A stretch of DNA of 39,092 nt from a virus, in IMG/VR virus record IMGVR_UViG_3300025426_000064, positions 1-39,092 of that record. One strand, 5' to 3'. The translations under genes were made by a program, and so were the position numbers. Positions 1-39,092 of the stretch are shown here, piece after piece (positions within the stretch are counted from its first letter, which is position 1; every line of letters begins with the position of its first letter). The notes below the pieces were generated by a model. It saw nothing but the letters and a program-made list of their open reading frames with translations. It ran no database searches and was not told where the DNA came from.

Positions 1-1048
1 CGTTAAGGTTTACTGTCCATGATGTGAATTCGCCAGAACCAACAACGTCACCCGGTGTGGTGCCAACTGTAAAGGCAAGTGCTCCGCCTTCTGGGTCGTA
101 TGAGTCAACAGTAGCAACTACATAGTGTGTGCTGTCGTTGGCAATAACAATTTCTTGTCCAGGTGTGTATGAAAGACCTGCTGCAACTGTAATGTCACCA
201 GAACCAGTAGCAAGTGTGTAGTCGCTTGAACTTGTTGTAGCGTACTTGTCAGACTGTCCTTGGTATCCCTGATAACCCTGAGGTCCTTGGTTGCCTTGGA
301 AGCCTTGAGGACCCTGGTCGCCCTGAAAACCTTGTGGACCCTGGTCACCCTGGAAGCCTTGATTTCCTTGGTCTCCCTGGAAGCCTTGTGTTCCGTCTTG
401 TCCCTGTGAACCTTGGTAACCCTGGTAACCCTTTTCACCTTGGAATCCTTGAAAACCACGGTCTCCTTGGAAACCTTGATTACCCTGTGTACCCTGGTCA
501 CCTTGGAAACCTTGTGTTCCTTGTAAACCAACTGAGGTAAAAAGAGTCCAGTCAGACGAGTTGGTGTCTGGTTCTTTATTCTTGTTTGTGTCGCTGGCAA
601 TGTAAGTTGAGCCGTCGGAGTAAGTTACAACGTCGTACGCATTGTATGTAGTACCTGGGTCCCAGTTGCCTTGATAGGCAAATCCTTGTCCTTGGAAACC
701 TTGATTACCTTGTGGTCCTTGGTCTCCTTGAAAACCCTGATTACCTTGGTCACCTTGAAAACCTTGTGGTCCTTGGTCGCCCTGGAACCCTTGAGGTCCG
801 TCATTTCCTTGATTACCTTGGTAACCTTGCGGTCCGGTTGAACCCTGGTTACCTTGGTTACCCTGGTCACCCTTAGAACCTTGTGGTCCCTGGTAGCCTT
901 GACTTCCTTGATTACCTTGTGAACCCTGCGAACCAGTGTCACCTTGTGTTCCTTGATTACCTTGGGGACCTTGGTCACCCTGGAAACCTTGAGCACCGAC
1001 TACTGCGGTAACCCAAGCGGACCCATTCCAATACTTTAATTGTGCCAT
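1..1048 (-). CDS. Collagen-like tail fibre, 3' end beyond window
   Basis: The frame is open from an ATG at 1048 to the left edge (349 complete codons), so the C-terminus is missing. The start has a good ribosome binding site (AAAGGAA, 7 bases upstream). After a short N-terminal segment (MAQLKYWNGSAWVTAVV), residues about 18-120 and 173-265 are Gly-X-Y collagen repeats. Gln sits in nearly every Y position and Phe, Tyr, Asp, Asn or Pro in X. Between them, about residues 121-172 form a non-collagen module with a YNAYDVVTYSDGSTY core. This resembles the small chitin/cellulose-binding modules (CBM5/12-like) and is closely related to a module in the upstream gene at 1204-3468. From about residue 265 a beta-rich C-terminal domain begins. 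The probable role is a trimeric fibre or decoration that reaches carbohydrates on the host. Collagen-like nature is certain; the virion position is inferred. Confidence 0.85.
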   Translation of the reverse strand, partial: MAQLKYWNGSAWVTAVVGAQGFQGDQGPQGNQGTQGDTGSQGSQGNQGSQGYQGPQGSKGDQGNQGNQGSTGPQGYQGNQGNDGPQGFQGDQGPQGFQGDQGNQGFQGDQGPQGNQGFQGQGFAYQGNWDPGTTYNAYDVVTYSDGSTYIASDTNKNKEPDTNSSDWTLFTSVGLQGTQGFQGDQGTQGNQGFQGDRGFQGFQGEKGYQGYQGSQGQDGTQGFQGDQGNQGFQGDQGPQGFQGDQGPQGFQGNQGPQGYQGYQGQSDKYATTSSSDYTLATGSGDITVAAGLSYTPGQEIVIANDSTHYVVATVDSYDPEGGALAFTVGTTPGDVVGSGEFTSWTVNLN

Positions 1049-1074
1049 GTGAATTCCTTTGAAAGAGAGATGAA

Positions 1075-1100
1075 ACAAACACTTTTGGCTATGTGTTTGT
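1075..1100 (-). terminator. AT-rich hairpin between collagen-like genes
   Basis: Perfect 8-base inverted repeat (ACAAACAC at 1075-1082, GTGTTTGT at 1093-1100) with a 10-base loop. On the minus strand it is followed by a pyrimidine-rich run but not a clean T tract. It lies between the promoter candidate at 1139-1166 and the ATG at 1048, so it would sit in the leader of the last fibre gene. It may be a leader hairpin or weak attenuator rather than a true terminator. Confidence 0.35.
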
Positions 1101-1138
1101 GTTTTACTACTTGGGTTACTACTATGAGAACTGTTGTG

Positions 1139-1166
1139 ATTTTATCACAAGTTTTCAAAATGTCCA
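1139..1166 (-). promoter_or_regulatory. Candidate promoter for the distal collagen-like fibre
   Basis: On the minus strand TGGACA (1161-1166; 5 of 6 to TTGACA) and TAAAAT (1139-1144; 5 of 6 to TATAAT) are separated by 16 bases. They lie in the longest gap of this part of the window (1049-1203), pointing at the gene starting at 1048. A palindrome, TTGTGAT-TTT-ATCACAA (1134-1150), overlaps the -10 box and could be an operator. The element ACTGGA at the -35 resembles the two other promoter candidates near 8640 and 13967. Confidence 0.5.
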
Positions 1167-1203
1167 GTATTTAACTGGGTTGTACTGCAATTACTGCGTT
1201 TTA

Positions 1204-3468
1204 CTACCTTGCAATTTCTGTAATTTTTACGTAAAAAGCACCGTCGGCAAGAACTACTAAGTTGTCATCTGCGGTTCCACGTTTTCCATTAACGGCAAGC
1301 GTGTATCCGGTTGTACTTCCGTTTGTGACACGCCCTGCTACTGGGAACAAAACACCACTTCTAGTTCCTCCGCCTAAGGCAGCAACAAAGATTTGATGTG
1401 TATAACCAATTTCAGCGCCGTTCCAAGTGAGGTTTACATAGAAATCGTCAGCCTGAGAACCACCGCCGTAGTTATAAACAGCGTATGCTTCAATAAAAAT
1501 GTACGAACTGTTTGATTTTGGCGTGTATGTTTTTGAAGCAATGGCGGAGTAAGTGGTTGAACTAGTTGAAAAGTTGCTAGTAAATCCCATTTCGCTAGCG
1601 TTCCAAATAGTCATGCTAATTACTTGACCAGCAGATGAACCATAAGTGCTTCCTTGTGCACCTTGTGCACCAGTTGCACCCTGATTACCTTGTGAACCTT
1701 GCGGACCCTGAGCACCAGTTGAGCCTTGTGCCCCCGTAGGGCCTTGAGTTCCATTGTTCCCCTGTGAACCCTGATAACCACGAGCGCCTTGATTGCCTTG
1801 TGTTCCCTGAGAACCTTGGGTTCCATTGGTACCATTTGCACCTTGTGCGCCCTGCGCACCGGTAGAGCCCTGATATCCCATTGCACCCTGTACGCCTTGC
1901 GGCCCTTGAGGACCTTGGTCACCTTGTGGTCCAGTTCCGGGAACTGTTTCATCAAGCCAAAGAATATTTTCATCAACCGGTGGAACGCCGTCGTCTGATT
2001 CATATATTCCTGGGTCACCAGTAAGACCTTGTGGGCCTTGTAAACCTAAATCTCCTTGAGGACCCTGTGCGCCATCGGCACCTTGAGGACCTTGTGAGCC
2101 ACCGCCTCCGCCCGAAGCACCTTGGGGTCCTTGAGCACCAGCAGAAGTAAACAAATACCAATCGCCAGTATTTAAAATTGGGTCAGGAAGTTGACCTGAT
2201 TCATCCGTAATGTACGTTGAACCATCTGAGGCTGTTACGACATCGTACGGATTGTAAGTTGAACCAGATACATAGTCACCTTGATAGGTGAACCCTTGTC
2301 CTTGAAAACCTTGTGCCCCATTATTTCCTTGAGGTCCTTGTAAACCATCGTTTCCTTGTGTGCCTTGCGCACCGTCGTTACCTTGAGCGCCATCATTTCC
2401 TTGAGCGCCCTGAATACCTTGAATACCAGATAGAGACATGTACCAATTAATTTGGTCTCCACTATTTGTACCTGTGTAGCCATCAATATAAACTTGAAAT
2501 GTAGTTGTTCCAACACCAAGAATTACATCTGAGATGTAACCCGTGTAAGAACATGACCCACCACTAACAATAAGGGTTACACGATTTGGAGACACATATG
2601 CGTCTGGACCATCAGTAACAGTAAATGTTGCAGTTTGATTTACAAAACTTCCATCTGTTGCAATTCCATCTGGTGAATTAATTACTGCTAAGTAAGTTGG
2701 GAATGAAGCACCAACGGTACCTTGTGTGCCCTGTGCCCCGTCGTTACCTTGTGGCCCCAAATCTCCTTGAGGACCTTGCGCACCGTCGGCACCCTGATAA
2801 CCTTGCGGACCTTGAGAACCGCCACCGGTACCTGGTTCACCCTGTGCACCTTGCGCTCCTTGCGAACCTTGTGTTCCGGTGCCAGTTGCACCCCGTGCTC
2901 CCTGAGGACCTTGTGAGCCCGTTCCTGGCACTCCTTGTGGGCCTTGTGTGCCAACGCCCTGGGCACCTTGAGGACCCTGAGCACCGTCAGCACCCTGCGC
3001 TCCTTGATAACCCTGAGCGCCCTGTCCACCTTGTCCACCTTGAAGCGCAGCAATAATTCCTTCGTTAAATTGAAGGCTTTCTACGGCAGAAGAAACGTGA
3101 AAGGTGTCGGAACTTTTTGTTTGTGTTGTTTGGTGATAGTGATGAGCAATAATAGTGCCGTCGTAACCACGACCATTTAAAACACCATCAGTCCAAACTG
3201 TAATAAAAGAATCTGCAATGCTAATTGCCGAACAAAGAATTTTTTCTTCATTGGCTTGTCCAAGATTTACAGCAATGACGAAAGGACCACGAGTACCCAA
3301 TGGGTTCGTGGTTGCCTGACCTGTGTCATCTACTTCATACCAACCAGCGGCATTAGAAATAGTTATAGTTTGATTTGTTGCGTAATAATCAGGTATGTCT
3401 GAAGTTATATACGCGCCTGGTACTGAACCACCGTACGAGCGAGGCGTAGTCTTGTCTGGATAAGCCAT
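1204..3468 (-). CDS. Collagen-like tail fibre with carbohydrate-binding-like module
   Basis: 754 residues. The ATG at 3468 follows AAGGAA at 6 bases. The N-terminal ~135 residues form a non-collagen, beta-rich domain that probably attaches to the virion. Gly-X-Gln collagen repeats (GPQGAQG type) start near residue 139. They are interrupted by a beta domain at about 254-346, by a module at about 391-439 (YNPYDVVTASDGSTY) closely related to one in the gene at 1-1048, and by a short acidic segment near 486-508. The last ~140 residues (from about 614) are a beta-sandwich-like head, in the place where C1q/TNF-type heads sit in other phage collagens. Such repeats are known to form trimeric rods in phage fibres. 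It follows the HNH gene by three bases and ends before a 155-base gap with a promoter candidate. The role as host-recognition or virion-surface fibre is inferred; the ligand is unknown. Confidence 0.88.
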   Translation of the reverse strand: MAYPDKTTPRSYGGSVPGAYITSDIPDYYATNQTITISNAAGWYEVDDTGQATTNPLGTRGPFVIAVNLGQANEEKILCSAISIADSFITVWTDGVLNGRGYDGTIIAHHYHQTTQTKSSDTFHVSSAVESLQFNEGIIAALQGGQGGQGAQGYQGAQGADGAQGPQGAQGVGTQGPQGVPGTGSQGPQGARGATGTGTQGSQGAQGAQGEPGTGGGSQGPQGYQGADGAQGPQGDLGPQGNDGAQGTQGTVGASFPTYLAVINSPDGIATDGSFVNQTATFTVTDGPDAYVSPNRVTLIVSGGSCSYTGYISDVILGVGTTTFQVYIDGYTGTNSGDQINWYMSLSGIQGIQGAQGNDGAQGNDGAQGTQGNDGLQGPQGNNGAQGFQGQGFTYQGDYVSGSTYNPYDVVTASDGSTYITDESGQLPDPILNTGDWYLFTSAGAQGPQGASGGGGGSQGPQGADGAQGPQGDLGLQGPQGLTGDPGIYESDDGVPPVDENILWLDETVPGTGPQGDQGPQGPQGVQGAMGYQGSTGAQGAQGANGTNGTQGSQGTQGNQGARGYQGSQGNNGTQGPTGAQGSTGAQGPQGSQGNQGATGAQGAQGSTYGSSAGQVISMTIWNASEMGFTSNFSTSSTTYSAIASKTYTPKSNSSYIFIEAYAVYNYGGGSQADDFYVNLTWNGAEIGYTHQIFVAALGGGTRSGVLFPVAGRVTNGSTTGYTLAVNGKRGTADDNLVVLADGAFYVKITEIAR

Positions 3469-3471
3469 TTA

Positions 3472-3915
3472 TTATTCCTTGTTTTCGGAAACGGAACGGG
3501 TAATTAACCCACGAACATATTTTTCTGCTTCAAAGTCTGCGGCAGCGGCTACATGCACGCCCCCCGGACCTCTGTGATGTGCTTCACAAAGCCACATTAA
3601 ATTTTCTGCCGATTCAACCCACGCACCCACAATGTCGGGGTCGCTTACTCCTGGGTAATCAATTTCAAGCCATTTAAGTTCAACACCATTTTGTAATGAA
3701 AACTCAATGTGAGTGTGGTGAAGTTCAAGAGGTTTGTCTAAAGAACATTCACTAAAGTCATTGCGATGAGCACCAATAACACACTGAGCAGTGTCTTTCG
3801 TTCTACGTCGGAAAGCATTAAAGTCCTTGTAATGAGGGTCCGAGGTGCGCTCAGGATGCTCTGGGTAATGAACCATGTAACTGTGCGTTACTTTTTGATT
3901 GTGTGGTTCGGTCAT
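3472..3915 (-). CDS. HNH-type nuclease-like protein
   Basis: 147 residues; the ATG overlaps the stop of the upstream gene (TAATG at 3913-3917). Visible features of the HNH (beta-beta-alpha metal) fold are Cys45 and Cys57, LELHHTH at 63-69, and the segment ENLMWLCEAHH at 104-114, which supplies Asn105, Cys110, His113 and His114. Together these give the His-Asn-His pattern plus possible zinc ligands. HNH proteins in phages act in DNA packaging, as homing nucleases or in host DNA breakdown. This one lies in the lysis/fibre region rather than next to the terminase, so a packaging role is less obvious. It shows no intron-like context and is in frame with the operon. Moderately sure of the fold, unsure of the role. 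Confidence 0.65.
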   Translation of the reverse strand: MTEPHNQKVTHSYMVHYPEHPERTSDPHYKDFNAFRRRTKDTAQCVIGAHRNDFSECSLDKPLELHHTHIEFSLQNGVELKWLEIDYPGVSDPDIVGAWVESAENLMWLCEAHHRGPGGVHVAAAADFEAEKYVRGLITRSVSENKE

Positions 3916-4424
3916 TAATAAATTTGTGTCCCGCCGCCGCCAAGAAGTTTGTCAAACTCAGCAGGTGTTACTTGAAATGGGTCAACTGGGCAATCCCAAC
4001 CGCCGTGTTCCCATGCTCTTGCAACAAGGGCGGAACAAATAAGAGTGTCTTCTTTGCGAATGTCAAGGCGTAATGGGTTTGGCATAAAAATATTTACAGC
4101 AATGCTGATAATTGTAAGTACGCCGTACTTAATTCCCAATTGTTTAGTTGCGTATGCAGATGCCATTTCGCGATTTACTTCTGGTGGGCATGTAATAATC
4201 TTGACGTGTCCTTTTGGAGCAACGTCTTGAATTTTTACTCGCTCACAACGACGAGCCATTTGAATTACCCAAATGGTTCCGTCTTCATCAACAGAATCAA
4301 CGTAAGCCATGTGGTTCCATGAACGGTATTTCCACCAACGGATTGCTTGACCTAAACGAATAACCCAACCATATGTATTTGAAGTATGAGCAAATACGGC
4401 ATCGCCGTGTTGCGGTAGTTGCAT
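3915..4424 (-). CDS. Permuted papain-fold (YiiX/NlpC-like) hydrolase
   Basis: 169 residues from the ATG at 4424, one base after the upstream TGA. A TTG four codons upstream (4436), with AGAGGA 11 bases before it, is an alternative start, so the N-terminus is uncertain. The order of motifs fits permuted papain-like enzymes. First comes HGDAVF near the start, then GWVIRLGQ, then WNHMAYV with the candidate catalytic His near residue 38. The candidate nucleophile is the Cys of LICSALVARAW near residue 130, in the C-terminal half. A hydrophobic stretch (VLTIISIAVNIFM) lies between them. Members of this class cleave peptide or amide bonds in cell-wall or lipid-linked substrates. It sits in a block with another cysteine-peptidase candidate and the endolysin, which suggests work on the host envelope. 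Fold is likely; the substrate is not known. Confidence 0.6.
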   Translation of the reverse strand: MQLPQHGDAVFAHTSNTYGWVIRLGQAIRWWKYRSWNHMAYVDSVDEDGTIWVIQMARRCERVKIQDVAPKGHVKIITCPPEVNREMASAYATKQLGIKYGVLTIISIAVNIFMPNPLRLDIRKEDTLICSALVARAWEHGGWDCPVDPFQVTPAEFDKLLGGGGTQIY

Positions 4425-4425
4425 A

Positions 4426-5160
4426 TCAGTTGTCAAGATATTTCAAGTCCTCTTGTAGTGCAAGTATGTCAATGTTCCATACAGGGCCGTGGTCGGCTTC
4501 AACAAAAATTTCGGGAATAACAACCCAGGCTTCTGAACCATAGGCTTCCCACCAACCCCAAGTCATAGACTCAGTTGCTCCCCAGGTAATAATGTCTATT
4601 CCAAAACGATTGTATCCAGTAGCAATAACACAATGACCACCAGAAGGTTCTTCTGGAAAATTAACAATGTGCCATGGTTCGTGTTGTTCAAATTGTGTCT
4701 CAGCGTTTGGTGGCATTTCTACACCAAGATAAACAGAACCAAAAAGGTAAATTGCCGCCATCATTTCATTGCGGTTTTTAATGTTTACTGGAGCGTATGC
4801 AGAAATTTTGTTATTAAAAAGACCATCTTTCATCCATGTTTGAAGAACAGAACGTTCTACAAGTCCGGAATCAGCGCCGTCACTTAATTTAAAATATGTT
4901 TCTTTTACAGCTTCATCGCCTGGGTATAAAAATTCCTCTCCAAGTTCAGCGTAAGCAAGTTGAAGCATGTGAATAACTCCAGCAATGGTGCAGTCACCAT
5001 AAGTGTCGTTAAGTGCCATTGGGTAATTTTTTACTCTATTTGAATAGTCGAGAGAACGTGGCGGGTTAAACATTGGACCTTTGATGTAGTGTTCAAGGGT
5101 ACCCATTGCCACTTTTTCTGCGGGAGCTTTACCTCTAAATCCAGCAAAACGTTCAGCCAT
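4426..5160 (-). CDS. Papain-like cysteine peptidase candidate
   Basis: 244 residues; the ATG at 5160 follows AGAGGA at 6 bases. The segment NDTYGDCTIAG (51-61) supplies a candidate nucleophile, Cys57, at the start of a helix. GGHCVIATGY (174-183) supplies a candidate His176 at the start of a strand, and ITWGATESMTWGWW follows in the place of the third active-site residue. This Cys...His order is that of papain/C39-like peptidases. No signal peptide is visible. It lies after the lysis membrane genes and before the permuted papain-like gene. It could trim a virion protein, help wall degradation, or act in the infected cell. Peptidase fold is inferred from motifs only. The lack of an obvious Asn/Asp at the third position leaves open a non-catalytic role. 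Confidence 0.55.
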   Translation of the reverse strand: MAERFAGFRGKAPAEKVAMGTLEHYIKGPMFNPPRSLDYSNRVKNYPMALNDTYGDCTIAGVIHMLQLAYAELGEEFLYPGDEAVKETYFKLSDGADSGLVERSVLQTWMKDGLFNNKISAYAPVNIKNRNEMMAAIYLFGSVYLGVEMPPNAETQFEQHEPWHIVNFPEEPSGGHCVIATGYNRFGIDIITWGATESMTWGWWEAYGSEAWVVIPEIFVEADHGPVWNIDILALQEDLKYLDN

Positions 5161-5163
5161 TAT

Positions 5164-5514
5164 TTATCCTCTATTTTCTAAAACAATTACACGGTCTTCA
5201 AGTGCTTTTAAACGAGCATCTTGAGCGTTTTCTTCTATGTCTTTAACAAACCTTTTTCCAAGGTAAGTTCCAAGCAGATTTCCTACAACGTTTGCAATTG
5301 AAACACAAACAACAACAGCAATTTTGGTTGACATACTGTGTCCGTGAAGTGCAAAAGCAGCAATGGTTGTGCAGGTAATTGAGAAAACCCAGATGATTAC
5401 ATCTGCACCCGCAACAATTACACCGCGATTTCTTGCTGCTGCTTGATATTTAATGACCGCAAGCGAGTCTTGAATAATCATGCAGATTCCTGCAAGTAAA
5501 GCAATGCCTATCAC
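5164..5514 (-). CDS. Small three-helix membrane protein, holin candidate
   Basis: 116 residues from a GTG at 5514 that overlaps the upstream TGA by four bases (GTGA), with CAGGAG 8 bases upstream. Three hydrophobic segments are visible: MIGIALLAGICMII at the start, VIIWVFSITCTTIAAFAL in the middle, and IAVVVCVSIANVVGNLLGTYLG. A charged C-terminal tail with coiled-coil character follows (LKALEDRVIVLENRG). The last segment recalls the glycine-rich helices of DUF2179/UPF0316-type membrane proteins. The size, the number of membrane segments and the position next to the endolysin and a DUF1003-like gene fit a holin. With three adjacent membrane genes, which one makes the lethal hole cannot be decided from sequence. 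Confidence 0.55.
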   Translation of the reverse strand: MIGIALLAGICMIIQDSLAVIKYQAAARNRGVIVAGADVIIWVFSITCTTIAAFALHGHSMSTKIAVVVCVSIANVVGNLLGTYLGKRFVKDIEENAQDARLKALEDRVIVLENRG

Positions 5515-5870
5515 TTAGATAACTCCTGTAACATTTTTCGGTGGTCTTCCATCATTTGAGCCATGTCTTGACTTACCTGAAGGTGATATGTTTGTAGTTC
5601 TGCCGATATTTTGTCGGCACGCTTTGCTGCGATTAAAAGGACTGAACCTTGTAATCCCGCAAGCATTGAAAGAATGAGATTTAATCTAAAAAACGGTGCC
5701 GGGTCAAAGCCCATACCGCCTGTTGTAGTCCAAAATGCCATTGCTATTAAGAACGTTATTAGAAACGTCCAAGTTCCCATCCCCATCCGCATTCTGTCTG
5801 CGGCTCTTTCCCCCAGGGTCCTGTCCTTGCCCGTTCGTACGGACGGATGGAATTCCCAGTGCTTTGCCAT
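5511..5870 (-). CDS. DUF1003-like membrane protein (lysis cassette)
   Basis: 119 residues; the start ATG is two bases past the upstream stop. The pattern is that of the DUF1003 family. An Arg/Asp-rich cytoplasmic start (DRTLGERAADRM) is followed by a first membrane segment (GTWTFLITFLIAMAFW). A GFDPAPFFRLNLILS motif leads into a second membrane segment (MLAGLQGSVLLIAA). A KRADK turn and a helical C-terminus end the protein. DUF1003 proteins are found in bacteria and in actinobacterial phages, where they have been suggested as holins or holin-like proteins. Overlap with the next gene (GTGA) and closeness to the endolysin support a lysis role, perhaps paired with the neighbouring membrane protein. 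Confidence 0.65.
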   Translation of the reverse strand: MAKHWEFHPSVRTGKDRTLGERAADRMRMGMGTWTFLITFLIAMAFWTTTGGMGFDPAPFFRLNLILSMLAGLQGSVLLIAAKRADKISAELQTYHLQVSQDMAQMMEDHRKMLQELSK

Positions 5871-5872
5871 CT

Positions 5873-6217
5873 TTATTCATTGGCCCCTTCGTGATAGCCC
5901 AAGTGGCGTTCTAACGCCTTGTCAACTTTTTGTATGTAACGTTGCAACTCTTCTTGGTTGCGCTCAATACGTGCAAGTGAATCTTTCATGCTTCCACCGC
6001 CGTTTGATTGAGTTTCGTAGTGAATTTCTTTTACCTCTTCTGCGATTTTGTTAGTAAGTTCGGCGTCTAGTTCTTTTCCAACAATTTCGGTAACCTGTCT
6101 AATCCAACGTCTGTGGATAAAGGTGACAGCCCCCCAAATTGTTGCAGATGCAAAACCGATTGCTGCGATGTAGTTGAACCAGAAATTGGTTCCGTCTAAA
6201 ATGGACGTAGCAATCAT
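5873..6217 (-). CDS. Single-pass membrane protein with coiled-coil tail
   Basis: 114 residues from the ATG at 6217; a TTG at 6229 overlapping the endolysin stop is an alternative start. One N-terminal membrane segment (FWFNYIAAIGFASATIWGAVTF) is followed by a basic HRRWIR and a long charged region. Much of that region is predicted by eye to be helical or coiled coil (ELTNKIAEEVKEIH and ARIERNQEELQRYIQKVDKAL). The layout of one helix plus a cytoplasmic coil fits a holin accessory, pinholin-like or spanin-like lysis protein. It directly follows the endolysin gene. No recognisable family motif; function inferred from position and topology only. Confidence 0.6.
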   Translation of the reverse strand: MIATSILDGTNFWFNYIAAIGFASATIWGAVTFIHRRWIRQVTEIVGKELDAELTNKIAEEVKEIHYETQSNGGGSMKDSLARIERNQEELQRYIQKVDKALERHLGYHEGANE

Positions 6218-6221
6218 GGTT

Positions 6222-6752
6222 TTATGCAACCGGAGGTGTATGTAGTGTTCCTATTGTTGCAGTAGGGAAACGAAGGAATGTTTGTGGGGTACGGCCATCG
6301 TGACCATATTTGTGGGGATTTGGTCCCTTTGGTGCATTAACCCAAACTAGGCTTGGGTCGCCTTCTTCACCATGAGACACCGTAAGAATATCTGTTCCGT
6401 GAACCTCTACAACAAGTGCTGTGTGCTCTCCTGGATTGGCTCCGTAAATTACAACATCGCCCGGGACAACGTGTGCGGGGTCAATTTTTGTTCCGTGTCC
6501 AAAAAGTGTTCCGGTGTAACCTTCACGACCAAATTGATTGCCTTTATATGCAGTACCGCCATTAGGGTCTGCGGCGCCCGAAAGCCAGAACCAAAGGGTA
6601 ACAGCGGCCGAACAGTCGGCAAAGACAGGAAACTTAATTGGAAATGTTCCCAATGCTTCCATGCGTTGTGGTCCTTCGGTGTAGTGAAAATGTGCGTGGT
6701 TGGCTACTGCCCATTTTGCCCACGCAACAATTGTGTCTCTTGAATCTGACAT
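6222..6752 (-). CDS. Endolysin-like CHAP/NlpC-type peptidoglycan hydrolase
   Basis: 176 residues; the ATG at 6752 follows AAAGGA at 6 bases. The motif FADCSAAVTLWFWLSG (44-59) carries the candidate nucleophile Cys47 at a helix start. DPAHVVPGDVVIYG (91-104) is the typical GD-turn before the second half. GEHTALVVEV (108-117) carries the candidate His110. These fit papain-like amidases/peptidases of the CHAP and NlpC/P60 groups that cut wall peptides. There is no clear separate cell-wall binding domain and no signal peptide, so release would depend on a holin. A terminator-like hairpin lies just upstream (6776-6801). The next three genes encode membrane proteins, forming a lysis cassette. Confidence 0.75.
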   Translation of the reverse strand: MSDSRDTIVAWAKWAVANHAHFHYTEGPQRMEALGTFPIKFPVFADCSAAVTLWFWLSGAADPNGGTAYKGNQFGREGYTGTLFGHGTKIDPAHVVPGDVVIYGANPGEHTALVVEVHGTDILTVSHGEEGDPSLVWVNAPKGPNPHKYGHDGRTPQTFLRFPTATIGTLHTPPVA

Positions 6753-6775
6753 GTATGTCCTTTATTAGGTTCAGC

Positions 6776-6801
6776 AAAAGACCCTTCAATAAAGAAGGGC
6801 C
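6776..6801 (-). terminator. Terminator-like hairpin upstream of the endolysin
   Basis: On the minus strand an 8-pair stem including one G-T pair (GGCCCTTC, loop TTTATT, GAAGGGTC) is followed by TTTT. The stem spans 6780-6801 and the T run is 6776-6779. It lies after the 46-residue fibre-partner gene and 24 bases before the endolysin start. It would end transcription from the fibre module or limit read-through into the lysis genes. Confidence 0.65.
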
Positions 6802-6884
6802 CTGCTTAGATTTTTGTAAAACTTAGTTAGATGCTGGTGTTAAAAATTAAAACCGTGCAATTGATTGAGAGCAGTGGATACAGT

Positions 6885-7025
6885 TCATTGGTCTGTCTGA
6901 CTTGTCTGTTGTGCGTCGTAGGTGGCTTTGCTCATTGAGGTGTGCTGGCCGTTTCCCCAGTCAATGTCAACCATCTCTGTTGTTGTTCCGTCAGAGTTTG
7001 TAATTGTTAAGTTTGTTATGTTCAT
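6885..7025 (-). CDS. Small 46-residue protein following the tail fibre
   Basis: 46 residues (starts MNITNLTITNSDGTTTEMVD, ends with a Gln/Thr-rich tail). Its ATG overlaps the stop of the fibre gene in a TAATG junction at 7023-7027, the same coupling used by several other genes here. The first half looks like a short beta hairpin with an N/T-rich pattern. Not recognised. The tight coupling to the fibre suggests a small fibre partner or chaperone. The coding call rests on the junction and on a residue composition like the neighbours. Confidence 0.5.
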   Translation of the reverse strand: MNITNLTITNSDGTTTEMVDIDWGNGQHTSMSKATYDAQQTSQTDQ

Positions 7026-8218
7026 TAGAGTTCTGCCGAAAATCCTAAATAACCTGCTCCAGAAGTAGAAGCAAGAACAGCGTAAGCATAACCAACTGTA
7101 AATCCTGAGCCAGTAAGAAGTGCTGCATAAGCAACAGGAGAAGGATTGTTTAATGCTGCAGTTACATTTTGTTGAGTTAAAGAACCAGATACTTGTCCGT
7201 AAATTGAGACATTAGAAGAATCTAAAGAAGTTGGAGCAATTCTCATGGGAACAGGAAAACTTCCAAAACAACCAATAGCACCTGAAGTTAAACCAAGTCC
7301 ATTAGAAGCAATAGGTTGATTTGCAGCAGAAGTTGTAAATCGCTGGTAGTACCTCTGACACAGAGCCAACTCACCACCGATAGAACCACCAGCTCGGCTG
7401 AATGGTGTTGCCTGTGGAGCGATTTCTAGTTGCACGCCAGTGATTTGAAACCAGTCGTTTCCTCCGGCTGTTCCTGTTGGTACTTCAATAAAATTAATTC
7501 CAAGTTGAGTATACGTCGATGCAACGCTGGCTGTTAAAAATGAATTAGTTTGTACCGTAAATCTTTGCCATGATGTTGAAAGATTGACTGTGTTTCCAAA
7601 TAATGCTGTTGCACCAGTAAATCCCGAAATAACATTTTGGTCTGTTCCTGTCCCAGCAATTAATTGAACAGTAAGTTGATTGCTTGTTCCTGAATAATTT
7701 GCGCCACATTTAGCCCAAAAAGAAAGATTTACAATTTGACCTGCCATAGGCAAAGTATTAAGAGTTTCTATTGATTGAGTTGCGTAAATAGCAGAAGTTG
7801 ATGTTTGACCGGAGTTTCTTTGAACTTGCAAAGCATACTTAAATCCAGTTAAACCAGAAGCAACTTGTGTTTCAGCAACGGCGTTTCCTGATGCGTAGCA
7901 ATACCATCTATCGGCTGTGTATCCACCACCTGTTGCAAAAGTTGTACCTCTCTGCCAGATGTCCATGCCACCGTTGATAACAAAGTTCTTTCCAGCAATG
8001 TTCTCGTTAACCGAGACACCTGACAACTGCCACGTTCCAGGCGTACCGGCAACTGTGCAGACGTACATAGCGCCAGACTGGTCAACGATAAAGTCGCCCA
8101 CCGCAAACGTGCCTGACGTAGGTGCGCCCGAAGTTGTAGCACCTGCGTGACGTGATGCAGCCGTAGCCCCAGGGAGTCCGGTAGCGCCGATTGCTTCTTG
8201 TGATATGGATTGTGCCAT
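7025..8218 (-). CDS. Tail fibre with jelly-roll carbohydrate-binding-like domain
   Basis: 397 residues; the ATG at 8218 follows AAAGGAT. The N-terminal ~65 residues contain a short Gly-rich stretch and a small domain (GDFIVDQSGAMYVCTVAG) seen as an adaptor in fibres. About residues 75-270 look like a jelly-roll, carbohydrate-binding-module-like domain. It starts with KNFVINGGMDIWQRGTTF, includes YTADRWYCY, and ends with DWFQITGVQLEI. Near residue 278 comes GGELALCQRYYQRF, a linker common in phage fibres, followed by a C-terminal beta domain of about 100 residues. It probably binds host surface glycans. A terminator-like hairpin (8254-8274) lies upstream and a 46-residue gene is coupled downstream. 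Confidence 0.78.
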   Translation of the reverse strand: MAQSISQEAIGATGLPGATAASRHAGATTSGAPTSGTFAVGDFIVDQSGAMYVCTVAGTPGTWQLSGVSVNENIAGKNFVINGGMDIWQRGTTFATGGGYTADRWYCYASGNAVAETQVASGLTGFKYALQVQRNSGQTSTSAIYATQSIETLNTLPMAGQIVNLSFWAKCGANYSGTSNQLTVQLIAGTGTDQNVISGFTGATALFGNTVNLSTSWQRFTVQTNSFLTASVASTYTQLGINFIEVPTGTAGGNDWFQITGVQLEIAPQATPFSRAGGSIGGELALCQRYYQRFTTSAANQPIASNGLGLTSGAIGCFGSFPVPMRIAPTSLDSSNVSIYGQVSGSLTQQNVTAALNNPSPVAYAALLTGSGFTVGYAYAVLASTSGAGYLGFSAEL

Positions 8219-8253
8219 AAATTATCCTTTAATAGTTTTTTGATAGCACAAAA

Positions 8254-8274
8254 TCCCCCATTGTGTATGGGGGA
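8254..8274 (-). terminator. Hairpin terminator after the 94-residue gene
   Basis: Perfect 8-base stem TCCCCCAT / ATGGGGGA with a 5-base loop. On the minus strand it is followed within two bases by TTTT. It lies between the stop at 8304 and the fibre start at 8218. A second, smaller C-rich hairpin element lies just before it. It fits an intrinsic terminator separating the short gene from the fibre. Confidence 0.65.
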
Positions 8275-8303
8275 CTGCGCTTGAATCCCTTTCGGGGGAA
8301 GTG

Positions 8304-8588
8304 TTAGTTAGATTCTGGTGCTGGTGGTGTGACAAAGTTGTCAACTACCCACTTGTCAGCAAATGCTTGAGCGGTCTTTTGGTCTGCCCAGTCACTACCA
8401 TCAAGGTCGTGAGGTTGGTGCCAGAAAGGCTCGTTAGTTGGGTATGGTGCAGTTACGTTCCATGCGTTGATAGCAAAAGGTGCAGTTGTGTCCACGGCGT
8501 ATGAAAGAGTCCATCCTTCGTGTGTTGTTACTGTCTTTGCCCCGGCTGGGATAACTGTTGGGTACTGCGGTGTTGTCTGGTCTGACAT
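8304..8588 (-). CDS. 94-residue protein of unknown function in the fibre module
   Basis: 94 residues; the ATG at 8588 follows AAGGAG at about 6 bases and sits under the best promoter candidate of the window (8615-8643). The protein is rich in Trp, Pro and Thr, with THEGWTLSYAVD, EPFWHQPHDLDGSDW and an Ala/Asp helix (QKTAQAFADKWVVDNF). No membrane segment and no family recognised. Its own promoter and the downstream terminator would make it a nearly single-gene transcript. That suggests a product needed in a different amount from the fibres, such as a fibre chaperone or surface protein. This is inference from position only. Confidence 0.7.
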   Translation of the reverse strand: MSDQTTPQYPTVIPAGAKTVTTHEGWTLSYAVDTTAPFAINAWNVTAPYPTNEPFWHQPHDLDGSDWADQKTAQAFADKWVVDNFVTPPAPESN

Positions 8589-8614
8589 ATGTTTCTCCTT
8601 AAAGGTTAATATTG

Positions 8615-8643
8615 ATTATACTATGTAAATGCGGTTTTGTCTA
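8615..8643 (-). promoter_or_regulatory. Strong sigma70-type promoter candidate
   Basis: On the minus strand TAGACA (8638-8643; 5 of 6 to TTGACA), a 17-base spacer, and TATAAT (8615-8620; 6 of 6). The start site would fall about 20 bases before the ATG at 8588, with AAGGAG between. This is the closest match to the vegetative consensus in the window. The -35 box lies inside the first of two TTTGTCTAG direct repeats. Confidence 0.65.
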
Positions 8644-8655
8644 GTATTTGTCTAG
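8636..8655. repeat. Two 9-base direct repeats at the -35 region
   Basis: TTTGTCTAG occurs at 8636-8644 and again at 8647-8655, 11 bases apart (about one helical turn). One copy covers the -35 box of the promoter at 8615-8643, and the other runs into the stop codon of the propeller fibre ending at 8652. The spacing is what a dimeric regulator or a repeated activator site would show; it could also be chance in an AT-rich gap. Confidence 0.4.
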
Positions 8656-9863
8656 TTAATTGTTGTTGGGCCTGCGTAGATACCGAAGTTTACAGGAAGT
8701 GCACCTGTTGTATATGAATACGAAGCAGCATTTGTAGAACCTCCATTTTGAACAGTTGCAAAAGTTCCATTACCATAAGCAATGCTTGACCAAGAATCAG
8801 AACTTGGCATGGTTGATGCAGTCCATGTTATTCCGTTTATTGACCTTGCTGCTGCTGTCGTACTTACTGCAACTGCAACAAAATAACCATTACCATAAGC
8901 AATGCTTTGCCAGGCTTGAGTGCTTGGCATTGAACCAGGAGTTGACCAAGATGTTCCGTTTGTTGAATACGTAAAGCCATAAGAATTATTGCCAACCATA
9001 ACAAATATATTATTCCCAAAAGCAGAATTAGACCATAATGCAGAATTGGGAATATTGGATAATGTCCAAGACGTTCCGTTAGTAGAATACGCAGCATCTC
9101 CAGAATTATTGTAAGACCCACAAACAAAATATCCTGTTGAACCTATGAGACCGTATGAAAGGCCTATCCAAGAATCTGCACTTGGCATAGTAGATGCAGT
9201 CCATGATGTACCATTTGTGCTGTACGCACCTGCGGTTGAAGCATTACCTTGTATGGCAACATAATAACCGTTACCGTAAGCAACGCCATTCCAAGAACGA
9301 TTACTTGGCATTGTTGAAGCAGTCCAAGTGGTTCCGTTTGTTGAGTATGCGGTTTTTGTAGAAGGCCCAGTTGCAACTGCAACAAAATAACCATTACCAT
9401 AAGCAATGCTTTGCCAATAAGCAGAACTAGGCATAGTTGATGCTGACCAAGAAGTTCCGTTTGTTGAATACGCACCGGCGGTTGTGCTTTGAGCAACTGC
9501 AACAAAATAACCATTACCATAAGCAATGCTTGACCAATAATCAGAACTTGGCATTGACCTTGCTGTAAAAGCAGAGGGAATTCCTGTGAAGGGCGTAGCC
9601 ACCGTAACGCTTGTGCTTGCCCCAAACGCTTTAGAGGCAACAACGGTGTTAGCCGGTACCGAGTATGCAGTTCCACCGACTGTAATTGTGGCTGGGTTGT
9701 CCGTAGCCGTAAGGTACGCAATACCACCGTTGCCGTTAACTGTTGTGGTGTAGGTTCCAACTGTAGTTAGTTCACCGTCAAGAAGAACGGAAGAAGCATT
9801 AACTGGAAGTATCGTACTGGTTGAAGAGCCGGTTGAAGGTGCTGGATATTGAGTGCTTGTCAT
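8652..9863 (-). CDS. Seven-repeat propeller tail fibre (copy 4)
   Basis: 403 residues. An N-terminal module of about 90 residues carries PVNASSVLLDGELTT and ATITVGGTAYSVPANT. Seven repeats follow of the type W..IAYGNGYFVAV....AYSTNGTSWTASTMPSS. Counting W-x2-(I/V/L)-x-(Y/F)-G cores gives seven, one of them (near SALWSNSAFGNN) diverged. The YSTNGTSW element resembles the Asp-box of BNR/sialidase-like beta-propellers with the Asp replaced. The C-terminus ends ALPVNFGIYAGPTTIN. A seven-bladed propeller is the simplest reading, and propellers of this kind bind sugars or proteins. The gene follows the preceding copy by 7 bases. The N-terminal module is nearly the same as in copy 3 (9871-11145), marking a recent duplication or exchange. 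Confidence 0.8.
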   Translation of the reverse strand: MTSTQYPAPSTGSSTSTILPVNASSVLLDGELTTVGTYTTTVNGNGGIAYLTATDNPATITVGGTAYSVPANTVVASKAFGASTSVTVATPFTGIPSAFTARSMPSSDYWSSIAYGNGYFVAVAQSTTAGAYSTNGTSWSASTMPSSAYWQSIAYGNGYFVAVATGPSTKTAYSTNGTTWTASTMPSNRSWNGVAYGNGYYVAIQGNASTAGAYSTNGTSWTASTMPSADSWIGLSYGLIGSTGYFVCGSYNNSGDAAYSTNGTSWTLSNIPNSALWSNSAFGNNIFVMVGNNSYGFTYSTNGTSWSTPGSMPSTQAWQSIAYGNGYFVAVAVSTTAAARSINGITWTASTMPSSDSWSSIAYGNGTFATVQNGGSTNAASYSYTTGALPVNFGIYAGPTTIN

Positions 9864-9870
9864 ATATTCC

Positions 9871-11145
9871 TTAGTTAACCGTTGTTGGGCCTGCGTAGAT
9901 ACCGAAGTTTACAGGCAAAACGTAATTTGCTGATTGTTGAAAATATGCTGCTGAGGTGCTTGGGTCTGCGGCTACTGCCATAAATTTTCCCGTAGAACCG
10001 TAACAGATTGCCCTCCAAATACCACTTGGGAAAGTTGAGGCAGTCCAAGTTGAACCGTTGGTTGAATACGCACCGGCAGTTGTTGCAGCATTATTATTGG
10101 TGCTAATGGCCACAAAGTAACCACCTCCGTAAACAACGCTATTAAAATACTGGGAAGGCATTGTAGAAGCCGACCATTGAGCACTTGTTGGGTCTATGGC
10201 GGTAAGGTATCTTGCTGACGTGCTTGCTGCATTGTTTACAGCAACCCAAATACCGTTACCGTATGCAACACCGGTCCATTGTAATTGTTGGTTAAATGCT
10301 AAATATGAAGTATCTGACCATGTAGCACCGGGTGTTATTACATCAATATATTGTTGAGTTGTATTGGTTTGTACAATAACCGTACCATTGGTTGCCAGTG
10401 CACCACCGTTCATAGCATATGTGGTGTTTCTTGTGGCCCAATTAATGCCGTCTGTACTATATGCCACTTGAGTAGAACCACCGGCTTCTCCTGCAACAAA
10501 TCCGGAAAAGGAGGGTGTTGAAACGTAAATTATTCTTTGCCAAAATTGATTACTTGGCATTGTTCCGGCAGTCCAAGTTATTCCGTTTGCACTATATGCG
10601 CTAGCGTTTCCGTAAGAACTAGAGTTGCCTTGAACCGCTACAAAAACATTGTTTCCGTAAGCAACTCCATACCAAGTGGAACTACTTGGCATTGTCATAG
10701 CGGTCCATGAGGTTCCGTCAGTGGAATATGCACCGGCGGTTGTGCCAGTATTAGAACTGCTACAACCTACAGCAACGTAGGTTCCGTTACCAAAAGTAAC
10801 GCTTCTCCAATATAAACTTGAAGAAAGTGTTGAACTTGTAAAAGTTGTTGGTGCACCTGAATATGACGCTACGTTTGCAGCAACGGTAACGCTTGTACTT
10901 GCGCCAAAAGCTTTAGAAGCAACAACAGTGTTAGCCGGTACTGAGTATGCAGTTCCACCGACTGTAATTGTGGCTGGATTTACGCTGGCAACAAGATAAG
11001 CCGGACTACCGTTGCCGTTGACTGTTGTGGTGTAGGTTCCAGCACTCGTAAGGCTTCCGTCAAGTATTACGCTAGAAGCGTTAACCGGCAGAACGGTGCT
11101 GGTTGATGACCCTGAACTTGGTACTGGGAATGTTGACTGACCCAT
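9871..11145 (-). CDS. Seven-repeat propeller tail fibre (copy 3)
   Basis: 424 residues. The N-terminal module is PVNASSVILDGSLTS followed by NPATITVGGTAYSVPANT, as in copy 4. The repeats are the most diverged of the four. SLYWRSVTFGNG, STWYGVAYGNN, FWQRIIYVST, a degenerate GGALATNG, LQWTGVAYGNG, FNSVVYGGG and IWRAICYGSTG make seven. Asp-box-like elements YSTDGTSW and YSTDGINW keep the Asp here, which supports the BNR-like propeller reading. It ends VLPVNFGIYAGPTTVN. It was probably made by duplication within the array and then altered in the blade loops. It lies 2 bases after copy 2. Confidence 0.8.
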   Translation of the reverse strand: MGQSTFPVPSSGSSTSTVLPVNASSVILDGSLTSAGTYTTTVNGNGSPAYLVASVNPATITVGGTAYSVPANTVVASKAFGASTSVTVAANVASYSGAPTTFTSSTLSSSLYWRSVTFGNGTYVAVGCSSSNTGTTAGAYSTDGTSWTAMTMPSSSTWYGVAYGNNVFVAVQGNSSSYGNASAYSANGITWTAGTMPSNQFWQRIIYVSTPSFSGFVAGEAGGSTQVAYSTDGINWATRNTTYAMNGGALATNGTVIVQTNTTQQYIDVITPGATWSDTSYLAFNQQLQWTGVAYGNGIWVAVNNAASTSARYLTAIDPTSAQWSASTMPSQYFNSVVYGGGYFVAISTNNNAATTAGAYSTNGSTWTASTFPSGIWRAICYGSTGKFMAVAADPSTSAAYFQQSANYVLPVNFGIYAGPTTVN

Positions 11146-11147
11146 AA

Positions 11148-12332
11148 TTACGCCCTAACCGTTGCGCCGTTGTAGATACCGTAGGCGACTGGGAGTGATG
11201 GAAATGCGTAGTAAGCACTTGCGGATGTGGTTTGAGAAACTGCAACAAAGTAACCGTTTCCGTATGTAACACTAGACCAGTTAGAACTACTTGGCATTGT
11301 TAAAGCAGTCCAAGTTGTTGCGTTCGTACTGTATGCACCGGCGGTTGTGCCATTTGCAACAGCAACAAAGTAGCCATTACCGTAGGTGACGCCAGTCCAG
11401 TTAGAAGAACTAGGCATAGTGCTGGCAGTCCAAGTTGTGCCGTTTGTTGAGTATGCACCGGCGGTTGTAGTTCCGTAAGCAACTGCAACAAAGTAACCGT
11501 TTCCATAACCAACGCCAATCCAATAAGAGGCACTAGGCATTGTAGAAGCAGTCCATGAAGTTCCGTTTGTTGAATATGCACCGACTGTTGTACTGTCTGC
11601 AACTGCAACAAAGTAACCGTTACCGTAAGTAACCGCTTCCCAACTATTACTATTTGGCAGTGTACGAGCAGTCCAGTTAATTCCGTCGGTTGAAGATGCA
11701 CTGACGGTTGAGCTGTTAGCTACTGCAACGTAGTAACCGTTGCCATAAGTAACGCCGTACCAACCAGAAGAAGCCGACATTGTGGAAGCAGTCCACGTTG
11801 TACCGTTAGTACTGTATGCTCCGGAAGAGGTCGAAATTGCAACCGCAACAAACTTTCCATTACCGTAAGTGACGCTGTACCAGTTAGAAGAACTAGGCAT
11901 GGTACTGGCAGTCCACGTTGTACCGTTTGTTGAATATGCGCCTGCGGTTGTTGCTGACCGTTGAACAGCAACAAAATAACCGTTACCATAAATAACACTA
12001 TTCCAGTAAGAATTACTAGGCATCGTAGAAGCAGAAAAAGTTGAGGGTGCTGCAGTAGGTCCATTTACAGTAACGCTCTGACTACCTGTATACGCAGACG
12101 TACCAACCGTAGAACCGGCAGTAACGGTGTAAGGAGTACCAGCAATAGTTATAGTTGTTGGCCCTGCTCCGTTGGCATAGAGAAGCCAGGGTGCGCCAGT
12201 GCCAGTCACGCTCGTTGTGATTGATGATGCCGTGACCAACTGTCCATCTAGCAGAACGCTAGAGGCTGAGGCTGGTGGTTGCGAACTGTAACTTGCCCCC
12301 GCTGAAGGAACTGGATAAACGCTATTTCCCAT
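11148..12332 (-). CDS. Seven-repeat propeller tail fibre (copy 2)
   Basis: 394 residues, the most regular copy. The N-terminal module (ASSVLLDGQLVTAS, then TTITIAGTPYTVTAGS) is shared with copy 1. The seven cores are YWNSVIYGNG, NWYSVTYGNG, GWYGVTYGNG, SWEAVTYGNG, YWIGVGYGNG, NWTGVTYGNG and NWSSVTYGNG, spaced about 40 residues apart and separated by YSTNGTTWTASTMPS elements. The protein ends with SLPVAYGIYNGATVRA. The near-identity of repeats at both protein and DNA level makes slippage or recombination between blades likely. Role: a probable receptor-binding or surface-decorating fibre. Confidence 0.82.
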   Translation of the reverse strand: MGNSVYPVPSAGASYSSQPPASASSVLLDGQLVTASSITTSVTGTGAPWLLYANGAGPTTITIAGTPYTVTAGSTVGTSAYTGSQSVTVNGPTAAPSTFSASTMPSNSYWNSVIYGNGYFVAVQRSATTAGAYSTNGTTWTASTMPSSSNWYSVTYGNGKFVAVAISTSSGAYSTNGTTWTASTMSASSGWYGVTYGNGYYVAVANSSTVSASSTDGINWTARTLPNSNSWEAVTYGNGYFVAVADSTTVGAYSTNGTSWTASTMPSASYWIGVGYGNGYFVAVAYGTTTAGAYSTNGTTWTASTMPSSSNWTGVTYGNGYFVAVANGTTAGAYSTNATTWTALTMPSSSNWSSVTYGNGYFVAVSQTTSASAYYAFPSLPVAYGIYNGATVRA

Positions 12333-12341
12333 ATATATTCC

Positions 12342-13604
12342 TTAGTGAGTGGCTGTTGGGCCGTTGTAGATACCGTAGGCGACTGGGGTGAGTGCTGTAA
12401 AAGCGTAGTATGCGCCATTAGTGGAATTAGTTGTACCTCCTAAAACAGAAAATACACCATTACCATACGCTCCGCATTTCCAGTTATCGGAACTTGGCAT
12501 TGTTGAGGCAGTCCACGTTGTGCCGTTGGTTGAATAGGCGCCAGTGCTTGTATTTGCAACCGCAGTTACAAAATAACCATTTCCGTATGTAACAAAATAG
12601 TACGGACTGGTATAGGGCATTGTTCCTGATGACCAAGACGTGCCGTTGGTAGAGTAATAATAAGTAGCGGTAAGTCCATCAGCTTGTGTAGCAACAAACG
12701 TTCCGTTGCCGTAAGCAGAACCAGTAAATTGTTTTCCTGACCCAGTTGCACCAGAACCAGCAGTCCAGGTTGTCCCGTTGGTTGAATAGGCAGTAGGGTT
12801 CCCAGCATTATCATCGCCAAGTGCAACAAAAATACCGTTTCCATAAGTACAGGTGTACCATTTTCCACTTGGTAAAGTTGCAGCAGTCCAAGATGTTCCG
12901 TTAGTTGAATAAGAGGCTGACGTAGTAGCGCCACCACCAGAACTTCTTGGTACTGCAACAAAATAAGTAGTTCCACCAATAGACCCTGATGTAACACCGT
13001 TCCATGCCCTAGATGCTGAAAGTGATGCAGAAGTCCATGTTGTTCCGTTTGCTGAATAATTAGCAATAGTTGCATTAGTGTCATTAGCACCACCAGAAAC
13101 CGCAACAAATAAACCATTGCCATAGGTAACGCCCGACCAATAGGCTGAGCTTGCCATAGTCATTGTTGACCAAGTTGTGCCGTTGGTAGAATAAATACCA
13201 GCATTTGTTGTTGAACTCCAACCTCTTAATCCAACAAATGTTCCGTTACCAAATGCCATAGCGTAATAAGGTAATGAAGCTGAATTAGGAACTGTCATAG
13301 CAGAAAAAGTAGATGGCGTTCCTGTGTAACTCGCCCCTACAGTAACGCTTTGGCTACCGGTGTACGCAGATGTACCTACGGTAGAGCCAGCAGTAACGGT
13401 GTAGGGAGTACCAGCAATGGTGATAGTTGTAGTTCCTGCTCCGTTGGCATAAAGAAGCCAGGACGCGCCGGTACCCGTGACGGTAGTTGAATAAGAACTT
13501 GAGTTTACTAGGGAGCCGTCAAGTAAGACACTGGAAGCATTCGCCGGTGGCTGAGAACTGTAACTTGCCCCCGCAGAGGGTGTGGGGAAAGTAGACTGGC
13601 CCAT
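12342..13604 (-). CDS. Seven-repeat propeller tail fibre (copy 1)
   Basis: 420 residues. The N-terminal module is very close to copy 2 (ASSVLLDGSLVNSS, TTITIAGTPYTVTAGS). Seven repeat cores are visible: PYYAMAFGNG, YWSGVTYGNG, AWNGVTSGSIGG, KWYTCTYGNG, QFTGSAYGNG, YYFVTYGNG and NWKCGAYGNG. They alternate with YSTNGTTW-type elements. The C-terminus (TPVAYGIYNGPTATH) matches copy 2. It is the first of the four in transcription order, two bases after the 100-residue gene, and would share the promoter candidate at 13942-13969. Confidence 0.81.
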   Translation of the reverse strand: MGQSTFPTPSAGASYSSQPPANASSVLLDGSLVNSSSYSTTVTGTGASWLLYANGAGTTTITIAGTPYTVTAGSTVGTSAYTGSQSVTVGASYTGTPSTFSAMTVPNSASLPYYAMAFGNGTFVGLRGWSSTTNAGIYSTNGTTWSTMTMASSAYWSGVTYGNGLFVAVSGGANDTNATIANYSANGTTWTSASLSASRAWNGVTSGSIGGTTYFVAVPRSSGGGATTSASYSTNGTSWTAATLPSGKWYTCTYGNGIFVALGDDNAGNPTAYSTNGTTWTAGSGATGSGKQFTGSAYGNGTFVATQADGLTATYYYSTNGTSWSSGTMPYTSPYYFVTYGNGYFVTAVANTSTGAYSTNGTTWTASTMPSSDNWKCGAYGNGVFSVLGGTTNSTNGAYYAFTALTPVAYGIYNGPTATH

Positions 13605-13606
13605 AA

Positions 13607-13909
13607 TTAAACTAGTTGAACGCCTGAGATGCTGAAGTTAATTGTTGTTGCTGAAGCAAATCCAGCAAGAATCTGTGTAGTTGGCAATACTTCGTTAATG
13701 TTGAAGACTGCTACAGAGTTCGCTGCAATAGCGGCGGCGGGGATAATAACTGTACCATTAAGAGAAATGGTAAATGTACCCGCTGTGCCTGCCGTGTTGG
13801 CGGCAATAATTTCAGTAACGATTGTGGTCGTTGATGCTGGTCCTGTGTAAAGGGTTGTTGAGGAAGTGGCTGCTGCCCCTCGGTATAATACTGCTGGTGT
13901 TGTTGCCAT
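13607..13909 (-). CDS. Small beta-rich tail/fibre protein
   Basis: 100 residues; the ATG at 13909 follows AGGAG at about 9 bases. The protein is rich in Ala, Thr, Ile and Val with almost no charged residues. The segment TLYTGPASTTTIVTEIIAAN followed by TFTISLNGT is a pattern seen in small phage tail-fibre or decoration proteins with an immunoglobulin- or jelly-roll-like sheet. It is the first gene of the fibre module, under the promoter candidate at 13942-13969, and precedes four propeller fibres. It may form the attachment point or cap for them. Function not established from sequence. Confidence 0.68.
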   Translation of the reverse strand: MATTPAVLYRGAAATSSTTLYTGPASTTTIVTEIIAANTAGTAGTFTISLNGTVIIPAAAIAANSVAVFNINEVLPTTQILAGFASATTINFSISGVQLV

Positions 13910-13941
13910 TTTGTTGTGCTCCTGTTGTGAGAGTTATTGTT

Positions 13942-13969
13942 ATTCTACTATAAAAGTTATTAAAATCTA
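13942..13969 (-). promoter_or_regulatory. Candidate promoter for the propeller-fibre module
   Basis: On the minus strand TAGAAT (13942-13947; 5 of 6 to TATAAT) lies 16 bases after TAGATT (13964-13969), a weak -35. The sequence ACTAGA at the -35 is shared with the promoter candidate at 8615-8643 and nearly with that at 1139-1166. The gap 13910-13981 is one of the few intergenic gaps of this size, and it separates the baseplate genes from the fibre array. Confidence 0.42.
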
Positions 13970-13981
13970 GTGTTTAAGGTA

Positions 13982-15118
13982 CTAATAAGCACCCATGATG
14001 CGTAGGGTTAGTATGTCTGAACCGTACAATGAACCAGAACCGTTGGTGTAGGTAAGTTGCGCGGAGTTGTAATCACCAGTTGCGGGTGTTACGGCTCCAG
14101 TTCGGCCATTAAATGAGGCTACTGTTCCCGTGCTTACTGGTGCTACCGTACCCGATACAACAATGTAAAGGTCGTATGCCATGGCGGTTGCGCCGGAAGA
14201 AGCGTACGAAAGTGCGTACTGAATAGCGGTTCCACCCTTAGCGTATACTGGAATGATTCCATTTATAAAACCATTGGTGGTTGAGTTTTGAGAAGTAGAT
14301 TCACCAACGCTGACTACAGTATTGCCATCAGGGTCGGTAGAAGTAACGGTAAACGGACCAATTGTTGAGGAAGTTGTCGCCGCGGTGGTTACTTTTGCGT
14401 AGTAAGCAATCTGATAAAGACCGTCGTTAACCGGTGTAAATAAAGTTGTTACTGACTTTGCAGCGCTTTGTGCAGTAAGATTTACTGTTGCGTTTGCCGA
14501 AGATGAAACCGCTTGCCATGTTGGCGTTCCGGAAGCGTTGGTAAGAACGTATCCGTTAATAATTCCGGAAGTTGTTGGAACCGATGATACAGAAGACCAC
14601 GCAGGTGTTCCGCTAACAATTGTTAAAACCTGTCCGTTGGTTGCGCTTTCCGAAGATGGAAGATAACTTGGCGTTACCCACTTAATACCGGTTGAACTTG
14701 AAGTAAGAACCTGTCCGTTTGTTGTTGTTGCCGGGATAATGTCAACCCAGGCCGTTCCACTCCAGTATTTAAAATTTCCATTTGCGGTTGATGTGTCGTA
14801 CCAAAGAAGCCCAGAAAACGTTGGCAAAGGAGCCATTGGGCCAACCATAAACATTTGCTCGGTAACGTTATACCAATTGTTTCCGTCATACCAGTTAAAA
14901 CCATATTGAGAATTACCATTGGCATCTACCGCAGTTGTGCTTGTGCACCACCAAATTTGCCCTTTAATAGGAGATGCCGGTTGTGATGCTGCTTGAACAA
15001 AAAGCGCCACGTTTGAGTCAATGAACTGAGCAATTGATTGAATGTCACTTGCAACAGCAGCATTGTCGCTGTTTACAGGATATGAAACACCTGCTCTTGT
15101 TGTTAAACCGCTAGACAT
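13982..15118 (-). CDS. Tail fibre protein following the baseplate genes
   Basis: 378 residues; the ATG overlaps the stop of the P2 I-like gene (TAATG). The N-terminal half carries two short repeated fibre elements, KGQIWWCTSTT...FNWYDGNNWYN and GLLWYDTSTANGNFKYWSGTAW. Three NGQVLT/NGYVLT repeats follow, a pattern of trimeric fibre shafts. Near the C-terminus FNGRTGAVTPATGDY is a motif widespread in phage fibre tips. Its position directly after the baseplate wedge and I-like genes is where the primary tail fibre usually lies, so this protein probably anchors to the baseplate. Confidence 0.78.
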   Translation of the reverse strand: MSSGLTTRAGVSYPVNSDNAAVASDIQSIAQFIDSNVALFVQAASQPASPIKGQIWWCTSTTAVDANGNSQYGFNWYDGNNWYNVTEQMFMVGPMAPLPTFSGLLWYDTSTANGNFKYWSGTAWVDIIPATTTNGQVLTSSSTGIKWVTPSYLPSSESATNGQVLTIVSGTPAWSSVSSVPTTSGIINGYVLTNASGTPTWQAVSSSANATVNLTAQSAAKSVTTLFTPVNDGLYQIAYYAKVTTAATTSSTIGPFTVTSTDPDGNTVVSVGESTSQNSTTNGFINGIIPVYAKGGTAIQYALSYASSGATAMAYDLYIVVSGTVAPVSTGTVASFNGRTGAVTPATGDYNSAQLTYTNGSGSLYGSDILTLRIMGAY

Positions 15119-16188
15119 TAATAGCCTCCTACGAAGATTTGTATACCGGCGGGGCGGTAACGATAAACGAAATTTACATACGGTGAATCACTGCTTGGTG
15201 TTGTGCTTCCGGCAAGGTCAAAATAAAGACCACCAAGGCTAGTAATATAAGAATTTAAATTTAAGTAATTTGAACCATACCCAGCAGTGGCTGCGTCTTG
15301 AAGCGATTGGTATGTATAATTACTAAAATATGAATATGGCAATAAAAGCGTTACTGCGTATTGATTATAAGAAAAAATTGAACCACTAATGTTGTATTGA
15401 GTGTTTTCCAAAACAATAATTTTATTAAAAGAAAGTGGTTCTATCTCTGGAGAAATTTCTTGGTTAATAAGTGCAACTAGTTCTGAAACCATTGCGGGAA
15501 CTGTTGCTCGACTAAAACCTGAACGTTCTTTTATTTTTTGCGTCATTTTTTGACGACTTAATCCAGAATTTTCTGCAATGTTTGCACCAACAAATTGCCC
15601 AAGCCATGGCAATGCATAATTAGGGCATCGATTAATGTCAACAACTTGAGACCAACCAGGTGCTCCTAAGTAGTCTTCAAGATAAACACTTCCGTCAGCA
15701 CCAGTTGAAGCTGGGTAATAAGTAGCGTTATTGCCACGAGTTACACCTGTAAGCACAACGTATGGTGCGGTCCAATTATAAACACCTGCTGGTATTGTTA
15801 CGGTTTCTTCAAAATTGTTAAATGTGTCAACAATGTTAAATTGAAACGGAACAGATGTATTAATTAAATTCCAACTTTTATCGGTATTAAAAATAACAAT
15901 TGTTGTATCTGTAGCACTTAAAGGTTTTGAAATAAGAGCGTCAATAATAGGTTTTCCATTATTTAAACCAATGTCTGCTTCAATATGAACACCGGGACCT
16001 ATGGCGTCTCTAGTTATTACGTTTGTTTTATCAACTAATTGACAAATTCCGTAAAGAAAATACCACAATGGGTAACCATTTGGAAAAGCAGCATTTTTAG
16101 GAGCGGCGGCGTCAGCGTCTTGAATAAATTGGGGTATAGTTCTGTAAATTGCGTTTGTACTGTAACTTGGAGGAAGTGTTTTTTCCAT
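15118..16188 (-). CDS. Baseplate/tail protein, P2 gpI-like
   Basis: 356 residues. The central segment NYALPWLGQFVGANI (near residue 199) followed by LSRQKMTQKIKERSGFSRAT is characteristic of the P2 gpI/phage tail protein I family, which links the baseplate J protein to the fibre. The N-terminal region contains an inserted beta domain (about 75-185, with TVTIPAGVYNWTAPYVVLTG) not needed for the family core. The C-terminal ~80 residues are aromatic and beta-rich. Gene order (gp25-like, J-like, I-like, fibre) supports the assignment. It lies two bases after the J-like gene. Confidence 0.78.
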   Translation of the reverse strand: MEKTLPPSYSTNAIYRTIPQFIQDADAAAPKNAAFPNGYPLWYFLYGICQLVDKTNVITRDAIGPGVHIEADIGLNNGKPIIDALISKPLSATDTTIVIFNTDKSWNLINTSVPFQFNIVDTFNNFEETVTIPAGVYNWTAPYVVLTGVTRGNNATYYPASTGADGSVYLEDYLGAPGWSQVVDINRCPNYALPWLGQFVGANIAENSGLSRQKMTQKIKERSGFSRATVPAMVSELVALINQEISPEIEPLSFNKIIVLENTQYNISGSIFSYNQYAVTLLLPYSYFSNYTYQSLQDAATAGYGSNYLNLNSYITSLGGLYFDLAGSTTPSSDSPYVNFVYRYRPAGIQIFVGGY

Positions 16189-16190
16189 AT

Positions 16191-18860
16191 TTACAAACCA
16201 CTGTAAGCAGTAAGGGCATTTGTAAACATCACACCATTAACAACGTTTGCTATTGGAAGTTGAGCAATACCATCCATAACAATATCGTTAGTTGAATAAC
16301 TTCCAAGAATTGGGTAAGAAGTTTTAATTTGAACGCTAGTAATACTTGCAACGCCAGGAACAGAAGAAATAATTCCCGATATGTCAAAAATTCTAATTGC
16401 GTTAGAAGAACCATCCCAGTATGGTGGTGTATTTCCTCCACCACCCCATGTAGCTGGGCTTAAGAATGAACGTATTGCACTATTAACCGTTGATTGAACA
16501 GCAGAAGCTGTGTACCCAGGGGCAACATAAGCAGTCCAGGAAACGTCAATTGGAACATAATTTGGTTTAATTGATTGAACGGAGAAATTTATTTCTCTTC
16601 GCGCTTGTAAATAGTCAGTTAAATTGTCGGCAATTGTGTCACTTACAGCAAAACCATTTGAATCAATTGGTGCAACCGTTACCGTGCGCGCATAATTAAA
16701 CGTTGACGGGGCGTAAAGACCACCCTGTGTCCAGAAGTAATTATCTTGTTCGTATTCTGGAAGATTTAAAAAAGTGTAAGAACCAGACTCAACACCAATA
16801 TTTGAAACAATTACACTTGAACCAAGCGGAACATTAAGACCACTTGCAAAAACAACCTCAACTTGAACATCTTTTTCAGAAGAAAGATTAAATGTTGCAA
16901 CAATAGTTTCTTCATTTGCTGCATTTGGTGTAATAGTCGCAAGAACGGAATTAGTGTTTGCATCCACAACCTTAACCGAAACGTCGGCAAAAGTAACGCC
17001 AGCATAAGTTGCATCAATGTTTGCAAAAAGTGTGTACGTTCTTGTTGTTCCCGTTGAGTCATCAGTAAGATTTGAAAGATTAAAAATTTGAGAATAAACA
17101 GTTTTGTCACTGCCAAGTGCAGTTCCGGTTCCAAGGTATTGAACACCATAATTTGGAAGACAGTTAATACCAGACGGCATTGACCATGGCATGCTTCCAT
17201 TTCCCCAACTAGCACCAGTTCCGTTTACAATATTGTAATTGCTAAAAGTTGCGTCAGGAATAAAATTGTAGGAGCTTGTTGTAAGCGTTTGACTGTCTGT
17301 TAAAGAAAAATCTAAACCAACACCGTTTAATGAATTGTAAAAAATTTTGTGAGTTTTGCTTGTTGTTGCGTTAGCGAAAGCAATGTACGTTTGAATTGAT
17401 GTAACGTAAGCATCAAGGTTTGCATAAACACTAGAAACACCTGGGTCGTATGTTAACCCGGTGGATGTTCCCGTGTTGTTTGCAAGAATTTTGCAAGTAA
17501 TGGTTTTAGGCGATGCAGTGTATGTGTACAAAGAGTCTGAAAATTGTGGTGCTGAAGAAAATGTTCTTTTTGAACCATCAATGTACGTTGCAACGGAAAC
17601 AACGTACGGTTTTGCGGTTGCGTTTGTTTCTGCAGCGGAACCAGCGGCTTGAATTACAGCAGCCGATTGGTACCACGTTGAATTAGATGCAAGTCCTGTA
17701 ATGTTTGGAAGAATTGTTCCCTGAAGCTGTGTAACTGTTGCGGTTGTTGGATGAGCATAAATAAATCCAGGTGCATCAATTGTTAGTGTTTGTTTTCCAC
17801 CAGACGCAGCAGATGCAGCAGTAACAACAACAATTTCATCACCATTAATGTCATCTTCAATGTAAATAAGTGATGGATTTGCAGAACTAATTGTTGTACT
17901 AAATCCTGTTGTTGTTACAATAATCGAACTTGCCCCAGCTGAAACTGCCGTTTGTACTGGAGCGGCATTAACTGGAGCATTAGAAGATGATGTAAATTGA
18001 AGATAATTATTTGGAGACGTTCCCGAAGTTTTAATTGAAGGAAGTGTTGCCGTTCCGTTTCCAAAAGTTGACCAACCAGTTGGTGCAGAATTAGAAGTTG
18101 CGTACGTTGTAAAATTTGCATCAGCAGCGGTTAAACGATTTGTATATGGATTAAATCCATCAAAAGCAAATGCCCTATAAACGCCATTGTAACTTTGAGA
18201 AAACAAAGCATAGTCACTTGGCGTAATTGGGCGTGGCGCTAAAAGTTGAAGTTCATTAGTTAAACGATTCAAAAAATCAACTGTTGTTTCTGGGTCAACA
18301 CCAAGAGTTAGTGTCGTATTTGTTGCGTATGTTCCTGTAATAATAATGTTTGAAATTGTTGGATTTGGCGTTGTTAACTCAAGGTATGTAGTTAAAGGGT
18401 TAAATCCGGAAATATTTTGAATGTTGTAAATTGAACCTGATTCAACAGCCTGCATTGTTATGTCTGCTGTTGAGTAACCTGCAGCAATTGTTGTGTCGTT
18501 GAGTGTTTGAAACTGATAAGCAGCTCCACCGTAAAAAAATCCAGCAATAGTTCCTGCTGGAATCGTGTATCCAGGGCTGGATGCAGAAGAAACAAGACTC
18601 CATGTTGTTGTTATGGTTGCGGCGGCACCAGCGTTTGGTGTAATTCCAATAAGCGAACCAAAGTATTCAAAAATTGTGTCAGGAACGTTAGAAGCAACAT
18701 CGTTTGCCTCGGCAATCATTTGTGCAAATTGCTCAAGTAAAAGTACTTCTAAATTACCTTCTCTTGGAACCCAACCAGGAAGATTGGAAGCAATGTTTGA
18801 TAGTGCTTGTTGTACAAGAACATCGCTGTCCGTAACTACTGGAATGTTAATGTAAGCCAT
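16191..18860 (-). CDS. Baseplate J-like wedge protein with large insertion
   Basis: 889 residues. Residues 1-235 match the baseplate J/gp47 family. GNLEVLLLEQFAQMIAEAND is the N-terminal helix, IPAGTIAGFF and AVESGSIYNIQNISG mark the beta core, and DPETTVDFLNRL with RPITPSDYALF marks the family helix region. The core resumes near residue 722 with FNYARTVTVAPIDSNG and continues through LTDYLQARREINFSV to the end. Between them about 470-480 residues are inserted, containing jelly-roll-like sequence (ATFSNYNIVNGTGASWGNG). Related proteins are often 300-400 residues, so this is more than twice the usual length. Its start overlaps the stop of the gp25-like gene (TAATG). It forms the baseplate wedge that triggers sheath contraction. 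Confidence 0.85.
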   Translation of the reverse strand: MAYINIPVVTDSDVLVQQALSNIASNLPGWVPREGNLEVLLLEQFAQMIAEANDVASNVPDTIFEYFGSLIGITPNAGAAATITTTWSLVSSASSPGYTIPAGTIAGFFYGGAAYQFQTLNDTTIAAGYSTADITMQAVESGSIYNIQNISGFNPLTTYLELTTPNPTISNIIITGTYATNTTLTLGVDPETTVDFLNRLTNELQLLAPRPITPSDYALFSQSYNGVYRAFAFDGFNPYTNRLTAADANFTTYATSNSAPTGWSTFGNGTATLPSIKTSGTSPNNYLQFTSSSNAPVNAAPVQTAVSAGASSIIVTTTGFSTTISSANPSLIYIEDDINGDEIVVVTAASAASGGKQTLTIDAPGFIYAHPTTATVTQLQGTILPNITGLASNSTWYQSAAVIQAAGSAAETNATAKPYVVSVATYIDGSKRTFSSAPQFSDSLYTYTASPKTITCKILANNTGTSTGLTYDPGVSSVYANLDAYVTSIQTYIAFANATTSKTHKIFYNSLNGVGLDFSLTDSQTLTTSSYNFIPDATFSNYNIVNGTGASWGNGSMPWSMPSGINCLPNYGVQYLGTGTALGSDKTVYSQIFNLSNLTDDSTGTTRTYTLFANIDATYAGVTFADVSVKVVDANTNSVLATITPNAANEETIVATFNLSSEKDVQVEVVFASGLNVPLGSSVIVSNIGVESGSYTFLNLPEYEQDNYFWTQGGLYAPSTFNYARTVTVAPIDSNGFAVSDTIADNLTDYLQARREINFSVQSIKPNYVPIDVSWTAYVAPGYTASAVQSTVNSAIRSFLSPATWGGGGNTPPYWDGSSNAIRIFDISGIISSVPGVASITSVQIKTSYPILGSYSTNDIVMDGIAQLPIANVVNGVMFTNALTAYSGL

Positions 18861-19549
18861 TAGGCGCCGCCTGTGTTCTTAATTTTTAGATTTAATGTTG
18901 CTTGATTGTTGTCCGTATAATTAACATCAATGTCAACAACGGCACGAGGTTCCCAACTCGAAAGTTCTTTTTTAATTTTTGCAATGTTTAATTCAGAAAA
19001 TGGAAGGTCATCAACCCCGTACCCAGGTACTGCCGTTCTTTGACCTTTGTCTGTTCCCATAAATATAGAAACACTATTTGATATTTCTTCGTAAGAATCT
19101 TGTGGGTTTGTAATAAACTGACCAAATTGGTCAACAACCAAGTTATTTGCAAAATGAGGTTGACTGTATCTTTTTGTTTTTTGATTAGGAAAAACAGAGA
19201 TTGTCGTTGCAATACTTTCAACGCCAGTTGAATCTATGTGACTAATATAAAATGCAACAGAATTTGGTGAAATTAAATTTTGTTCCAAAAGTTGCTTGTA
19301 CGTTGCCCAGGGAAGTTCGTATGAATTAACGGGCGGCGTAAGCGAATTTGTTGACGTAGATATGTTGTAAACAAGACTAGAATTTAATGTTGAAACAAGA
19401 TTCCAAAATGGTTGAAATTCACTTGTTTGTTGAAGCAAGTATATTTCATATTTTGAATTAACTGTTACGTCTGCTGCCGCTGTCCATTGAATTTTTATTC
19501 CAGTATTTTCAACCCAGTTAGCCGTAAGGTTTGTAATTGGTTCAGCCAT
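18860..19549 (-). CDS. Baseplate wedge protein: FN3-like domain fused to gp25/gpW-like domain
   Basis: 229 residues. The N-terminal ~115 residues read as an FN3-like beta sandwich (NWVENTGIKIQWTAAADVT, then SKYEIYLLQQ). The C-terminal half carries the gp25/P2 W pattern. ISNSVSIFMGTDKGQRTAVP and GYGVDDLPF (about 155-184) are followed by a helix (NIAKIKKELSSWEPRAVVDI) and a closing beta strand. gp25-like proteins are normally about 100-140 residues without an FN3 part. Adjacent to the J-like gene, as expected of the wedge pair. The gp25 assignment is firm; the FN3 assignment is by pattern. Confidence 0.8.
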   Translation of the reverse strand: MAEPITNLTANWVENTGIKIQWTAAADVTVNSKYEIYLLQQTSEFQPFWNLVSTLNSSLVYNISTSTNSLTPPVNSYELPWATYKQLLEQNLISPNSVAFYISHIDSTGVESIATTISVFPNQKTKRYSQPHFANNLVVDQFGQFITNPQDSYEEISNSVSIFMGTDKGQRTAVPGYGVDDLPFSELNIAKIKKELSSWEPRAVVDIDVNYTDNNQATLNLKIKNTGGA

Positions 19550-20803
19550 TTAAATTCCTAGTCTGCCTCCTTGGCGCTCACCACCCTTAAGAGCAATAAG
19601 GTTGGCGTTTACGTAGGAGATGTTGTGTTGTTTGTGCCAGTCGCTTGGAAAATACGTCTGAAGCACAGTTGCTTGAAAATTCATTTTTAGTTCTGGAACA
19701 TACTTGCGGTAATTTTCGTCTGCAAAATACCAGAATGAATTTTCGTTATAAAAACTATTGTGCGTTGGGTCTTGGAATGCTCCACGACCATCTGTGCTTG
19801 GTGTAAGGCTTAGAACCATTCCACCATGAGCAAGAACTCGGTACATTTCATTCCAAAGGCGAACCTTGTCTGGAATGTGTTCTAGAAAATCAACGGCGCG
19901 AATAACGCCAACCGTATTGTCATCAAGACTTTCAAGAATGTCAAATACGTCACCAACAAGGTCTGCTGGTTCGTGCATGTCTAATGTTGCATATCCTGGT
20001 GTTGGATTGTGTGCAGCACCCATGTCAATTGCCATAAGGTTGTTACGCTTTGCCCAAGCCAAAAGAAGTGGTTGAATGTTTTTGTCACGCATGCGAACTG
20101 TTTCCGTTTGAATAAACGGATTGATGTCAGACTTTGCCTGTGTGTTTTCTGGGTGTACGCGTTGAAGGTAAAGGTTCTTCTTGATGTGATAGAAATCACC
20201 TTGAATAAACATCTTGCACATAATGTCTTGGTCGTCCAAGACTTTCATGTCTTTGTTGTATCCTTCTGTTGCTCGATAAGCATCGGCACGGAAAGAACGA
20301 ATATGGTTTGGTGCATACCAAATTAGTGAAACGTTGTGGGGACTTGGCGCAAGACCGTGGCAAACATTGTAGCCATCTTCTTCGTGGTATTCCCAACCAA
20401 ACGAAGCATCGTATTTGCTAAAGTTTGGTGTTCCATCTGCATTGATGTAAGAAAAATCTGAGTAAACAAAAACAACATTTGGATTTTTGTCAAATGCTTT
20501 TTGTATTTCTTCTAATGCGGTGGGCATAAGAATGTCATCGTGGTCTAGTTCAACCAGGATGTCACCAGAACAAAGTTCAACAGCGTATCGCTTAAGTGCT
20601 CCTACTTTTCCACCTAGTTGTGGTTTGGCATAAGCAACTTTAACACGGTCGTCGTACTCTGGTCTAGACCATTCGGCTTTGCCGTTTAAAACAACAATCC
20701 ATTCCCAGGCTTCGTTGGTTTGAGATTTTAGACTCTCATATGCCTCATCGAGGTATTTGGGGTCGTGACTAGGTGTAAAAATGCTCAGCATAGTAAGAAG
20801 CAT
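19550..20803 (-). CDS. Family 2-like glycosyltransferase fused to a SAM-dependent methyltransferase
   Basis: 417 residues. Residues 1-250 are a GT-A glycosyltransferase of family 2 type. The start is MLSIFTPSHDPKYLDEAYES, followed by WEWIVVLNG, the nucleotide-sugar/metal motif VELDHDD (84-90), and VLDDQD (188-193) at the catalytic-base position. Residues 250-417 are a class I methyltransferase. The SAM-binding loop is AIDMGAAHNPTPGYATLD (258-275), with DFLEHIPD (305-312) and LAHGGMVLSLTPSTDG (324-339) as later motifs. The gene sits in the same direction between the spike-like and gp25-like baseplate genes. No clear ribosome binding site precedes either ATG (20803 or 20791), so translation may be weak. 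It could modify virion proteins, or host surface or DNA sugars; the substrate is unknown. Confidence 0.82.
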   Translation of the reverse strand: MLLTMLSIFTPSHDPKYLDEAYESLKSQTNEAWEWIVVLNGKAEWSRPEYDDRVKVAYAKPQLGGKVGALKRYAVELCSGDILVELDHDDILMPTALEEIQKAFDKNPNVVFVYSDFSYINADGTPNFSKYDASFGWEYHEEDGYNVCHGLAPSPHNVSLIWYAPNHIRSFRADAYRATEGYNKDMKVLDDQDIMCKMFIQGDFYHIKKNLYLQRVHPENTQAKSDINPFIQTETVRMRDKNIQPLLLAWAKRNNLMAIDMGAAHNPTPGYATLDMHEPADLVGDVFDILESLDDNTVGVIRAVDFLEHIPDKVRLWNEMYRVLAHGGMVLSLTPSTDGRGAFQDPTHNSFYNENSFWYFADENYRKYVPELKMNFQATVLQTYFPSDWHKQHNISYVNANLIALKGGERQGGRLGI

Positions 20804-20830
20804 ACACCCATTTTAAAAAATTTCAAGTAT

Positions 20831-21253
20831 TTAGGTAGGGTTTATAAATGCTGTTATAATTCCATTTTTAAAAGTAAGCGAACCATTTGAACCACCGGAA
20901 GATATTGCTTTAAGTGTAACCGTTCCAGTGGCGCCATTGTGTGACCAATTAACAAAAGAATGAACAATTGGGTTGTTATTTTGGTCAAATGTTACCGTTG
21001 CTGTTGTTCCCAATGGTGGAGCAGTTGAGCCAGGATAAGGTAATGGTCCCCACACCGAATTTGAACTAATTGCAGAAATAACAATAGTCATCTGACCGGT
21101 TGGAATTGGCGGTGGACTTAAATGAGCAACAGAAACGTCTGTTTGAACAACCTTGGCGTAATAGGTCCCAGTGTATTGGTCTGCATCTGTGTTGTAATTG
21201 TATTGCGTTCTAAGGATTTGTTGAAGATTTGCATTTGAGCTAGTGCTTCTCAT
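20831..21253 (-). CDS. Probable OB-fold baseplate spike/hub protein
   Basis: 140 residues. The pattern TYYAKVVQTDVS...GQMTIVISAI...GPLPYPGSTAPPLGTTATVTF...NPIVHSFV resembles the small OB-fold domains of central spike proteins (gp5 N-terminal and gpV-like). These begin with a strand running into the P-x-P-P-x-G turn and a closing strand. No lysozyme domain and no spike beta-helix is visible, so this would be the hub-proximal part only. Gene order after the hub and LysM genes supports a baseplate role. The assignment is by fold pattern and position. Confidence 0.55.
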   Translation of the reverse strand: MRSTSSNANLQQILRTQYNYNTDADQYTGTYYAKVVQTDVSVAHLSPPPIPTGQMTIVISAISSNSVWGPLPYPGSTAPPLGTTATVTFDQNNNPIVHSFVNWSHNGATGTVTLKAISSGGSNGSLTFKNGIITAFINPT

Positions 21254-21255
21254 GT

Positions 21256-22452
21256 CTATACAATCTTTGCAGTTATAAGCGGGAATCCAGGTAAAGGAGC
21301 AGATGTAGGCTGTAAAACTTGAGAAAACGGCATTGGAACCTGAAGTGTTAATGATGCCTGTGGGAGGTACATATCTCTCATCATTCCAGAAACCATCCAG
21401 TAGCCACTTCCTGGGCCAAGGTTTGTAACGTGAACAATTTCACCTAAGTTAAATTGCCAATTGTCCAACATGCAAGTAACCGTTGCCTGAGCATAAGGTT
21501 TTCCAACGTCCCAGTCGTAATCAATAAGTTGAACTGTGTCGCTAAATTCTTTTATTTCTTGAATTTTTGCTCCGGGATTAAATTTTTGATTAATTGGTGG
21601 AACAGCCGCACCTTGTTTGTTTTTTGTAAGTAAACCTAACCAATATTCATCAGGACCAAAATGAATAATGTTTTCATCTTCCCACAAACGCCAACCAACT
21701 CCTGATGCAATACGACTCATTGCTGACCAGGAATCTTCAGCGGAATCTGCTGTGGTTCCACGACCAAGACCAACTTTAACAATTGCTTTTTTAGAATTAC
21801 CAACAAGTTTAGACCAAACAGTAGCGTAATTTGCAGATTGTACCGATATTTTGTGACCAGCTGCAAGATATTTGTTTGGAGCAGTAGCAAGGCCGGTAAT
21901 GAATTCGGTAACTTGAGTACTTACGGTGTTTGTAATTAAACCCCTTTGATTTCTCAAAGTATAAACAGCTTCCGATTCAAAAACCAGTTGAATTTGGTCA
22001 GAGGCTTTCATAAACTGAACAAGAACAAAATTAAGTTGTTGTCCGTCTTCAACAATTGTTACTGTTGTTCCTTGAGAAATAATTCCACCATCGCCAATGC
22101 TTTTAATAAGTTGGCGGTTTGGGTCGGTCATTTGAATGGTTAAAGTAGAGGGACCAATTATTGTTTTTTGAAGAAGAACATTGTTTACACCGGCCCTAAA
22201 GTTAACGTCAATGTTTGTTGTTTTTCCAGTTTTTGGATTTGTAAATTGTAAATATTCAAGTGCAAAAGGACCAAATCCAGACGTTATTGAAACGTTTCCA
22301 ACCGCTGGCGGGGTTTTTACAGCAGTATTTGTTAATGGTTTTCCTGGAACAATTACACCAATGCCACCATTAGCGCCTCCAGTAGAAACTGTGGCAGAGT
22401 TTGATTTTGGTGCGCCCGTTTTGGCAGTTGCTGATTTAGTATTTGTTGTCAT
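21256..22452 (-). CDS. Baseplate hub protein (gp27/XkdQ-like)
   Basis: 398 residues. A Thr/Ala/Gly-rich N-terminal linker (about 65 residues) precedes a beta-rich body. LQFTNPKTGKTTNIDVNFRA and IGPSTLTIQMTDPNRQLIKS, followed by ISQGTTVTIVEDGQQLNFVL, give the tandem beta-barrel pattern of hub proteins such as P2 gpD, T4 gp27 and PBSX XkdQ. The middle (WSAMSRIASGVGWRLWEDEN) matches the late-control-D style helix that precedes the second barrel. The C-terminal part (YAQATVTCMLDNWQFNLGEI) is another beta domain. It sits directly after the LysM gene, the usual XkdP-XkdQ order. Family assigned by pattern and context. Confidence 0.68.
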   Translation of the reverse strand: MTTNTKSATAKTGAPKSNSATVSTGGANGGIGVIVPGKPLTNTAVKTPPAVGNVSITSGFGPFALEYLQFTNPKTGKTTNIDVNFRAGVNNVLLQKTIIGPSTLTIQMTDPNRQLIKSIGDGGIISQGTTVTIVEDGQQLNFVLVQFMKASDQIQLVFESEAVYTLRNQRGLITNTVSTQVTEFITGLATAPNKYLAAGHKISVQSANYATVWSKLVGNSKKAIVKVGLGRGTTADSAEDSWSAMSRIASGVGWRLWEDENIIHFGPDEYWLGLLTKNKQGAAVPPINQKFNPGAKIQEIKEFSDTVQLIDYDWDVGKPYAQATVTCMLDNWQFNLGEIVHVTNLGPGSGYWMVSGMMRDMYLPQASLTLQVPMPFSQVLQPTSAPLPGFPLITAKIV

Positions 22453-22454
22453 TT

Positions 22455-23270
22455 TTATGGAATAATAATAACTTCACCAAGCATGTATTGAATTAAAGAT
22501 GGGTCCCTAAGACCATTTGCATCCAATATTTTTGCTGCTGAATTATTGTCTCCGCCTGTTTTTGTTACAATTGACTGAATATTGTCACCGGCTTGAATTG
22601 TATAAAGTTTTTTAACTGTGGTGGCGGTTGTGTTGTTGTTTTTGACCCATGCTTTTGCGGGTGAAAAATTAGGGGTGTGATTTATAGTTGCTACTGGTGG
22701 AATGAATTCATAAAGAGTTAATTTTACTAATTGTTGAATTCTTAAACCTGTTTCAAAATCACGAACCGCATCCGTCATTTCAAGAGAATAAACAATCCAG
22801 TTTCTAAGAGTTCCAGGAACGGGACCATTAATCATAAGCGAAGGTGGACGAAGAAGGTCTGAGTCTGCTTCAAGCCACAATTCAAGTTGATTGCAATAAT
22901 CTTCTACATCAGCGTTTTGATTAGGCATTGCATTTGCATGTGTTTTGCTTGCAATTTGTCCTTGATTGGCTGTTGGGTTTGTAACAGATTTGTCAAGAAG
23001 AATTGTTAAATCAAGTTTATAAGGGGGTTGGTCAAACCATTGTGTTGCTGCAACTTGTTTTGGTCGGTCTACAGTTTGCCAACCACCAGAAGAAATTGGA
23101 CCATATGAAGAGTGGTCTACCAATCCTGCGGTAATATTAAAATAACTTCCGGCGCCCAAATATGCATTTCCATACAAATCTGGCATAAGGGTTATAAGTC
23201 TTGACGTTGCAAAAAGATTTGGTGTTGACGATACCGGTTGACTTATTACTGGTGGGTTTCGGTTTGTCAT
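22455..23270 (-). CDS. LysM-domain tail/baseplate protein (XkdP-like)
   Basis: 271 residues. The N-terminal ~200 residues are a beta-rich tail domain (YKLDLTILLDKSV; LRNWIVYSLEMTDAVRDFET, followed by LTLYEFIPP). The C-terminal ~55 residues are a LysM domain: KKLYTIQAGDNIQSIV is the first strand and helix, and LGEVIIIP is the last strand. This layout is that of XkdP/T4 gp53-type baseplate proteins that join tube, hub and tape measure. LysM modules can contact peptidoglycan. It lies between tape measure and hub, the expected place. Confidence 0.75.
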   Translation of the reverse strand: MTNRNPPVISQPVSSTPNLFATSRLITLMPDLYGNAYLGAGSYFNITAGLVDHSSYGPISSGGWQTVDRPKQVAATQWFDQPPYKLDLTILLDKSVTNPTANQGQIASKTHANAMPNQNADVEDYCNQLELWLEADSDLLRPPSLMINGPVPGTLRNWIVYSLEMTDAVRDFETGLRIQQLVKLTLYEFIPPVATINHTPNFSPAKAWVKNNNTTATTVKKLYTIQAGDNIQSIVTKTGGDNNSAAKILDANGLRDPSLIQYMLGEVIIIP

Positions 23271-23280
23271 TTAATTATCC

Positions 23281-26200
23281 TCAGTTACCGCGTGAATTTT
23301 TGTTTTTGTTTGCATCGTTTACAATTTGAGCTAACAAAGGACCACCAGTTTTAAGGGATGAAACCATTGCCGTAGCAAATTGCGCAGCGGTTGCAAACCC
23401 AGCCTGTTGATAAACAGACTTGTTAGCAGCAGCAATTTTATTTGCCAAGTCTTGAATTGTTTTTCCAGAAAGACCAAGTTCTTTTTGGTCATTGGCTGCT
23501 TGAGCCCTTTCCTTTGCCGCAGAAGCCGTAAGTTTTTGATACAAGTCCATGTACTCGTTGTAGAGTTTACTTCCTGGTTTAAATGTAAGTGCTGTTTTGT
23601 AATCTTGATTAGCCGTTGCTTGTAATCTTGCGGAACCAATGTATTCAGCAGTAACTGCGGCAGCACTTGTTCCCTTGATGCCGCGAATGTTTTTTACCAA
23701 TGAAGTTTGGGCTCTTGTGGCCACGTCTGCAACAAAGTTAGGTGCGTATTGTCCAAGTTTTTTACCAAACTGTGTATTCAATATGTCCGCTTCGCCCGTT
23801 AAAGCAGTTTGAGTTAATTTTTCCCAATCTTGAGGTTTAGAATCAGAATTAAACAATTTTTTGTAAGCTTGACGTTGGTCGTTTGAAAGACTATTCCAAA
23901 GTGCCTTGTTGCCCATAACTTGTTGCTTAAGAAATTTTTTACCGTTAACTCCAACAGCATCTATAGACGAAGCAAGAGACTGTATTTTTTGAATTTTTAA
24001 CAAAGCGTTATAGTCTTTAACACCAGTTTTAATGCCCTTTTCACCAAGTGATTGACCAAGAAGTCCTTGCCAATAAGAACTAGCAATACCAAGTTTTTGC
24101 ATTGCCTTGATATCTTTATTGATATCTTTTCCGGCAACCATGTCGTTTACAAATTTGTTAAAAGAAGCCTGTTGTTTTTTATTAAGACCAGCAAGATTTG
24201 CATTTGCTTCAGAAGCAGAAAAACCTTTTACAGCACCGGGTAGGGTGTATGGAGTTCCTCCACCACCGCTAAATAAACCACCCAATTTTCCAAGCAAGGG
24301 AAGAGCAAATGGTAGAGACATCATTGCCATCATTCCAACAGGTCCACCAAGAAATCCTAAAAGTCGTCCACCAATGCCAGAAAAACCACCCTCAAGTGCT
24401 CCAGTTTCTCTAACGGCCAATTGTTCACCTTCACGAGCAGCAGCACCAGTCACACCCGCTGGTTCTCCAGATGGTGGTCTTACACCCGGTCGTGTAGCAA
24501 CCGGAACAACAGGAGTTGCACCCATGGTTCTTAGTTGCTCTTGTTGCATTGGACGAAGTTTTTCGTATGTTTGATTCACTAATGCAGTTTGTGCCCTACC
24601 ACGCGCTGGCATTCCTGGGTAATATGCTTCACGAATTGCTTTTTTAGTAATAAGGTTTCCGCTACTAAGAAGCCCTCTTTCGGCAGCAGATATTTCTGCT
24701 GCACTTCTACCCGCCATTCCAGCAGCTCCAGCAGTTCCAGCCATTGCTTCACCACCAAGAAACGCAGTAAGTCTTTCAATGTCGGCGCCAAATGCATCGG
24801 TTGATAAACCAAATTTATTAAATGTTGCTCCCATTTTGCCAATAAATTCATCTTCTTGAATTTTTGCAGTGGATTGCATAGCAGCACCACCAGAGCCAAG
24901 AGAACGAACCATTCTTCCTCGGAAGGTTCCTTCGGCATAACGTTCTGGGTTTCTTGCAATCATTGAACCCCAAAAACTTGATGTTCGGGCAAAACCTCCA
25001 CCCATCAAAGCATAACCACCCCTAAGTATTTGGGCGGTTTTAGCAACGGTTGCTAAAGCAATAAAACTAACCATTGCTCCAACAAGTGGATAAAGAATAA
25101 TTTTAAATTGTGTTAAAATGTCAAAAAGACCAGTAAATACTTTGCCAACAAGAATTGCAGGACCAGTTAGATTCTTTCCAACGCTAATAAGGTCAGCATT
25201 AAAACGTTGAAGCATTTTGTGAAATTGCGCAGAGGGTGTATTAAGCGCAATTTGTACAGACCTGTTGTATGAAGCAGAGTTGTTTTGACGGTCAATGGCT
25301 GCAATAATTCCAGCCAATTTATCTGGATTGTTAATAAGTGAAGCAATTGTTGCAAACTGCTTTGAACCACCAAACGCTTTAGTAAGAAGAAGTGACTCCG
25401 CCTGCATAGCCATGGATTGAGTGAAATTTTTTCCACTTTTCCAGGCATCAATCATGTTTTTAGGTATCTGATTTACTCCCCAGGTTTCAAGAAGATTTAC
25501 AGCACCTTGAAAACCCTGAGCGCCTTTATATTTAGGAAAATTGCTAAATGGGTTAAATGTACCCATTGCTTCTTTAAGCTTCATGGTCACACCCATCAAG
25601 CCTGTATAAACAATTCCGTCCTGTCCTGTGTAGTTTTGATTTCCAGACATAATTTTTTGGAAATCACCAGGAGCAATGTGAAGCATTGCCATGGCTTTAG
25701 CACCCTGAGTTGATGGGTTTGTTAAAAGGTTAATACCAGATTTAACATAAGTACCAGCAACAGAACCTGTTGTACCAAGGGATGTTAGAAGGTCAATCCA
25801 CGAAACAGCATCTTGAGCAGACATACCATTTGCTTTAGCGGATGTTAAAACACCACGACCAAGTGCAGATACCAATTCACTTTGGCGAATGTCACCAGCA
25901 CCCACTGCAGCATTAATAAGGTAGGCGGCTCTTGAAACACCGGCAGAACCACTTCCGACACCTCGAATATTAGCGTTTACCAGGGCTGTTACAACACGAG
26001 CAGATTGTTCAGATGCAACTCCGCCGGGAATGTTTCCCAAAACGTTAAGATTTGCAACTTGTTTTGTAACGTCTGCTAATTGCTTTTTTGTAGCCCCAAG
26101 ACCATCATTCCACGAAGCAGTACCAGAAGCAGCACGGTACATCATGTTGGCAACGTCGTTTACATTGGCACCTGTTTGTCGTGCAATGTCTAGTGCAGTT

Positions 26201-26820
26201 TTTGAAAGAAATGGAAGTTCACTTGGAGAACGACCTGCCTGCGTAATGGTCTGAGTAATTAATTTGTTAAATTCTGCGTATTTTTTAATACCTTCGTATG
26301 CAGCGCCACCAAGTAAAAGTGCGCTCCAAGTACCGGCTTTTAAAACGGCTGGTGTTCCTAATGACGCTACACGACTAGCCTGAAGATAAAATTTTGAGTA
26401 ACCACTTTCTGCCGCCATGAGGTTTTGTTGCCCCATAAGGTTTTGCTTAATAAGGCCTTCTTGAATTGAAAAAAGAATTTTGTCAAGTTCAATTTCCCGG
26501 GCTGTTTCAGCGTTTTTTGCTTTTTTTGCTTTTGTATTGGCGGTTTCAGCTTCACTGTCTTTGTCAGTTGCGGCTGTGTTTTGTGTTTTTGCGTCTCGAT
26601 TACCGCGCAACAATTTTTCTTGACGAGCAATTTCTTCGTTGCTTAATTTAACGGCGTCGGTATCGGCTGTTTGAGCTTTTGTTTTTCTTTTAAGGGCGGC
26701 AGTGGTCTCGTTGACCTCTACCTTCATCTTTTGTAGATTGATGGTTACATCAGAAACAACCTCATTACTACCAGGTGCTCTGATGACAATGTTCATCGAT
26801 AATTCGTTTGGTGTACTCAT
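23281..26820 (-). CDS. Tape measure protein
   Basis: 1179 residues, the longest gene here, as expected for the protein that sets tail length. The N-terminus is helical and charged (residues about 20-120, many Lys/Glu/Ala repeats). The middle is Gly/Ala/Ser-rich with TP901-like tape-measure character (LARQTGANVNDVANMMYRAAS type helices). Two strongly hydrophobic segments follow (VGKVFTGLFDILTQF to FIALATVA, and LLGFLGGPVGMMAMMSLPFA). The C-terminal ~300 residues are helical. No lysozyme or peptidase motif is visible. The start has a modest AAGG site at 26829-26832, directly after the T tract of a terminator-like hairpin, which may hold its expression below that of tube and sheath. Confidence 0.88.
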   Translation of the reverse strand: MSTPNELSMNIVIRAPGSNEVVSDVTINLQKMKVEVNETTAALKRKTKAQTADTDAVKLSNEEIARQEKLLRGNRDAKTQNTAATDKDSEAETANTKAKKAKNAETAREIELDKILFSIQEGLIKQNLMGQQNLMAAESGYSKFYLQASRVASLGTPAVLKAGTWSALLLGGAAYEGIKKYAEFNKLITQTITQAGRSPSELPFLSKTALDIARQTGANVNDVANMMYRAASGTASWNDGLGATKKQLADVTKQVANLNVLGNIPGGVASEQSARVVTALVNANIRGVGSGSAGVSRAAYLINAAVGAGDIRQSELVSALGRGVLTSAKANGMSAQDAVSWIDLLTSLGTTGSVAGTYVKSGINLLTNPSTQGAKAMAMLHIAPGDFQKIMSGNQNYTGQDGIVYTGLMGVTMKLKEAMGTFNPFSNFPKYKGAQGFQGAVNLLETWGVNQIPKNMIDAWKSGKNFTQSMAMQAESLLLTKAFGGSKQFATIASLINNPDKLAGIIAAIDRQNNSASYNRSVQIALNTPSAQFHKMLQRFNADLISVGKNLTGPAILVGKVFTGLFDILTQFKIILYPLVGAMVSFIALATVAKTAQILRGGYALMGGGFARTSSFWGSMIARNPERYAEGTFRGRMVRSLGSGGAAMQSTAKIQEDEFIGKMGATFNKFGLSTDAFGADIERLTAFLGGEAMAGTAGAAGMAGRSAAEISAAERGLLSSGNLITKKAIREAYYPGMPARGRAQTALVNQTYEKLRPMQQEQLRTMGATPVVPVATRPGVRPPSGEPAGVTGAAAREGEQLAVRETGALEGGFSGIGGRLLGFLGGPVGMMAMMSLPFALPLLGKLGGLFSGGGGTPYTLPGAVKGFSASEANANLAGLNKKQQASFNKFVNDMVAGKDINKDIKAMQKLGIASSYWQGLLGQSLGEKGIKTGVKDYNALLKIQKIQSLASSIDAVGVNGKKFLKQQVMGNKALWNSLSNDQRQAYKKLFNSDSKPQDWEKLTQTALTGEADILNTQFGKKLGQYAPNFVADVATRAQTSLVKNIRGIKGTSAAAVTAEYIGSARLQATANQDYKTALTFKPGSKLYNEYMDLYQKLTASAAKERAQAANDQKELGLSGKTIQDLANKIAAANKSVYQQAGFATAAQFATAMVSSLKTGGPLLAQIVNDANKNKNSRGN

Positions 26821-26833
26821 CTAGTGCCTTAAT

Positions 26834-26865
26834 AAAAAAACCGCTACCCCGAAAAGAGGTAGCGG
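26834..26865 (-). terminator. Intrinsic terminator before the tape measure gene
   Basis: On the minus strand CCGCTACC, a 9-base loop, GGTAGCGG, then seven T residues. The stem is 26841-26848 with 26858-26865, and the T run is 26834-26840. This is the best terminator match in the window. It lies 13 bases before the tape measure ATG, so it should reduce rather than block tape measure transcription. Confidence 0.85.
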
Positions 26866-26889
26866 CTTAGCCGCCCATGTGGTTGGGCG
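26862..26889 (-). promoter_or_regulatory. Mutually exclusive hairpins upstream of the terminator
   Basis: Two small stems precede the terminator on the minus strand. The first is CGCCC (26885-26889) / GGGCG (26872-26876) with an 8-base loop. The second is GCGGC (26870-26874) / GCCGC (26862-26866) with a TAA or TTA loop. The second shares bases with the first and with the terminator stem, so it cannot form together with either. The arrangement is that of an attenuator: hairpin two would prevent the terminator, hairpin one would favour it. The geometry is seen directly; regulation is inferred. Confidence 0.4.
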
Positions 26890-26900
26890 AAATGATACGG

Positions 26901-27131
26901 TTAGAAGATTTTTGCTATGGTTTTCGCGACTTCTAGGCCAATCAATTCCGCAAGAACTTTTATTTCTTCTACTTTTTGTTCACTTTGTATTTTTAAAGCC
27001 CTTTTAATAAGAGCAATATCAATTATGTAATCTTCGTTGCCCTCGTGACTTAAAACCGCCCTAGCGTCCATACCCAAAATAGTGGCGTATGCTCCTGCTT
27101 CAATATGGGGGTTTTCATCTAGGGCTTTTAA
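26901..27131 (-). CDS. Frameshifted extension of the tail assembly chaperone
   Basis: A -1 frame opens exactly at the stop of the upstream chaperone gene (27128-27130) and runs 76 residues to a TAA at 26901-26903. It has no ATG near its beginning. It starts LKALDENPHIEAGAYATILG, contains HEGNEDYIIDIALIKRALKI, and is helical and charged. It would be made by a -1 slip at T-TTT-TAA (27128-27134), giving a 258-residue fusion to the 182-residue product. Long-tailed phages commonly make such a pair (lambda G/GT, P2 E/E+E') just before the tape measure gene, and this is the same position. The coding call rests on frame, length and position. Confidence 0.75.
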   Translation of the reverse strand, partial: LKALDENPHIEAGAYATILGMDARAVLSHEGNEDYIIDIALIKRALKIQSEQKVEEIKVLAELIGLEVAKTIAKIF

Positions 27132-27134
27132 AAA
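27128..27134 (-). other. Probable -1 ribosomal frameshift site
   Basis: The minus strand reads GCTTTTTAAAAGCC across 27122-27136. In the chaperone frame the P-site codon is TTT and the next codon is the stop TAA. A one-base slip re-pairs the P-site tRNA perfectly with TTT and puts TTA in the A site, opening the 76-residue extension. A stop codon in the A site slows the ribosome and would favour the slip. A downstream stimulatory stem or an upstream Shine-Dalgarno-like element was not identified with confidence. Confidence 0.65.
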
Positions 27135-27676
27135 GCTTCGTCAGCCTCATCGTTAGCGACGTTGCTCCATTTGAACAATTTGTTTGCTGTGTCAATAAGG
27201 TCACCTTCGGTAAGGTAAATAGTCTGAACAACATCTGTTGCACGTTGGGTGTCTAGACCAAGAGCCTCAGCAAGTTTGTGGTCAAACTTTGTCCATGTAC
27301 CGTTTGGGTTTCCTTTTTCAAGTGAAATTTTGTTTTCAGTGTCACCGTTCATAACGGCATAAACTCCGACACAGGAGTCAATAAGCATATCGGCGTTGGC
27401 CAAAAGAGACCAGTCTTCACCTTTTTGCTTGCGTCGCTTTTCAATAGCATTGTTCAACTTAATAGTTGAAACAGGCTTAAAACGAACGTAGAGTTCCGGC
27501 GCTTCCCAGCGCGGGACTTTAATGTCTGTGTAAAGCTCGTCAACAATTTCTGCACGACGAGCCTGAAGTGAGGCTAGGGCAGTGAAAGAGTTGTTTGTTT
27601 CAATCTCTTCCACTGCCTCAAATGCCTCGGCTTCGGGTTTTCCATTTTCCATACCGTCAATAATAAATTCAGCCAT
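27128..27676 (-). CDS. Tail assembly chaperone
   Basis: 182 residues from the ATG at 27676, which has GGAGGA 5-6 bases upstream; a TTG four codons earlier lies inside that site and is not the start. The protein is acidic and mostly helical (MAEFIIDGMENGKPEAEAFE; ALASLQARRAEIVDELYTDI; LNNAIEKRRKQKGEDWSL). It lies between the tail tube and the tape measure, the standard place of the gpG/gpE-type chaperone that holds the tape measure before tube assembly. Its last codons run into the slippery T tract, and a -1 extension follows. Assigned by position, the frameshift and composition; no single motif defines this family. Confidence 0.75.
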   Translation of the reverse strand: MAEFIIDGMENGKPEAEAFEAVEEIETNNSFTALASLQARRAEIVDELYTDIKVPRWEAPELYVRFKPVSTIKLNNAIEKRRKQKGEDWSLLANADMLIDSCVGVYAVMNGDTENKISLEKGNPNGTWTKFDHKLAEALGLDTQRATDVVQTIYLTEGDLIDTANKLFKWSNVANDEADEAF

Positions 27677-27708
27677 GTGTTCCTCCAATGGTTTAGTTGT
27701 TTATAATA

Positions 27709-28149
27709 CTAGCCGCTTACGGTCTCAACCGCAATGTCTACTTCAAACATACGGGCAGCGTTGCTGTTTGAGTCAGTTCCACCGTCTTTTACGCCAATAA
27801 GGCGTCCGCTGTAGCTACGAACGTTACCAAATGGGTGTCCGTCGTCTCCTAGTGGTTGAAGTGAAACTGTAGCCAAAACTCGACCAACCATAGCGTGCAA
27901 AGCAGCAACGCGGTCGTGGTCTCGGTGGCTTTCGTAAACCTTGGTCAAAGTAACGTCTGAGTAGACTGGAAGTGATAGGTAAGTAATTTCTGGACCCATT
28001 CCACCAGGACGGTGTTTTACAACAGATGAGGTAACGTCTCCACCTGTAAACTTGTCAAAAATACCATAGTCATTTCCGTCAACGCTTAATGTTGCCAGCC
28101 ATTGCTGCTCTGAGCCCTGGTCGTGAATGCCTGCTAAATTATCAGCCAT
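27709..28149 (-). CDS. Tail tube protein
   Basis: 146 residues; the ATG at 28149 follows AAGGAGAA. A compact beta-rich protein (WLATLSVDGNDYGIFDKFTG; SLPVYSDVTLTKVYE; ARMFEVDIAVETVSG). The internal helix HRDHDRVAALHAMVGRV matches the beta-sandwich-plus-helix pattern of tube proteins in contractile tails (the FI/FII and gp19-like group). It directly follows the sheath gene, the usual sheath-tube order. Many copies would form the inner tube that is driven through the host envelope. Confidence 0.8.
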   Translation of the reverse strand: MADNLAGIHDQGSEQQWLATLSVDGNDYGIFDKFTGGDVTSSVVKHRPGGMGPEITYLSLPVYSDVTLTKVYESHRDHDRVAALHAMVGRVLATVSLQPLGDDGHPFGNVRSYSGRLIGVKDGGTDSNSNAARMFEVDIAVETVSG

Positions 28150-28173
28150 ATTAATTTCTCCTTAGATTATAAG

Positions 28174-29727
28174 TTATAGGGTTGGAAGCGGAGCGCTAAC
28201 CAAATACTTGGTTACATTAACTGTTACAAACTCTCCGAATGGTGACATGCGAAGGTTTACAGCAGCATTAATTTGCCCTGCAGCAATTGTTGTTGGTGTG
28301 TTGATTTGTGGGCCAGTGTTAATAGAAAATGCTTCTGCTGGTATTGCACCATAAATGCTCTTGCGAGCCCAGTAAGCCTGGCAAAGACCTGCAAGTGCAC
28401 CGTTCAATTGTGAGAACAGGTGACCACGGCCATCAATTTCTGAGAATACAAATGATTCAGCAACTGTGTTGAAGTCACGAATAATTTGCATACGGAAACG
28501 TACGTTGTTAAGGAATTGCCAATTTGCATCAAATGCAAGTGAGCGGTATCCATAGATAGCAATAACATTTGCACCAGGAACAATACGAATAACGTTTACT
28601 CCAGCGCTGTTTAGTTCGCCACGTTGAGTAGCATCAAATGCTGCTGAAACGCTTACAGCGTAATTTGACTTACCGCTGTTAATGCCTGCTGCTGGGTTAT
28701 TTGCGTCTGTTACCAAGTCGTTTGCTGCCATTTTTGCTGCAGCAAGTGCAGAAGGTGCAACTGTGCGATTAATGACTGCGCCAGCAGGTTGGTTAGGGTT
28801 TGTGTTTACAAGACCTGGAACAATTAACCAAGGAGCAAAGATTGAAGCATATGCTGGGTCAATTGCAGTTCCTTGAACCGTTGCTGCGTCGTCCATAATG
28901 TCAGATGCGGTTGCAGTGTTTTGAGCGTCAAGAACAGCAACACGGTTAAATGAATTAGCGTGGTTAGCAAGGTTTAGGTATGTTGTTGTTGATGTTGCGC
29001 CTGGGTATGAAATTTGACCAGGTCCAAATGCGTCTGTAAAAACAGTAAGTGCTACTGGTACGTCTGCATCAGAGATGTTAACGTCAGTTCCGCCGGTTAG
29101 GTAAACACTAACACTTGAGCCAGCTGCTGGCAAAACGCTTGAACCAGAAATTGTACTTGCTGTGACCATTGATTGGTAAGCAGGAAGTGTGTTAATCCAG
29201 TTAACTACATCTACGTCAGAAGCAAGTCCGCCTGTGCGGGCCATTGTGTTTCCGTTGTATGCAATAGTTGCTGTGTAAACAGTATTTGAATTAACAGTTG
29301 CACCGCTAATTGTAAGGATTACTCCATTTGCAGCAGAGTTGCTTGAGTTAGCCCAGGTTCCCTTACCATTTGCAGTAAGAAGGAATTTTCCACCAGTTGT
29401 TGTTGATGTTGCTGTAACGCCAGTTGATGTTGGTTGAATACGTGAAACGTAGGCATTTACGCCACCTTCACGGAAAAATACGTCAAGAGCATCGTAAAGA
29501 AGCGTGCTGTCAACGTGTGAGTTTAGGGTGTAGCGACCTGTAAGTTGACCATTTACAATCTGGCCAAAATAGGTGTTAAAGTCCGAAATGGAATTAACTG
29601 GGACCGCTACTCCAGCGGGGCCAGCGGCCATTCCGAGCACAAACCAAGTGCCAGTTGCGGCATTTACGCTTGGATTTGAAGCACTGGCAGTAACATTAAT
29701 GTTTACGCCTGGGGCTGAATTAGCCAT
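28174..29727 (-). CDS. Tail sheath protein
   Basis: 517 residues. The start is the ATG at 29727 (MANSAPGVNINVTA), which has GAGGAGAA just upstream and overlaps the stop of the preceding gene (ATGGCTAA). A longer frame to 29820 has a basic N-terminus without a ribosome binding site and is not preferred. Features of the sheath family are the GTWFVLGMAAGPAGVAVPV strand-loop and FGQIV, YDALDVFFREGGVNAYVSRI, a variable inserted domain in the middle, and the conserved C-terminal part (GVNVIRIVPGANVIAIYGYR, RFRMQIIRDFN, GEFVTVNVTKYL). The sheath contracts to inject the tube; its presence defines the phage as myovirus-like. Confidence 0.92.
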   Translation of the reverse strand: MANSAPGVNINVTASASNPSVNAATGTWFVLGMAAGPAGVAVPVNSISDFNTYFGQIVNGQLTGRYTLNSHVDSTLLYDALDVFFREGGVNAYVSRIQPTSTGVTATSTTTGGKFLLTANGKGTWANSSNSAANGVILTISGATVNSNTVYTATIAYNGNTMARTGGLASDVDVVNWINTLPAYQSMVTASTISGSSVLPAAGSSVSVYLTGGTDVNISDADVPVALTVFTDAFGPGQISYPGATSTTTYLNLANHANSFNRVAVLDAQNTATASDIMDDAATVQGTAIDPAYASIFAPWLIVPGLVNTNPNQPAGAVINRTVAPSALAAAKMAANDLVTDANNPAAGINSGKSNYAVSVSAAFDATQRGELNSAGVNVIRIVPGANVIAIYGYRSLAFDANWQFLNNVRFRMQIIRDFNTVAESFVFSEIDGRGHLFSQLNGALAGLCQAYWARKSIYGAIPAEAFSINTGPQINTPTTIAAGQINAAVNLRMSPFGEFVTVNVTKYLVSAPLPTL

Positions 29728-29980
29728 TTGAGTTCTCCTCGATGTTAGTGGAAGCAGTTTCTTGCTTCGTTGAATTCTTTGTTGGTGAAAGTTTTTGCTT
29801 TTGTTCTTCCCTCTGTTCACTTAAGTTTTCAGATTGAACAACAACTGCATTTCCTTCTGAGATGTAACTCTCAATTTTTTTCCCATTTTTAACTATGTAT
29901 TCGTTACCATGGGACATTGGTTGTCCTTCTTCGTCAAAAATGACATTTGGGGACTGAATTAAAATTTTTATTTTGCTCAT
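29720..29980 (-). CDS. 86-residue protein before the sheath
   Basis: 86 residues. The ATG overlaps the stop of the preceding gene (ATGA at 29977-29980), and its stop overlaps the sheath ATG by eight bases. The first ~50 residues look like a small beta domain (KIKILIQSPNVIFDEEGQPM, then EYIVKNGKKIESYI). The remainder is a Glu/Gln/Lys/Ser-rich, probably disordered tail. Not recognised. The double overlap argues for translation coupled to the sheath and tail-completion genes, so a small structural or assembly factor at the head-tail joint is plausible. Confidence 0.65.
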   Translation of the reverse strand: MSKIKILIQSPNVIFDEEGQPMSHGNEYIVKNGKKIESYISEGNAVVVQSENLSEQREEQKQKLSPTKNSTKQETASTNIEENSNG

Positions 29981-30645
29981 ATTTCCTCATTTGCAATAGT
30001 GACATTAACTTCAGTCGCTATTGGCGCTGGTGTTGAACGCTGTGTCGTAGGCTCTGTTACAGCCCCTTCTGCAGCAAACTGCGGACTTGGCAATCCGCCG
30101 TACATATTTAGAGCGCTTCCAACAGTTACAACAAAACGAACATGGGCAATTCCAGTCGTTCTACCACTGCTGTGTTCGCCTTCTAGGTATTCTTCGCCGT
30201 CCCACATTGTGGTTTCGGCAAAACCGCCTAAGCCGCGATTTTGAATAATGCAAGCACGAATGCAAGCAGCATATGCCTGCGTTAAAGCTTCCGTTTCTTG
30301 CCAATCTTTTGTTCCATAAACGTAGACCATTGCTTCAACTTGCCAATTAACACGTATACCATTTTGGTGAACCTCAGGTATGCCTAGTGTTGTTGGCACC
30401 GAAATAAGAACTGCAGCAGCAGCATTTCGAGGCAATGTTCGATATTCAGGTCGGTGCCTGTACTCAAAGGGCTTAACCAAAACCTCGCTACCTAAAGCGC
30501 GATTAAATTGAGCAATATAAGTTGGGAACCATTTTTCAAGAGTTCTATAAACAGCTTCTTGAACGCTGTGTCCTCCGTATAAAGGGCCAAAAATGTCACT
30601 ACCGTAACTTAGGTCCCAATCGGTCCACCAGTCTCTTTGTGCCAT
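29977..30645 (-). CDS. Tail terminator-like protein
   Basis: 222 residues. The central part (VLISVPTTLGIPEVHQNG, then WQVEAMVYVYGTKDWQETEA, then AYAACIRACIIQNRGLGGFA) alternates strand and helix. It resembles the ring-forming tail terminator/completion proteins (lambda gpU, T4 gp15 class). The C-terminal ~40 residues are a Thr/Pro/Ala-rich extension. The position between the tail-completion gene and the sheath agrees. Family assigned by pattern and synteny rather than by a fixed motif. Confidence 0.55.
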   Translation of the reverse strand: MAQRDWWTDWDLSYGSDIFGPLYGGHSVQEAVYRTLEKWFPTYIAQFNRALGSEVLVKPFEYRHRPEYRTLPRNAAAAVLISVPTTLGIPEVHQNGIRVNWQVEAMVYVYGTKDWQETEALTQAYAACIRACIIQNRGLGGFAETTMWDGEEYLEGEHSSGRTTGIAHVRFVVTVGSALNMYGGLPSPQFAAEGAVTEPTTQRSTPAPIATEVNVTIANEEI

Positions 30646-30655
30646 TTATAGTTCC

Positions 30656-31459
30656 TTATTTACCGAAAAATTTAAATTTACTTACAGCCTTTTTAGCAAC
30701 AGTGGAAATATTGGTAATTGCTTTTCCAGTTGCACGACCAAGACGATATGCAAATCCGCCTCTTGGTTGTTCAACCTCAACAGACCTACGTTCATTAATT
30801 GGGTTGTGTGAACCGTGATGGTGAAAGTGTTCAACATTTGAACTTTCTTTTACCTTGGTTACAATTGCATCTGCTCGTCTTTCTTGTGGAGTTTCAATAA
30901 ATTCATCCTCAAAAACGTAACGAGCAATTACACGTCTTACCGCAGCAATAAAAAGCGGTGGCGTTGGGTGGGGGATAATTCGCCGCAATGGGTTGTTTCC
31001 AATTCCATATTGGTGAAAGTATGCGTAATTATTGCCGTTTGAATAATTTCCAGTTGCGGTTTGATGTTTCCTTGGGTCAATAATTATATTGATAGCTTTT
31101 GTTCCAATTGGAAAAAATTCAGGATTTTCCGCTGCTCTTTTTAAAGCACCAGTAGGACCAACCAAAGGTTTTTTGTTAGCAAATGCGGGCCCTAATTTAT
31201 CAAGCGTAGATTGCGCAAGGGGCCTCCATGTGTTAAAAACACCAAACGTTGGAGAGGAACCATTAAATTGAAATATTTCTGCTTCCATTAAAGCAAAAAG
31301 CATTTCTGCTTCTCTTAATGCTGGTTGTGGGTTTTTTAAACGCGCAGAGAGCATTTCAAGTTTGTGCGTAAATTCTGTTATGCCTTCCCCGTAATAATCG
31401 CCTTTTGCGCCTTTAAGGGTTACATTAATTCCACTGCGACCATCATTGGAGATTGCCAC
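30656..31459 (-). CDS. Tail completion / virion morphogenesis protein (gpS/gpG-like)
   Basis: 267 residues from a GTG at 31459 supported by AGAGGAT immediately upstream. The segments WRPLAQSTLDKLG and KKPLVGPTGALKRA, followed by YAYFHQYGIGN and RRIIPHPTPPLF, are those of the P2 gpS / Mu gpG-like family (phage virion morphogenesis), which completes the tail for head joining. The C-terminal ~85 residues are basic (His/Arg/Lys-rich, HFHHHGSHNPINERRS) and extend beyond the family core. Gene order between the head connector and the tail terminator fits. Confidence 0.7.
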   Translation of the reverse strand: MAISNDGRSGINVTLKGAKGDYYGEGITEFTHKLEMLSARLKNPQPALREAEMLFALMEAEIFQFNGSSPTFGVFNTWRPLAQSTLDKLGPAFANKKPLVGPTGALKRAAENPEFFPIGTKAINIIIDPRKHQTATGNYSNGNNYAYFHQYGIGNNPLRRIIPHPTPPLFIAAVRRVIARYVFEDEFIETPQERRADAIVTKVKESSNVEHFHHHGSHNPINERRSVEVEQPRGGFAYRLGRATGKAITNISTVAKKAVSKFKFFGK

Positions 31460-31460
31460 T

Positions 31461-32150
31461 TTATCCTCTTACCCACGGGGCAATCAAAAGGTCAATCTGT
31501 TGGTCAATTTGGTCAAGATTCATTTCACGACGAGTTTGTGGTTCAAACTCAAGAATGATAAATTTTGCGGCCTGGAATAGGCAGGCACGACGAAGCGATG
31601 GAGGAATACCTTTGGTATATCCACCATTGTAAACAACATTAACCCTTGTTCCTTCAGGGGCAAATGTTCCTAAGCGTAGCCATACGTGACCATCAGTAAT
31701 GTCTGGGCCAATTATTCCGCCATGGGCAAAGTTAATTGGTTGATAGTCACCATAGGTGCGAATAATGTTCATGGACGTAATTTCATATGTCCATAGTTCC
31801 GGATATACCGGAGCGAAGTGGTCAAGCCAAAAGTGACGTACAAGAGTCGACGCACCCAATGCGATGGCTTGAGATAGGCCCAATGAACCATAAATGTCCA
31901 TAGGCATGTCTGCATTGTTCCCATACTCAGATGGGTCAATACCGAATAGTCGTTCTTGGAACAAGTGATTTTGAAATGGTGCCAAGCGACGACCTGTGCG
32001 GTCCTCTAAGTGAGAAGTTGCTTCAACCAAAATATCCGCAAGGGTAGTTGGTTCAATGTCAACGACTAACTCAGGGTAGCGCTTCGAAAGGTCAGCAACG
32101 CTGGCAAGTGAAACAGGGTCCTTGTATTGTGAACCGTTGTTTTTTGCCAT
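31461..32150 (-). CDS. Head-tail connector (adaptor) protein
   Basis: 229 residues; the ATG is at 32150. The N-terminal helices (ADLSKRYPELVVDIEPTTLA; ILVEATSHLEDRTGRRL) followed by a beta-rich body and a C-terminal helix (PPSLRRACLFQAAKFIILEF) fit adaptor proteins that form the ring under the portal (HK97 gp6 and SPP1 gp15 type). It is the second gene after the capsid protein, where adaptors usually lie. Confidence is moderate because the body is much longer than the smallest members of that group. Confidence 0.58.
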   Translation of the reverse strand: MAKNNGSQYKDPVSLASVADLSKRYPELVVDIEPTTLADILVEATSHLEDRTGRRLAPFQNHLFQERLFGIDPSEYGNNADMPMDIYGSLGLSQAIALGASTLVRHFWLDHFAPVYPELWTYEITSMNIIRTYGDYQPINFAHGGIIGPDITDGHVWLRLGTFAPEGTRVNVVYNGGYTKGIPPSLRRACLFQAAKFIILEFEPQTRREMNLDQIDQQIDLLIAPWVRG

Positions 32151-32156
32151 AATTAC

Positions 32157-32474
32157 CTAATCCTTGGATTTGCGCTTAGTTGGTGAAGCAACATCTAGTG
32201 CTTCGGATACATCTTCGGAAACTGATGCTTCCTTCTGTTCCTTGAATTCCTTAAGAGTGGTCTTTTTAACGACCTTTTCAACCTTAGAAACTTCCGCTTC
32301 TACTTCTTTTTCAATCTTTTTTACTTCTTTTTGTACAACGTAGTAAAGTTCACCAGGGATTGAAAGAAGTGCGTGAGCCACGCGTGGTGGAACCTCAATG
32401 GCTCCAGCGTCACCGGTCTTCTCCCAAGAGAAGCCTTCTGTGCCGCCTGGTTCATTTGCTGCTAGTAATACCAT
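32157..32474 (-). CDS. 105-residue head-region protein with charged coiled C-terminus
   Basis: The start is the ATG at 32474 (MVLLAANEPGGTEGFSWEKT), with GAAAGGA eight bases upstream. An in-frame upstream start at 32534 would place 20 residues inside the strong hairpin at 32500-32544 and has no ribosome binding site, so it is rejected. The first ~45 residues are compact with a proline-rich helix cap (PPRVAHALLSIPGELYYVV). The rest is highly charged and helical (KEVKKIEKEVEAEVSKVEKV), ending TKRKSKD. It follows the capsid gene; a capsid-associated or head-completion protein is possible. Not recognised. Confidence 0.65.
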   Translation of the reverse strand: MVLLAANEPGGTEGFSWEKTGDAGAIEVPPRVAHALLSIPGELYYVVQKEVKKIEKEVEAEVSKVEKVVKKTTLKEFKEQKEASVSEDVSEALDVASPTKRKSKD

Positions 32475-32499
32475 GGTAAATCCTTTCAAAGAGAAATCC

Positions 32500-32544
32500 A
32501 GCGCGGCGGGTGGGGGAGGAACGAGGGAACCCACCCGCCGCGCT
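32500..32544 (-). terminator. Long GC-rich hairpin after the major capsid gene
   Basis: Perfect 15-base inverted repeat (32500-32514 with 32530-32544; GC-rich, AGCGCGGCGGGTGGG and its complement) around a 15-base loop. It starts 17 bases after the capsid stop. On the minus strand it is followed by GGATTTCTCTTT rather than a continuous T tract. It may end part of the capsid transcripts or protect the capsid message from 3' decay. It is clearly non-coding in the preferred gene model. Confidence 0.75.
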
Positions 32545-32561
32545 GAAATCAGTTTTCCTAA

Positions 32562-34091
32562 TTAGTCAACGATGAAGTTAGGAGAGAAAGACGAGGTAGG
32601 TGTTGAACCATTACCAGCCTTACTGTCCAAAGCACTTGCAACGTTGGCAAGACGACCAATGTACTTAGGCGCACGAACAGCAAGCGTGGTGTCCGCAACG
32701 AATGCGAATGGCAGGCTGTCAGGCGATGCAGTAGTTGGGTAAACGTTAACCGCTTGCATTTCACGTACGTGTGGACGTACGATGTAGTTAGGGTCACGAG
32801 ACATTAGGAAGATGCTTTGCTCACCAGCAGAGGTAAGTGGGTGCAATCCAGCGTTTCCGTATGCGTAAGCCGCAGTTGGAGAAGCCTGAGCGTGCGAACC
32901 ATTGTAAGCAACAAGTGTAGTTCCGTTGTCAACAATCTTGGTAGTTGCGTAAGCAGCACCAGTGTTGTCAAGGAAGTTTGCGTCTACAATACCGAGTAGG
33001 TTGAAGTCTGTGTTTCCAGGTGTTGAACCTGCAGCGCGGTATACCTTGTAGTGCGTTGGCTGTGCGCCTTCTGGACCGACAGGTGTCGAGAACGTAAGGG
33101 TGCAAGCAGTTGTTGAAGGTGACAACTTAGCAGTCTTAGCAGCCTGGATTTCACCGTAACGGGCAATAACAGGTGCAACTGCGTATGTGAAGTCTCCTGA
33201 AAGTGTGCCTGTTCCAGTTGCAGCGCCAGATACGGTTGACATTACGTTTGTGCGTGGTGACAAGAATGAAGTCTTGACAATTGGCACACCACGGTATGTA
33301 GGTACAATCAAACCAGCAGCAATTTCAACTTGGTCCATGAAGCGTTGTTGGTTAACAAGCAACTGGGCAAGACGACTGTTTGCGTTAGGTGACATGAGGA
33401 ACATCCACTCTGAGTTCTCAACTGGCTCAGCGACATTGCTTTCAACAAGGTCAATGAGGAGGTCAAGTCCACCAAGTGTTAGTGAGTTTCCACCGAAGTC
33501 GATTGCATTTTGGTCAACACCATCAACCCAAGGGTTGAATCCTGGAGCGCCCCATGTTGAAGCACCACCGTAGTTGTCAATTGCACCGCCACCGATACCA
33601 GCAGAAGGTCCGCCAGTAGATGCTGATGAGAATGACGAGCAAATTACGTCAAGTCCATCGAATTGTGGGTAAGGACCGTTAATTGTAGGTGCTTCTGCAC
33701 CCCAAATTAGCGAGTTCTCAATGTCCCAGTAAAGGCCACGAGCAGCACCCTCGATTTCGCGAGCACGAAGGTCGCCAATCAAGTCTGCTGTTACAGCCTG
33801 TGAGTAACCAGTTACAGCACCGACACTTTGTAGCAAGCGAATTTGGAAATTCTCTTGTGCGTAGTTAGATGTTGATACTGGACGTGCACCGCCATCAGTG
33901 ACGAATCCGCCCTGAGGAAGCGTTGTACGCTTGTTGAAGTAGTAAACTGTTGAGCCCCACTTGACCGTAGGTAGCGAGCGTACTAGTGGCGCATAGCGGC
34001 GCTGGTACTCAAGCAATACTGGGTCAATCTGCTTCTGAACTAGTGCAGCAGCACCAGCAGCAGTTAAGGCCTCTTCCAAATCGTTAGCCAT
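32562..34091 (-). CDS. Major capsid protein (HK97-type fold) with Ig/FN3-like insertion
   Basis: 509 residues; the ATG at 34091 follows AAGGAGAA. HK97-type features include an N-terminal helix (MANDLEEALTAAGAAALVQK), a strand and turn near 43-60 (VKWGSTVYYFNKRT), the long helix around 97-125 (SQAVTADLIGDLRAREIEGA), and PNANSRLAQLLVNQQRFMDQ with IVPTYRGVPIVKTSF (261-275). Residues about 285-385 form an added domain (GDFTYAVAPVIARYGE, HYKVYRAAGS) of immunoglobulin or FN3 type, exposed on capsids that carry one. The C-terminus resumes with SIFLMSRDPNYIVRP (426-440). Position after the protease and before connectors supports the call. Capsid identity firm; insertion type by pattern. Confidence 0.85.
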   Translation of the reverse strand: MANDLEEALTAAGAAALVQKQIDPVLLEYQRRYAPLVRSLPTVKWGSTVYYFNKRTTLPQGGFVTDGGARPVSTSNYAQENFQIRLLQSVGAVTGYSQAVTADLIGDLRAREIEGAARGLYWDIENSLIWGAEAPTINGPYPQFDGLDVICSSFSSASTGGPSAGIGGGAIDNYGGASTWGAPGFNPWVDGVDQNAIDFGGNSLTLGGLDLLIDLVESNVAEPVENSEWMFLMSPNANSRLAQLLVNQQRFMDQVEIAAGLIVPTYRGVPIVKTSFLSPRTNVMSTVSGAATGTGTLSGDFTYAVAPVIARYGEIQAAKTAKLSPSTTACTLTFSTPVGPEGAQPTHYKVYRAAGSTPGNTDFNLLGIVDANFLDNTGAAYATTKIVDNGTTLVAYNGSHAQASPTAAYAYGNAGLHPLTSAGEQSIFLMSRDPNYIVRPHVREMQAVNVYPTTASPDSLPFAFVADTTLAVRAPKYIGRLANVASALDSKAGNGSTPTSSFSPNFIVD

Positions 34092-34138
34092 TGCTAATTC
34101 TCCTTATATATATTGGATAGGGGTTTATTTTTAATTGC

Positions 34139-36502
34139 TTAGAAGCCGCGGTCGGCTTGAGCAAACTTGTTTGCGAAGAATGGAGTTGAACCCCATACTT
34201 CATTCTGTACCTTACGGAATGCAGAAGAGTTCATCTCTGCAAGCGCGCGTGGGTCCAGTTCCTCCGACTCTGACAAGTCAGAGGCGTCGTTTCCGGTAGA
34301 AGTGTTGACGAGTCCCTTACGGAAAGTGTTTCCACCACGGTAAGACTCGACAGCATTCTTCTTTGCAGCAGCAACGGCTTCGGTAGCAGCCTTAGTGGCG
34401 GCCTCCGCAATCATTGCAGCAACTTGGTCGGCTGTAAATAGGTTTTCTGACACAATGTTCTCCTGTGTTTCAATAGTTGATTCTTCAGTAGCAACTTCTT
34501 CAGCAGCAACTTCTTCGGCAGGGGCTTCAGCCTCTGCTTCTGGTGCTACTTCAGTGTCTGCAACTGTTTCATCAGATTCCTTAGGTGCCTGTGCAGAAAT
34601 AATCATTGCTGCAAGGGCAGATAGGTCTGCGTCACTCAGCGTACGGATAGCAGCGGTTTCAAGCGTTGCCTCTTCAGCCGGAGTTTCTTCAGTTGTGTTT
34701 TCGTCGGACACTTCTGTCTCCTTTTCTTCAGTTGGGGCATTGTCGCTTGACTCTGCCTGTGGTACGGGGTCCCCACAAGTGGGGCAATACATAGCGTCTT
34801 GTGGAGTTGTTTCTCCACAATTGCTACAGCCGAGCGCATTTGCCGTCATTGACGTTGGCAAGGGCGCTCCACACATGTGACAGTGAATTGCGTCTTCGTG
34901 ACATTCGGTTCCGCACTCAGAGCACTCTTTTGCCGTCATTGCTGGAGCAGAAACTGCTTCTCCGCAACTGGGGCAGAATTGTGCATCTGCTGGGCAACCG
35001 GGAGCGCCACAGTGTTCGCATTCCATGTTGTTGTCGTCTGTCATAGATTCATCCTCTGGCCCCATGCCACCAGCATCGCCGGTTGCATCTACCTGTGACC
35101 AGTCAGGTTTAGATAGGTAAATGTCGCCATCGTCATCTGGGTCAATTGCGTGCATAGCAGCAATAGCACCAAAGGCAATACGATTGGCAACAATCCTTAA
35201 TTTATTAGGGTCGTTTGTTTGACCAGTAACATTAATTGTGTCATAGTCATTAACAAGAGAAATAGAAGCGTAGGCCTCTAAAATTTCTTGAAAATCAGCG
35301 GCAAGTTGTTCTTGCTCGCTAACAATGTTAATACCAAACTTTTTTGCTGCTGATTTAATGCGAGACTTAACTCGAGCAAGTTGAGCAGTTGTGTAAAGAC
35401 CAGCGTTGTCGCCTTGGTTAATGTATGACCAAGCGGCACGAACGTGTGCGGCAGTGTCAATTGGATAACGCTTTTTCTTGTCTTTTTGGTAACCAGGGTC
35501 AGCGTAGGCAACATTACCGTAAGGCTTGGAGGCATCTTTTTCAAAAATTGAATTAACCGCATCTTCAACGGCTGTTTCTACAGCATCGCGAATTACATCA
35601 GCGGCTTCGTAAGCAACCATTTCCTCATCGCGTGAAACAACTTCTACAGTTTCTACTGATTCAAAAATTGCAAGTTTGTTGTGTGATTCTGCAAGAGCAG
35701 CGTATTGAATTTCTGCACCTTCAACGCCAGGGCTGTTAGTGAAGTCAATACCGTGAATTGCAAGGTCGTCAGCAGTTGTTGCTTCTTGACCATCGGTGTG
35801 TACAATCGTTTCTGGATTGCCACGCCATTCACCACGAATAGAAACGCCTTTAATAAACTTTCCTGCGGCAAGGTTTGCAACATCACGCCCGTGAGCAGTA
35901 TTTGCAATTTCTGCTTCAAACATAGCAGAGCCATCGGCAAGAATTTTTACGTTGGTAATACGACCAACTGTTGAAGTTGCGTCGTCTTGAAAAGCCGCTG
36001 CGTGGCTGGTAGCCATGTTTAATGGCATTCCTTCACCAGATTGAATCTGGCCTTGCATGCGCTCTACGGCTTTTGCAATGTTACCGCGTGTGTAAAGACG
36101 ACGGTTTTTTGAAAGGCCGGGCTTTAGAAATACACCACGAATAGTGGCTGCTTTTGTTGAAGCCATGTTTGGATTCTCCTGAGATTCTTTAGCGTCTAAT
36201 TTTTTTATAATTCCATTAACCCAAGAACGCCCAGCGTCTCCGCCCCAACCAAGCCATGCAATGTAACCAGCAGATGGATTTGATTGGTTTGCCCAATCTT
36301 TGCCCTTCTTGTCAACTTCGTGACGAGCAAAATATGAGTGCATTCTTTTAATGGTGTCGGCAGATATGTTTTTACCGTTAGAAAGGTCTCGTGCACGAGC
36401 AACGCCTACGGCGGTCATGCCACGATTGTGTTTCCTGCGCAGTTCTAATGAACGTGCTGCATTTGCTCTAACTTGTTGTGGTGGTGAAAAACCTTCTGCC
36501 AT
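34139..36502 (-). CDS. Prohead protease/scaffold polyprotein with DUF6582-like segment and three zinc ribbons
   Basis: 787 residues. Residues 1-100 are a small basic domain (ARDLSNGKNISADTIKRMHS). About 115-270 form a herpesvirus-type prohead protease core with a candidate His167 (ATSHAAAF) and Ser221 (GVSIRGEW). About 325-395 match the DUF6582 pattern (YADPGYQK...KKRYPIDTAAHVRAAW). Residues 495-576 hold three zinc ribbons: Cys495/498/510/513, Cys527/530/541/544 and Cys559/562/573/576. About 590-700 are Glu/Ala-rich and helical, as in scaffolds, and the last ~80 residues have no known pattern. No separate scaffold gene lies between it and the capsid gene, so this protein may supply both jobs and cut itself. 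The zinc ribbons are unusual in such proteins. Confidence 0.82.
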   Translation of the reverse strand: MAEGFSPPQQVRANAARSLELRRKHNRGMTAVGVARARDLSNGKNISADTIKRMHSYFARHEVDKKGKDWANQSNPSAGYIAWLGWGGDAGRSWVNGIIKKLDAKESQENPNMASTKAATIRGVFLKPGLSKNRRLYTRGNIAKAVERMQGQIQSGEGMPLNMATSHAAAFQDDATSTVGRITNVKILADGSAMFEAEIANTAHGRDVANLAAGKFIKGVSIRGEWRGNPETIVHTDGQEATTADDLAIHGIDFTNSPGVEGAEIQYAALAESHNKLAIFESVETVEVVSRDEEMVAYEAADVIRDAVETAVEDAVNSIFEKDASKPYGNVAYADPGYQKDKKKRYPIDTAAHVRAAWSYINQGDNAGLYTTAQLARVKSRIKSAAKKFGINIVSEQEQLAADFQEILEAYASISLVNDYDTINVTGQTNDPNKLRIVANRIAFGAIAAMHAIDPDDDGDIYLSKPDWSQVDATGDAGGMGPEDESMTDDNNMECEHCGAPGCPADAQFCPSCGEAVSAPAMTAKECSECGTECHEDAIHCHMCGAPLPTSMTANALGCSNCGETTPQDAMYCPTCGDPVPQAESSDNAPTEEKETEVSDENTTEETPAEEATLETAAIRTLSDADLSALAAMIISAQAPKESDETVADTEVAPEAEAEAPAEEVAAEEVATEESTIETQENIVSENLFTADQVAAMIAEAATKAATEAVAAAKKNAVESYRGGNTFRKGLVNTSTGNDASDLSESEELDPRALAEMNSSAFRKVQNEVWGSTPFFANKFAQADRGF

Positions 36503-36512
36503 AATTTAATTC

Positions 36513-36995
36513 TTACCTTGGAGTGTAACGGTGTCCCCGTACTCTCCATCTTTTGACTTGTTTTGCTCGATAAGAACGTTTAAACAAACGTTTTCTCATC
36601 TTGTGTTTTCTACTGCCGCCCCAATGGGTTCTACCCATGTAACTTGCGGGGCTTAAACTTGCTCTAAATTTTTTGTTTATACCACGAACCGTTGGTTTTG
36701 GCATTTTGGCTTTTGCTCTGTAACGTATAACCCTTGTTCCAAGTGGTCTTGCTTTTAAAAAAGCAATATCTCGCATATTAAATGCACGTATAGCAGCACC
36801 AGATTCTCGGCTTTTTAGAGTCTTTTTTTGAATTCCTCTATATTGAGCAGCCTTGGTGTGTTTAAATTGACCACGTCTCATTCGAGCAATCTGAAGGTTT
36901 GCTCTTTCAGCGGCTAATTGAGACGGTGTTTGTGAGCCAGATGGATACTTTTTGTGCAAGGCATAAGCGCCCGCACGACCCAAATAATTACCCAT
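36513..36995 (-). CDS. Very basic 160-residue head-region protein
   Basis: 160 residues with exceptional Lys/Arg content. The start ATG overlaps the upstream stop (TAATG). Basic clusters such as KHKMRKRLFKR and AKQVKRWRVRGHR fill the C-terminus. A central segment (FNMRDIAFLKARPLGTRV) may fold, and no membrane or catalytic motif is seen. Not recognised. In this position (portal to protease) it could bind DNA or the acidic scaffold part of the neighbouring protease polyprotein, or be an internal head protein. The charge is seen directly; the role is inferred. Confidence 0.72.
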   Translation of the reverse strand: MGNYLGRAGAYALHKKYPSGSQTPSQLAAERANLQIARMRRGQFKHTKAAQYRGIQKKTLKSRESGAAIRAFNMRDIAFLKARPLGTRVIRYRAKAKMPKPTVRGINKKFRASLSPASYMGRTHWGGSRKHKMRKRLFKRSYRAKQVKRWRVRGHRYTPR

Positions 36996-37153
36996 TAGCC
37001 GACTTCTTTAGAAACCAATGCGGCGGCTTTAGAGGCCGTCATTCCTTTATAAGAAATAAATTTAAAAATAGGTTTTGTTTGGTCTGCTTGTGGAAAAGTG
37101 TCTGCATCAATGATTCCACCTTCGGTGTAAGCATTTGCTTCTTCATTACTCAT
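36995..37153 (-). CDS. 52-residue protein after the portal
   Basis: A 52-residue frame (starts MSNEEANAYTEGGIIDAD, ends ASKAAALVSKEVG). It overlaps the portal stop by eight bases (ATGAGTAA at 37146-37153), and its own stop overlaps the next start (TAATG at 36993-36997). Both junctions match the coupling style of this operon, which supports real translation. Ala/Glu/Asp-rich with a FKFISYKGMTASKAA segment. Not recognised; a small head-assembly factor is possible. Confidence 0.6.
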   Translation of the reverse strand: MSNEEANAYTEGGIIDADTFPQADQTKPIFKFISYKGMTASKAAALVSKEVG

Positions 37154-38675
37154 CTTCTAAAGACTCCGATATAGATTCGGTTCCTTTTGGTGCTTGTGGT
37201 GCACCCAATGCTGGGGTTGCTTGAGTTTTTTTTGTTGTTTTAGTGCGAACCGTTTTTGAAGATTTTGTCACATTGGGGTTAGGCGATGTGTTTGGTGGAA
37301 CTGGTGCGTTTTTTGTTTGCGCGCTCACACCAACAGTCGTTGCTTGTACTGCAGCAAGATTTGCTTTAGACAGAGCATTAAGGTCTGACCATAGAACCAT
37401 GTTTTGACGGTCAACAAGAATTGGGTCATCTCCACCATCAACGGCTGGTTCGCCGATGTCGGCACGTGCCTTGTTAAGTGTCCATGAACCATTGCGGATG
37501 CGTTGGTCTCGAATCATTTCGATAACTTCGTCGTCTCGCCAGTCCACTACGCCAAACTTTAGAATCCAATCAGTTACTCCATATGCCTGGTAAAGAAGGG
37601 CAAATGAAAACTTTTCAAGAACAATTTCTTGGATTGGTCCAACGGTATTGACGCGGAAAGTTTTGTCCTGCTGGGTGCCGGTTCCTCCCCCAAGGTTACC
37701 GGCTTCGATGACACCAACCTTTGAAGGTGGTACACCATACCCAGACAAGATTTCATCGCGGCGCTGTTGAAGGGTGTTGAGCCAGTTATTAATCTGGTTT
37801 GTACCCATTTCATGCACAATGGCACCACCCTTTGTTTCAAAGAGGTTACCGATATTGCGTGCGCCAAGGTTTCTAATTGCGTACTGTTGTTGAAGTCTTT
37901 TCATTTCCGATTCCGGAAGAGCCATAGGCCAGTCAACGTGAGCACGCAGTGGGTCACCGCGCTTCATTGTTTCTTTAATGAGAGCAGCAGTAAACAGCCA
38001 AGAAGTGATAGGCAGAATGTTTTTCTGCGTTGGGCTTACACCGTAAAGAGTGTCGCCAGGTGAATCAAATTTAACGTGAATAACTTCGTTTGACTTAAAG
38101 TGTGCTTCACGATTTGTTGGAGTTTTTTGATGATATCCTTTAATGACACCATGTTCATCAGATATAACTGTGATTGTTGTTGGGTCCAAAGGATAGAGAG
38201 CGACCGGCTCCCCCATAACCCAAACGACTTCTGTAAATGAGTCACCAAAAATAAGAAGGTCAGTAATAACCGAACGCATTAATTGGCGAATGTCGTCTTT
38301 GGGGTTAACGTACTTAAGTAGTTGTTGAATTTTTTTTACTTCTTCTGGTGCTTCTGGTGCTATTTTTTCCCCGGTAACGCCACCTTCGTAATTGACTTCT
38401 AGACCACCAGCAGTTGCTGTTCTGGCAATTGTGTCAATAGAGGCAGAAGACCATGGGCATGCCAAGTATGCTTGCAGCAATTGCTGCATAAACGTAGGTC
38501 GGTCAAGAGTACCTGCAGTAACGTTTGAACCTGGATTGGTTTCATTTGAACCACCAATTGGAACTCCGGTTGCATAACCGGCTCGTTTTGGACCACTTTT
38601 TGGGCGTGCCTCAATAATTCCTTCGTAGTTCAATGACGCTTCTTCAAGCCCTTTTCTAAAAGATGATATAGCCAT
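37146..38675 (-). CDS. Portal protein (HK97 family-like)
   Basis: 509 residues; the ATG at 38675 is 15 bases after the terminase stop region. Family features: YLACPWSSASIDTIARTATAG near the N-terminus; FGDSFTEVVWVMGEPVALYP followed by the PTTITVISDEHG strand; VIHVKFDSPGDTLYGVSPTQ; a helical stem region with LNTLQQRRDEILSGYGVPP; and a C-terminal tail rich in Thr/Lys/Pro (about residues 450-509). The portal is the dodecameric ring at one vertex through which DNA enters and leaves. The order terminase-portal-protease-capsid supports it strongly. Confidence 0.9.
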   Translation of the reverse strand: MAISSFRKGLEEASLNYEGIIEARPKSGPKRAGYATGVPIGGSNETNPGSNVTAGTLDRPTFMQQLLQAYLACPWSSASIDTIARTATAGGLEVNYEGGVTGEKIAPEAPEEVKKIQQLLKYVNPKDDIRQLMRSVITDLLIFGDSFTEVVWVMGEPVALYPLDPTTITVISDEHGVIKGYHQKTPTNREAHFKSNEVIHVKFDSPGDTLYGVSPTQKNILPITSWLFTAALIKETMKRGDPLRAHVDWPMALPESEMKRLQQQYAIRNLGARNIGNLFETKGGAIVHEMGTNQINNWLNTLQQRRDEILSGYGVPPSKVGVIEAGNLGGGTGTQQDKTFRVNTVGPIQEIVLEKFSFALLYQAYGVTDWILKFGVVDWRDDEVIEMIRDQRIRNGSWTLNKARADIGEPAVDGGDDPILVDRQNMVLWSDLNALSKANLAAVQATTVGVSAQTKNAPVPPNTSPNPNVTKSSKTVRTKTTKKTQATPALGAPQAPKGTESISESLEDE

Positions 38676-38690
38676 CTCGGTTATCTTTCT

Positions 38691-39092
38691 TTAGTTAAAG
38701 GGACTAAGCCCAAGGTCGCCAACAAACAACCCTCCAAAGTTTGGTTGAAGTAACGGTTCTGATTGACTTGGTTCTTCAACAATGACCATTGTATCTGGAA
38801 CACTTGTTTTAAAGATTGGGCCCTCGTCATAAAGTATTGGTCTTGCATGTGCTCCAGCGTACATGCAAAGGTATCTTAGTGCGTCAGCAATGTGGTCGTC
38901 AACGTTTCTTGTTTCAGAATCATCTGGTTTTGCTGCGCTTCTTGGAAGTGCTGGAATTTGTTCAATAAATTGCGGGCACATGTCTTCAAAAACATGAAGC
39001 ATTGGGCAAAGTTTTTTACCCTCTAATTTGTGCATTTCGCATGCTGGGCCATCATTCAAATATTGATGGACTCTTGACCAACCGTTTATGCG
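38691..39092 (-). CDS. terL: Large terminase subunit, C-terminal part (5' end beyond window)
   Basis: The frame is open to the right edge, with 133 residues visible and the N-terminal ATPase part missing. The first residues (RINGWSRVHQYLND) and the segment SETRNVDDHIADALRYLCMY match the C-terminal RNase H-like nuclease domain of large terminases, whose last catalytic Asp lies in the DDH-x-ADALRY motif. A short Pro/Glu-rich tail ends the protein. It cuts concatemeric DNA and docks on the portal encoded next. In-frame internal TTG or ATG codons near 39051-39059 are not the real start. Confidence 0.85.
   Translation of the reverse strand, partial: RINGWSRVHQYLNDGPACEMHKLEGKKLCPMLHVFEDMCPQFIEQIPALPRSAAKPDDSETRNVDDHIADALRYLCMYAGAHARPILYDEGPIFKTSVPDTMVIVEEPSQSEPLLQPNFGGLFVGDLGLSPFN

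What the first reader, a model, noticed from the sequence alone, without database searches (positions are those of the whole stretch)
19550..20803. Glycosyltransferase-methyltransferase fusion inserted in the baseplate operon
A two-domain enzyme (GT-A with LDHDD; SAM-binding loop IDMGAAHNPTPGY) lies between spike-like and gp25-like structural genes, in line with them and without a visible ribosome binding site. Placement inside the baseplate block, not with DNA-modification or host-takeover genes, suggests that it acts on virion parts such as the fibres or capsid, or on host surface sugar. A coupled transfer and O-methylation of a sugar would give a capped glycan. That would be a self-contained virion or surface glycosylation system.
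Basis: partly seen in the sequence, partly recalled or inferred. Interest (0 to 1): 0.68.

Follow-up and report, generated by a model that had tools for sequence, protein, structure and literature searches.

The report
Phage sugar-transferase fused to methyltransferase
A gene in this phage's tail-base cluster makes one enzyme that should attach a sugar and then methylate something; it moves between phages and bacteria, and in bacteria it sits beside collagen-like surface proteins, so it probably decorates fibre-like proteins, though no target has been shown.

Summary
Window 19550-20803, minus strand, encodes a GT2 glycosyltransferase fused to a class I SAM methyltransferase, between a spike-like protein and gp25. 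The likely start is 20791, 4 codons in. The model is confident (pLDDT 95.5). DHDD, DD, DxG, LEH and DPxH residues are retained in nearly all of 60 relatives down to 40% identity.

At least 14 phage records carry it at this site. It is not a fixed baseplate gene: over 550 viral stretches encode relatives, many on the replication side of the genome, beside fibre genes or, in cyanophage S-CRM01, near psbA. The window and L003 copies differ at 9% of fourfold sites, against 22-65% in other genes, so the gene was recently exchanged alone.

The best new clue is cellular. In Actinomycetota, 6 of 8 fusion genes lie beside a collagen-like gene, usually with a TPR gene between (chance about 4e-11 for a comparable count). 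In phages the link is weaker: close gene spacing (p=0.002), but a lineage-matched control shows no co-occurrence.

Best reading: a mobile fibre-decorating enzyme, most likely acting on collagen-like proteins (confidence 0.4). Host-surface glycan modification is the main rival. Virion glycosylation, donor sugar and methylated atom are untested.

The parts
19550..20803 (-). GT-MT fusion ORF (417 aa as called; 413 aa from the likely start at 20791)
20042..20791 (-). Glycosyltransferase domain (GT2, GT-A fold), residues 1-250
   Evidence: Pfam PF00535; sequence and fold match to chondroitin polymerase K4CP 2z86
20534..20545 (-). DHDD metal/nucleotide-sugar motif (residues 83-86)
   Evidence: D83, D85, D86 invariant and H84 nearly so in 60 sequences
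20231..20236 (-). DD of LDDQD, candidate catalytic base region (residues 186-187)
   Evidence: invariant in 60 sequences; role inferred from GT2 family knowledge
19553..20041 (-). Class I SAM methyltransferase domain, residues 251-413
   Evidence: PF08241; model pLDDT 92.5; Foldseek class I methyltransferases
19991..20029 (-). SAM-binding loop IDMGAAHNPTPGY
   Evidence: D256 and G258 at least 90%, D271 and E304-H305 invariant
19760..19771 (-). DPTH motif (residues 341-344), possible methyl-acceptor site
   Evidence: D341, P342, H344 invariant; role inferred
20799..20826 (-). Promoter-like TTGAAA-16-TATGCT, 7 nt before the likely start
   Evidence: consensus match only
20831..21253 (-). Spike-like 140-aa protein; its homologue in L003 carries a collagen-like extension of about 46-51 triplets, and in L030 one of 9
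18860..19549 (-). gp25-like baseplate wedge protein
16191..18860 (-). Baseplate J-like protein
21256..22452 (-). Hub-like protein (assignment by position; no family match)
   Evidence: conserved neighbour
1204..3468 (-). Collagen-like fibre protein, candidate substrate
   Evidence: PF01391; triplet composition
2..1078 (-). Collagen-like fibre protein (cut by record end), candidate substrate
   Evidence: PF01391; triplet composition

Best explanation
It is a soluble two-step enzyme, carried as a mobile gene by phages and some Actinomycetota, that decorates fibre-like proteins, most likely collagen-like (Gly-X-Y) ones. The GT-A domain would transfer a sugar from a nucleotide-sugar to the protein (probably Ser or Thr) or to a first sugar on it, and the methyltransferase domain would methylate and cap that glycan. 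In this phage the candidate substrates are the collagen-like fibres at 2-3468 and possibly the spike or other tail proteins made from the same late gene block. Shown here: the fusion, intact motifs, confident fold, gene mobility, conserved site in one phage lineage, and tight linkage to collagen-like genes in bacteria. Inferred: the substrate, the sugar, the methylated position, and the benefit to the phage (fibre stability, altered adsorption or evasion).
For: Fold and motifs. Same site in related phages. In Actinomycetota the fusion is beside a collagen-like gene in 6 of 8 genomes (G001, G020, G407, G426, G440, G657), as is a GT-only homologue in G258, usually collagen then TPR then GT-MT; chance about 4e-11 for 6 of the 8 genomes tested. 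In phage loci with collagen-like genes, the nearest is within 2 genes in 15 of 20, against 8.7 expected, p=0.0018. The L003 spike next to the gene carries a collagen extension. A 31% identical GT domain in Peribacillus lies in a cluster with collagen-like and BclB-related genes. The protein is soluble, with no hydrophobic segment.
Against: Lineage-matched control: among ERF-bearing freshwater phage records, collagen-like genes occur in 2 of 5 with the gene and 6 of 15 without it, so mere co-occurrence in phages is not evidence. About 30 phage loci carry it beside replication genes with no collagen gene near, and S-CRM01 has it near psbA. Adjacency to fibres could reflect insertion hotspots. 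Spacing within one gene is not significant (p=0.18). Cellular clusters could be partly inherited linkage. No peptide or glycan data exist.
Confidence: 0.4

Rival explanations
1. It modifies a host surface glycan, such as a wall polymer or exopolysaccharide, adding a methyl-capped sugar that blocks adsorption of competing phages or alters the receptor.
For: The GT domain resembles polysaccharide and wall-polymer enzymes (K4CP, TarS, TarP, RmlT, TuaG). In G029 the fusion lies near genes that look like dTDP-sugar synthesis. Two bacterial clusters include a YfhO membrane protein. The literature usually assigns phage glycosyltransferases to this role (PMC7029224, PMC10202952).
Against: No membrane segment and no flippase or GtrA-type partner recognised in the window genes scanned. 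Surface modification for superinfection exclusion would be expected early, whereas this copy sits inside late baseplate genes. It does not explain the collagen linkage in bacteria.
Confidence: 0.27
2. It glycosylates and methylates other virion proteins (spike, baseplate, fibre or capsid) without any preference for collagen-like ones.
For: Late baseplate position; fold similarity to the Che8 glycosyltransferase, a phage reported to have a glycosylated capsid (PMC11256854).
Against: The collagen link in bacterial clusters would be unexplained; several homologues sit outside structural blocks.
Confidence: 0.18
3. It is a cargo (moron) gene acting on small metabolites or host glycolipids, unconnected to the neighbouring structural genes.
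For: Transfer of the gene alone, possible own promoter, varied genomic positions including near psbA in S-CRM01.
Against: Fixed site across at least 14 records, and intact motifs in all lineages; linkage to collagen-like genes in bacteria.
Confidence: 0.1
4. It modifies phage DNA bases.
For: Proposed in the literature for glycosyltransferases of freshwater actinophages (PMC10202952).
Against: The GT domain resembles polysaccharide-type enzymes rather than DNA glucosyltransferases. Bacteria carry it in collagen clusters. No base-modification gene was recognised in the window, which covers only the structural block.
Confidence: 0.05

Closest known systems
Synechococcus phage S-CRM01 SCRM01_090c (YP_004508523.1)
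   Same: Full-length fusion of the same two domains, 40% identical over 98% of the query
   Different: Lies among psbA, hli and small hypothetical genes, not in the baseplate block; annotated only as 'glycosyl transferase' or 'methyltransferase'
Mimivirus L230 (glucosyltransferase fused to lysyl hydroxylase)
   Same: A viral two-domain enzyme that glycosylates viral collagen-like protein (PMC9614988)
   Different: Different partner domain and acceptor; L230 uses hydroxylysine, and the collagen-like triplets here have very little lysine
BclA-type glycosylation clusters of Bacillaceae
   Same: Glycosyltransferases beside collagen-like spore proteins; a homologous GT domain (31%) occurs in such a cluster in Peribacillus; the BclA glycan bears O-methylated anthrose (PMC9614988)
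   Different: Many separate enzymes; no full-length fusion in 348 sampled genomes of the phylum of a Selenomonadaceae genome
Che8 phage glycosyltransferase and virion glycosylation
   Same: GT-A enzyme of a phage reported to have glycosylated major capsid proteins (PMC11256854)
   Different: Fold match only (12% identity), no clear shared methyltransferase, capsid target
E. coli K4 chondroitin polymerase (KfoC, 2z86)
   Same: Best solved relative of the GT domain (E 1.5e-22 by profile, 1.1e-14 by fold)
   Different: Polysaccharide synthase with two GT domains and no methyltransferase

Membership tests
Glycosyltransferase family 2 (PF00535) | Profile match above cut-off and GT-A fold | tested here: met
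   45.8 bits against cut-off 23.3; fold matches K4CP, SpsA, TarP
Glycosyltransferase family 2 (PF00535) | DXD-type motif and acidic catalytic residue | tested here: met
   D83, D85, D86, D186, D187 invariant in 60 sequences
Class I SAM methyltransferase (PF08241) | Profile match, Rossmann fold, DxG and acidic residue after strand 2 | tested here: met
   26.2 bits against cut-off 21.2
Sugar O-methyltransferase | Methyl transfer to a sugar hydroxyl | not testable with these tools
   AtmM and RebM are among many weak, unspecific matches
Phage virion glycosylation system | Glycan on virion protein | not testable with these tools
   Needs mass spectrometry
Collagen-like protein glycosylation system | Genetic linkage to collagen-like gene | tested here: met
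   Bacteria: 6 of 8 fusion genomes, plus a GT-only homologue. Phages: 15 of 20 within two genes, p=0.0018
Collagen-like protein glycosylation system | Co-occurrence with collagen-like genes beyond lineage background in phages | tested here: not met
   2 of 5 with the gene, 6 of 15 without; the contrast with random viral records (25/37 v 2/27) is confounded by lineage
Mimivirus L230-type collagen glycosylation | Lysine or hydroxylysine acceptor | tested here: not met
   Lysine 0-8% of triplets, mostly 0-2%
Gtr-type O-antigen modification | Membrane-anchored GT with GtrA flippase partner | tested here: not met
   No hydrophobic segment; no such neighbour recognised
Moron (independently mobile phage gene) | Gene-level horizontal transfer with different relatedness from flanks | tested here: met
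   4-fold differences 9% v 22-65%; L006/L027 nested in the window clade but in another genomic place
Moron (independently mobile phage gene) | Own promoter and terminator | tested here: inconclusive
   Promoter-like site only; no terminator, stop abuts gp25 start

The most novel reading that the evidence does not exclude
A mobile GT-methyltransferase family shared by Actinomycetota and their phages glycosylates and methyl-caps collagen-like fibres in both, a prokaryotic counterpart of mimivirus collagen glycosylation, and marks a previously undescribed bacterial collagen-TPR-GTMT surface system.
Probability: 0.33. Interest if true: 0.72.

Novelty: new variant of a known kind. Interest (0 to 1): 0.48.

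Why it matters
Phage glycosyltransferases are usually assigned to DNA or host-surface modification without a target. Here conserved bacterial gene clusters point to a specific, testable substrate class, collagen-like fibres. If true, it would explain how common collagen-like phage fibres are modified, and would describe a glycan-decorated collagen surface system in little-studied freshwater Actinomycetota.

Tried and rejected
1) Record-level co-occurrence with collagen-like genes looked strong against random viral records (25 of 37 v 2 of 27, p 8e-7), but vanished in a lineage-matched control, so it is not used as evidence. 2) The G029 PF01391 hit 2.4 kb away was discounted: GC-rich low-complexity, and no Gly-X-Y run found by pattern search there. 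3) Baseplate J as query to find an empty site: all five loci and the window still carry the fusion. 4) A PADLOC defence role: no match. 5) Named family for the whole fusion: none in Pfam, PHROGs or NCBIfam, only separate domains. 6) Papers: no description of this fusion found in eight searches of the held open-access library, which lacks most subscription journals. 7) The methyltransferase fold search did not narrow the substrate. 8) The Freeman 2023 virion glycosylation paper is not held; it is known here only through PMC11256854.

Full report
What is there. The window is an IMG/VR virus record of 39,092 bases. All major genes read on the minus strand and form a contractile-tail structural block: portal, capsid, sheath, tube, tape measure, LysM protein, hub-like protein, 140-aa spike-like protein, the finding, gp25, baseplate J, fibres and two collagen-like fibres. 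The finding is a 417-codon ORF with GT2 and Methyltransf_11 domains. All orthologues align from M[IL]SIFTP, so 20791 is the likely start. AlphaFold2 with 60 sequences gives pLDDT 95.5 and pTM 0.92. D83, D85, D86, D186, D187, D271, E304, H305, D341, P342 and H344 are invariant in 60 sequences, and D256 and G258 are present in at least 90%. The best solved relative of the GT part is K4 chondroitin polymerase. The methyltransferase part is an ordinary class I fold whose substrate cannot be told.

Distribution and mobility. Close relatives lie between the spike-like gene and gp25 in the window, in 13 loci with gp25 directly downstream (L002 is nearly identical to the window) and in L134. A profile scan found at least 554 viral stretches encoding a relative; the 80 best were kept. 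Their contexts fall into three main groups: the baseplate site; about 30 loci between a phosphoesterase and Cas4-like and ERF genes; and loci next to collagen-like fibre genes (the replication-gene names are read from sequence). Cyanophage S-CRM01 has a 40% identical fusion near psbA. Between the window and L003 the gene is 96% identical in DNA with 9% fourfold-site differences, while the other genes compared give 22-65%. L006 and L027 sit inside the window clade in the tree but in another genomic place. Bacterial copies are interleaved with viral ones. The gene therefore moves on its own.

The collagen lead. In Actinomycetota the fusion is uncommon (5 of 396 genomes had a match, one of them split), but where present it is beside a collagen-like gene in 6 of 8 full-length cases, and a GT-only homologue in G258 is too. 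The usual order is collagen-like, TPR protein, GT-MT; Pfam confirms TPR in four genomes and YfhO in two. Of the two exceptions, G172 has a TPR-like gene and then the contig ends, and G029 lies near genes that look like dTDP-sugar synthesis (read from sequence, not scanned). With two to seven collagen loci per genome, six or more of eight by chance has a probability near 4e-11, under rough assumptions on gene placement and treating genomes as independent; that set of eight includes G258 and not G657. A 31% identical GT domain lies in a Peribacillus plasmid cluster with collagen-like and BclB-related genes.

In phages the evidence is mixed. Among 52 dereplicated loci, 20 have collagen-like genes in the flanks; the nearest is within two genes in 15, against 8.7 expected (p=0.0018), but within one gene the excess is not significant (p=0.18). 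Records with the gene contain collagen-like genes far more often than random viral records (25/37 v 2/27), but within one ERF-bearing freshwater lineage the rates are equal (2/5 and 6/15). That contrast is therefore lineage or habitat, not function. The collagen-like triplets have mostly glutamine at Y, some Ser and Thr, and very little lysine, so the acceptor would not be hydroxylysine as in mimivirus L230 (PMC9614988).

Mechanism. Most likely (0.4): sugar transfer to a collagen-like or related fibre protein, followed by methylation of the glycan. Expression with late genes fits: the stop abuts the gp25 start, and a promoter-like element lies just before the likely start, though the promoter match alone is within chance. 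The main rival (0.27) is host-surface glycan modification, which the GT relatives (wall-polymer and capsule enzymes) and phage literature suggest. No step of the chemistry has been tested.

Novelty. The fusion is already deposited in S-CRM01 under generic names. No family model covers it, and the held literature did not describe it. I therefore call it a new variant of a known kind.

Noticed in passing
window 8652-13604 (-): Four tandem paralogous adhesin-like ORFs (8652-9863, 9871-11145, 11148-12332, 12342-13604), pairwise about 35-57% identical, three with EPTP repeat hits: a likely duplicated receptor-binding array.
   Followed up: partly
L011 1-9001; L116; L117; L118; L127: Bacterial cluster of collagen-like protein, TPR protein, GT-MT fusion and, in G001 and G407, a YfhO membrane protein; apparently an undescribed actinobacterial surface system.
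   Followed up: partly
L003 6753-7973: The spike-like protein carries a collagen-like extension of about 46-51 triplets directly upstream of the fusion gene, absent from the window's 140-aa version.
   Followed up: partly
window 26838-26868 (-): Strong terminator-like hairpin (13 pairs, 7 GC) just upstream of the tape measure gene, suggesting a transcript boundary there.
   Followed up: no
window 34139-36502 (-): 787-aa protein with DUF6582 and double zinc-ribbon matches, between portal and major capsid genes.
   Followed up: no
L084 7980-9248: Fusion copy on a 105-kb 'viral' contig that groups with actinobacterial copies (G426, G172); the contig may be host or prophage DNA, or a recent exchange.
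   Followed up: no
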